In this document: positions 1 through 64,000 of the stretch, in pieces
How positions within the stretch are numbered: the stretch's first letter is position 1
Layout of the letters: every line of letters starts with the position of its first letter
Assembly: GCA_032158295.1 (NCBI GenBank)
Contig: CM063248.1
Span: 891,828 to 955,827 of the forward strand
Length of the DNA stretch: 64,000 bases
Reading direction: 5' to 3'
Origin: Pycnopodia helianthoides
Taxonomy: Eukaryota; Echinodermata; Asteroidea; Forcipulatida; Asteriidae
Program-made: the position numbers and the translations under genes
The notes under the pieces: generated by a model
What the model was told of the DNA's origin: nothing
Database searches by the model: none
Seen by the model: the letters and a program-made list of their open reading frames with translations, nothing else

Positions 1-925
1 ATCACGACGACACTGCTAGGGGCTCACGCTCTTGCCACTCGATCCGTTTGCGAAAAGAATTCTGGCAAATAAATGGAACTTGACTATGAAGAATATATTC
101 CTCTCTGTCCTTTCATTTATTTACCAAGTCGTTGCGAACACTTCAAAGAGATTTGTACCAATAATATTGGAGTTTTCTTTTGCTATAAATTAGTTATAGG
201 TTACAAGCACTCAATGCTAATTAGTTAGTGCCGTGTATAGAGTTGGCTTGTTACAAAACTAGGGCAAATCTGAGATGATCTTCACATTGAACCATTTCCC
301 TCGATGTCGTCACCACAATGAATGATGCTGCACTACTCTCGGGTTGGTACTGTGTAGCGCGTATTTCCACTCTCGCCACGCTCGCCATAATATTCACACA
401 CAGTTTGACAAAATGGCGGACCACGGGTAAACAACAGCCGTTTGTGTAGTCAGCCCAACTAAAAAAGATAATAATAGCACACAATCAGAAACTAACTATA
501 ACATACATCTCAGTAATATTTAAGATGATTCAAACATGAGCCCTTTCACACAAAGGGCCAGTTCCTATCAAATAAAAGCATTATAAACCACCTGTATCTG
601 ATGTTCATTTCACACTTGGTGTTATCTCGTTTTAGCCTATACTCAAAAGCACGGGTGAACCTCTCAACATTCGTAATTTATTCATATTTTGTATTTGTAT
701 TTACTATGTTTCTCGGGCAGTCATCATAAAAGTACCTACACGATCAAAAAGGAAAAAGATGTCAACTCTATTCATCAGTTCAAACGTAAAATCAAGTCTT
801 ACTTTGTTTCATCGTAAGTTTGCAATGGAATTATTGTACTCAGCGCATTGCAACTGTTGACAAAAAATGCGTTATTGTTAACATTATTGTTGTATTTATT
901 TTGTTTGTATTTATCCTTTATTCAG
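1..925. other. Upstream flank / probable intron, no gene seen
   Basis: I find no convincing exon here. The first exon I can support begins at 926 and enters mid-gene, so this stretch is most likely an intron of the LRR receptor. Earlier LRR exons and any LDL-receptor class A module of that receptor would lie to the left of the window. Confidence 0.5.
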
Positions 926-3900
926 GATGTTGCCAAGTAATAACTTAGCCAGTTTGGACCGTTCCATAGCATTCCGTGATACACCAAGTTTACTGTGGTT
1001 GTAAGTTTACAGTACCTCTACAATTTGTAATCAACTTCAAATGGAACATTTTAATATTGATGACTTTTTTATGAAAGAATTATGACTATGACTATGAAGC
1101 ACAACATTTTATCCAGAACGATTCCGTAAACAATTGTCATTTTCAAATGAAACTACTGTTTGATACATTCCTGTTGCTTATTACTTTTAAAGCAATTATC
1201 AACTATTAACGTGCACGTTTTATTGAAACCTTTCTGTACACTAAAATGTTTATTTTTCTATTAAATATTGAACTAGTCCATATTTTGCTTTTAACTAATC
1301 AGCTACTTGGTAAAGTCGGTGAGTGATATAAATCTCTGTAATCCGCTTATCTTATTCCTTGCAGGGACTTATCCAATAATCCACTTGGATCGCTTTCTCC
1401 TCAAAACTTCTCCTTATCTGGTAACGTCTCCATCAGTCTTTTGTAAGTATCTCTTTATCCTCTTACTGTCGACAAAGATTGTTCCGTTTCTTACAAAAGT
1501 GATTCTTGTCAACCTAGTTTCATATATCATGGTATGTGGCAGAGTGAATCACACACCCCCACCCCGGAAAAAATAATAATAATAATAAACAAACAAATAT
1601 TTTGCTCTTATAAATGCATTCTTCCCCTCTTGTACAGAAGTAACCCCCCCCCCCGAAAATCCACTAGTGATTTCCTGAGATTCTGAAATCACGATGAAGA
1701 CACATTGGAAGGGGTACACCACGAGTATCAAATGTTGTGACGCTCTACGGCAAAATCAGGCACTTCTGATAAAAATAGGGGAAAGTTGAAGACAAACAAG
1801 ACATCAGCCTTGATATTAATGTGATACCTTAGCCATTTTGTTGTGAAATACTTGGCTTATATGCCCTTATTGGGTTAAAAAAACTCTTGGCCTTGTTCCA
1901 AAACCGGTGTTACCACACTAAGAACGCAATTGTCTATGAAATAATACGGTCACTGTGTGGTATCACCACAGACGTGTCAAACTGAAATGCACTTATTTTG
2001 GCACTTTTAGAGACTTGGCGTGGAGAGTCACATATTGCAATCATTGGTACACTTTTTGTTACAAAGACACCAAATGAACAACACATAAATATTGAGTAAC
2101 TCTTTGCAGATCTTGTATTTGAAACACTCAAGTACTTTCTACTCTTCATCCACACACTGCTAGTTAATCAATTTATAAACAACGCTGAGATAACTGTTAC
2201 ATCACTGGTTTTCAAACTGTTGTTCATAACATGGACACGAACAAAATGTGTAACTAAGATTGTGGGCTGTGCACAAATCGTCTTGTTATGTTTAACACAT
2301 GAAATTATACTTCTGGGGAAATATATTTGTTGAAATCTTTACAAAACAGGATTTACATTGGTACCACATGGGCACATTCCAATATACCTGCCCGTTAACA
2401 TCAATATGACCGTTGATATCGATTCATTGATTGAGATACAACTCACAACGCACATTGGTGCTTTGTTGTCAATTACGTTTAAAGGTATAAATACACCTGT
2501 CCATTTGTTTGTGAAAGATTAATGTGATTAATCCTCTTGTATTTACTAAAAAAAATCATTTAACTAATCCGGGAAACATATCATCAAATTAGAGGATTAC
2601 GTTTAAGTAAAAACAAATAACGAAAGAGGGTTTATGATTTTTGTAAGGGATATGGTGAACGTTCATGCTTATTTTGATCGTGACAATCGATAACAATAAG
2701 CACTGGTATTTTGGGATTCTTGCTGTTTAATCTCCTTGACCGTATTTCTGAAGACAATATTTCTCTGGAGGATTGGTCAAAATAATCGAGTAATTACCAA
2801 TTGAATATTCAGGGATTTTGTGCACGCGAATCCACGTCTTAATATTGATTTGTCAAATTGAAATACGAATTTGGTGCTTACGGGGAACATTTCCTCTCAC
2901 TAGCCAGTATTTCTATAAACTAAAACATTTCCTTCCACTAGCCAGTATTCCTATAAACTAAAACATTTCCTCTCACTAGCCAGTATTCCTGTAAACTAAA
3001 ACATTTCCTCTCACTAGCCAGTATTCCTGTAAACTAAAACATTTCCTCTCACTAGCCAGTATTCCTATAAACTGAAAACATTTCCTCTCACTAGCCAGTA
3101 TTCCTATAAACTAAAACATTTTCCCTCTCACTAGCCAGTATTCCTATAAACTAAAACATTTCCTCTCACTAGCCAGTATTCCTATAAACTAAAACATTTC
3201 CTCTCACTAGCCAGTATTCCTATAAACTAAAACATTTCCTTCCACTAGCCAGTATTCCTATAAACTAAAACATTTCCTTCCACTAGCCAGTATTCCTATA
3301 AACTAAAACATTTCCTTCCACTAGCCAGTATTCCTATAAACTAGAACATTTCCTTCCACTAGCCAGTATTCCTATAAACTAAAACATTTCCTTCCACTAG
3401 CCAGTATTCCTATAAACTGAATGATTTCCCTTGATGTCTGTGTACAATTGGTGTGTGTCAAACAATAATAAGCTCTCTGATAAGAAAAACTTCCAGCAGT
3501 TGTTGATTTTTCCGATCATATCTTACATCCAATTAACAATATTTTCAATTTAGATTCACTCTTCTGACCTTAGACTTGTAGAGTGTTTGTTACTTGTTTT
3601 CGTTTTTTATTTCCACAACACAGAACGCTCACCAAGTGTAGCATTCGCAGCATTCATCGTGACACATTCCAATCATTCCGTGAGCTAACTGGCTTGTAAG
3701 TCCAATGTCATTGTCTTTATTTAGTAAATTCAAATAACATATATCGTCGTGTCGTGGCTAAGCGGTCTCGCACATCGCACTCATGTCATGATGGCTTATT
3801 CAGAGTGTGGGTTCGAATCCCGGTGATGTCAATTGCATCCCTAACCATTTCTTCTTTTAATTATAATTTATCCCAATTAAGTAAAAAATATATCCCAATT

Positions 3901-6900
3901 AATAAAAAAGTATATCCCAATTAAGTAAGAATATATCCCACTTAAGAAAATATAATTATGCCGATTTAGTGAAAAAAAAAAAATCTAAATTTAATCCCAA
4001 TCAGTAAAGAAAAATAGTCAAATTGGGTAAGACTACATCCAAATTAAGTCATAATATATCTCAAATTAATTAAGAATAGCAATTGTGTTAAAAATGTATC
4101 TCCATTGGGTTTTCTGATAGAGAGCTTGAGGTATTCTTAAAACAAGACAAATTTGGTATAACTAATAGAGGTAAACATATTTTTGCGTCTATTTCTAGAT
4201 ATCTCAGTAAGTGCATTAATTCGATTTATAATCATTTGGTATTTTCTTATATCTTTCCCAGGTATTTTTCGCACAATTCCATAGAGTTTTTCCCGTCTGG
4301 CTTATTTAGAAATTTGAGTAAACTTGCTGACCTGTGAGTATTGAGTTGTTAGGTTGGCTGATGTCCATGTATATTTTAGATATTATCAAAGATCAACCAT
4401 AGACTGTATAACCAATGCAAGGCTACCCATCCAAAACTCCAACCATCTCCACTATACCACCATCGCTACAAGCAATTCTTCCCCTTCTAGATAACTCTCT
4501 CGCTTTCGCGTTACATCATTGTGTCCCCCAACAAAGGTCAGTGCATCCCAAACTCTCCTTATACAAAATGTACACATTCCGAGTCTGTGTCCTTCTGGAT
4601 CCATGCAGTTACTGTACTCTGACTCTGAACGATCCTAAAGATAGCGATGACTATGTACGATTCTGAAGACAAATGGTTCTTTTGGGATGCGTGATTCTAA
4701 ATGTATTAGTGCTTGTGCTTATGGGATGCATGATTCTGATTGCATCTTGGTGCTTTTGGATGCATGGTTCTGAATGCATCTTAGTTTCTTTGGTATGCAT
4801 GATTCAGAATGCATCTTTGTGCTAGTGCTTTTGGGATGCATGGTTCTGAAGGCATATTAAGGCTAGTGCTTTGGGATGCATGATTCTGATTGCATCTCAT
4901 AGTGCAAGTGCTTTGGGATGCATGATTCAGAATGCAACTTAGTGCTTTGGATCATGATTCTGAAGGCATTTTGGTGCTTTGGGATGCATGATTCTGAAGG
5001 CATCTGGTGCTTATGGATGCAAGATTCTGATACATCTTAGTGCTAGTGCCTTTTGGATGCATGATTCTGACTGCATCTTAGTGCTTTTGGAGGCATGATT
5101 CTGAATGCATCTTAGTGTTTTGGGATGCATGATTCTGAATGCATCTTAGTCTTTGGATGCATGATTCAGAATGCATCTTTGTGCTAGTGCTTTTGGGATG
5201 CATGATTCTGAATGCATCTTAGTGCCTTTGGGATGCATGATTCAGAATGCATCTTTGTGCAGTGCTTTGGGATGCATGATTCTGAATGCATCTTAGTGCC
5301 TTTGGGATGCATGATTCGATGCATCTTAGTGCTAGTGCCTTTGGGATGCATGATTCTGAATGCATCTTAGTGCCTTTGGATGCATGATTCAGAATGCATC
5401 TTTGTGCTAGTGCTTTTGGGATGCATGATTCTGAATGCATCTTAGTGCCTTTGGGAGCATGATTCCGATGCATCTTAGTGCTAGTGCCTTTGGGATGCAT
5501 GATTCTGAATGCATCTTAGTCTAGTGCCTTTGGGATGCATGATTCCGATGCATCTTAGTGCTAGTGCTTTGGGATGCATGATTCTGAATGCATCTTAGTG
5601 CCTTTGGGATGCATGATTCCGATGCATCTTAGTGCTAGTGCTTTTGAATGCATGATTCTGAATGCATCTTAGTGCTATGTGCTTATTTGAATGCATGATT
5701 CTGAATGCATCTTAGTGCTTTTGGATGATTAATCGTAAATGCACATTGGTGCCTATGAGAAAATTGACTTTTAATCTATTTCATTAAATATTAAGGGGTG
5801 CTTCAATCAGAATAAGCAACGGTAATTTTGAGTAGAATTAAAACGCCACTTGCGCAAAGTTTTTTAACCGGGGTGAACTTTAAAATCAGTGAGCTCTAAG
5901 ATTGAAACTTTGAAAAAGGTGCCCACCCCCACGCCAACCCAACCCCGATGATGACAAACCCTGTACTTGGTATTAAGTCGTTCTTACGGAAAAGATCAAT
6001 GATTCCAGATGTACAAATAGTGCGTGACTTCATCATTGTGCTCGTTTTTACAATGTATTTGTTTGTTCATATTTCCAGGCATTTCGGTTTCAACCCAGCG
6101 ACATCCCTACCTAACGATCTTTTCGATGGCCTCAAAGAAATAGACGTTTTGTAAGTTGCATTAGTTGCATCAAAATAATTATTAAAGTTTTAGTGTTTTT
6201 AATAATCAGAAGTTTGAAAATTTCAGTTATATTAAAAGTTACATACTTGTGATCATTGTGTTTTGACCAATCTGATGAACATGTTTACAAAAAAAATCTT
6301 TTCATCTGACTTTTTGTTAGTCAGGTCTTAAAATGTACAAAGAGGAATCACAAGACTCATATCATTCGTCATTAGTAGGTTCTCCACTAATAGAATAGCT
6401 ATTTCATATACTAGTAGCTCGGTCTAGTTTTAACTTTCGATGTACAGTGTTAACTTTCAATGTAAATCCATGGATTGTGTGATGCAGTTTGCACCTGCCT
6501 GTTCTATAATCTCTATAATCGGGTATACAGTCTTAGTGGCGGTAGCTAGTCGATTCAGGGAATCGTGGGATTTTTAGATGTAAACAAATTCATTTTGCTT
6601 TCGATAATCTTCAATCAACTAATCTGTCTTTAAATCAAAATCTGTAGCCTTGCTAAAGCCGTCATCCAATTTTGCAGACGTTTATTTTTTCAAAACAAGA
6701 TTAATCTATCACTTTTTAAATTACTTGAGGAGATGAAATTTTGAACTATAGTCCTAGACTACTAGATAGTGAAAAAAATGGATCAACCATTTATTTCTAT
6801 GACCAATAATAATCTCCAAGTATTTACATTATCGGAGAAAGAATGCCAAATACGTGCACAACTTCCTTCAAGGGTTATTGTTGTAATAATTACATGTTTA

Positions 6901-9900
6901 TTTCAGGGATTTGGAAGGAATCACCATTAGTAATATCAATACTCGGATGTTCAAGGGACTATCGAGCCTTCAGCATATGTGAGTAAATATTGCAACGATT
7001 GAATTGTATTTATGTCTTTTGTTAAAACGTTGAATTGCTTTAAATTTGGAATGGTGTATTCAAAATATAAAATCACAGTAAGAATGAACAAATAAGGACA
7101 TCCCTCCAAAGAAAATTATAAATTGTGGGCTGGGGGTGATCATTCTTCAACAACTAAGTATATTTCAATAATCAAGTTAAAGTAAGCAAAATAAAATCGG
7201 ATTATCTGTCAAAAGCAATTTTTTTAATTCCCTTTCTTCAAAACATGGTACGGTGTCTTTTCTGCTGATGTCAATGTTTAATATCATCCCTGGATTGGCG
7301 TCTTGCATATTAATTGTGTTTTCAGTCCCTACCTTACTTCACCCGTGGTATCGAAAACGGGGTATGTCTGTCTGTCTTCCTCTCACCGCCCAGGGATCCA
7401 CTGGAACTTTTAGCTCATTAACATTATAACACGTCTGAATCATTAGCAATCCCTCTCTCTTAAAAGTGTTCTGTGTGTTAATTTCTGAACCTTTTTTTTC
7501 TCATGTTCACAGTGAATTTTCCAAGTTTGACTATTGCCGTTACGCCCCCCACGTGCGAACTTGCACACCGAGGTCCGATGGGATTTCCTCGTTTGAAGAC
7601 CTACTGAAAGACGGTATATTACGTGTGTCAGTTTGGACCATTGCTCTGCTTTGCTTCTTCGGTAATGTCGGTGTCCTGATCAGTCGATTTATGATGAAAG
7701 CTGAGAACCGTATACACTCACTAGTAGTTATCAACCTGTGCAGTAAGTGAATACGTGTCTGTTGTTTGTGTTCTGGCTTTTAATGTAATCCAACTCCTTG
7801 TAGCGCGGATTACATTTATTTGTGACCTATTGGAAGGTTACACTTTGTTAGATTGAACTATTAATACACCGTGTCCCAATTTATGGCTTCGGCTGTAACT
7901 ATGTGTAGATCACTGGCAAAGCCTATTCGTCAATGATGCAGCTACAGCATTTATAAAGGTTCGAACCGATGCCTACCTTAAAAGAAAAAAAAACATTTAA
8001 AATCTGGTCTTCCGGGGGCCAGCAATTCTTTAGCAAAACCTGATCACAATTTTGGAAAATGTCATGTTATTAGGTTGAGTCTCTTATCATAAATCTAAAA
8101 TTAAAGACGTACTTTTTTACGCAAGATTTTTGATTTCTTCAAGCATGTGAAGAGGAAAATAAATAGCTATGTGGAGGGTAGGTCAAGTGGCAACTACTTC
8201 TCAACAAATAGGTGCATCGGGTAAACGCAAACAAAATTTGTGCGAAAACAAACATTGTAAGCAAACAAGCCTTGCTCCAACAAGCATACTCAGTGTCTTT
8301 AGAGCATCCAATTCCTGTGACGAACACCCCCAGGGAAGTGCGGAGTCTTTCTGCTTTTTCATTCTAGCATGATTCCAACGATCGAGCACGTTCTCGCAGT
8401 GGATGTCCTTGGCATGTCAGTCAGTATTAGTTTGTCAGTATTAAAGGCTGCTATACGGATAAACAGTGTAAGATGATGCCAATCTATGTAGCTTAGTTTA
8501 AAACTAAAGGACTGGGTCAGAATTTGACATTCTGAGAAAAACTCTGTATATCGTGTATTAAAATTACGTTTTTTTTCAGCCTGTTAAAAGGCCACCAAGA
8601 TAATCCACATACACAGTAAACCTCACATTCTGCTTTAAATCGCTCATATTGTATTACACAAATCATTTGAAAGTACCTGTCATTTGCTTGTTTTAGCTTA
8701 TTTTATTTATTTTAGATCAAATAGTGATTTTTGTGCTGCCTGACTATTGTTGAAATATTGATAGTGCACAGTCTTCCTAAGTTCCTACTCTAAGGTTGTA
8801 GGATCGGTCTATTTTAGAATCTAAAGAACCTATCCCAATCACAATTACGATGCACCGTGGATTAATTTTTCGAGGGCTAAGGGCAGTGTATTATTTATAA
8901 CACGTTTACTGATAATTATAATTCCGTTTGTCTATTATAGTTTCTGTATATAAATGCCAAAGACAAAAATCGTTGCGAATCGTATCTTGAAATATTTTGT
9001 CCTTTTGAACTACGAAGTCTGCCTGTCAGGATTTGTCCAGATAAGCATAGTTCACCCTTGTAATACAATGTGACAGCTTTTCTCGTGGATTTAATTGTGT
9101 TTGCCATATTAGACCCGACTGAGTTGAATGTACTAGAGTTTGTAATAAGACTTCTAACAGCAAATATTTTGTGTCTTTTTAGTGTATTATTTTCCGTGTA
9201 TATCTGGAACAACGTACGTGTATAGAGCACACGTTTTAAATTAAGTGACGAATAAATCATTTCGAAGGAGCCATATTTTTAGCGGCATTGCAAATGCTTT
9301 GCTCAATTCTTTCCGGAGTTTTTTTTTTTGTTATATCTAATTGTTCTACTAACTTTATTAAGCACAGATGCATTTCGTGTTTTCCCATTTTGTACTGTTT
9401 AACAGTTTTCCAAAAACACTTGCGGAAATGACTTTATCACTATAAACTTTGAAACTGTTTTTGATGTTTCGTTTTTACAATGATTAGTTTTAAGACCCAG
9501 TTGTTTTCCCACACTAGATTTATTTTGGGGATTGGGGACTAAATAAATGCTCGCATTTTTGCATTGTACTCTTCCAAGCATGACTTTAATCTCATGTCTC
9601 AGCGATTCTGGAATTGTTTCTTTCTTCTTTTTTTCTTTTTTTCTTTTTATTTATTTATTTATTTATTTTTTTTTTTTTTTTTTATTTTGTTTTTTACTTC
9701 TTCTTTTTTTCTTTTCTTTTTTATTTATTTATTTTTTATTTTTTTGTAATTTTTTTTTTTGAGGGGGGGGGGCTTTTCTTGTTTTGTTTTACTTTTTTTT
9801 GAAGGAGTGTTTGTTGGCTTTTTTGCATAGGGTGTCTGGTCGCATGTACATTACCCTTCAAAACAATTACTGTGATCTCAACTGTTTGTAGAGGGGCTTT

Positions 9901-12900
9901 TGGTGATAATTTTCGTTATTAAAAAAAAATGGCACGGCAGACTCATGTCTTGACCATCGAGTCCGGAAACCTCAAGCTATTCCGGGATAATGATAATGTT
10001 CTATCTAATAATAATGTTCTATCTTTCCTCCCACCCCTACCCCAGCTGCAGATTTCTTCATGTCTATTTACCTCATCATAATTGGCTTCCATGATGTCAA
10101 GTTTCGTAATTTCTTCAACATGTACGCACTGGAGTGGATGCAGGGGTCGACCTGTAAGTTCGCCGGTTTCTTAGCCATGTTTTCCAGTGAAGTATCGGTC
10201 TTCATGCTTACATTCATATCACTGGAGCGCTTCATTTGTATCGTGTATCCCTATAGGCTTCACAGGTACGGATTTAAAATATTTGAGAACACTTTCATTT
10301 GATTATATCGTGTGTTTATTGAAAACTTAAGACTGTGGGCTCTTTGTTTACATCTAAACCGCCATCTATTGATACACAGAGAACTTGTTTTGTAAAATTT
10401 GGTTGAGGAGTGACGTCACATAATGAACACCATAAGGCAGAAACGTACATTGGTTTGTCACCGTGACGTGTGTTAAACTGTGACCTTTTTCGGAAAGTCA
10501 CTGGCTTCCGCAAAAACGGGTTACCAATATTATTTCATGCATTTATTGAGTGCATCATTGTCACAGAATATAATCACTAGGTAAAACCTGGACTAGCCCG
10601 ATTACACCTAGTGATTATAACCTGTATTAATGCACGACCGAAATGCACTCAATTTGTTTTATATAAGTCACACATAGGTCCTTGTCATTTGAATTGTTTT
10701 CACATTAAACACAAAAAAACAAATGTCTCTTCCACGCACTGAAAATTCCATTTCGAAAACCTCCGTCTAAACATCGTAAACGACTCAATGTAGACACAAA
10801 CCTTGTCCATCGTGACACGACTCAATGTAGACACAAACCTTGTCCATCGTGACACGACTCAATGTAGACACAAACCTTGTCCATCGTGACACGACTCAAT
10901 GTAGACACAAACCTTGTCCATCGTGACACGACTCAATGTAGACACAAACCTTGTCCATCGTGACACGACTCAATGTAGACACAAACCTTGTCCATCGTGA
11001 CACGACTCAATGTAGACACAAACCTTGTCCATCGTGACACGACTCAATGTAGACACAAACCTTGTCCATCGTGACACGACTCAATGTAGACACAAACCTT
11101 GTCCATCGTAAACGACTCAATGTAGACACAAACCTTGTCCATCGTGACACGACTCAATGTAGACACAAACCTTGTCCATCGTAAACGACTCAATGTAGAC
11201 ACAAACCTTGTCCATCGTAAACGACTCAATGTAGACACAAACCTTGTCCATCGTAAACGACTCAATGTAGACACAAACCTTGTCCATCGTGACACGACTC
11301 AATGTAGACACAAACCTTGTCCATCGTAAACGACTCAATGTAGACACAAACCTTGTCCATCGTAAACGACTCAATGTAGACACAAACCTTGTCCATCGTA
11401 AACGACTCAATGTAGACACAAACCTTGTCCATCGTAAACGACTCAATGTAGACACAAACCTTGTCCATCGTGACACGACTCAATGTAGACACAAACCTTG
11501 TCCATCGTGACACGACTCAATGTAGACACAAACCTTGTCCATCGTGACACGACTCAATGTAGACACAAACCTTGTCCATCGTGACACGACTCAATGTAGA
11601 CACAAACCTTGTCCATCGTGACACGACTCAATGTAGACACAAACCTTGTCCATCGTGACACGACTCAATGTAGACACAAACCTTGTCCATCGTGACACGA
11701 CTCAATGTAGACACAAACCTTGTCCATCGTGACACGACTTTGCCTTATTTTGGACAATTGGGCAAAGAACGATTATTTTGGGAACGACACTGCGAAGCGT
11801 TCAATAATAACCCATTTTGGACTCCAACATTAAATTGTGGGGCGTCGCAGCAGTATTCATGGATGACACGTGACGCGTGTTCCACCATTTAAATTACAAG
11901 GATCCATGGGTGTGGAATTATAAATTTAATTTCAATTTTTGTTTAGGTTGATTAATAGCGATACGTTTCCAAGATAACAGGTCACCGAGCACCAAAATCA
12001 ATTACCTCCTCCCAAATAGTTTAAAAGCTTATTCTGTTCCCACGTAGAATTGTTTTAAATTCTCAGCCAAGATTCACCTGAAAGTAATATGAACTCACTC
12101 ATCGGCATTGTATTGCACGAAAATGACTTCAAGGTGTTCAGTCTGTGGTATGATGTTATTGTGACTGTATTTTTCTGGTAATGAAACCAAGAGACCCTCA
12201 AAAGCTCTTAGCAGTAGCACTGTGTCCCGTACATGCCTGAAGATACCTGCGTAGAGAAGATGATGAAGAAGTAAAGATGAAGAAGTTCATTCCGTGTGAC
12301 ATTACAAAGTGACCCATTGGCACTTGTAAGTGTTTCTAATTTGTAATATTCAAGTTTTTTTCAACTGTTTCATTAAATACGTGATCACAAAAGTATGTAG
12401 GGGGCCTATATTTCTTTTTAACTTGAATTCGTTCTGTTTATTATGTTAAACAAACAGATTGACAAGCAAAGAGGCCACTGTTGTCATGACAATCATCTGG
12501 TTCCTGGGAGCCCTGGTAGCTTGGATCCCACTCATCAGCGTGGGTTATTTTGTTGATTTCTACGGCAGCAACGGGGTGTGTTTCCCGCTCCACATTCACG
12601 ACCCGTGGCTACCAGGGTGGGAGTATTCAGCGTTTGTATTCCTTGGGCTAAATGCAAGCTGCTTCTCTGCCATTGCCGTTTCATACACTGGTAACGTCAC
12701 TCAAGTGAACATTTTGTTGTCAAAATCATAAGTTTAAATAATGAGGGACTTTGAAACGATAGGTGGTTGAATGAGGTAGTAACATTGGCACACAATGCCT
12801 CCAGAGTGAAAGCACCATATCTATTCAATGATAGAAATAGCCGTGTTTATCTCATAGATAAAATAATATGGTGAGCCAAGGTGATTAGTATACGCAACGC

Positions 12901-15900
12901 CTTTAAAACAATTTAGAGAAATCACTAAATCTTTAGAGACATCTCTGAATATTTAGAGATATCCCTAAATGTTTAGAGATATATCTTAGTCTTAATGGTT
13001 TTGAAGACAAATTATTTTTCTAAACAAGTGCCACACGGAATATCAATGTTTCAATGATTTAAAGATATATTTAAATGATTGAAATATATCTCTAGAAATC
13101 ATTATTTAATAAAATAAACTTGGAATACATTGAAGACATTGTCTATAGCAATAACATATTTTAAAGACGTTGCTATTAAGGCTAGTAAATGCTACTTTGG
13201 TTTGTCATAAAACAATGAAGGTAGTGGTAGCACTTTAGACTATAACTAATTGCATTAAAAAAATGCATGAGCTTTTTTTGCAACAACTTATTCATCAGAT
13301 GCAATGAAGGGGACAAGCTAAGTACATGCTAGTTAGGGATGAATTAATCCAATAAAAGGGTGGAGTAGGTGACTACAGAGCGTCTATTCCTGGTACTTGA
13401 TAGTGGCTTAAGTCATTGATCATCATGACAGTTCAGGTTCTTGATGATCTTTTTTGTTCAGCAGCTTCCCTTTCGAACCAGTCTCTGAATGCTCTCTGCT
13501 GAACAATGGCCACCTTGAGGTGATGCAGGTAACGGCCAGGCAGATTGAAGTGCTCATGCAGCTCTGCTGGTTTTTGGATGTTATTGTTTCTGATGTAAAC
13601 TTGTTGTGTTAATCCGTTTTCGTATAGTGACTGTCCGATTTGTCCTATGTAAACTAGAGAGGGACAACACTGACATGAGATGGCATATAACATTGGTCTT
13701 TAAGTGCTACAACTACGTATCCATTCAGGCTGTGGCCGAATTGATGGCGTTGGCTGTGGCTACGGCTGGATCACTGAAAAGGCCTATTCGTCAACGTTGT
13801 CGCTCAACCTACAACCATAGCCGTAGCCGAAGTCACCTGATTCAGACACGGGCTAAGTCTAGTCGAGATTAGTGGTACATTTCTATTATTGACGTAAATT
13901 ATGACATGCACACATGGTGAGTCTGTCTCCACCTAGCGTTTCAAAAGCCTCCCAGTGAAAACAGTCTGTTGTCATTTATTTGGCTGTTATTAGAAATTAA
14001 CAAGGTACAGAGAATGATCACTGTCCTTTAAAACCTCGATTACATTGATCTTTCTTTTATTAGGAATGTTTATCAGCATACAGAAGACAAGAAAAGCTAC
14101 GACGAATATCGGCAAACGCGGTGACATGAACTATGCCAAGCGTTTCCTTTTCGTTGTGTTGACAGACGCCCTCTGCTGGCTGCCCATTGCCATTCTGAAA
14201 ATTCTCTCACTATGCAGCTATAAGATTCCAGGTGATTGCTGTAAAATAATTTACCCATGGTGCAGCCATCTTGCTTTCCCCATTCAAACCAATGTAACAA
14301 ATAGAGGCTGAAAGGGAAAATAGTCTGGTGCCCGAATATGGAATGAGAATGACAACCTTCAGTATAACTGAAACAGGGAACCTGATCACACCTTGAGAAA
14401 GATCTGTTCGTGATCATGAACCGCCCGACCGTTACCTCAACTTAAAATGATTTTGCCATTCTGTGACGATTTGTCTATGAAAGCTAATCTGAAAACCAGT
14501 TTCAGTTGTTCAATTCTGAAAGTTTGTCGCTGACATTTGAAAAGAATCTATCAGCTTGATGACCAGAGATTTAAACTCGATAAAGTGTTGAAGAATGGTT
14601 GGCAGAAAAAATAATCTTGAAAGGGACGGTACACCATTGGATTCGGACAAGTACATTCACTTCTAAAAAGTTGCATCCTGTTTGACGTGGACGTGATGAA
14701 TATCGTACTGTATGCACAGCTTAGTTGGACCGGTCACTTCCATGTAGAGAACGTCTGTATTTTACGGAGCTCCAGGTGTACCATACAACTCAGCGAGATA
14801 ATGAGACAAGTGTTTATCTCACCAACACTAAGTATTTAGTGGTTTTAAAAAGTGGTTATGCACTCCTGGAGGTCCGTAGAATTTTTACTCAATGCTAACA
14901 CTGCTATCTTTATTTGCTGGTTGCAGCAACCTTGTACGGCTGGATCATCGTGTTCGTCTTGCCCATCAATAGCGCCCTCAACCCAATCCTGTACACAATC
15001 AGCACAACCTCGTTCTCGCAGTGGTTCCACAAACACGTTAAATTGCGCAGGAGGGGCGAGGATAGTGGTAGTCTTGGCTTCAAGAACGAATTTTCTTCTA
15101 TGGGAGGTATTTTATAATTGTCTCTTGTCTTGTTTCGAATGTACTTAAGGTCACTGTGAGCAAGTGTTGTTCCCCTCGAAGGCCTACCCCATCCCTTGTG
15201 TACCCATCCCCAACCCATCACAAGTGTACCCATCCCCAACCCATCACAAGTGTACCCATCCCTTGCGTACTCATCCCTTAATAAATAATGTATACCCATC
15301 CCCAACCCCATCCCGTATGCAACCAATCCCGTGTTCACCCATCCCAAACCCATCCCTTGCGTGCCCATCCCAAACCCATTCCGTATGTACCCATCCCCAA
15401 CATTATCCTGTGCACAGCTGTGTGTACCCATTCCCAACAATTTCATGGCTACCCATCCACCCCATCCCGTGTGTCCTATCCCCGACCTACCTGGTCAATA
15501 ATTTATTTTGTTTATATATTTCTTTATAATATATTTAGTTATTTGGTGTTTATGTTATTTCTTTTTAAAACGGGGAGGGTATATTTTTCCAGAAAACGGT
15601 TATCTCTTACTCTGGATTTACTACTAAACTATTCACACACACAACCTTTACTTCTACCTTGGAGGTACATAAGTACTCCTGTTTGATAAGCAGGCAACTA
15701 ATATTAAGTGTTTTGCCTTTGGACACAAGTGTCATTACTGGGATTCGAACCCACACTTGGATGACCAAGTCATTAGTAGAAGAGTCCAATGCGCAAGACC
15801 GCAATACGACCGTCAATAGAACGTCGTAACCTTATTATGAACAGAATGGTAAGTAAGGTGGTTCTCTAGACTGTTTGTTTCATTCAGCTTTGTGTTGTTG

Positions 15901-16032
15901 TTATGTTTCCATGCGTCAGGGAGATTAACTTCTAACACCGATCACCCGACTGAGTACAGCACTGTACCGAAGCGGTCCTACGACAGCAACTCTTCCCCCG
16001 TTGCAGAAGAGCCTCAATGTAGCTCCGTCTGA
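926..16032 (+). CDS. Relaxin receptor-like LRR GPCR (LGR type C), 3' part of gene
   Basis: Twelve exons join in frame: 926-1000, 1365-1442, 3624-3695, 4262-4333, 6079-6150, 6907-6978, 7513-7742, 10046-10265, 12458-12690, 14064-14231, 14927-15106 and 15920-16032 (TGA 16030-16032), giving about 527 residues. The first six each encode one leucine-rich repeat in the same phase (72-78 nt), the classic LGR layout. Exon 7 holds the Cys-containing hinge (YAPHVRTC, SDGISSFEDLL) and TM1; exon 8 has TM2-TM3 with SSEVSVFMLTFISLERFICIVYP, where ERF takes the place of DRY; exon 9 has TM4-ECL2-TM5 (NGVCFPLH); exon 10 has TM6 (DALCWLPI); exon 11 has TM7 with NPILYT. In this family the receptor binds relaxin/insulin-like peptides through the LRR ectodomain and signals through G proteins at the plasma membrane; in sea stars such receptors respond to the relaxin-like gonad-stimulating peptide. 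The N-terminus is off-window, so which paralogue this is cannot be settled. If the donor at 15106 is not used, the reading frame stops at 15117 instead. Confidence 0.88.
2883..3420. repeat. 38-bp minisatellite, about 14 copies
   Basis: Tandem units of about 38 bp containing CACTAGCCAGTATTCCTATA repeat through this receptor intron with few changes. CCTCTCACTAG and CCTTCCACTAG variants are grouped: mostly the first in the middle, the second toward the right end. This suggests local amplification of each variant. Confidence 0.95.
3745..4110 (+). repeat. tRNA-derived SINE with AT-rich tail
   Basis: An A-box-like TGGCTAAGCGG (about 3755-3765) and a perfect B-box GGTTCGAATCC (about 3810-3820) sit 45 bases apart, as in a tRNA promoter. 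A degenerate tail of TATCCCAATTAAGTAAAAA-like units follows to about 4110. The cloverleaf arms are not intact and a tail is attached, so this is a SINE in an intron of the receptor gene, not a working tRNA gene. Confidence 0.65.
4675..5745. repeat. Degenerate minisatellite around GGGATGCATGATTCTGAATGCATCTTAGTGC
   Basis: More than twenty units of roughly 30-45 bp share GGGATGCATGATTC and GAATGCATCTTAGTGC, with length changes between units. ATGCAT palindromes recur twice per unit. The array lies in the intron between the fourth and fifth LRR exons. Open frames across it (for example 5219-5500 minus) are repeat artefacts. Confidence 0.9.
9605..9800. repeat. T-rich low-complexity tract
   Basis: Almost pure T/C with TTTA runs, then a short G run near 9765. 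It is simple-sequence DNA in the receptor intron; the phenylalanine-rich frames across it are not genes. Confidence 0.9.
10568..10620. repeat. Short inverted repeat (hairpin)
   Basis: TATAATCACTAGGT is repeated in inverse orientation as ACCTAGTGATTATA about 25 bases later. It lies in the receptor intron just before the 36/37-bp minisatellite. Its role is unknown; it may be the relic of a small palindromic element. Confidence 0.7.
10778..11738. repeat. 36/37-bp minisatellite, 26 units of two types
   Basis: The unit carries CGACTCAATGTAGACACAAA followed by CCTTGTCCATCGT. Units differ almost only at the junction: GTAAACG gives a 36-bp unit (A) and GTGACACG gives a 37-bp unit (D). In order the junctions read A, D x8, A, D, A x3, D, A x4, D x8. 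There are no unique spacers, so this is not a CRISPR array. It lies in the intron between the TM3 and TM4 exons of the receptor. Confidence 0.97.
13433..13693 (-). pseudogene. Penelope-like element GIY-YIG endonuclease remnant
   Basis: The minus strand encodes about 86 residues beginning YAISCQCCPSLVYIGQIGQSLY, then HFNLPGRYLHHLKV and FEREAAEQK. This matches the pattern of the C-terminal GIY-YIG endonuclease domain of Penelope-like retroelements (Y-x-I-x-C-x-x-C-x-x-x-YIG-x-T-GRSL, later a GH-x-x-x-D-like block). The catalytic region is eroded: GQIGQ stands for GxTGR and the R-x-x-EH stretch is lost. No reverse transcriptase is seen next to it, so it is a 3' fragment fixed in the receptor intron. 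Confidence 0.7.
13709..13866. repeat. Possible small inverted-repeat element
   Basis: CCATTCAGGCTGTGGCCGAATTG at the left is partly mirrored by AGCCGTAGCCGAAGTCACCTGATTCAGAC at the right. A shorter related piece (GGCTTCGGCTGTAACTATG, then GGCAAAGCCTATTCGTCAA) occurs near 7883-7935. It looks like a degraded palindromic element in an intron. Confidence 0.4.
15176..15485. repeat. CCCATCCC-rich minisatellite
   Basis: Variable short units built on TGTACCCATCCCCAACCCAT fill the start of the last receptor intron. The two overlapping plus-strand open frames here encode only repeats of HPSPTHH type and are not genes. Confidence 0.9.
15735..15818 (-). repeat. tRNA-derived SINE fragment
   Basis: Read on the minus strand, this has a perfect B-box (GGTTCGAATCC, complement at 15741-15751) about 60 bases after an A-box-like stretch. 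It lies about 100 bases before the last receptor exon. It is probably the head of a SINE, not a functional tRNA gene. Confidence 0.5.
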
Positions 16033-17061
16033 CAGACCCGGGCGTCATCCACGGCAACAAGAACTTGTTGGAAACAATGTACTGGTTTCCCAAGCTGAGT
16101 GCGCTGCCAACGGTCATCATATCCTGATATATATTTCTGATACCATGACTGACTTATTTATTGGGAGACGTTTGCGGTTGTTAACATTCATCAACATTAC
16201 AGCTGAAACGCCGAAGTTGTGGGCTTTCCGCCTTAAGGCCGTGACCAAATAACTATATTTAAAACAAACGAGATAGTTGTTTCAGAAAAGGTCGGCGGTA
16301 AAATAACGGTGAAGAAGTAACTTTTGTGTTTACATCGGGTATTACAATGAGTAAGGACTTCAGTATTACGCCGCCGAAAAGAGCACATGGGAAACTTGAT
16401 AATACTGCGTATACTGCGTAATGACTGACATTATAACAAACTAAACGTTGAAGTTAAATGATTATAACAGTGGTGGTAGTACTTAGGCATACCTTACCGA
16501 GGCGAGACTATAGCAGCATTATCAGCACATAACCGTCCAATGGAGCTGGTGTACTCCAAAGCTCATAGTTTTTATACTGCAGCATAACCACTGATTGTTC
16601 GTTGTTTGACTACAAGAGTTACAAAGAAAAAAGTGTTTATCTTTTGCCATGCAAACCGTCTCATCAGTACAAGGCTATCTAGTTATGATTACAAGTCCAG
16701 ATCATTTAAATATCTAAGTTTTCCCATAAGGTCTTCTAAGTTGTAACTATTATGGCCAGTCGCAAAAGATGCAGGAGTGGTAGGGAGTGGTTTTTGTTTG
16801 TTCGTCAGAACATGGTATTCTCAGAATGAAATCACCTGAGACTGTTCCTGGCAACCTGTTACAGTGTTTAGTTGTTCTTTCCATAGCGCTAGAACCTTTC
16901 AATGTTGCAACAATAGTGCACCGTCTTAAGCACACTTGTTTTCCCATCACACTTTAAAGCTATGTATGTGAAATCCAAGGTTCCCCATGGTGTTCGTATT
17001 TCACGTGAGACTTGAATGGTCTAAGGTGCCCAAGGTACAGGAGGAGCCTTGATGTACTTAC

Positions 17062-17212
17062 GACCCTTTTCGAAATCATAGCTTGGGCTCCGCTTCCAGC
17101 TTAAGGCTAAGCCTCTTATTTGAAAACACACGCTTTTAGTACGGGGCCTTTTAACAGGCAGACAGAGCCTAAAGCCTGAGGCCAAGCCCAAGCTGTGGTT
17201 TCAAAAAGGGTC
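17062..17212. mobile_element. Palindromic MITE-like element
   Basis: The left end GACCCTTTTCGAAATCATAG is mirrored by the right end CTGTGGTTTCAAAAAGGGTC, and the inner parts (AGCTTGGGCT... and ...AGCCCAAGCT) also pair. At about 151 bp with no coding capacity it fits a non-autonomous DNA element. Confidence 0.75.
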
Positions 17213-17949
17213 AAGTTTCTGCCTCGGATGAGGTACAAGGTTCGGGTAACATTTAGGCACAAGGTTCTGGCTATATTAAGGTCTTTGTTTACATTTAGGG
17301 TCGCAGCTGCATTGGGTCAAGAGGAAAAAAGCTCAATGTTTGACGAATTACCCTCTTGAAGTGGTTGACGACCCCCAAGGTAAATCTTTTGGTGCATGAA
17401 TGAAAAGCACGTACTAGGAAAAAAGCGGTTTTTAATTTCACAAAAATTGTGTTCTTATGCCCGTTTTCTGTGCAGTTGATTTGAACAGCGGTCGAGATAT
17501 TCGTCTTTTTGAAGTGCTGCTGTATGTTTATAAGAAAACACCGTCAAAATAGTACTGTATTATATTATACAGAAATGCAAATGTCTTGTTTGTAAAAGAA
17601 CAATTCATGTATCTTACGAATTAATAGATTCTCAATCAAGTGTAAACATTATTATCACTTCTATCTTCACTATTCTGCACAGTATTGTACAATATAACGA
17701 ACTTTATTATAATATAACAGAGTATATGTGTACTTATAGTAGTCACTTTATGCATACTTTGTATTAAAAAATGGCGTATGCTTCTATAGTTTGAGGGTTT
17801 TTCCTTTACCACACTTGTTCATTGATGTTTATATACCTAATATATACTGAATAATGTGCATCCAAGATTAAACCGAACGTATTTGCTAAAAATGAATTTT
17901 TCAAAAACAGCATTTCGGTTGTTGCAGAAAGTCCGCGGTTACGTTAGTA

Positions 17950-18096
17950 TAATATTGACTGCTTCGAGTGCTATGGTATACAAATATTGACTGCTTCGAG
18001 TGGCGTAGTAAAACTAGTCACTCGAGGTATCCCCGGAGCAGCCTATCTTCCCGAAGCGAAGCCGAGACAAAGCAGTCAATATTTGTTTTATAATAC
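17950..18096. repeat. Direct plus inverted repeat (CAAATATTGACTGCTTCGAG)
   Basis: The 20-base sequence CAAATATTGACTGCTTCGAG occurs twice in direct order near 17957 and 17985, and a mirror copy (GCAGTCAATATTTG) closes the element near 18083. It is likely a small inverted-repeat element with a duplicated left end. Confidence 0.65.
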
Positions 18097-18451
18097 CTCT
18101 TCCTTTGATTACATATTAATACTTTAATAAAATTAATTCACACTTACGTACGTGGCAATCAAATCGTCAAACAAGAACTGTAAAATCTTACGTTGAAATA
18201 CCAAGTTTTGACAAAATAAGAGGGTACCAGACTACTGCTGTTACGTTCGTTCTCTAAACCGTATTTCAAATGCACACATTTTGTTCATTACACCGGTCAT
18301 GGTATCCATGCACTAGTACATCGTTCGCTAGGCTATCGTTGAATAGTTCGTTGAATAGTTCGTTTGGTCGGTGAACGTGTACAAGAGTAAAAAATACACA
18401 ACACCATGTGACGCGCTCTCGGCCAATCAACAGATAGATTTACCGTGCTGT

Positions 18452-18640
18452 GAAAGGGTTACAAACTATTTATCATCCTCGTACACGTAACGTTAAAGAC
18501 GTCTAGGTACTGCATGCCATGTGATAGTACATCGGCGGCCATGTGAAAGGGTTACAAACTATTTATCATCCTCGTACGCGTAACGTTAAAGACGTCTAGG
18601 TACTGCATGCCATGTGATAGTAAAACTAAGACATATCATG
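18452..18640. repeat. Tandem duplication of a block of about 90 bp
   Basis: GTGAAAGGGTTACAAACTAT through CATGCCATGTGATAGTA occurs twice in a row with only one or two differences (GTACACG versus GTACGCG). The near-identity suggests a recent duplication. Confidence 0.9.
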
Positions 18641-19026
18641 TGACGCGCTCTAAACCAAGGAAAAGGCAGAATATTTGTAAGGGGTGTTTAATGTAATTTA
18701 TTGGTTGCTGTGCGTGTACATTTTTCACATAGGTATTGTTGACTAACACAATTAAGGAGATTTTGTTGCTTACGCTGTATACAATACCCGAAATGTTCCA
18801 TAGGGTGTTCCTCCAGCCCCCCCCCTAAAAAAAATGTTCCACTATACACACTCTTTTCCTCTTGTACAGAAGTATACCCCCCCCCCTAAAATCCTTTGAA
18901 GAATTCCTGAAATTCCAAGAACACAATGAAGACACAATATGAGGGGTACACCATGCCGCATGTCGAGCACCAAATGTTTTGCTTTAAGCAGAGTATAATA
19001 ACCTTAAAGCAATATCTAAGTGGTCT

Positions 19027-19215
19027 CCAGGGCTCAATTTCATCGCTGTTCTCAGTGGAAAATATTGCTTATTAATTTTCTACTAAGCAAAAAAATGCAG
19101 GATACCGTTTACAGATAAACATGTGACATGGTATATTGGCTGGTATTCTTACTCGGGTAAGCTTAGTGTTGTATCGAGCTACGGTAACATTTTGTGCCTA
19201 AAGCAGCTCTATGAA
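19027..19215. mobile_element. Inverted-repeat element, GGGCTCAATTTCAT type
   Basis: CCAGGGCTCAATTTCATCGCTG at the left end is matched by CAGCTCTATGAAATTTAGCCCAGG at the right. Related GGGCTCAATTTAATGGAGCTGC sequence occurs near 53330 and GGTTAATTTCATACAACTG near 50175, so it belongs to a dispersed non-autonomous family. Confidence 0.7.
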
Positions 19216-19232
19216 ATTTAGCCCAGGTTCAT

Positions 19233-19552
19233 ATAGCCCTTTTCACACTACTCTATTCCCCATGGGCAACCCCGTGGAATAACGTTCGGCCTTTTCACAC
19301 TATGATCGCTTTCCCCCCTGTCTGCCCCGGCAAGTGGGCATACCCGGGGAATAGCCAACCCTGATCCAGAGTAGGGGTAAGCGGTAAACCCCGGGGTATT
19401 TTTGAAACATGCAACAGGAACACTGTGGAATAGGGACCTAGGCAGGGAAAGTGTGAACGTGCGCCGGTGTAACCGTAGTGTAAAAACAAAACCCGGGGCC
19501 TCCCCGGGACTGTATTTCACGGGGTAAGAGATGCAGTGTGAAAAGGGCTTTA
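19233..19552. mobile_element. MITE with AGCCCTTTTCACACT ends
   Basis: A left end TAGCCCTTTTCACACT and a right end AGTGTGAAAAGGGCTTTA form terminal inverted repeats around about 290 bp of GC-rich sequence containing CCCCGGGG-type motifs. The base composition is clearly higher in GC than the surroundings. No coding sequence; it follows directly after another inverted-repeat element. Confidence 0.8.
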
Positions 19553-20399
19553 CATGGGTCCAGATCCCCGCGAGGTTTAGGTGGGGTAGTCATCCCTGAC
19601 TTGGCGCTGCACCGACGTGTCTCTCGTCAATTCGTTCCAAGACAAATACTAAATTGGTCATTATCGAGTTAAACGAAAACAAATATTGTTTTTTAATCTG
19701 ATTGCTGACTATAAAGGTCAAGTGGAAGAGGAAGAGGAAGATTTCCTTCTGAAATGCAGACAGAGTCACACTCAAAATAAGTCAGTCAATATTTCTGACA
19801 AAACATAACACTATAACTTGCTGACAAATACACAGGTTGGTTGGATAGTGTGTATACTGAAAACTACTGGATTGAAATGATTTATATTACAAGAGTTTGA
19901 ATCAGGGCGAACAAACCTATTCTTACACCACTTGAATGTTTTCAATTCTTTTTTCGTACACACCAGAGAAAGGTTTAACTATATTTTTTTTTTACAATGG
20001 TCACAGTGCCCTTCTCTTACAAAAGCCGTAGAACATAAAAACAAGCCTGAAATAGAAGGGCTTTTCTGCCAGTGCATGCAATTCAGCAACAAAGAGATCA
20101 GCCCAGTTCAGCAACATGCGGAATTTCAGTCTTTAGTTCAAGTAAATGCTTTCTGGGACCACGGAAAGGGCAGGTATTCAAGGCTTGAAAATCGGTACCT
20201 TTTTAACAATAACAAGATTTGCAGTACAGAAAAGCGAATTCCTCGTGTCTCCCACCTATTAAGGTTGGCAAATTGGTTATGAACAAAGAACCATCTCCGT
20301 CACGGACTAGACGCCATCTGATTGGCTGCTCAGAGTCATCTCAGCACGGGAGGCGTTGGCCGAAGGCATACCTCCAACCAGCGCAATATACATAGGCCT

Positions 20400-20523
20400 A
20401 CCCATAGTCCAGATAGTCACCATACTTACAGGTTGTCCGTCGACTGAGCTTCGATAACATCTGGTGTTGTTTCTCTTCAACTCTGCACACAGAGCGAGCA
20501 GCGTGAAACCACGGTTAAAACCA
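20400..20523 (+). other. Candidate 5' untranslated exon of the next gene
   Basis: A GC-richer stretch ends in a good splice donor (CCA|GTAAGTT at 20523/20524). The coding exon of the next gene has a good acceptor at 22091-22092 (CATTCACAG), 12 bases before its ATG, so a non-coding first exon is expected upstream. The left boundary is a guess, and the donor motif is itself duplicated just downstream. Confidence 0.25.
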
Positions 20524-20814
20524 GTAAGTTAAAAATACCAGTAAGTTAAAAATACTTATGTGTCGAAGACTCACCAACATATCTCATTAACTTTATACCC
20601 TAACATTAAAGCAATATCCAACACGGCCAATCTTTGTTCACTTGTTTGGGGTCGCGATGAGTGCAAAGATATAACACTACATGTATTTCCATCACCTTTG
20701 TACCTCATCTCACCGTCTTAGTAATCGGGTAAATCACTTTATCAAGTTATACACCGCTATGAAAACTGACTGGGTAAATGTTATAAACAATTTCGGATTG
20801 AACAGAGCAAAATT

Positions 20815-20885
20815 GACTAGAGCTGGACCTTCGGCACTTTAATCCGGAGGTCGCAGGTTCCAGTCCAGCTCTCGTCAATAGTTCT
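20815..20885 (+). repeat. tRNA-like repeat fragment
   Basis: TAGAGCTGGACCTTCGGCAC and the B-box-like GGTTCCAGTCC lie about 45 bases apart. The spacing and wording suggest a tRNA-derived SINE head; one B-box base is off consensus. Confidence 0.35.
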
Positions 20886-22104
20886 CTGCTCAACCCAAAA
20901 TTATTTGTAAATTATTTTATGTATATAGTTTACAGAGAAGTTATGATGCATTATTTAAGCAATTACAATAATGTCATAAAAAATATCCCCAAATCCAGTC
21001 GCCACATTTTCACCAATTGTTCACCTACCCCAAAATAATTTCTTACTTGCATCAACATTGTAATGTTGTTGTTCAAAACAAGTTATTTAAAACATTTTAA
21101 AGGGGCGCCGGTCAATAGCTTACCGGTTTCCTGGCCACCCTGCAGATAGGTAGATACAAAGCATCGGCTTGCCAGGCAAATATAATACATGATTTAGGGG
21201 ACAAGGAATTCGAGTAATAGAACTGGTGTATTTGGGGTCGATTGACCCTAGATTGAAATCCTTGATTAGCCGAATAAAAAAAGATTGGACAGCTCCATAA
21301 TAAAAACAGTTAAAAGTTACAGCTAGTGTGAATTTTAGGCGACGCGGCGTTTACACGTTATCTGTTGACGCAATTGCCGCATGTGTCCTGCTTGAAAGGG
21401 TCAAAAGCCATTGTGAGCCCGCCCGACCAGAAATCTTTAACAACGGCCATTAAAATCTGAGCTTTCAGAATTATTTAAAACTTGTTGCAATTTCAGGTGT
21501 TTTGGAAGAACCTCGGATATTGAGACCTTATCTGTCTGAAATGGGTTGTAAAATTGATTCAGGTCTTTATTGCCCGTTTTGATGTTAAAATCAATTTTGA
21601 ACTACATTTGATTAACTATACTGCATTAATCGGTTTTAATATTCGGAACAACTTCCATATCCGACTGACACTTGTTAACTCATTGTTACCAAAAGCGTTA
21701 TTTTATTTGAGTAAATCATATCAGTAAAATAAATACTTTTTATTTCATAAAGAATGAAAAAGTGTCATCTTTTACGGAAATTTTACCTAATATTCTCCCC
21801 TTTTTTATGGAAAAACGCTGTAGAGAGATTGCGAAAATACCGCCCTCTGTTTAAATGTATTTGTGGCGCAATGCTTGTTGACAAAATACGTAGCCTACTG
21901 CGATTGGGAAATTGCAAAGTTCAAATTGTTTGAAATAAATGGGTACAATTTGGATGACGAATGTTTTTTTATTGAATTGATGTTAATATCTCACAGTTAT
22001 GCTAAAATATTTAAAGAAATTTGATATTTCTGTTAATATCGGCAGATTACATTTGAGTACAATAGTCTTTTATATAATTGTTTCATTCACAGCAACCAGC
22101 AACT

Positions 22105-25100
22105 ATGGCCGTCCAACTCGGGACCTACTTTGTCCTAACTCTTCTCACGTTCGTTGTACTTCCCGGGGAATCGGACGCAGCTTTCGGCCAGTCCATCAAT
22201 GACAAAGTGACAGATTTACGCTTCAAGAACATGGGGGAAGCATATATATCAGAGTTTGAGATAGTAGACAGCAGAGCCAATTTCGAAGTCGTTTTAGAGG
22301 TTGGTCTTTATTTTATAGGCCTCTGGGTAACACATTTTGCCTTTTCCCAAAACGTGTATAAATCACCACCGTGCTGTACATTGCCAGACCTTACACCCGT
22401 GACAGTTTGTTCACCTCGACTACCTGAAGGCAATTTGTTCATCACTCAATAGAGAAAAAAATACCTAGAATCTTAAATAGAGATCGTAGAAGTTTTATCG
22501 ACAGTTAAGAAAGGCATCTCAAAACTTATTTAGCTGTTATTTTTATTTTAGATTTCAAGGTGGCATTTAAAAAAACATTAATTCTTTAATATGACAAGTA
22601 CATTTTATGATAACTTGCCTGCAAGGAAAGTCCTTGAATGTACATGAGCACTCTTTTTGTAATAAAAGGGGTGGCATGGTCTGTTTAGAAAGTTAAGTCG
22701 TTAAAGTTTAATCTAGTCGTTAATAATGTGACTTACAAGTTGTGTCTTATTCTCACTGTAGTAAAATGTACTTGTAAAATTGCAACAGTGGCACTTCAAG
22801 AATGATTTCTATTTTTACGGTGTACGCTCTCCCTGAGCGTTGTCCGAATGTGGGGTGAGAGCAAAATAATGAAAGTATCCAGAACTAGTCATGTATATCA
22901 CATCAGCCTATAACTCAATATTCCTTTACATCAAGTTTGCGGCCAGTACTTTCACGACGGGAAACGTTCAATTCTAAAATTCTCTCTACACAAAAAAAGC
23001 ACAGTGGACGTTCTAACAGTGAGTCGTTAGACCGAGTGCTCTATTAACCATACCGTCATTTTGTAATTAACAATACATAGCTTTGTTAAATTGTTGGGCT
23101 TTTTTACGGGTTGTTTTTTCAGGACACACTGAACGAAGCAGAGTATTGGGTGGTAGATTTTGAGCCGTATAATATGAATGCGAACACCGCTGTCGATCCA
23201 TACACCGGGGACATCAACCCAGAAAACACTGGTGAATGCTCCAATGTCATGTTTGATGCACCATACAGTCAGCAAGACGTGGCCGCCGGGTATTACTTCA
23301 GTGATGTGGGCAACTTCATGTGAGTTAATTCTTTTTAGGATGTATCTGGCTACATTATTAAAGAAGGAAAAAACGTATGTATCTGTCATACTGCATTCGT
23401 CACTGAAAAAGACCAACGGTGACAGATAAACAAACCCCTACATTTTAAAATGTAGTCCCAGGAAGACCTCTCAGTCCGCTAGAGTTGTTTAATTGTCAAG
23501 TTGGATATTCTTCAAAAAATTATACAAAAACAAGCAAGCAATCGTGTTAGGGGTAAGTGAACTTTGGGGGAAATTGTTGGTGAAAAACATTGGGCTCTGA
23601 TTCGACAGGTCATGTCAGTCCCTGGTGCTATGTGGGCTTATGGCCAACAATCGGGGGTGTCTAGCGTATTAATGTGTCTAATGTTGTAGTGGGGGTGTAT
23701 AAATGAATGTAATTATATAAATGATATTAATATTTTATGTTGTCAATTCTGTAGATCTCGCAACGTGAGCCTTTTGAACGATCAAAGCAATGGAAACAGC
23801 ATACATAAGCGTCTGTTCACTAGCTACGTACGGGGACAATCCTTCACTGATATAGACAGCGATGGAGAGAATATTCAGAGACGTGATTACATCTTGTCAT
23901 TCAACCGTAAGAATTCATTCCTAAAGGATTTATTCACTAGGCATTTTCACAAGCTTTTTTCACTTAACATTGTGTTACATCGCAATCTTACCGACGATAA
24001 TTTTTTTGAGCTATTACATTGATATTAAGCTCTCACTGACTTCCCATTGCAAAGCATTAATAGGGCGTAACTCCCCACCAAAACGCCCTTTTGAATCTCA
24101 GTCAATAACTGACATTTTCCGACAGAATGAGTGTAGTTCTCCTCGATTAGATCATTCTAATCGAAATGTCGAGTTGGTATATATAGGCAACCAGTGCTGT
24201 TCAGAACCGACACTGCTCATAATGTGTGACTGGTGGGCACAATAGGCGGCAGCAGACTTAAAGGCAAAGTGTACCTTTGGTTTTGGGGACCTTTGATTGT
24301 TTAAATGCTATTTAAATGTATAGATATATACAATAAAACTAACCTGTGAAAACTTCAGTTCAAAAGGTGGTCTCGTTTTTGAAATATTGCCAAAATCTGC
24401 AGCGAATTTATGTCCACGCATAATAATCCCTAACTGGAATACAAAATAAGATTCAAATTTGGGGGGATAAAAACTGACATCTTTTTTTTATCCACATTAT
24501 TTTGAATTGAAATATTTTTTCTAAATGCTTTATACTATCGCAAGTTGCTGTACTTCTAACCAAGTAAGTTTTTATTGCCATTACTTTTTGGAGTGATTAC
24601 CAATCGTATACCTTCCCTTTAACCATTAAAGCCATTGTTTTGGGAAATGAGCGCATGCTCAAAACTATGTAAACAATAACCGTTGAGTCTGCTCCCATTA
24701 ACACGTTGAGGCAAACCTTAGTCTCAAGGTTTGGGGGTAAAGTTTTGGGGTTTGGGGGTTTGTTTGTTTTTTCAATTTGCCACATAATTTAATTTACACG
24801 TTATTTCATATGGAATATTTATGTGTTGCATCTTTTAGAAAACTTTGGGTTCTTTTTCAACTGTACAAACACCAACGGAGAAAACATTTGGAGTTTTGCC
24901 AACACTACAGACACCATTGAATTCCGATCCACAATTTACTTCACTAACGTTCGACCAGTGGATCCAGAAGACGGTACCAAGGTATGCTGATGGCTTGTAT
25001 GGAGTCATATTTTTACAATATCAATTCCAACATGTATACAGAAGGGAAAGTTAGCATACTTCAGCTATATAGTTTCCTCCTTGGATACCAAATACAAATA

Positions 25101-28100
25101 GATTAACATTTAGTGGTATTTTCCATGAGACTAGTAACTTGATAATTGTTTTGAAATGTGTTTACTATCATTAGCAAAAATCGTTCCTTATTATAGCAGG
25201 TCTAAATGACCGACCGTATTTAAAGGCCCTGTACACTATTGGTAAGATCGAAAAACACAATGTTCACAAATTCACACATAACTTACATGATTTAAAGTAA
25301 GTAATGGTAGAAAGGGTTCCTTAAAATATTTCTGCCTAAAATGCTATCGTTTCTGAAAAATGAATAAAACAATAGTAATTATCGCGCGCGATAATTTGAA
25401 AAAACAGAAAACACATAAGATCTCTTTTCACTATTTTCTCGTGACCTCGATGACCAATTGAGCTCAAACTTTCACAGGTTTGTTTGTTCATGCATATGTT
25501 TAATCACACAAAATGTGGACACTGATTTTGAGCTGTTACCAAAAGTGTACAATACCTTTAAAACAAGTGTAACTGAAAAGTCTTATTAAAAAACATGATT
25601 AGAATGACATCTAAAAACGTGCTTACTTCTTCTGAAACTTTCATATAGAAAGACTCTTTTAGGTTAAAGGAACATTACAGAATTGGTAAGAAAAAAACTT
25701 GTAAAATATACTTTTTGATCACAGATTTACATAAAACTTACACGGTCTGATGATGATAGTAGAAAACATCCCTTGAAATATTTTTGTTTGAAATGTCATA
25801 TTTGATGAGAAATGAATAAACTAATTTTCCGATTGGAGTTTATCGCTCAGTGAGCGTTTTATTCATTTGTTGAATCTATATGATTTCATTCATGCAAAAT
25901 GTGTGATCGGTTTTTCACTATTTTCTCGTGACCCAGATGGCCGATCGATCTCAAACTTCTACAGGTTTGTCAGCTTATGTATATGGTGGATTACATAAAG
26001 CTCTTACACTGCCAGCAACTATTTTGTTAGCAAAAAACAATTCTGTAATGTTCCTTTAAACATCACTCTAGCTGGAGCTTCGGGAAATCTGTAGTTCGTC
26101 CTAATTTCTGTTGGTGAAAGTTATTTTGAATTTCACCAGTCTCAACAAGCATCTTTAGGCCTAACAAAAATGGGGATAATCTAATAATATTTTATGACAG
26201 CCTTCCTTTTACATTAGCGGTTTATTTATATTTATTATCATGTGTGGTTGTTCTCGTTGGGAACAGAGTTTTTGTGTTGGATTAACGATACTCAATCTCT
26301 CTTATATATAAAGGGGATGTCTTGGATAACATCTAGCGTAGATCTTATATACCGTCTGAACAGAGTTGCCATCGTTAACTTCATTGTCAGTTCTACTGCT
26401 CTGGTGAAACCAGTACTGGACTATGTTATCATTGAACCATACTTTGATGCTCTGGTAAGAAATTATCTTTGTAATCAATCTCGAGTGTAATCGAACGATG
26501 GGTCAATTAAAATAAATACCCTCAGTGAAGTTTGAATGGTACGTGTTTGCGTATGCTCTGGTGACTACTGGCGCCTTGTCTCTGATTTTCCTGGCTTAAA
26601 AACAACAATAACATAAAAGAATGTGGACCAAACGGACTTATCTTCAGTTCAACTCTGACATGTGCATTAATGAAACCTCACCAATCTGACCTGTGCATTT
26701 AATCCAATGAAACCTCACCAATCTGACCTGTGCATTTAATCCAATGAAACCTCACCAATCTGACATGTGCATTTAATCCAATGAAACCTCACCAAACTGA
26801 CATGTGCATTTAATCCAATGAAACCTACACCAATCTGACCTGTGCATTCAATCCAATGAAACCTCACCAATCTGACATGTGTATTTAATCCAATGAAACC
26901 TCACCAATCTGACATGTGCATTCAATCCAATCTGACCTGTGCATTCAATCCAATGAAACCTACACCAATCTGACCCGTGCAATCAATACAATGAAACCTC
27001 ACCAATCTGACCTGTGCATTCAATCCAATGAAACTTACACCAATCTGACCCGTGCAATCAATCCAATGAAACCTACACCAATCTGACCCGTGCATTCAAT
27101 CCAATGAAACCTACACCAATCTGACCCATGCAATCAATCCAATGAAACCTACACCAATCTGACCTGTGCATTCAATCCAATGAAACCTACACCAATCTGA
27201 CCCGTGCAATCAATCCAATGAAACCTACACCAATCTGACCCGTGCAATCAATCCAATGAAACCTACACCAATCTGACCCGTGCAATCAATCCAATGAAAC
27301 CTACACCAATCTGACCCGTGCAATCAATCCAATGAAACCTACACCAATTCGACCCGTGTATCCTAAACTATTCATTTCTGATTACGTTATTTTGATTACA
27401 GGGAGAACCTGATCCAATGAGAGCTTCAATTGAGATTCAATTCCAGACCACCATTGAATCGCCGGGTGGAGAGCTATTAGCACTGTACAATGCCACATCA
27501 CTTCAGTATATTGCACGAGACCAAGTTGCGGGCGAAAATAGCAGTCTCAACTTGGACCTCGACTATATCTACCCGGACGGGCCCCAGCAGTGTACATACG
27601 TAGAGTAAGTTTTAAAAGCTAAATACACCCGAATCAAGTTCCTTTTTTCACAGAATGTGGGCTCGAATCCATTTGGCCTCAGGAATATCAGGGCGAGCTT
27701 TAAACACATTGTGTGTATCCTAGAACCAAAGATTTCCACACAATGCAGGTTTTTTAGACATGACTTAAACACGAGCAAGAAAATGTTCTTTTTCTTGAAA
27801 ATGAAATAGTTTCTTATTCGAATTGAACTTCACCGTACGTTTATATGAACTCCAATGTTAGCATATTTTTATTAGCGTAAAGCGACTGGTTGATTGGGCC
27901 TATTGGGATCCTCAAAAAAAGGTTTTGGGGTTTTTTTCAAAGATAAACGTGACTAAAGTTAGGACATCTTTAACACACTATGGGTATTTCTGTTGTTTAG
28001 CCATTTTAGTTTTAAATGTCAAGTAATGAACCACAAGGGAAACTGACTGGGTAAATTTCAAATAGTATGGAGTTGAACAAAGAAAAATTTATTTGTTCGA

Positions 28101-31100
28101 CCCCATACATTTTAGTTTTAAAGACATGTTTACAAATGATCTAGCACTGAGTCGATGGTATGAAACATGAATGTACATTGGTACACCGCAGGGTGCTTAG
28201 TGTATGATAAGCACCCTTGTCTACATGTTACTTTGGAGCTGCAGTGTCGTCTCCTTTGGGATTACCTTGGTTTCAATTATATTATGTCATAAGAACTCGT
28301 TGTAAGACCTTGATCTTTAAGTTTTTAGCTATGGATTTCTCAAAACTGTTTATGTCGACTAGAATTTAATTTTACTTACGCTGACCTTTGAAACTTCTCT
28401 TTGGTACGCAGTGTCAGTAAATGCCGACAGACTTGGCTGTTCAAATTTGTTCTTGATCTGAATGTCGAAATCGTTGAGGATGACATGCCGGTCGATGCAA
28501 CAGGTAAATAGATCTCGATATCTGCTCTAAATGATGGAAGGTTTCAAACAAATAATAAACCGTTTTGATATGATGGTTTGAAGAAAGCATTTTCCGTATT
28601 CATGTAAAATTGTAACGTATTTGTTCAACATTAATATGGTTTTTAAACTTAGCCAGCTGCTCTAGCGTTTGATTATAATCAAACGCTGACGTCACATAAT
28701 AACAGCAAATAAATCAACTTATAAAGCGCTTACATCTCGAACATAAACCACACAGAGCATAACATTGGGAAAATAAAAGAACATTATCGAAAGAGTTCAT
28801 CAAAAAGGGTATAAAACCACAAGCATGTTCAGCAAGAAAACACTAAAAAAAACTACGCTTGAAGTATGTTCATTATGGCCAATATATAAATATACCAAAA
28901 ATAAATGTCGACAGCTATTTTTTAAAAAGGGGGAGATTATTGTAGGCTAAATTTATTTTAGGCCAACTAAGTAAAAGAAAAAACTTGGCAAATAATAATT
29001 TCCTAAACTGTTTTTATGGTTAAAAGCCCATGAGTTTGCAATTATAAATACATATTAGTAATATTTCTACTGATAAGTATCTTTCGGTTGTAAAGAGACA
29101 CTTTGAAACTTGACACTCCGAACAGATAAAGATCTCTTTTTTCTTCTTTTTACAACAAGTTCTATAATATGTTTTTTTTTTAAAGGTACCTTCAAATTCC
29201 GGTTTGCTAAACATCAGTGTACCGACTATATCGAGACCAATCCAAGTGATTGTATTGACCTTGGTCTTGACCCTTTCACCATATCTCTCGAGGTCACCAT
29301 ACAGGTAAGGGCTTTGCATTCAGTGGGCATTTCTGTAACTACATTGTGGACAATTTCGTATTCTCGTGATCAAAAGCTTTGCAAAGAAAAGTCTTTCAAG
29401 AAGTTCAGATATTACAAAATGGCATACTCCATATCTGTAAAGTAGGGTTGTACGCGTGTTGTTGTTCCCCCGATTCACGAATACTAGGGAAATGGCGGTT
29501 GGACAAATCTCCATGGTGCTGGGCAATTAATTTAGCTTTCGTACACTAATTGGTTTTGATGACAATATGCAGAGGAGTAAACAATCTATTTTCAATCCTG
29601 ATGTGAATGAAAGTAGAATTGACCTCCAAATTGTTACATGCAGTTTAACGTTTGCATATTTTCTTTTCCAGTCCCAGTTACCCCTAAGCCAGCTTCCCGT
29701 CCCGACTAGCTCTCGGCCCTTCCCGTCCCAACTAGCTCTCGGCCCTTCCCGTCCCGACTAGCTCTCAGCCTTTCCACTCACCTCTCGTTAGCCAACCCAT
29801 CCAAATCCCATCTCTCCCCGCCCTTTCCTAATTAATGAGACAAGATCAACGTAATTTGATTAATGTAAAACTGTTCACGGATTTCAATGCCATCAGACCG
29901 TTGTACAAGTTGTGGACAGTACGAAAGACGGCCCTACCATTATACTCGTCTCAATTACCGGGACGAATGGAGAGGATCTACGGGGAGGAGTCAATCCACC
30001 AACCCGGGGGGTCAATCATCTTGAAGATGTCAGTATTGTAGTCAAGTAAGTGTTCCAATTGTAACGATAGGGCATGCTACCGGTATGCCCTTTTTTCTTG
30101 CCAACTCTTGTAGAGTCTACAGAGGGATGGGATTGGTGAAGAGACAAAGCGCCCCAACTATGAGGTAGGCCTACTTGTGTCTGCCGGTGTTAACCGAAAG
30201 TGGAGAAAGTAATGCTTATGGTAGTGGACTCTTAAAAGAATAGCTTTGATTTGGACCCCTCATCAAAGCAAGCGAGACAGGTGTTTTAGTTACCAATACT
30301 AATAATGGCTTGTGTGCATGACAGGTTTCGAACAGGGATCTAAATCTTTCACGCTTTGCTTGTAGATACATCCCCGAGTTCCTGCGAAGTGACTTTGACC
30401 TCGAGTTGACCCTCTTCATGGTTTGTAAAGAGGATAGCACTAACTCCCCAGGGGTAAGTGGAAAAAACTGACATACGATTCAAAATAGTAGCAAAATAAC
30501 CAGACGATTGTTAAGGATTGAAGTGCAGTGATTGGTGTCATTCTGAAAGCTCACTGGTTACAACCTTCCATACCTTCCTTCCAATGTTTCTGTCTGAAAT
30601 AATAGAAGATAATGAAATTGAGGACCGCATTACTTACTGTTGCCTATTTCAATTACTGAAATCCATATAAGCCTGATTTGAACTTGCAAGAATTCGATGA
30701 CAACATGAACCATTTTTTGTTTCACGGCTATATTTTGGATGACATTTTTCTTAAGTTGGTTGGATGGGATGGTATATTGAATAAAAACTATAAGAAATTT
30801 AATGTATAGTTCTTCCAACAGAAAATATCATCATTTCCCCTTAAACGAAGCTTTCAAGGGGAACCTAATACAACAATACAAACTGGAACTTAACAGAAAA
30901 ATGAACCTTCTTTCTTAAAATAATAATTACAGAATATCGATTTAATTCATAGGAGTTGTTACTCTATTGACAAAATTCTAACGATATCGTTGGTCCACGT
31001 TTTGCTTCTCGGGGTGTGGCTTTTATTGAAGCAGTAAAAGGGACTTATTTAATACTGAATCTGTTTTGCGTTTGATATTGCATCACTATTGTTTCAGGGA

Positions 31101-32762
31101 TGTCTTGATGAGGAAGTTAGTAACCGATATGTTGCATACAGCAATGAGAACTTCAGATATGCGTACGTCAGCGCAGAAGGAGCCAAAGTAACATCTTATA
31201 ACACAAGTGATCTTGATTATGACAATACCGTACAGAGCCTTACAGCCAACGCCTATGACTCGGTAAATAAATACTGCCATTCTGTGGCCAGTTTAAACAT
31301 GGCTTTGTTAATTCTTTGATAATTGTAAGTCTAATTTACAGTCCGTAGGCCTACCCTCAAAGAAGACTCACAAAAACTAAGAAGTCGACTCATCTTGACA
31401 AAAGAAACTATATCACAGCACGTAGACTTACTGTATTCAGTAACTTGTCTTGGATGAGATTATTATCTCGCCCATATTTTGATCGTTTTGTTTCATTTGT
31501 AGTCGTCTTTGTGAGAGAAATCATTATGGCAAATCGATATCTTAGTTTCAGTAAGTCGTCTTGAAAAGATATCTCGTTATCTGGAGAAATGGATTAGCAA
31601 TGCTGGAGGTTCATAGCTTTGATTGGTGACAAAATACTAATAATCTTTAAAGCAACTAGTTTCAGTGGACATTGAAATCATAAAGCTATTGTTATTGGAA
31701 ATATTCAGGTTAGCACACGAACGAGGGATAGGTATTGTATATTATCAATGTGCTGTCAGAAGAGAAGTAATACCTTGAGCAGTAATCATTGGATTCCTAC
31801 AACTTTGAACAACTTTTCTCTTCTCTCTTTTTTTTCAGGCAAATGAAGTGTACAATATGGGATTCACCAACACAGCCTTATCACAGGAAAGGTTGTCATA
31901 CACGATCACTACAGTGTTCAGACTAATAGAGAAGCCTGGTAGACGGCGACGAGCTAACAATGAACCCTCACAGCAGCTATTCTCAACCCGGTTCGGTGGG
32001 ATGGACGGAATAGCTGGTCTGGTGCCGTACGGTTCGCCTACTAGCCAGCGGGCCAGAAGAGATATCATGAGCGCCGTAGCACTGCCACAAGGTACGTATT
32101 GTTAGTTATGTTGGTCCAACCATGGAGGACCATGATGGTCCACTTCCATTGTCCTAAGAGATAGGAAGTCATGAATTTAAGTTTTGAACCTGAAAGAATT
32201 TCATATTTTAATTTTCATTTTAAGAATGTCTTTGTTTAACTTAGGCGTCTTCGTAGCCGTTTATGTGCACGTACGTAAAAACAACACCATGTTCATTTTT
32301 CATACCAAACGAGTATCGCGCAGCTGAACGAGTGACTCCAAGTTACATAACAAACCAAATTGCGTTAAATAATTCTTTCAAGAGAACCTTAATAGAAAGC
32401 AAATATTATGTTTCCTTTCAATACATTCTTTTGTAGATATGTTCATGATATTTAGTGTAACATAAAACAAGTGTTTCTTGTGTTTTTATGAAGGTCATTT
32501 CGTGGAGATGACGTTTAACGGGTGCCCTGAAAACTCGACCTTCTCACCGGCAAGCTACCACTGTGATTGCAACCGTGTCGGAGAAGTGTACAGCACAGAT
32601 ACTTTCACATGCAAAGGGTCCAAGTCCCTTGCCCCAGATCAAGAAATAATCAATGTCAAAGACAAGGTGCCAGACTCCGGTGGGGCTCCCTCTACCGCTG
32701 CTAATAGCTCCCTCTTTGTTGGTATTTTGATAGGGTCAATATTTATGAAGTTTGTAAAATAA
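22105..32762 (+). CDS. Unknown secreted, probably GPI-anchored protein with two furin-type sites (721 aa)
   Basis: Thirteen exons join with phase kept throughout and total 2166 nt: 22105-22299, 23123-23319, 23755-23906, 24839-24981, 26314-26454, 27402-27604, 28412-28503, 29186-29304, 29897-30045, 30366-30453, 31098-31262, 31839-32091 and 32494-32762. The start is the ATG 12 bases after an acceptor. Residues 1-25 form a signal peptide (FVLTLLTFVVLPGESDA). The body has scattered Cys, several N-glycosylation sequons (NVS, NCT, NTT, NAT) and alternating hydrophobic stretches such as LFKFVLDLNVEI, FTISLEVTI and LSYTITTVFRLI, which suggest beta-sandwich domains. Exon 12 contains GRRRRA and RARRD, good furin-type sites about 55 residues apart. 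The last exon has a small Cys-rich module (CPENSTF, CDC) and ends with a short hydrophobic tail (FVGILIGSIFMKFVK), which suits a GPI signal or a marginal membrane anchor. I do not recognise the family; ZP-like or other extracellular adhesion proteins are possible. Exon 9 has the weakest acceptor; a strong acceptor at 29671 leads to a frame that soon stops. Confidence 0.78.
24258..24622. mobile_element. TTAAAGG-ended non-autonomous element, copy 1
   Basis: It begins TTAAAGGCAAAGTGTACCTTTGG and ends ATACCTTCCCTTTAA, giving inverted ends that match four other elements in the window. The internal sequence differs from the others. It lies in an intron of the unknown surface-protein gene. Confidence 0.6.
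25220..25562. mobile_element. TTAAAGG-ended non-autonomous element, copy 2
   Basis: The element starts TTAAAGGCCCTGTACACTAT and ends AAAAGTGTACAATACCTTTAA. A central palindrome ATTATCGCGCGCGATAAT divides it, and the right half includes CTCGTGACCTCGATGACCAA and TTTCACAGGTTTG. It is closely related in inverse orientation to the copy at 35191-35557. No open frame. Confidence 0.85.
25664..26059. mobile_element. TTAAAGG-ended non-autonomous element, copy 3
   Basis: It starts TTAAAGGAACATTACAGAATTGG and ends TTCTGTAATGTTCCTTTAA, about 15 bases of matched inverted ends. It shares CTCGTGACC, TCAAACTTC and ACAGGTTTGT with copy 2, but the centre is GATTGGAGTTTATCGCTCAGTGAGCG rather than the CGCGCG palindrome. 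Only about 100 bases separate it from copy 2. Confidence 0.85.
26640..27358. repeat. 37/38-bp minisatellite, about 19 copies
   Basis: Units contain AATCCAATGAAACCTCACCA and CTGACCTGTGCATT. Left copies read CCTCACC (37 bp) and right copies CCTACACC (38 bp), with CCGTGCAATCAAT replacing CTGTGCATTTAAT toward the right. The array ends about 40 bases before an exon of the surface-protein gene (27402). Confidence 0.95.
28664..28687. repeat. Perfect 24-bp palindrome
   Basis: AGCGTTTGATTA is followed at once by its exact reverse complement TAATCAAACGCT. It stands alone in an intron, with a TGACGTCA-like sequence directly after it. Confidence 0.85.
29692..29772. repeat. 31-bp pyrimidine-rich triplication
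   Basis: CCCGTCCCGACTAGCTCTCGGCCCTT recurs about three times just after a strong-looking acceptor (TTTTCTTTTCCAG). The pyrimidine-rich run precedes the exon at 29897 of the surface-protein gene and may act as, or confuse, its polypyrimidine tract. Confidence 0.7.
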
Positions 32763-34527
32763 TGGCCGCAGAACAACAATGCAATTATAATGAAGAAAAA
32801 AAATGTAATGATGATTAAGATTGATATATAAAAATAGTTTATTTAGAGTAACAATGTTTCCTTTTCTCGGATTGTTCCAGGTTTGAATATAATTAATTTG
32901 GCACTGCGCACTCTCTTAACTTAAAAAAGAAAAATACAAATTAAGTGTAATTTAATGGCTATTGTTGTCCCCACTATATCTATAAAATATTTTAAAAATG
33001 GAAACCATTTAATTATGCACACTTATTGTTGTTCCATGTGCTTTTTAAACCAAACAACTACACCTTTTTAAAGGTTGCAAAGAGAAACGAATATGTTTGT
33101 TCCAGTTGTGTGAGTAATGTGATCGATAACCAATATTGGCGTTATCTATTGTATGAATGCTTGGATAACGATAACGATGAGGATGTCAATAGTAATGCCA
33201 ATGATACGTTTCAGATAAAAAAAAATTAAATATAAAATAATTGACCAATATGCAATCAGTTTTACCTTCTTTGCAACTATGTACTGGGAGGTTTGTTTTA
33301 ATTGCAAACACTTAATATGATGTTTCTCGAGTACACTCCAATCTTGACAGTGGTTTGACAGGGGGCACACAAAGGATGGCACACATCAAATCGTCCGAGA
33401 TGGACGAACTAGTATTCTGGTATTACGGGCCATCTTAATATTATCCCAGCAAAACGATTCCAGTGGACGGATTCCCTTCATATCTGGTTAAGTCCGCACC
33501 GGGCTAGAGGGCAAACTAGTTTACGTTTTGATAGTTATTTTTTTGTTTCTTTACAGAAAAACTGTAGCCCCAAGAGATACAATTTACTAAAGTTAATGAC
33601 AGTTTTGAAAACCAACAAAGACATTGATACTAGAATTTGGTAGCATCTGTATATATTGTCGCCCATTTGAATGTGTACAGGTGATCCCCTTTTCTTGTAT
33701 GCTTGTACTTTAAGTTTTGCTGCAAGGTTTTTACTTTTCTATGATCAATTAATGCGATTAAACATCACAGTAACACACATTTTACTAGATTATTTTCTCG
33801 TTACATATTTTTTATTTATCTATACCAAATGTTTTAATTATATTTGAAGACTATTCACTTCAGTTGATTTTTTTCCTCTTCCCCCAATTTATTCAAATTA
33901 TTGTTTAAATTCTATTCTAACTTTTGTTTTGAAACTACTTGACAGCGATGACAGTAAACCTATTGTTGGCGTTGTGTGGTAATTTTTCAACCATGGTTAT
34001 TTCCGATCTTATTTTCATTATTTAATTTGTGAAAAGACAAACATGCAATGATTGTTGCCACAGCTGGATCTTGTTAAACTAAACACAAATTTGACTCGCC
34101 GAAATATAACATCTGACTTTTGATTCGAGGTTCGATGATGTTAGTTTCGTTTACTGACAAGGTTGGTTATGTCAGTTGCATTCCATAGCAAAACTAGCTG
34201 AGAGTTTTTGTAAGGTGTGGTTTTCACTGTTGGTTCCTTCAAGATCTTGGTTAGAAACCCCTGTGAAACAATGGAATGGCCCGTAATCTAGCGGAAATAA
34301 TGCAAAGAAGTACATGGTGATTTTAATGTAATATTTATAAAGGCACATCAACTATAATTGTGTATTTTGGTGTTGTAAATTAAAAAACACTATTTTTGGC
34401 TAAAAACTGTTTGAAAAATGACTATTTTATTAACAATAATTATTCAAGACGGGTTTTTTAACAGACAAAGTTCGGTGTGGATAGAACGAAGCGTTAGAGG
34501 GCCAAAACAATTATTTTGTTTAGACAA

Positions 34528-35155
34528 AATGCTATCTCGCCGCCGCGATGTACTATCTCGCCGTGGCGAGTTACTAACTGCGAATGAGCAGCAGTGTGAC
34601 TGTGTGACACAATGCATTCTTGGATGACGAGAGAAAGGCCTATCTGTCGTGTTGTGACGCAAGTCATTAAGATGAAGCGTGATGAATTACAGTGTATTTC
34701 GGACCTTGTTTTAAACAAAAGGAAATATTTTTTGTCTTGTGATGGGGTCATCTTGAGCAGTCGTACATTAAAGCGCATAATTAAAGAGTAATAGACTGTA
34801 CCGCAGGAAGTACAAGACTGACCTCTTAGAAGTAGTTTTCCTTATTGAAAAAGAACTCACAGAGGATGCGGTAAGCTTCATGGATACCGATGGATGCACA
34901 TTAAGTGCACACAGAATGAAATGGTAGTTTCTCAAGAAACGGTTCGTATGTTGCTGCAGATCCTTGACCCCGAGGGTATTGCCATCCGTAGTGCCCGACG
35001 CTTACGGCGTCGTCGATAAGAGGACCTAACTGGGTGTGGCTACGATAAACTCGAACCATACTAAATAATAATTCATGGGTGTATTGATGGGTTTTCTAGG
35101 TTCATGCTCTGGCTTGAAGCTTATTAAACAAACTTCGCCGCAGCGAGATAGCATA
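34528..35155 (+). mobile_element. Degraded element with integrase-core (DDE) gene
   Basis: Reading across frameshifts and stops on the plus strand one finds DGVILSSRTLKRIIKE (from about 34740), LYRRKYKTDLLEVVF (about 34800), VVSQETVRMLLQILDPEGIA with SARRLRRRR (about 34924-35020) and GYDKLEPY, then IIIHGCIDGFSRFMLWLEAY (about 35037-35122). This is the wording of the integrase-core/rve-like transposase genes common in fish, amphioxus and echinoderm genomes. GYDKL and GCIDGFSR surround the first catalytic aspartates. Stops after GYDKLEPY and at the KE stretch, and changes of frame, show it is dead. ATGCTATCTCGCCGCCGCGA at 34528 and its approximate mirror TCGCCGCAGCGAGATAGCAT at 35135 may be terminal inverted repeats. 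Confidence 0.75.
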
Positions 35156-35190
35156 ATATTGAAGAAAACAAATTTATTGGTGTGGCCCTT

Positions 35191-35557
35191 TTAAAGGTAG
35201 GCCTATTATACAGGATTGGTAGAGCTGACAAAACAGTCGCAAAAAAGTTCATGTTTTGTGTGATTAATCATACATGAAATAACAAACCTGTGAAAATTTG
35301 AGCTCAATTGGTCATCGAGGTCACGAGAAAAATAGTGAAAAAAGTGTTTTCTGTTTTTCAAACATCGAGTCTATTATCGCGCGCGATAAAAACTATTGTT
35401 TTATTCATTTCTCAGAAACGATAGCATTTTAGGCAGAAATATTTTAAGGAACCCTTTCTACCATTACTTACTTTAAATCATGTAAGTTATGTGTGAATCT
35501 GACAATCTGTGAACATTTGTGTTTTTCGATCTTACCAATAGTGTACAGGGCCTTTAA
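35191..35557. mobile_element. TTAAAGG-ended non-autonomous element, copy 4 (inverted)
   Basis: An inverse-orientation relative of copy 2: AAACCTGTGAAAATTTGAGCTCAATTGG, GGTCATCGAGGTCACGAG, a central ATTATCGCGCGCGATAA, and the end TTACCAATAGTGTACAGGGCCTTTAA. It begins TTAAAGGTAGGCC about 36 bases after the integrase remnant. No open frame. Confidence 0.88.
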
Positions 35558-36631
35558 CGCTTCCGTAGGATAGTAATGAGTAAAAATCGAAGCTAATTTT
35601 GTGTCATCACACAGCCTACCAAAACTGGCAAATCAATGGCAAGGCATTTGAACACAAAAGCACGATAAGCTACTTTATTTTGATTACCGCAATCGAAATA
35701 ATCTCGGGTCAGTTCTGGCGCCGGTCCTCTCCACAACGTAGGCCTACTTGTATTGATAAAATAATTATTATAGATTGTCTCCTGTCGACAAGCAAGTGGT
35801 CTTACAAACCCCATGGCTTCATTGGGTAGCATGCTGCTGCATGTGCCATTGCATAATTTAGCAATGTTTTAAAATCTGTCACTTTAAGTGCCCTAAACCC
35901 CGTCCGGCTTAGGACATGACCTCAGTCAACTCCTCTCTAAGTTCTTGGCCTTGTTTCTAGTCACCCCATGAACACAATAAAATCTTGCCAATCTGCTGAT
36001 CCTGGTGTGCCGTTTCAAAATACCCATAATATACATTTTTTTCAGAAAAAGGTTCAAGGGCGTTTGCAAAACATTATGGTTTCGGCCTCTGACAAAAGCT
36101 GAAAACTTGGTCGTTACAGTGCGCAGTTTCGAAAGGCTTTGTTTTTCCTTTAAGGGTTTTTACGTCGGATGTTGGGAATAATAACTAAATTTATATCCTT
36201 GCAATGGAAAAACGAACACTTCTTCCCAATAACATCTTGTAGAGACGAAACGTATCTTTAGGCGGCGCCCCAGCCTGATCCTTTGAACAGAGATGATGTA
36301 ACACTGGAGGGCGCTGTTTACGCGCGCCGTGTGGAGAGAGATGTCAACAAGAAACGCACTGATGGATAGTTCGGCGGTGATTCCAAACATGTATTTCTTC
36401 TCACTATCTTCAATGTGTTTTAAACAGAAATGGAGGTATTGTTTTATAGTTCCTTGCAGTATTACTATATTTTTATTTATATTTAACACAGATTAATAAT
36501 TGTATAATCCACGCTTACATCTTTGACCACACATGGACATTCGATAATAAAAAGGCAGCGGATTATTATTTTGTTGTTACCAGCGACTGACTAATTTCGC
36601 ATGCTTCCTCGTCCTACTCCTACTCCTATTA

Positions 36632-36686
36632 TAGAACTGAGGTTCGATGCGCTACTGACACGAACGGATCGAACCTCATAGTTCTA
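36632..36686. repeat. Hairpin-forming inverted repeat
   Basis: TAGAACTGAGGTTCGAT is mirrored by ATCGAACCTCATAGTTCTA after a 19-base loop, with CTCCTA/TAGGAG extending the stem. It lies upstream of CCDC158 in a CpG-richer zone. No known RNA family is recognised. Confidence 0.65.
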
Positions 36687-38194
36687 GGAGTACATAGTCT
36701 GAGTGATACAATACATAGCCCTGTTTTAGTGGTAGGACGTCAGTTTCCGTTAAAAGTATTATCACTCTAGCCCATGTTGGACTCCTCCATTGATGCAGTG
36801 CTACTGCTAGTGACTACTACTAGTACTAGTAGTAGTAGTACAATCATCAAATCAATGGTGTGGACTAATCACTATACACTAAGCTTAGTTGTGGACACAT
36901 AACGCAGCGCGAGTTCCGACCTGCAATGTCCCCTCTCAATGCTACCCGATTACAAATTGAGCGCTACTTTGCGTGCGTCTGTTACATAGTCTGATACCTG
37001 CTCTCTGTTTTAACTGTCAAGTGGGCGAGCTAGCTAGCACAATCTGACAATCGTAGACAACAAAATTAGGTTGTTTGTTAAGTATAGTTTCAATACTGTT
37101 TGTTATATAATGTTTACTCATGTACGTGTCAAACTATAGGATCTGCTTGCAAAACAGCATCTCAAATCATTTACGCTCAACTTGTATCAGTGACTCACAT
37201 GACTTTTAAAATGAGAGTTTATGATTCTTCGCCTAAATTTTTTCACAATGTTCACTCAACCATTACATAGTTGTTGTTATGAATTCATTAAAATGATGTT
37301 GCCTTAGCTCGTTTTTGTGTCGGGCCATAATTACACACGTTTAAATCTCGTCGTCAACCAAGCATGCATGCTAAAGTGAAACAGCGACAATTCTTTCAGT
37401 TAGTCTTTTTAGTAAAGCTTTTTAAATGCAAACTGTTGGGATTATTTATCGTGTCCCGGAACATGAACAGAACTACATGTTTGTTTACGAGTAGTCTACC
37501 CACCATTCAGCGAAAGTCTCATGTTTTTGTACGGCAGATGGTCTTGCTGCAAGAAGTTCCCAGATCTTCTAGTCGCTGTTCCAGTAGAACAGTGACTAGC
37601 AGACAGGTCATACAGCTCTGACACCTCACATGCACATCATTAAACATTGATGTCTGCTGACGATGTTTAAACAGGTTAATTGTCTCCTACTAGGGCTAAC
37701 TTCTTTTTTAATAGCCAGGCAGTCTCCGGTTCTCAGACACCCTTTCCAACAACGGAACAGAGACTCTGTGTGGCTATTATTTTTTATTTGATGAAGTGAT
37801 ATGTCGAGCACTGACACTGGACACTCGACTGGGTTTGAAATGATGGTTTTCTATAAATTTAAACGATAAGGTAGTGCAAATGGGTTTTTCCTCAAGTCTT
37901 TCCAACTGCATCGGTAGGCCTACATATTTAAACAACAAAAAACAACACTAACAACACCAATAACAACAACAACACGAACAGTAAAAACAACGACAGTTCT
38001 TTGTTGCCCATTGTCATGGCCATAGTGCTTCTTCAACAAATTACTAAGTGTACTGTAGTGTAGAGTGAGTTGTAAGTTTTTTTAATGGAAGTGCATGCCC
38101 CTTTTTGGAGATAAAATCTTTGACCTGTAGGCCTATTAATGTACATAAATTTCCCATTCTGCCATGTTTGCCTTTTCTTTTTACAGATGAGAAA

Positions 38195-41100
38195 ATGAGC
38201 TCACTTGGTTCTGGAGGAAGTCCCACAAGAGAAGCAAGCACAAAACCCTCATCATATGAGCAACAAGTCATTCTAGATTTACAGTAAGTACATGATTGGA
38301 ATGGGAACTACCCATGAGCTGCTGTTAATAGACAGTTGCTATGTTGGTTAAGGCAAAATGGATGAGTTTATAGCCAAACAACTTCAAAATTTTCTTCTAA
38401 CATTGTAATGTTAATGATTTTTGTATTTATTTGTATTGTTATTAATTTTTTTTGCAGATGTCAGCTTAGACAACTTGCTAAGCAGAACAGGGATTCAGTG
38501 ACAAGGGCACTGTCTGTTCCAGAGGGTATAAGAGCATCACCCCCACCGGCTCAGGCAAATCTTGCTATAACTGCAGTAACTCATGCAAGTCAACCTGTAC
38601 TGTCTTACATGAGTCACCACTTGAGTGACCCGGAAGTAACTCACTCCGGGAATGTTGGGCAGACTTCCAGCAATACGAATTCGCACGACAAAGCTGAGCC
38701 GTCAAGTTTCATTGCTGCTCACATGACGAGCGCCCAGCCTGCCAGTCTTCCCAAGCTTCACGATGTGTCCTATCCCAACCTGACTCAGAGCCAATCCAAT
38801 CCTGTGAGGTTTTCTGGTCTGCTTCCAGGCTCCATGCAGGTATCCATCAGTGATAACTTTAACCAGGTACAATCCATGCAGAGTTCTAAACCAATCAACA
38901 CACTACCTAACAATACAGCAGTGGAGACACATTCATTTATTCCCACTAAACCTTTCAGAGTCGATTCTAAGGAAGTTCCCAACCTCCATCATATACATGT
39001 AGCTACCGACGATCAGCTGAGTGAGCTGATACAACTTAGAAGACTTGGGAACCGGGCAAACCAATCTACCATAATTCCCAAAGAGGATCCATATCCACTG
39101 ACCAATTTCAGATCTAATTCCATCAGCGATACGTGTGTTGCCCCAAACTTCCATCAAGTTTCTGCCAACAATGGTCATCAACAAAGTCAGTCAACTTCAC
39201 CTGTGGATCCACACAGCAGCAAAGTTATCACCGAGTGTTGCAATTCACTTCCACCAACTCAGGGCAGATCCAAGTACTCTGACATGCAACGTATTCACCA
39301 ATTTACCACTTTTAATGGGAGCAGTTCCCCTTTACATCCCAATGGACCACCAGACCAACTTAGCAATCCAAGTACTTTTCCCCAAGCCCCAAAGTCACTT
39401 ATACTGAACGGATTTGACCCTGCTAAATATTCCGATTTGGTTCCTGACCTTCAGAATGAGTTAATCAGTGATGGTTATCAAAGGGCACTGTCTGCTGGAG
39501 GAGTTGACACCATTGGTACACAGTTGAGGAAGGAGTCTTGTGTAACATCCATAAATACATCAAACAGGTTAGAACATCACTAGATAATCAAGTATTGCTG
39601 TCCCATTTTGCTGTGTTTTGTTTTATAATGATACTGTTTGATATTTAGTTTAAATAGAAAGCACCAAGCAAATACTTGTTAAAAAGAAAGCAGTTTATGA
39701 GTTTGTAGTATTGAACTCAAAGACACTTGCATAATATGATGTGACAAGCTCAAACAGTACCCTCATTTAGGTCAAAGGGAGATCCTTCAGTCGCTGATAG
39801 TTGTGTGTGGCAATCACATACCTGTGAATTTCTTCTTTTTTTGTCTCGGTGATGGCAGCAAAATCAAATATTTATGTGGTCTTAACTAAAACACTGTTCC
39901 ACAATATGAGTTTACTTTGGGGTTTATATGTTTTCATATAAATGACTTTGTTTTCTTCCTTTTCCAGGGACTTTCTTGAGAAGCAGCTAGAAGACTCCAA
40001 AGCTAAGGTTTTCCATCTTGATTCCAAACTAAAAGAGGTTTGCATGATTATCATCATTCTATAGATGATTCTGATCACTGCGTGCTTAGATTATCATGGA
40101 CACATAATATGCACCTATGTAATTTTGCCCACAAGTGTATAACTTTAGACCATTGAAAGTGAATCAAGTGAAGTTATTTTGCAATCCTTTAGGGTGTCTT
40201 GAAAAATGTAGTCTTGGCTGCTGAGAGAGATCTTACAGATCTTGTTTTGTTTTTTCCCCTCAATAGTGCAATGATATCTGTGAGCAGCAGAAGCTTCACT
40301 TTAGAACAGCCATCGTAGACCTCCAAACCAAACTAAACGACACCATCGTGGGCAGGAACTCAGTACTAGAACTTAGGTATGTAATAAGTATACTGTTCCC
40401 TGATCCAATGTATGACAAAGCACTGTATATTTGATGATTTTAAACATTTTAAATGTTATGTTGATCTAGCGGTTAAGATATCTGGGGTCAGGGGTTCGAA
40501 TCCCACCCAAGTAGCCTGTGGATTTGTTTCCCTGCAGGATTCAGAAAGCACAGAGTATACAGTGCTTAACACACATCAGTGTAAGGGTGGAATGTGGGGG
40601 TCAGGGGTTCGAATCCAACCCAAGTAGCCTGTGGATTTGTTTTCCAGCATTATTCAGAAAGCACAGAGTATACAGTGCTTAACACACATCAATGTAAGGG
40701 TGGAATCAAATGATAAATTTTGTTATCTTGGTGCAATTAATGCATCCTCAATAAAAAACCAAAATCACCTCGGTCGGAACCTTAACCTAGGACCTTCAGC
40801 ATTCACACAAAAACCCTGAAAACATGGTGTGCAGATAACGTACATTTATAAGTGCAAGGGTGAGAATATTTTCTGAAAAATGGATGTTCTATTCAACGAG
40901 GCAAAGCTTAGTTGAATGAAACACTCCATCTTTCAACAAATGAAAGCATCTCTCTCCATTGCACAAATACTAAACATTCATTTTTTGTTTTATAAGACCT
41001 CAAAGTGGAGCTTTGTCATTTGATTGGAGGATAAAACTAATAACAAGAAGAAGTATCTCTTTATACCACAAAATATAACTGGGAGAAATTGATGTGCTTT

Positions 41101-44100
41101 AAAGAAGTTAAAAGCACAAAAACAATGAAACAACAATGAAACAAAATGTACAAGATTGTATTCTGGTATCCATTGCGAGGGTGTTTTGTACTGCTGTGTA
41201 TAATGCACGTTGTGCATAGGGAAAGTTCATGGTACAAAATAGCAGGGTGAATAGCTCTAAAATGCATGGTTTAAAACATAGGCCATATAACCGTTTAGTT
41301 TATGAATATTGCATGACCAACAATCCTCCAATCAAATGATAAGGATCTACTTGGTTGTTATGTAATTCTGTATTTTCCATGCAAGAATTCTCTCATTTAC
41401 AAACAGACTTGTTAAATAGTCTGTTTACGTCAAGGTGCAAGTTCCTATTTGACAGTGTTGGTCTTAAAGATCAATTTAGAAATGCTTTCATTATTTCCTA
41501 CAGGCGTCAAGAGGCTGAGAGTCAGGAGCGTTTGATCAACCAGCTACAGGTGACGTTTGCTGATGTTGGAGCTGCTAATCAGCAACAAGCTCAGGTAGGT
41601 TTCAAGGCTCACTTACATGTTTTCAACAAAACCTACTTCATTTCAGTGATCATTTGATAGAGACACATTGTATTTGTTTGCTGTCATTGAGGCCAAAGTG
41701 CAGAATAGGCAGTCATAAGTTTGAATCTGAAAACTCACTGATATTAAAGTTGCCACTAGTGCTAATCATCTTCAGAAATATTTCTGCCCAATTTGTAGTC
41801 TGTCGCTTACTTTGTTTGTTGCAAGCAACTATGCCAAGTATGAACAAGCACAAAATATCATAATTTAGTTGAACCCCTATTAACATAAACAGGCTCTTGA
41901 GGATGCCAGTAAAAGAGTCGCCAACCTAGAGGTTCTACTCCAGGACCGTAACTCCACCATATCAGAGGTCCATACACTGACTATCCTTCATGCAACCAAG
42001 CGAGGGCTCACTCCAAGAGCCTACTCTAACCCAATGGACTCTGAGCACACGGGTAGTGAATTGAAGGAGGTGCTGGACTGCTATGAGAAAGAGATAGAAG
42101 GGATGGGAAAGAAGATTGGGAAGGCAGAGAGTGCGTTGTCCGAAGCACAAGAGCAGTTTGCTGTGAGATGGAAACAGAGCGGAGAAGAGCAAAAGCAAAT
42201 GTTAGTCGTCAGGTCTTGATATTCTTCCTATTTTAATCTAATTTTTGATTGATTTCTCCTCAGAATATCATTAAGAATTTTATTAAGTAGCTTATAAAAC
42301 CAATATCTATCTTGTTTGGGGTGTCGATCAGTCCGTGTTCTCAATAAAAACTCGCTCTGTCAAAACAACCAAATCTCTTTTGTTAGACTCCTCAGTTTTA
42401 ATGGGTACACATACTCGCACATGCATTGATTTGTAGCCACAGTAAACCAAGGACTTCTCTTTGTTCTCCCAATGTTTGGACTTAGTTTTTGTTAGCCATA
42501 TCACCATTGGTTTTGTGCAGGAAAGCAAAGTGACAAAGTCCTTGGTTCTCTGAAAAAACCTTAATCCCTTTTGTTAAAGTCCTCGGTTTTATTGGGTAAA
42601 CACACACACAAACAAGCCCACAAATATAAAGATGACAATTGCACGGAAGTAACTAGTACACTTTGGGTACAGCCATGTTTAGTTGTACCTGCAAGTTTAC
42701 TAGCTATAGTTACTTCTTATTATCCACACCATACAAAGCTTCAAACTTCACTGACATTTGCACGAATGTTCCAAATACTTTTTATATATTTTCTGATTCC
42801 AGGTTACGTAGAATAAGTGAAGAGCATGAGGAACAATTGAGCGCAGCAACAGAGAGAGCGCTAAATGCTCGAAAGCAGACGCTGAGCCTTCAGTCGCAAC
42901 TAACACTCACACAGTATGTAATTCAACTAGTTTTTTTTTACGCATATGCAAATATAATAGGCCTACTAAAAGAGAGTTATTGAGCTTATGTTCAGTTGTT
43001 TAGGATTTAACTCAATGATGGAAACAGTGGTGAGTAAACTTCCTTTGTATTGCTGATATACCAGAGCTTGGTACGTCTTTATATAACTTGGCATAAGGGC
43101 TGTAGTGACCAGAGGGGTGTATGAGGGGGGACTCCCCCCCCCCCCCAATAATAATAATAAAATAGAAATTACAATAATTGGTTTCAGTCAGCATTCTTAG
43201 CCTCAGTTGGCAAATGAAGCACTAAATCAAGTGGACCAATAATTTTTGCTTTCCTTCACAAAAAAGTTTTGTTGCTTTGACATTATTGAATAGTGGGTTT
43301 CCGTTGAAATAGAACTGAAAAGAAATGCCAGTTTGCAACTTAGCTTCCATGTACCCTCTCTTGCTTTGCCCAGGATTAACAGGGTTAGGTTACATCAATG
43401 TGAACCTTTATATTCTTTATGTCATTGTATCTGAACATCCGTCATTGTTTACTGAAGGGAGCATATGCAGCAACAGCTTGAATTGAAGACTAGTCATGTT
43501 GCAGATTTGCAGAGCAAACTGGAGGAGCTGCAAAACAAGTCGGAGAATACAAGGAGCAAGCTGCAAACACAGGTAGTGTGGGAAGTAACTATTACTAATA
43601 TTGGTAATAAACTTTTTGTGCATAAGTAGCTCTTTGGAATTGGACCCAGTACCAAACCTCCTGAGTTTGAAGTAAGAAGATGAATAAGGGTTTTGACTGT
43701 GCATGAAGTCTTAAAAACTATCTCCTGAAGATAGTTTCCTTGTTGTAATGTTCATCACCACACATTGTTTCTGTCTTAGTGTGACTCATTAACGTCAGAC
43801 CTGCAAGCTGCCCTTAATCAACACCAAGTAGCTGGGGAGGAAAAGCATCAACTACTTGAGAAAATTCACAAACTTGAACTTGAACTGCAAGCTGCAAAAG
43901 TAAGTTTATCTCAATGCAGCTCTAGTATTGCTCCATCCAATTTCATTGCGAGTTTAACAGATTTGAATAGTGTCTGGTACGATGACTGGCTCAGTCACAA
44001 GTTAGCGATCAAATTTGAATTCCAGATTAGAGACCAGAGCTTTGTCACATGGTTCACGGCAAGCTTTTGCGTAGTTCAATAAAGACTGCAAGCATCCATA

Positions 44101-47100
44101 CATGATTCTGAGTTAATGTCTATGACATAGTGGTATCAGGCTAAAGCCCATCTGGATCTGGAGGTTGCTATTCAAAGCTTGCCCCAAACCATGTGAAAGA
44201 GCAACACTGTCTTTAGTCTGGGGAGTTCAATTTGAATGGTCACTTGGAACAATCAAGTCATTGACATTACTCCAAGTTAATTTGCAATGTACACTTGATA
44301 CATTGAAGCTAGACTAATTTCCTTTACTCAGCTCAGTGTAGTTTTACCTACATGATGTAACTATTTAAAGGCTCTGTGTTATGAAATGTGATTTGCAAGT
44401 TCTGTTCACACTGTGTACATGTATGACAGGAAATTATATACATAGTCTGGTGACTTGTTGACATAATAATTAGCGTCAAGTAATCATGATAACAGTTGCA
44501 CATATGGAACATGTCCTGAATGGTCTATTTACAAAAAAAACTACCTACTGACAAATGGGGATTTCTTTTGCATTCTAGAAAGGCATTTTCAAGTCCTTTT
44601 TTCAAAGAAATATTGGTTTGTAGTCGGTGTTCGATTTCAAGAAGTTTGTCAAATTCTTGTCTCAGGAGTCTACTGCTAAAGCTGAGGCCGATGTGATGTT
44701 AGCACAGGAGCAGAACAGCAAACTCTGTAACCTTGAGGAAGAGATGAAGATCAAGATAAATGACCTCAAGACCCAGCTGGACAAAAAGAGCAGTGAATGG
44801 GAGGAGTTAAGTAGGCTAGTTGAGGAGGCTAGGGAGCAGTCAGCAAGGCACTTGGACCAAAAGGTAAAGGGAAATATTCTTTCAACACTGAAAGACCATA
44901 ATTGAAAAAGATTCATCATCCCTTGATTGTGCTTTCAATGTGAACTCAGAATAGAATAGAACATATGGATTCAGATCACACGGCAGTAAAGATTTTGTGA
45001 AGTTCATCATTAGACATTCAAAATACTTCACAACCTCTCACGTCAAACCCAGAGGCCTATAATCATTCAGTGAACTGGTTAGTTTCTTTTTCCGACACTG
45101 GAACTATGATCGAGTCCTTGAAAGTCTTGGGCAGTCTGGCTAAGTTGAGCAACCAGTTAAAGATGCCGGCCGGAATATTGGCAAACTGATGTGAACAGCT
45201 TTGTAGAAAGCGTGGTGTGATCTGGTAAGGTTGTTGCAGCTTTCATGCCTGGTAGAAGTCACATGACCTCATCAGGATATAACACAAACGGCCGCTTTTG
45301 CTCTGAAACATCAGCTGCTGCACACCATGACCCAGTAACAAGAAATGACAGTACTTAGATATTAGGTGTCTGTAGATCTACATTAGCTCAAGGGTGTATA
45401 TACTGCAGTCATGATCATACAGCTAAATCAACACGGCAAGTCATTATGACCAACATTTAATAGTAATTGGTTTGATATCAGGCACACAGCTTGAAGACAA
45501 GATCTTGATGTCACTACACCACGAATTGTTGATCAAGAAACAAATACTGTCACCATAAACTGCTTTTTTTCTCGTAATGTCCGGTGATTGATCTTGCCTG
45601 TAAATGACAAATCTTAATTTGGGTGAGTGTTGTCCACCCAGGGGTCGATTTCACAAAACTCTTCCTAACTTAGGACTAGTCCTAGGCAATGCTAAGAGAT
45701 AGGACTAGTCCTAAGTACTGGTCCTAACTTAGGACTAGTCCTATCTCTTAGCATTGCCTAGGACTAGTCCTAAGTTAGGAAGAGTTTTGTGAAATCGACC
45801 CCTGGTTTCAGTAAAAAGAAATCCACAGCAGTCTGAGTACAAATACAAATGTTTAGGTCATCCATTTTATTGTAGAAACGCTGCACATTTGAAACAATTT
45901 TGGAACTGCAGGGCAAATGCCACGTTGTCTAGATTTAACCAACAGTCCAACCCGCTTACTTCTCTTCCTGCGTTGACCTCTTGTATGACATCATGATCCG
46001 CCATCTTTGATTTCCTCGTTCACTAAAGATAGTGTGCTCAATGTTATCTAATTCCGCAAAACCTCAGATGGCAAATTAATCCACGGTTAGCACCATGATT
46101 AATCAGAAGTTCTTATCTATCATGCTGATATATTGCTAACCTGTCACTGCTAAGAATAAAGGACAAATAACAGTTGACCGGTGCCATGACAACAGTGTGA
46201 TTACTTCATTTTCTCAAAATTGGTCTGTGTGGGTTTGTTGTTTGTTTGTTTGGTTGTTTTGGTTTTTTGTGTTTTTTGCAGGGGGTGAGGAGGTTGTTTG
46301 TTGCCAATTTGCTTTTAAATAAGTATTTTGGCATAATAAATACAATTTTTACAGGTGTTCAATTACACCACAAACCAGGCCTAGAACTTGAATTCAATCA
46401 GGTAAAGCTAAATAATAAACATTGACCTTCATGAAATCCTAGGCTTCATTTACTTAACATGTCCCTGAAGATTTAGTACTTAACATAGAATTAAGTATCT
46501 GACATTTTGACTTTGGTCTTTCATGCAGGTTACATCGATGCAGGAAGATCACAAGCAGAGAATTACCTCTTTGACCCATGACCTGACCTCTCAGAACAAT
46601 GACCTGATCAGCAAGTACGACACCCTCATGGCCGAGTTCACACAGAGAGATTCTGAACACCAGGACCTGCTACTGTCCAGGGAAGACATGAGAGCGAAAC
46701 TGGAGGAAGTCCAGCAAGAATTTCAAAGAGTGATAGAGGAGAAGGGGAATATTGCCCTCAACCTTGCAGAAAAAAAACAGGAGCTAGATGTGATGCAGAG
46801 AGAGAAGGTTCAATATCTGTCATTTCTGGAGGATAAAAACATTGAGCTTAGTCAAGCTCAGATTCAGAAAGATCAACTCCATGTTCAGGTTTGTATGTTT
46901 TTAGATTAATCTTACTGGTGATTTATGTTTAGATCTATACAGGCTGTGTTCATGCCATTTGGAAAAATATCAGTTTGAAACAATATGACAAAGTCTGTGA
47001 GGCCATTTTCATCTACTAGTGCGTTACACGGCGTGTGATCAATTTGCGAATGGGGTTTCTGATGTTTACGGTCGACTGTTTCGTAACAGAAAAGGTGTTT

Positions 47101-50100
47101 TCAACTTAGAATAGTTATAGACAAAAGACATATTTTCATGTGATTGGACAGGTCTGTATCATGTCTTGAGTGATTGGACAGGTCTGTATCATGTCTTGAG
47201 TGATTGGACAGGTCTATATCATGTCTTGAGTGATTGGACAGGTCTATATCATGTCTTGAGTGATTGGACAGGTCTGTATCATGTCTTGAGTGATTGGACA
47301 GGTCTATATCATGTCTTGAGTGATTGGACAGGTCTATATCATGTCTTGCGTGATTTGACAGGTCTGTATCATGTCTTGCGTGATTGGACAGGTCTGTATC
47401 ATGTCTTGCGTGATTGGACAGGTCTGTATCATGTCTTGAGTGATTGGACAGGTCTGTATCATGTCTTGAGTGATTGGACAGGTCTGTATCATGTCTTGAG
47501 TGATTGGACAGGTCTGTATCATGTCTTGAGTGATTGGACAGGTCGGTATCATGTCTTGAGTGATTGGACAGGTCTGTATCATGTCTTGAGTGATTGGACA
47601 GGTCTATATCATGTCTTGAGTGATTGGACAGGTCTATATCATGTCTTGCGTGATTTGACAGGTCTGTATCATGTCTTGCGTGATTGGACAGGTCTGTATC
47701 ATGTCTTGAGTGATTGGACAGGTCTGTATCATGTCTTGAGTGATTGGACAGGTCTGTATCATGTCTTGAGTGATTGGACAGGTCGGTATCATGTCTTGAG
47801 TGATTGGACAGGTCTGTATCATGTCTTGCGTTATTGGACAGGTCTACATCATGTCTTGAGTGATTGGACAGGTCTGTATCATGTCTTGAGTGATTGGACA
47901 GGTCTATATCATGTCTTGCGTGATTGGACAGGTCTGTATCATGTCTTGCGTGATTGGACAGGTCTGTATCATGTCTTGAGTGATTGGACAGGTCTGTATC
48001 ATGTCTTGAGTGATTGGACAGGTCTGTATCATGTCTTGCGTGATTGGACAGGTCTGTATCATATATTGAGTGATTGGACAGGTCTGTATCATGTCTTGCT
48101 TGATTGGACAGGTCTGTATCATGTCTTGCGTGATTGGACAGGTCTGTATCATGTCTTGAGTGATTGGACAGGTCTATATCATGTATTGAGTGATTGGACA
48201 GGTCTATATCATGTCTTGAGTGATTGGATAGGTCTATATTCCGGACTCGTTTTAATTCCAGGTGAATGAGCGAGAGGAACAGTGTGCGAGATTGAAAGAG
48301 CAGACATCAAGTATGGCCCAGCTAGCTGGGGTAGCCAGCAAGGCTAGTGAAGACTGGGAGCAGGAGCGAGAACAGATGAAGAGAGGACTACAGGAACTAA
48401 CAAAGGTGTGTTACTGGCTTCCTTATGATAGGTGCTTCTGATAATGTCATCAGACTAGAGTGCCCTCACATAGAGATCAACAGAAGGTTGCTCATTGGCA
48501 CGTCTTGTTGTCAGTTCTTATACAAGGCTTAAAATTAACACTCGACTTGCCTCAGGTAATTGTTTTTATCTGGAAGTAAGTGATTTTCCAAAGGCGATAG
48601 CTTGATGGGTAAGTGACTTGAGTTAAAAATTATAATGAGATTTGATAAAGTAACTTTAAATTTTGGAAAATTCAAGGATAGGTAAGTGCCCCCCTCTCCC
48701 CAAAAAATATTAATAATAAATAAAAGAATAATAAGAATAGTATTAATTTATTGGCTTGTACAAACTGTTTCATCAAGCCAGTTCAATCGTACCTTTATTG
48801 CAATCTTTCTTTTATATCCAAGATTCCAAGAAGATAAAAATCAGGGATACATGTATATGGAAGAAGTTGCAATTTTCTAGTTTACTTTAGTTGATTTGTC
48901 CCCTTTAATTGAAGCCATGAGTATGTTTTTTTATTTCTAACCTTTACCAATTTGAAAAGACAGTGATTCTTTCAAGAACTCTTGTTTGTACATGCATTAA
49001 TCTCACAACATCTTCATTATCAATAATAAGGAGCTCAAAGAATTGAAAAGTCAGCAAGAGGCCGTCTTGAAGAAGCTGAAGATACGAGAGAAGAGGCTGC
49101 GAAACGTTGAGGAAGATAACAAGAGATTGCAGGAAGAGATCCAGGGTACAGCTAGAGAGTCTAAGATGATCGTAAGGGGCAAAGAAGAGCTAGAAGCTGA
49201 ACTCAAACAAGCTAAGACACAGGTATACTACAATTAGGAGTTTACGGTTAGGTTTTTTAAATGCATATCTATGACGGACCTAGACCAGTCAACAATGTTA
49301 TCTCTTTTCATGTAATTGTAGAAGCATCAGAGTCTCACATTTTGATAGTTTTGATGGATTTAATATTTCACACAAAGCCTAATCAATTAATGGTAAGTTA
49401 AAAAAAAATTGTATTAATGTGTATGGCCTGTATCGATGTTGTTGCAAGTAGTTTTAGTGTTGAAAGTTGCATTTTGGCCAGCACTGTGACTATATGTCTA
49501 ATGACTTTTGCATGCAAAAGTTTGAGTTGTTTTGGTCGATCAAAAAGTTTACAATAATAATCATATGCAATCATAAATACTGTACCACTCCTTCTAGATT
49601 GATTTGCTGACTAGCGAGCAAGACAAGATGAAGGCGGACATCATGGAGAGAGAGCAGAGTTATCAAAAAGACATCTCTAAGTATCGGTCCAAGATACAAA
49701 CTCAACATAGAGATCTGACTGCAGCCCATAACACCATCCAGGCAACGGTTGTCACAGACGGTAAAGGTAAGGGTGGAGACAAGATACAAACTCAACACAG
49801 AGATCTTACTGCAGCCCATAACACCTTCCAGGCTACGATAGTAGCTGCTATTTTTTTTATATATATAGAAGTCATGCTCTCTAATCTACTTCTCTAGTGC
49901 TTAGGATACCTTGTGCAGAAGCTTCTTGCAAATCAATTACGCCAGTGATTACAAAAGGTGGAATTGCCATTATTACAATATGCCTCAAAAAGTGTGTTTC
50001 AATGTTTCTGACCTTTTGGCTCTCGACCCTGATTTTGGAGACAAAAACATTAGACTGCAGGACTTGTTAAGTTGTTTGGCTACTGGTCTATTGCTATTAT

Positions 50101-53100
50101 TACAAGACCCTATGAGTGGTTCAGTGATCATTTTGAACCATGTGTCAGGTTAGGAAGGCTCACTTATTAACCTGGGGTTAATTTCATACAACTGTTAAAA
50201 CTATTTAAAAGTACGTAAGCACACCAAAATTATGCACACCAAAATAAGGTAACCAGCCAACATACCATGTCACATTTACCCACAGTGGCTGGTACCCTGC
50301 TAATTTTTTCTGTAAGAAAATTTTAAGCAGCTTATAAAATGGACTCAGTGATCAATTTCATATTGCTGTTAATGCAGAAAACTGGTTTTAAACGGGAGAG
50401 GAGACCAAGTTACAAACAGAAGGACTAAAATCTCTTCAAACCTAGTTTGTAATGTTTTTGTTTTTTTCTCTCTCTCTATTTCTCTGACCCAATTGTTTGA
50501 TACAGCTGTGAAGGTTGCAGAGAGTATGCAGCAGCAGGTTACAGCAAAGCGTAGTGAGATTGATACACTACAAAGTGATATACACTGGCTCAAAGAGTGC
50601 CTGGATATTACAAGAAAGGTAGAGTTATAAAACCACAAGCTTTTCCGTGCAGGTTAATCGAAATATAGTGTGTTTAGAACACTGAATAATCTTGACATTC
50701 TCCCTTCCTGGGTGTCTAGATGTTATCATGATGGTAAGTCATTACATCACATATTTGCACATCTGCAGTACCTGAATGATTGGCTACTTCCGGCCCCTAA
50801 GCTGGTGTATTGCTGTATGTAATTTGTTCATTTTATTGTTCAAAGGTATTTCTTAAGACCTTATGTCTTTGCAAGACATGTGAAAAGCAAGTCAAACAAA
50901 ATATTTTGAATACATTTTTTCTAAAAGACAACTAGTTTGACAGCATTTGCTATGGGTTTCTAGTAATTGTTGTGAACCAGTTTGAGTATAGTGGGCATGG
51001 CTCACAGTGAAATTACATCACACTTAGGAACAGGATGAGGACAATGAAAAGTAAACCTGCAGGTTAAGCTGAACAGCCTAGAGGGCTACTCTTACAAGAG
51101 AGAAGACATTTGCCCATTTATGTCAAAATCTCTAGATTCCCAGTGATGTAAAGAGTCTGTAATCCTCTAAAACAGGGATGAGAAACTAGGGCTACTTTTA
51201 GAAACGGACCATTGCTAGAAGAAGACATTGCCAGTTTATGTCAAAATCTCTAGATTCACAGTGATGTAAAGAGTCTGTAAATCTTCTAAAACAGGGATGA
51301 GAAACTAGGGGCTACTTTTAGAAACGGACCATTGCTAGATTAAGACATGGCACAGTTTAAGTCAAAATCTCTAGATTCACAGTGATGTAAAGAGTCCGTA
51401 AATCCTCTAAAACAGATGAGAGACTTCAGACCTTTTTATGTCTGCCTCTGTCTCAGTGCCCTGGCAAAAATAAAGTATCTGTTTTTTCTTCGGATCATTA
51501 GAAAGAAGTCATGCCTTTTTGTTCTTCTTCTTCTCTAGTGCTGAGGATACTGTTTCCAAAAGCTCATTGAAAACAATAACTCTGGGGGTTACCATCATGC
51601 CTTCTAACATTGTTATTCTAGTTTCAGACGTGTTTGTCAGTAATGATTCTCAACCCTGTTTAAAATGTAACACCCTGAAAGTTCAGAGGGTTTCATCCCC
51701 TGACAAAGAGAACATCGCTGGCAATTCTTTAAAGGATTTTTCATATTGTTCAAATCTACCCCTGTTTATCATACAATGAACTTTGAATATTCACAGGAGA
51801 AATCAACGTTAGTTGGGGAACGAGACCAGTACAAGGCCCAACTCACTGAGATGAGCAGAAATATGACAAATTTAACGGAGGAGGTTCAGAGCTTGGCAAG
51901 ACAGAGGGCTGAACAAAGATCAGTCATCATTAAACTGGATGAATCTCTGAAAAAGGTGCATATTAACATTCATTCCAGTCCTTTGGTGTTCAATAAACTT
52001 TTTTTATTCAGAAAGTTGGCATGAAAAACATTTTAGTTTTGGAACAGGTTTTGTGCATCCTACAATGCTTAATTGCCTAAATAATTAATGAAGAGTGGAT
52101 TTGGGTGCATTTTTTTGTTCAACCCTGATGTACCCAACTTTTCCAAAATTCTGTTCAGGAAGTTGTGTGACTTTGTATGATATGGTTCTGCAGGCCCAAG
52201 AAACACTTTTTATGTATGATTTTGTATGTGTCCTGTTTACTGTCAAAAGACAACAGAGATATAGTCTGATGTCAACAGGTGAATTACTACTTGAGTATCC
52301 TAGGGGTAAGGTGCAGCACTCTTTTGGAGATTGCACCTTTGTTTTGGTTCCTCCTAAGCTGTGGAATGCACCACCTCCTTTTTTTACTTGGGGTTTAATT
52401 CTCTGGGGTCTTTCAAGTCTAAATTAAAGACTGGTTTGTTTAGGGAGGCATATAGTCTGTAATTACATTTGTTGATTACTTTTGTGTGCATTGCCAGATT
52501 TTACCCTCCTTTATTCTTTACTTTACTTTGTCTATTCCAGTGCTTTGTTCCCCCCCTTTTGTAGGGGTGAGAATGTCTGCTTTTTAATAATTTGTTTGGA
52601 ATGTGTAATTTTATGCTGCATCTGTATGTAGTTGGTGCATTTTTGTATTTTTTAGGCATTATTGTATGCATTTTGATGTAATTTTTATTGTTTGTATTTT
52701 GATGTAATTTTTAATGGTATTTTTATTGTAATTTGTGCCTTTGAACATCCTCGGATGGAGAGTTTGCATTATAAATGTAGCAAATTAATGAATTTCTTAT
52801 CATTGTAACATTCATAGCGATCTTATCCAAGTCCAAACATTTGGGTGTTGAGTTACCACAGAGTGAAGTATTTTGGAGGATATGAAAGGTTCTCAAGCCA
52901 AAGTATACTAGGGGTTTACGATTTAATGTGACAGAAACATTTCTGAAGACGATTGGTACCATTCCAACTTTCATACCAAAGGAATTCACATCTTATCGAT
53001 CAACATATTATTATCTTATATTTATCAATACTTTACTATTCGTTCAAGTTGAAAATATGTGTTATTATATACTGGCTGGAGTAAGACATACCATTTCATT

Positions 53101-56100
53101 TTTAAAATATTCAAAATATTGTTTGGATTTTATTTTTAAATTATTGTTGGTTGATGATGTTGGTTTGCATTCTAATTCAGGCTACCATGGACCATGGGGA
53201 GTGTAAAGCAGTTATAGAGAGGCAGGAACAAGACATAGCAAGGCTGAAACTCAAGCATCAATTAGATATCAAGGTCGGTACCAGCCTACTTCATACAATA
53301 CCTTGCTGAGTGTCTAATTTTAAACCGGGGCTCAATTTAATGGAGCTGCTTACAGAATATTGTGCTTTACAGTCCATAGATTGACATGCTATAAAGGGCT
53401 CAGTAAGCGCAGAATTATGTGGTTATTGCAGCGCCTGAGCTTTAACCTGAATGTGTGATTGATGGCAATGTATTTAGTGAATGTTAATATGAGCGAGAAT
53501 GTTAACTTTATCAATCTTTTCTAACAGGAATTACAACGAGCAAAACCCTACACACTTCAAACAGATATTCCAACAAAAGTGAAAATCCAACTAAACACAC
53601 CCACTAAACATGGAACAGTCATTAAAACCACTGCCCCCAACATTGTCCAAACAAAGTCCAGCAGATTAGAGCAGATCAGAAAACTGAATGATACTGACAA
53701 AAAGCCATCTGGGGGAGTCAAACTTATTGATTCAAGCACAATGAAACTAGCTGGTTTCAAAACGGAGACAGTAACTGCAGAGAAAACAGTTGAAGACCAC
53801 CCAGTTTCTTGTAGAAAAGGTACCCAGACGACGGTCAAGCAGCCGAACGATACACTGAGAAGGCTGATGACCGATGAGGATTTGAGGGTGCTACTTCTTG
53901 AGATGCAGAAGGTTGTTTCAGGTCAACCGACCCTGGCCAAAGAGCCAAAGAAAACTGCAAAATCAGGTGCTGGTATAAATGCAGCTTGGTCAATGGATTC
54001 ACTTAACACCAGGTAAATAAGATGCTCAATGCTGTAGAAAGCCATTCAGTCTTGTGCAACTTTTATTTATTTAGTTTTCGTTTTATTTATCAGTTTGATG
54101 AATAAGAAAAGTTTTTAAGCCTTCGCAAGTCTTGTGCTTATTTGGATGGTAGAGTGCATAAAAGCATTTCCTTCACACATTTCAGTACCTGGTAACTTGA
54201 GGTTGTCAGAAGTGTTCTTAGTGCATAAACTCTAATGTATTGTTTATAACATTGCTGAAGATCACTTTTGGTTTGGTCTATGGGTCACCAAGTAGGATGA
54301 GCTCAATGCTGCTCCAGCAGCAGTTTTAAGTGGGGGGAGGGGAGGGACTCTGATAACATTGCTATGCCTGACCTAATATTAAGCGCAAATTGTTGTTATT
54401 TGGGCCTGCAGTACCATATTCCACAAAGGCAAACAAGGTTCTGAAATAAATAAACTTATAAATAAACTTTTTGATAAACCACTTTCAGATATTGTAAGAT
54501 TACAATATATAATACACCACAAACCCATCGTATAGTGTAATGTACCTAATAATGCTGTGTTATTATTAAAGCCTAAATTAGCTGGCAGGGTGTAAATTGG
54601 CTGGTGGGTACGATTTGTGGCTGGTAGGGTGGCTTCTGATTTTCTCATTGTCTAAGTTCCCTGTTTATTTGACTAGATATACCCCAACTACTGTGAATTA
54701 TACCAGAGAATCAGGCTACAACACCAAATCTGTGGACAAACAGAATGGAGGTAGGTGGGTACAGTGGGAAACAGTGGGTATGTAACAACCGGTAGGTGGG
54801 TACAGTGGGAAACAGTGGGTATGTAACAACCGGTAGGTGGGTACAGTGGAAAAGTGGGTATGTAACAACCGGTAGGTGGGTACAGTTGGAAACAGTGGGT
54901 ATGTAACAACCGGTAGGTGGGTACAGTTGGAAACAGTGGGTATGTAACAACCGGTAGGTGGGTACAGTGGGAAAAAGTGGGTATGTAACAACCGGTAGGT
55001 GGGTACAGTGGGAAAAAGTGGGTATGTAACAACCGGTAGGTGGGTACATGGGAAACAGTGGGTATGAAACAACCGGTAGGTGGGTACACTGGGAAACAGT
55101 GGGTATGTAACAACCGGTGGGTATGTAACAACGGTAGGTGTGTACAATGGGAAACAGGGGTATGTAACAACCAAAGTTAACAGCCCATCAAGGCTTGATT
55201 TCACAAGATTCTATTAAAAGATTCACCTGACGAAGAATTGTTATATTGCCATAGTGATTTGACATTTACTTAGCAATTATATACTTTGATACATATCTTG
55301 AGATCAATCTTAGCTCTTTGTGAAATCAAGCCCAGGCTACTTAAAGAGAAAGTAAACGATGAGTTATTATCAAATGGAAAGTTTCAATCAGAAAGCTCAC
55401 TGATTATAAAGGTTATACCGGTTTCAGACCTTTTTATCAAAGTAAATTTTATTTCTCTTTCAATTTAATCCAGGTATGACAGTGCCATTATTAACCTCTT
55501 CCCCGGTGTTGGAACACCGACACCAATGCCGGACAACCTGAGTTATTATCCTCCGTCCCAGAGTTCAACAACCCTGGCGGTAGGGTCATTACACCGGAGC
55601 CAGATTTCTTTCAAAGGCCCCTGTCACCGGTCGCAAACCTTCTCAGCGTGTCCCCACAGGATACGAGTGACTTCGGCTTGGCAAATAATAACACTTCTCA
55701 AAATAATAATAGTCAGTCAGGCCCCTTAATGTTTACTCCTTTCGAGAGTCGAGGGAAGAGTAGGACATCAGACATTTTGAGCTTAGATTCAATAAGCACT
55801 TGTAGCAGTACTACAGAAAGTTCTATTAGCCTATCATCATCATCATCCCGTAAGTATTATTTGCATAGTTCTATCATCTTTTTGTGAATTGGTTTTGTGA
55901 GGCTTACTAGTGTCTTGCTGTACAGTTATTGTATATATTTGATTATTCTCCATTACTGCACATTTTACTTTCTGCATTTTGGTTTTCATTTAGACCCAGT
56001 TGATGTCCAGGACCATCATTGGAACTATGGGTTCAGTGTTTGTGCCGGATTGACTGCTGTCCCTAAATTCAAACATTTTAACTACCTATTTATCATCTTA

Positions 56101-57665
56101 CAGTCTTTTTGAACTACATCTTGTTGCATTTTTACCCTCCCTAACCCTACCCCCTTACATTTCACAGGTGTCCAACTGAAAGCAACGTTGATAACAGCAG
56201 AAGTTATTCTGACTCTTTACTTATACTGTATCTTCTTGAATCTGTGAAACTGCCAACCTATTCATTGTTTTTGTTTATCATGAAATTATTAGTCTATGCA
56301 TTTGACAACTTTTGGAAAGCCCTGTCTGAAAGTTCAATTTTCACATTTGATTTTAATTTCTAGAATAGGACAACACTTTATGTAATTTCATATTGTTGCC
56401 TGCTTTGTCTATGGTTTAAAAGAGTGTTTAATTGTGATAATTGTTCTTTGAAATTTAGAGTGCATTATAATCATTTTGAGTTTTTGATGTAATGATTGTT
56501 TTTTTTTAAGGGGATTGCTCTTTTAGTTCGTTTCGGGGCAGTCCCTAGGCTACAGTTTATTGTTTATATTTCCACATTATCCTTTTTTTTCGTGATTTGT
56601 GGTCTGATTGTTATTCTAAATCTGTTGCTTTTAAAAGTCTAAATAATTAAAGTAAATAAAATATATTTTATCTAACCTTTTAATTCCACAAATACTTGCT
56701 TTTAACAAATATAAATGATTGAGTAAATGTAGGTGTAGCAGAAGGCTTTCATTAAAATGTATTTTGAATCAATCGTTTCCAAATTGTATCACCTGTAGTA
56801 TGGTTTGCCTCTTTTCTTTTTTTAAGGACGGGAAGCATTGACATGCAAGCTCAGAAAGAACAGTTAAAATGCTTACAAGAAAAACTCCGAAGTCTGAGTA
56901 AGATTGGAGGACACCTGCAAAAAGAGAACAAAGGTAAGCATAATAATAATAATAAACGGCACTTATGAAGCACTCAGTATCTGACAAAAAAAATGTCACT
57001 CAAGCATAGTCTTGATTCAAGCCTTTCCGGTTGTTCATACTCCATGACCTATCGCTGAAAGAGGGCGCTATTTTAAAACAAACCGCTGTCGCTCATAGCA
57101 GTTGTAAGGTTGGGTTTATCACAATGGCACCTTTTTGGCGATGGATAATGAAAAAGAACATCAGGAGCATCTTGAATTAAGACTAAGGCAAGCATAAAGA
57201 CGGGGTCAATTCCAAGCGAATATTTTTGCTGAACAAATTTCTCAGCTAAGCAAGCTCTGGTAGGAAACCAGTCTAAAAAACGCTTGAAATGGTCAGGAAT
57301 GAGGAGTTTTAGACCTTTATCTAATTTCATACATTTTTATGTCTGTTCGGTGAAAGAATTAGTTGATACGATCTTCAGATTTAAAGAAATCCTGCTCATT
57401 GATCTACTTCTCGAGTGCTGAGAATACTGTTCCCAAAAGCTTATTGAAATCTACGACTCATGGGGTTCCATTTGAACATACCTAGACTCTCTACTTTCAG
57501 ACCTTTGTCAGCAATTACTCTCAACCTTGTTTGTTAATGTTGACATATATTTTATTTATCTCATCCGCAGACATGGCCATTATGATCAAACAGCAGAGCT
57601 CTAAACTTAAACAAGTCAGACAACAGGAACACAGTATTCAGCAACTTGTCAAAAAAGGAAAATAG
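38195..57665 (+). CDS. CCDC158: Coiled-coil domain-containing protein 158 orthologue
   Basis: Exons, all joining in phase up to 55849: 38195-38283, 38458-39567, 39968-40037, 40267-40376, 41504-41594, 41893-42200, 42803-42913, 43458-43572, about 43781-43900, 44666-44863, 46529-46888, 48262-48405, 49031-49222, 49598-49766, 50506-50618, 51797-51955, 53181-53273, 53528-54012, 54677-54750, 55562-55849, then probably 55994-56030, and 56827-56933, 57571-57665 (TAG). About 1545 residues; human CCDC158 has about 1113. Matches recalled from the human protein include AIVDLQTKL (human SVIDLQTKL), VKVAESMQQQVTAKR (human MKVAMGMQKQITAKR), ERQEQDIARLKLKHQLDIKELQ-like (same block in human), LSPVANLL and the C-terminal KLRSL..K..AIMIKQQ coiled coil. 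Most of the protein is heptad-rich coiled coil. Exon 2 alone encodes 370 residues rich in Ser, Gln, Asn and Pro with no match in human. The function of the family is poorly known. The ATG at 38195 is the first in frame after an acceptor; the frame is open upstream for two codons, so an earlier coding exon is possible. Confidence 0.88.
40455..40715 (+). repeat. tRNA-derived SINE, tail duplicated in tandem
   Basis: GTTGATCTAGCGGTTAAGATATC resembles an A-box region and is followed by a B-box GGGTTCGAATCCCACC. A block of about 123 bases (GGGGTCAGGGGTTCGAATCC through TAAGGGTGGAAT) is then repeated once with few changes. It lies in a CCDC158 intron. Confidence 0.7.
41016..41339. mobile_element. MITE with TCATTTGATTGGAGGAT ends
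   Basis: A perfect 17-base inverted repeat, TCATTTGATTGGAGGAT, bounds about 290 bp of AT-rich non-coding sequence. It lies in the CCDC158 intron before the exon at 41504. Confidence 0.85.
43128..43165. repeat. Poly-C plus AATAAT simple repeat
   Basis: CTCCCCCCCCCCCCCC is followed by AATAATAATAATAAAA. A similar C-run with nearby AATAAT occurs near 1557-1650 and a C-run near 18870, each linked to the same dispersed repeat. Confidence 0.8.
44040..44200. mobile_element. Possible small inverted-repeat element
   Basis: TTTGTCACATGGTTCACGGCAAGCTTTT is mirrored imperfectly by AAGCTTGCCCCAAACCATGTGAAAGA. It is a non-coding candidate in a CCDC158 intron. Confidence 0.5.
44998..45240 (-). pseudogene. 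LINE reverse-transcriptase fragment
   Basis: On the minus strand: HQFANIPAGIFNWLLNLARL, then PKTFKDSIIVPVSEK, then (after a frame change) NDYRPLGLT, a stop, and EVVKYFECLMMNF. This follows the non-LTR retrotransposon pattern of an FN-x-SL block, P-x-x-FK-x-x-I-I-PV-x-K and DYRP-x-x-LT with K-x-FE. Stops and a frameshift show that it is inactive. It lies in a CCDC158 intron in the opposite orientation to the gene. Confidence 0.75.
45638..45805. mobile_element. 168-bp near-perfect palindromic element
   Basis: CCAGGGGTCGATTTCACAAA at the left is exactly mirrored by TTTGTGAAATCGACCCCTGG at the right, and the arms match for about 75 bases each, leaving a centre of about 18 bases. AGGACTAGTCCT, itself a palindrome, occurs four times inside. 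It resembles dispersed GATTTCACAAA-ended MITEs of marine deuterostomes. Confidence 0.92.
47138..48240. repeat. 30-bp minisatellite, about 37 copies, ending at a splice acceptor
   Basis: Units of exactly 30 bp (TGATTGGACAGGTCTGTATC plus ATGTCTTGAG) keep perfect register for 1.1 kb. Variants (TGATTTGACA, GGTCGGTATC, TTGCG) recur in blocks, showing higher-order duplication of 240-300 bp. Because 30 is a multiple of three, one frame is open for 367 codons. The array stops about 20 bases before the CCDC158 exon at 48262 and lies wholly within the intron. Confidence 0.97.
49787..49850 (+). repeat. Partial second copy of a CCDC158 exon inside the intron
   Basis: AAGATACAAACTCAACACAG through CCAGGCTACGATAGTAGCTG repeats the end of the exon 49598-49766 (AAGATACAAACTCAACATAG through CCAGGCAACGGTTGTC) about 98 bases further on. 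The copy keeps the frame IQTQHRDLTAAHNT but lacks its own acceptor and donor, and runs to a stop. Confidence 0.85.
49885..50050. repeat. Dispersed repeat, copy A
   Basis: TCTACTTCTCTAGTGCTTAGGATACC...AGAAGCTTCTTGCAAAT...TTTCTGACCTTTTGG. The same string of blocks occurs near 51515-51665 and 57395-57545. No coding sense is recognised; it is part of a dispersed family within CCDC158 introns. Confidence 0.6.
51100..51425. repeat. Tandem repeat of about 122 bp, nearly three copies
   Basis: TATGTCAAAATCTCTAGATTCACAGTGATGTAAAGAGTCTG and AAACGGACCATTGCTAGA recur at a spacing of about 122 bases. The three copies differ by single bases and small indels. It lies in a CCDC158 intron. Confidence 0.9.
51515..51665. 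repeat. Dispersed repeat, copy B
   Basis: TTCTTCTCTAGTGCTGAGGATACTG...AAAAGCTCATTGAAA...TTTCAGACGTGTTTGTCAG...TCTCAACCCTGTTT, the counterpart of the blocks at 49885 and 57395. Confidence 0.65.
52100..52795 (+). pseudogene. LINE 3' end: ORF2 C-terminus and 3' tail
   Basis: Around 52310-52440 the plus strand reads QHSFGDCTFVLVPPKLWNAP and, after a frame change, GSFKSKLKTGLFREAYSL then stop. This is the standard C-terminus of CR1/L2-like and RTE-like ORF2 proteins (FGDRAF..AAP.LWN.LP ... FKS.LKT.LF..AY). A 3' tail ends near 52745-52780 with CCTTTGAACATCCTCGGATGGAGAGTTTG CAT TATAAATG, resembling the L2-type 3' hairpin. It lies in a CCDC158 intron and is dead. Confidence 0.8.
54750..55170 (+). 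repeat. 41-bp minisatellite that begins at a splice donor
   Basis: Ten units of about 41 bp (GGTAGGTGGGTACAGTGGGA, AACAGTGGGTATGTAACAACC). The first GGTAGGTGGG is the exon/intron junction of the CCDC158 exon 54677-54750 (GGAG|GTAGGTGGG). Each later unit therefore repeats a consensus-like donor, CCG|GTAGGT. Confidence 0.93.
55192..55336. mobile_element. Small MITE with CTTGATTTCACAA ends
   Basis: GGCTTGATTTCACAAGA at the left and TCTTTGTGAAATCAAGCCCAG at the right are inverted repeats around about 110 AT-rich bases. The ends share GATTTCACAA with the 168-bp palindrome at 45638. It lies directly after the donor minisatellite. Confidence 0.75.
55994..56030 (+). other. CCDC158: Candidate 37-nt micro-exon of CCDC158
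   Basis: The exon ending at 55849 leaves phase 1, but the exon at 56827 needs phase 2, so one exon of length 3n+1 is missing. The acceptor TTTTCATTTAG at 55993 and a weak donor ATGG|GTTCAG at 56030 give exactly 37 nt, encoding PVDVQDHHWNYG, and restore the frame. An alternative is a terminal exon from a strong acceptor at 56168 with AATAAA near 56655. Confidence 0.4.
57395..57545. repeat. Dispersed repeat, copy C
   Basis: TCTACTTCTCGAGTGCTGAGAATACTG...AAAAGCTTATTGAAAT...TTTCAGACCTTTGTCAG...TCTCAACCTTGTTT, the third copy of the blocks at 49885 and 51515. Confidence 0.65.
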
Positions 57666-59926
57666 CAAATCACTAAAGCCATCTCCCTGTTATAATTGAT
57701 GAGATGATTGCCCAAGAAGAGTTGAAATATATTATGGACAGACTTTTTGATTAAAAAAATGATGGTTTATGCAAGCTGGGTTTTTTATTGTTAGTACACG
57801 GAGCATTGTTTTTCGTTGAAGTTGAATCTAAGTGGGAAAAACTTCAATGCCGTACCATTACTTGGAGAAGATTACCAAGATTTATCCAGGTTTCTTTGCA
57901 CATGTCAAACATACACAATGCTCAATTACAAAAATTGAATTGACTCCACCAACCATTGAGGGCAACATACTATAATCAGTCATTTTATTATGGAGTAGAA
58001 ACAAAAGTACCTTCTCTGTCAAATTATCAAGGGGTTTGTTATCGATCAATCCTTTTGATTACTATAGGTCCTATATTCACAAATGTGTATTTATATTTAA
58101 GTTAACATTTCACATATTCTAAACATTTTTCACATTGCCATCCACATAACATGGTGCTGTATTTTTTTAAATATAATTATTACATGTATTTTTTTCACTT
58201 CAAAGTTTTACTCGAGTAAATAGGGAAAATAGTTGGCCATGGAGCACTTCTACCCAAGGCTCATTAAACTCAAGCAAAATACACTGCTCAACAAAACTTG
58301 CTGAGCAGAATTTAGATCTTGCTTGATTACTTATTTTGCTGATCTAAGGCGAGTTTGTGTGCTAAACAGATCTATGGACTTATGTATTTAACTCGGAATC
58401 AAAACGTTCAGAATTTGTCAATGCTTCAAAAATCAATCAAAAATAGTAACATCTTGTACTAAGACTACGTGTAGGGTGGTTTTATAGTAAGACTTTTCAC
58501 TCATTAATAATAGTATTCAGTAATGCAAAAAAATAAAACAAATAATAGATGCATTTGCATCACTTAAATTCAGTATATATTTGTCTTCCCCTACAAAACA
58601 CCAAAGATGAACATTTGTCATTTAGTAATGTTATGCAAATAAAACGGGAATATGTTTTTCTCAACCATGCAAAGCCTCAAATTCTACATCAATACAAGAA
58701 TAGTTCTAGTTTCTTGGAAGTGATCTTCTTACTCATAATATTTTTTTTTGTATACCCCATGTCTATGAATTTTCTTTGAATTGAATCATAACATTTCAAT
58801 AACAATAATAACAAGAATAATATTGTAAGCATTTATATATTGCGTCCTTGACAATGACCCAGATGGCGTAACTAATAGTTCAAGACTGGTAACCATTAGA
58901 TTACTTGGCAAGCTATACTCATTGAAAGATAAAGATTTTCTCCTAAACTTGTTTTATTTTAAGAAAGGGTTTTACCTGAATAATCCAAAAGTACCATTCT
59001 ATGTACAAGGGTTTTCTCGATCAAAATTATCTTTAAATATTGTACACTAGGAAAGCTCATTAACCCTAGATTGTATACTGCTGTACATCTTTTGGGGAGT
59101 CTGAAATAAACATGCTTTAAACATAAATACATGAGTCTTGTTAAATTTACACAGTTTTGGTTATTTTTTACAGTGATTTTTTTACTACAATTTTATATCT
59201 TCATAGCTGTGTCAAATCACAAACGTATTACATGGAAAGTACTGATGGAGCATCAAAGTTTTCACTATGTTTATGAGATACGTAAAGTTCTACTTATAAG
59301 CTTACTTCCAAGACAGAGCAATTACAAAGATCAAGAGCGATTCAATAAATTAATGACACTAGAAATACCATAAAACAAACATTTCAATATGGATTTGAAA
59401 ACATCACTTTTAACAAAAACCAAATTGAAGGGGATTAAAATACGACAGTAAGTTCTGAAATACTAAGTACGTTATTTTGAAAATATATGAGAATATATAC
59501 ATTTTGAAAATCTGGCTTTGTGAAACGACCAGTAAAATCCTCGAAAGAACTATACAAATATCACTTTCTAGATTTAAAATCGGGTGCTAAAGGCAGTCAA
59601 ATTCAATTTGTTTCATTATTATACACCTGTATTAAAAAGTTATTGGAATACATGCTCTTAATAAAAAGATGCAGCATTTTATTATTGTTATAAATTATCA
59701 GTACATTCAATACGGTAAATCCATAGTGCAGAAAATGTGATTATACGCAGTGGATATTCCACACTGACCATCTAAACCCACGTCATGCTAGAAAGCTGAT
59801 AGAAGAACAATGTCCGTCTCGCAAAAACCTGACACGATTAACCTGTACTGGTTTCAATTTCTTGCACTATTATAGTTGATTATTCTGTTTTTGACAATTT
59901 TTTCAACTGTGGTCAAGTTTAGAGCT
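57666..59926. other. Region between the convergent CCDC158 and sHSP genes
   Basis: AT-rich and without conserved coding sequence. It should hold the 3' UTRs of both genes. Plus-strand signals for CCDC158 include ATTAAA near 57750 and AATAAA near 59105. A short TGCTGAGCAGAATTTAGATCTTGC stretch near 58300 recalls the GGGCTCAATTTCAT repeat family. Confidence 0.5.
59678..59683 (-). terminator. Candidate polyadenylation signal for the sHSP gene
   Basis: TTTATT on the plus strand is AATAAA on the minus strand, about 245 bases after the sHSP stop. It is the nearest canonical signal I see, and no downstream element was tested. Confidence 0.4.
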
Positions 59927-60790
59927 TTAACAATTCAAAGTGCAGTTATAACAAAACAGTTGTTGGAGTTTAGTCTTCTTTTCCGGATCTGGAATCATGA
60001 CTTCTTGCTCAAAGGGTGCGTTGTCATCTGACTGGCTCGTATTGTGTGGTGCTTTAATAGTCAGCACTCCATCCTCATTCAAAGTTGCAGTCACCTTGCT
60101 CCTATCGGCTCTCTTTGGTAGGATGTGGTGTTCCACGAAGTACCGTCTACAGCTTCGCTCTAGATGGGGATGATGACCAAGACTGGTCTGTCGTGCCTTC
60201 CCCTCTGCTTCCACATACAAATGTCTGCCAACAAGTCGGATACAGATATCCTTCCTCTTAAACAGCTTCATCAGTTCGAAAGTCGCCTGGTAGTCGGTGT
60301 CAGAGTCACTGTTACTGTCGCTGTCGCTGTCGCTGTCACTGTAGTCATCCCATCCACCTGACATCGGATGACATCGGTGACGTCCAAAGCTGCCACCGTG
60401 ACCGAAGCTGCCACCGCGACCAAAGCCGCCACCGCGTCCGAAGATTCCTCCGCGACCAAAGCTGCCACCGCGACCAAAGCTGCCACCGCGACCAAAGCTG
60501 CCACCGCGACCAAAGCTGCCACCGCGACCAAAGCTGCCACCACGACCGAAGATTCCTCCGCGACCAGAACCTCTAGGTTGGAAGCCACCATGTCTGAACC
60601 CAACATGACCCGGTCCGTACCCATCATGCCCGTACGTCATGAATCCCAGAGTGTCTTCACCAGGTTCTTCATCTGCAGATGGATCGCCATTGCATCCCCA
60701 CCAATCACGACCCATCTCTCCTTGGTGTGGATAGTATCCGTAATCGCTGAAAACCAGGGTGAATGTCGTCCGTAAACAATCCGTATGCAT
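59927..60790 (-). CDS. Small heat-shock protein (alpha-crystallin domain) with FGRGGS repeats
   Basis: 287 residues from ATG 60790, with no intron in the coding part. Domain order: a short aromatic N-terminus (DYGYYPHQ, RDWWG); about eleven copies of FGRGG(S/I) in an 18-bp DNA unit (about 60400-60560); an acidic SDSDSD tract; and an alpha-crystallin domain from YQATFELMKLFKRKDICIRL to TLNEDGVLTIKAP, with the hallmark A-T-L-N-x-DGVL-x-I motif near its end. The C-terminus has VMIPDP but no clear I-x-I motif. Small heat-shock proteins are ATP-independent chaperones that hold unfolding proteins in the cytoplasm or nucleus. FG/RGG and SD repeats are typical of RNA-binding or phase-separating proteins and are not usual in this family. 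An open frame extends to 60856, but only through a TTG codon, so I use the ATG. The longer Ser-rich extension is not supported. Confidence 0.88.
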   Translation of the reverse strand: MHTDCLRTTFTLVFSDYGYYPHQGEMGRDWWGCNGDPSADEEPGEDTLGFMTYGHDGYGPGHVGFRHGGFQPRGSGRGGIFGRGGSFGRGGSFGRGGSFGRGGSFGRGGSFGRGGIFGRGGGFGRGGSFGHGGSFGRHRCHPMSGGWDDYSDSDSDSDSNSDSDTDYQATFELMKLFKRKDICIRLVGRHLYVEAEGKARQTSLGHHPHLERSCRRYFVEHHILPKRADRSKVTATLNEDGVLTIKAPHNTSQSDDNAPFEQEVMIPDPEKKTKLQQLFCYNCTLNC

Positions 60791-60894
60791 GCTGGGGAAA
60801 TGAAACCTCCAGGATAACAGTGAGAACGAGGAGGAGGAGGAGGATGAAAGTGACAATAATGGTGATGTGATTTTCTCTCACTAGTTGCCATCAT
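60637..60894 (-). other. Overlapping upstream ORF ahead of the sHSP start
   Basis: Two ATGs in a row at 60889-60894 open an 85-codon frame that passes the sHSP ATG in another phase and stops inside the sHSP coding region. No conserved domain is seen. If it is in the transcript it would reduce initiation at 60790; alternatively, the true start is downstream of an unrecognised intron. Confidence 0.4.
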
Positions 60895-61080
60895 GCAAAA
60901 AATACACCGTTAACTGCACAAATAATGAAATCAACGACAAAGTCAAGCACCACAATTTCACCAACGAAGAATGCCGTTATACCTGCCAGTCACCTTCTAA
61001 ATTAAACGAATTCCAGGCACCGTTTCCTCGAACACGAAAACGTCGAAACTGAACTGAAAATCACAGGCCCATGTGTCCTC

Positions 61081-61088
61081 TTTATATA
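61081..61088 (-). promoter_or_regulatory. TATA box of the sHSP gene
   Basis: TATATAAA on the minus strand, about 290 bases before the sHSP ATG, fits a core promoter with a transcription start near 61055. Upstream GAA/TTC triplets (for example GTTCGAACGACGAAC near 61130) do not have the 5-bp spacing of a canonical heat-shock element. Confidence 0.55.
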
Positions 61089-61089
61089 G

Positions 61090-63315
61090 TCAAGTTGTAA
61101 TCAACGTTTATAAAACGATTTGGACGTTCGAACGACGAACATAGAGAAAAAATGTATAAATAAACTTTTGAACAACGAACATAAAACGTTTTGAACATTT
61201 TAAAGGTCGACAACAACAGCAGATCCGTTTCAAAAGAAATCTGAAATTATTCACGTTTTAGTGTCGACTGCATGGGCAGCAAATATTTAGTTATTTCCCG
61301 GCTAACAATCACGTAGCAATATTTTGTTATAAATGTTTTTTAGGAATACTTTTTTCTGAGTATTATTATTATTATTATTTAAATAATATTTAGACAAAAC
61401 TTACAATAAATATATATTTACAGTATACAGTATTATAACGCAATAATGTGGAAAACGCAACCATGTTGCGTAAAATGAATGGACTTTGAATATGGACCTT
61501 GATGTTCGGGTATTTCCCCAGTCCAACTAAGTTGATGACGCAAGCATTTTCCATAAACATTTCAGAGCCAACACTCCCGATCCCACAAAAGAGATTCACA
61601 CATGGTTGTACCCGCAATTTTTTTATTTATTTATAGTTTCTTCTTATAAACATTTTACGAGTTTGTAGTGACCTATACCGACAGCAGGTACCTACACATT
61701 ATCACGACGAGCTCTGTTTACAGTATTACGCACGACAACGTTTGCACAACGAATCCGAAGTGCAGTCACCGCCCACTTTGTGTACTATTGACAAACCAAT
61801 ACATGTATTTTGATTCCATTTGGTTAGACCCGTATCGGGTTTCACACAATCGACAGCTGGTCTCCATGGTCTTCCATGTGAGCTAAGCCATGGCCTTGAC
61901 ATTCAGTTGGGTTTATTGGTAAACCATAACTCAGAGGTAATAGAATGGTACATCTTTGGTTTTGGGTATAGGGTTATAGACCTTTCCATTGTTGATAAAC
62001 AAACCGCGCTGGTTGGCATGGACGGCCGAATGTTGGCAAAACATTCAATCGTGTTAACAGACAATGTGACAAAATTCATCACTTTTGCAAATTTTTATTT
62101 GACACATTAATACATCCCATGGTTAGTTGCTTTGTTTCCAACAAATTCAACAGTATTTTTGAATATTTGTGTAACGTTATTCAAACTGTTTTTGCTTTGC
62201 ATTTATGGCTTTCCATAGTTTTCCAACCTTGGTTGGCGAAAACTCGGACTGAGACGTTGCAATAGAAAGGTCTATAGCACCAACCGATCCGATTAACTTC
62301 ACAACCGGCTGCTAAAACGGCTGTTTTTCGCCCCAAGCGTATTACACTGGTCCCCGACACATTACAACAGACTGGTCCCCTCTCTTTATCCTTGCGGTCT
62401 GACAGGCCCAATGATTTCATTAGATAAACTTGCAGTGACGTAAGCTTTCCGTATCTGTGTTATGATTGGTCCGCTCCGAAGGGACGTAGCTTGTCAGCTA
62501 CCCACTTTCGATCGTCTGCTGCATGCACGTGCGCATAATTGTTGGTATTTGTTGTTTTATACAATGTGTAATGTGTACGTGTGTATAGTAATAGACATTA
62601 TGCAAATGACGTCATTTGAGGAGGGCGCCCTTTCTTAGAGGTCAAAAGGAAGGGTCAAATATTGGTCAATCCTAGCTGTGCGCCGCGCGTACAAATCTGT
62701 GCGTTTGCATATCATCGGCTTACCTCTAAAATGGCGGTTTGATGACGTTAATGCATAAGGTCTATAGACTATGAGTCTATATCTGTGTGAATTGGATGCA
62801 AGGTCAAAGTACATCTGGCAGGATCCCACCAGGCGCTTAAGGCCGGTATCCGAGCCTCGAAGTGTGACGTCAGATGTTCTGGCTATAGTTGTGCACCATC
62901 ACTCGAAATAAAGCTAAATAACTTGGGCTAAAATTTACAAAAAATCGCGCAAGTTCCCCGTAGAATAGGTCAACTGTTATAGGCCTAGATCTACCGAAAA
63001 TATTATATTGTAGCCATACATTTTTTTAAAATTATGAATAGACTGCGTATTTAATAATAAATTATGAATGGTCTTTAAATATTGATGCTGGAAATTCGGG
63101 TTTTCCCCCAGTTCAACTCAGTTGATGACGTAAGCATTTTCCTGTTTTCTCGAGCAACGGTCAGAGTGTTCCAGAAAGGCTAACACCTTTTATGGCATAC
63201 CATTGCAAAACCGACGTCAAATTTACACGCTTGGGTGATTTATCGTCTGAAATGCAAGCTGGATTGGAAATAATAATTACTCCTTTGGCGATATACAATC
63301 TGGTGAAGTTCAGTA
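61090..63315. other. Upstream of the sHSP gene, no further gene seen
   Basis: There is no recognisable coding sequence. A dispersed pair is visible: TCGGGTATTTCCCCAGTCCAACTAAGTTGATGACGCAAGCATTTTCC near 61507 and its relative TTCGGGTTTTCCCCCAGTTCAACTCAGTTGATGACGTAAGCATTTTCC near 63095. A small ATTATTATT repeat lies near 61360-61380. Confidence 0.5.
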
Positions 63316-63716
63316 TTAAAGGCACTGTACACGTTTGGTAATGACTCTGAAAATTAATGGCAATAGAAATTTACTTGGTAAGAAGTACAGCAGCCTTGGG
63401 TAGAATGGTGAATTTTGAGAAACTTTTAACTTCGAAATACTACGGTTATGGAAAATACATCACTTTTTATTCCCCCAAATTTGAATCTGAGAAGCGTTTC
63501 TGTCAGAAACGCTTCTCAGACTTTGTATTCCTATGGGGAATATTCTTCCTGCGTGGAAATATTCGCTCCGGTTTTACGGTGATATCTCAAAAACGCGACC
63601 ACCTTTTGAAGTGAAATTTTCACAGGTAATTAGTTTTATTGTATGTACCTACATTTTATAAAGGATTAACACAATCAGTAGGCTCCAATTACCAAACGTA
63701 TAAACAGCACCTTTAA
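63316..63716. mobile_element. TTAAAGG-ended non-autonomous element, copy 5
   Basis: It begins TTAAAGGCACTGTACACGTTTGG and ends CAGCACCTTTAA. The centre is a hairpin, CTGAGAAGCGTTTCTG followed by CAGAAACGCTTCTCAG (about 63488-63521), unlike the CGCGCG core of copies 2 and 4. ATCTCAAAAACGCGACCACC and TTTCACAGGTAATTAG correspond to the right half of the other copies. Confidence 0.85.
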
Positions 63717-64000
63717 CAAATGAAACTATGAGTTGTGTAACAATTCGACGCTTCTATCAGTGTACTCAGTCATCAAAAAATAGACTTTAGAATACATGAA
63801 GATTACACAGACTGGAATGAAAGACTAAGCAGGACAGATGTGTCTACGAATCTGTTACGTCCATGAAAAATCTCCCCCAATTAGAGTAAAAAAAATCCGA
63901 TTGTGCGGTTGAAAGAAGAGTTTTAACTTGCTGATGGTCCTTGCATCAGGCTTCGCTTTAGGGATGACATAAAGCCGCGTGTAGTCCATACAGTGACCTT
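63717..64000. other. Right flank, nothing recognised
   Basis: AT-rich sequence with no open frame or repeat that I can name. Confidence 0.5.

Follow-up and report, generated by a model that had tools for sequence, protein, structure and literature searches.

The window (the whole 64,000-nucleotide stretch of DNA that was analysed) holds a gene in which FG/RGG repeats, an acidic tract and an alpha-crystallin domain are fused in one reading frame. It belongs to a real sub-family of small heat-shock proteins with an RGG-type arm, represented in the window and in two sea-star genera. The explanation we favour, tentatively, is that these proteins would be holdases addressed by the RGG arm and held in check by a phosphorylatable acidic brake.

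The gene is on the minus strand, as are all of its features given below. The frame is open from 60877 to 59927, 316 codons from stop to stop, and spans the repeats, the SD tract and the domain. The initial annotation had claimed that the repeats, an SDSDSD tract and the domain share one frame, and this is borne out. Its coordinates took in the repeats and the acidic tract but left most of the alpha-crystallin domain outside. It did not notice that two other sea-star genera have this architecture too, nor that the N-terminus is frame-disrupted in the window. Read from the first in-frame ATG at 60790 to the stop at 59927, the ORF encodes 287 amino acids; a second in-frame ATG at 60715 is a possible alternative start. 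A TATA-box-like site lies 5' of the gene (61088-61083) and an AATAAA poly(A)-signal-like site lies 3' of the stop (59683-59678), both being matches to a consensus only.

The alpha-crystallin domain and its sea-star relatives

The alpha-crystallin domain occupies residues 163-255 (60304-60026). It matches PF00011 at E 1.3e-11, with 44.9 bits against a cut-off of 20.8, which places the protein among the small heat-shock proteins. HSP20 is the sole family found in a Pfam scan of the ORF at E <= 1, a scan in which the HMMER filters discard most matches above about E 0.1. When the sequences of solved structures were searched, 8 distinct sequences were found at E <= 0.01, all of them small heat-shock proteins, with HSPB6 and alpha-A crystallin in the lead. 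An AlphaFold model built from three sequences has a mean pLDDT of 48.1, and this low overall confidence counts against leaning on it heavily; it predicts seven strands within residues 167-266 and no secondary structure before 167. Foldseek returns 13 matches to the model at E <= 0.001, all small heat-shock proteins, and VIA-align lists small heat-shock proteins in 49 of its 50 rows; HSPB6 and alpha-A crystallin are matched by fold as well as by sequence.

Two annotated relatives were found, both uncharacterised: LOC119727424 of Patiria miniata (330 aa) and LOC110976105 of Acanthaster planci (328 aa), sea stars of the order Valvatida. With sea stars as the two nearest named proteins, an echinoderm source of the window is likely. 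From the N-terminus on, each relative carries a start rich in His and Pro, then a tryptophan-acidic patch, an arm rich in Arg, Gly and Phe, an acidic serine tract and a divergent alpha-crystallin domain. They resemble the window protein in the order of the parts, in an acidic tract placed before the domain, in a glutamate discussed below and in the domain itself, which is about 49% identical (48.5% in an alignment of 103 residues and 48.9% in one of 92 for the two relatives). They differ from it in having a less regular arm, fewer RG, a His/Pro-rich N-terminus that is in frame and a longer C-terminal tail. A third protein, P0004, is a predicted protein of 128 aa whose Gly/Arg-rich arm is short and which also has a DSDSDSNTD tract. 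In shared columns it is closest to the window protein (58%, where the other two proteins reach 43 and 40%). It leaves the family pattern in the middle of the domain, which we read as a frameshift, perhaps in a decayed copy or through an assembly error.

Small heat-shock proteins follow a rule of a C-terminal I/V-x-I/V motif. The window protein has a candidate, V-M-I, at residues 264-266 (60001-59993) in a predicted strand (261-266), and the corresponding candidates C-terminal of the domain are V-Q-I in Patiria and V-Q-V in Acanthaster. The arginine in F-x-R-x-Y is frequent in small heat-shock proteins and not strictly defining. It is present in the aligned HSPB6 and zebrafish alpha-A sequences, whereas all three of the sea-star-type proteins that hold this stretch have glutamate instead (P0004 is without the stretch and was not counted). 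In the window protein this is Glu220 (60133-60131), which the sequence alignment sets against the arginine of F-H-R-R-Y in HSPB6. We take the position to be that of Arg120 in alpha-B crystallin, whose change to Gly causes disease. A glutamate at this place suggests that the dimer interface of the sub-family may differ.

It is important to be clear about what the searches cover. A protein search with the whole ORF gave 1 match at E <= 0.001, the best 7993 candidates by shared words having been scored. A search with residues 138-286 gave nothing at E <= 1e-5 among 62 candidates; it missed even the Patiria protein, so this negative means little. A two-sequence profile made without the low-complexity arm gave 3 matches at E <= 0.01 among 3370 candidates, and these are the Patiria and Acanthaster proteins and P0004. 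The statement that the family occurs in sea stars only holds for the protein searches made, not for nature. Among viral contigs 11 stretches fit a pattern and 0 were confirmed as relatives, and no relative was matched in phage records; a sea-star gene is not expected in either collection. The initial annotation had counted as a refutation that the same architecture be already described as common in the family. The architecture does occur among database predictions, and it is undescribed in the literature as far as our searches reach.

The arm, the acidic tract and the N-terminus

The repeat array consists of 10 units of 18 bp in tandem, of FGRGG(S/I/G) type (60568-60389). Six encode FGRGGS, one each encodes FGRGGI, FGRGGG, FGHGGS and SGRGGI, and a degenerate FGRHRC follows. 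The initial count of about eleven FGRGG(S/I) was slightly generous, since there are 10 units in all and 7 of them have exactly that form. Tandem Repeats Finder gives the array a score of 275 with a period of 18, 10.2 copies and 86% matches, and of 10,000 shuffles that preserved the composition of the 287-residue ORF none had more than 6 RGG, where the ORF itself has 9. By both measures the repeats are far beyond chance.

A published definition of GAR motifs sets thresholds for a long class, more than 50 residues and at least 10 RG/RGG (PMC9957100). With a pattern modelled on that definition we find a GAR motif of 56 residues with 10 RG in the window protein, at residues 72-127 (60577-60410), which puts it in the long class. 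The same pattern finds 31 residues with 6 RG in Patiria and 11 residues with 3 RG in Acanthaster, both short of the class; P0004 was left out of this count. The whole proteins have 10, 8 and 6 RG in the window, Patiria and Acanthaster, and arginine makes up 11 of 67, 8 of 55 and 8 of 51 residues of their arms. The periodicity of the arm is 0.82 in the window protein (6 residues), and the best period in the other two reaches 0.44 (5 residues) and 0.33 (11 residues). These comparisons indicate that the arm is kept across the three genera as composition, not as an array, and that of the three the window protein alone shows the regular 18-bp array.

Recent growth of the array, as first proposed, looks right: 5 of the 10 units share one and the same DNA sequence, and the long regular form is absent from Patiria and Acanthaster. 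The same observations favour the main rival to our explanation, which is a real possibility though the less probable of the two. The Gly/Arg/Phe arm would then be a low-complexity spacer, neutral or close to it, that grew by replication slippage, and the protein an ordinary cytosolic holdase whose arm serves solubility or oligomer size. Tandem duplications are common in the region, with 49 Tandem Repeats Finder rows in the whole window (some of them overlapping rows of one array), and this too fits slippage. Against it stands the similar Arg/Gly/Phe-rich arm at the equivalent place in Patiria and Acanthaster. In addition, the repeat units that depart from the identical unit carry 14 changes in all, 9 of them silent and 5 replacing. 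The expected share of silent changes is 26-29% (P 0.003-0.006), so that replacing changes are below expectation. These 14 changes are few and partly common to several units, hence not independent, and we regard the test as modest evidence that the amino acids of the repeat matter.

Other arrays occur in the window as well. Minisatellites with units of 34-41 bp and 7 to 26 copies are found at 10772-11739, 4715-5676, 26669-27358, 54750-55122 and 2886-3429. At 47140-48239 a 30-bp unit is repeated in tandem 36.7 times; this array is open in one frame of either strand, over 401 and 382 codons, and sits between coiled-coil-like plus-strand ORFs. A succession of plus-strand ORFs runs from about 41343 to 55884, several of them coiled-coil-like by eye, and these are perhaps exons of one large gene; their one weak Pfam match, Cast at E 0.0014, is below the cut-off.

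The acidic serine tract of the gene, SDSDSDSDSNSDSDTD, covers residues 151-166 (60340-60293). It holds six CK2-type sites by the consensus S/T-x-x-D/E. The SD-coding stretch is a 12-bp array of 4.2 copies by Tandem Repeats Finder, and an acidic serine tract also stands directly N-terminal to the domain in the Patiria and Acanthaster proteins.

The N-terminus is where the window copy departs from its orthologues, which start with MAPNEKHKG and MAPSEKKKG. The true N-terminus probably begins at 60891 with MATSERKSHHHYCHFHPPPPPRSHCYPGGF (60891-60802), in another frame than the repeats. The similarity of this frame to the first 130 residues of the orthologues is reached by 2 of 500 and 1 of 500 shuffles, and over the first part of the N-terminus neither of the other frames does better than chance. 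The start taken alone is a weaker check: MATSERKSH ranks second of the 1,555 ATG-led nonamers of the window against the two orthologue starts. In the 28 codons that follow this first part no frame stands out, the best being reached by 43 of 500 shuffles. With penalties of -12 and -8, a frame-change alignment has to shift frame twice if it is to match Acanthaster and once or twice for Patiria, and every shift falls within 60789-60737. The loosest penalty, -5, gives three and four changes, from 60883 to 60731. These changes are possibly assembly indels, real frameshifts or a short unrecognised intron, and translation could start at 60790 or 60715 instead. Since the probable ancestral N-terminus is in another frame, the whole coding sequence is not shown intact.

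One might conclude from these frame changes that the window copy is a decaying gene or pseudogene, its N-terminus cut off by frameshifts, and that no RGG-chaperone is made from it; the divergence of the related P0004 from the family within the domain points the same way. We consider this unlikely. The 287-codon frame is open across the repeats and the domain and has two in-frame ATGs at or after the break, the domain keeps its identity to the other genera without a stop, and assembly indels would give the same picture.

It is more unlikely still that the arm is structural or related to metal or mineral, with His/Pro-rich and Gly-rich segments like those of matrix or silk-like proteins and no RNA role: the orthologue N-termini are very His- and Pro-rich and matrix proteins also have Gly/aromatic repeats, but by eye there is no hydrophobic signal peptide in the Patiria, Acanthaster or window N-termini. 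Long Phe-punctuated RG/RGG arms are instead typical of nucleolar RNA-associated proteins, and nucleolin has acidic stretches too (PMC9957100).

A possible role for the RGG arm

The RGG-addressed holdase is our best explanation, and we hold it tentatively. The long N-terminal arm is taken to be disordered, and its arginine-glycine repeats are of a type used by proteins that bind RNA and form droplets. The arginines and phenylalanines of the arm would bind RNA as well as those arms of RNA-binding proteins that are aromatic or RGG-rich. The chaperone domain would thereby be pulled into ribonucleoprotein condensates, either stress granules or the nucleolus, the nucleolus being a candidate destination because the motif is Phe-rich. 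Inside the condensates the domain would keep aggregation-prone clients soluble. The acidic tract, more negative once phosphorylated by a CK2-type kinase, would fold back on the RGG arm and tune recruitment, and the number of repeats would set its strength. RNA binding, condensates, CK2 phosphorylation and copy-number variation between individuals are all proposed by analogy, with HspB8 and G3BP1/2 as precedents.

Several observations count against this explanation. The clean array is not conserved, so a function that depends on a large number of regular units may not extend to the other genera. The frame-disrupted N-terminus may mean that the window copy is misassembled or decaying, and the departure of P0004 inside the domain may mean that damaged copies exist. 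No clear heat-shock element was found upstream, in 60700-61700, so heat induction of the gene is unproven. Finally, although PMC9633708 reports that Phe-rich RG/RGG motifs belong to nucleolar proteins and Tyr-rich motifs to proteins of P granules, three worm proteins could do without their Phe-rich RG/RGG domains for nucleolar accumulation, some of these domains being needed for sub-nucleolar sorting.

A bolder version of the holdase explanation is rather doubtful. It makes the protein a lineage-specific sea-star chaperone in which an RGG/Phe condensate address and an acidic, kinase-tuned brake would form a one-molecule switch of the G3BP type, guarding condensates under stress, with the strength of the address tuned between species by minisatellite length. 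Sea stars are an animal group with accessible embryos, and the RG content varying across the three genera would be a natural dose series of RGG valence against chaperone partitioning. How chaperones get to condensates is an open question; in HspB8 the answer is a handful of arm arginines (PMC8510580). The arm in the window looks like a complete RGG domain with its acidic partner, fused to a chaperone domain.

Comparison with known systems

HspB8 is not known to have an RGG array or an SD tract, nor IbpA an RGG arm; G3BP1/2 are not small heat-shock proteins. Fibrillarin, nucleolin and GAR1 share with the window protein an RG/RGG arm that exceeds 50 residues and is punctuated by Phe, and nucleolin has acidic segments too (PMC9957100). 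They differ in what stands beside the GAR domain: fibrillarin is an rRNA methyltransferase (PMC9957100) and nucleolin has RRMs, whereas Pfam at E <= 1 finds HSP20 and neither an RRM nor an RNA-modification domain in the window protein. G3BP1/2 also combine a disordered RGG domain with an acidic region, and the acidic region inhibits the RGG domain until RNA competes (PMC6882752).

Two of the known systems are themselves small heat-shock proteins, HspB8 being the closest worked precedent. E. coli IbpA binds RNA, as the window protein may: it represses its own translation via its mRNA by a conserved arginine (PMC10474464). It is bacterial, and the likeness drawn here is one of proposed RNA binding. 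Human HspB8 is, like the window protein, a small heat-shock protein with a disordered arginine-bearing arm; it has 10 arginines in its predicted disordered region, the two arms being likened in character, not in descent. According to PMC8510580, it is the arginines of that region that take the alpha-crystallin domain to FUS droplets and to stress granules; a form with all of them changed to Gly stays out.
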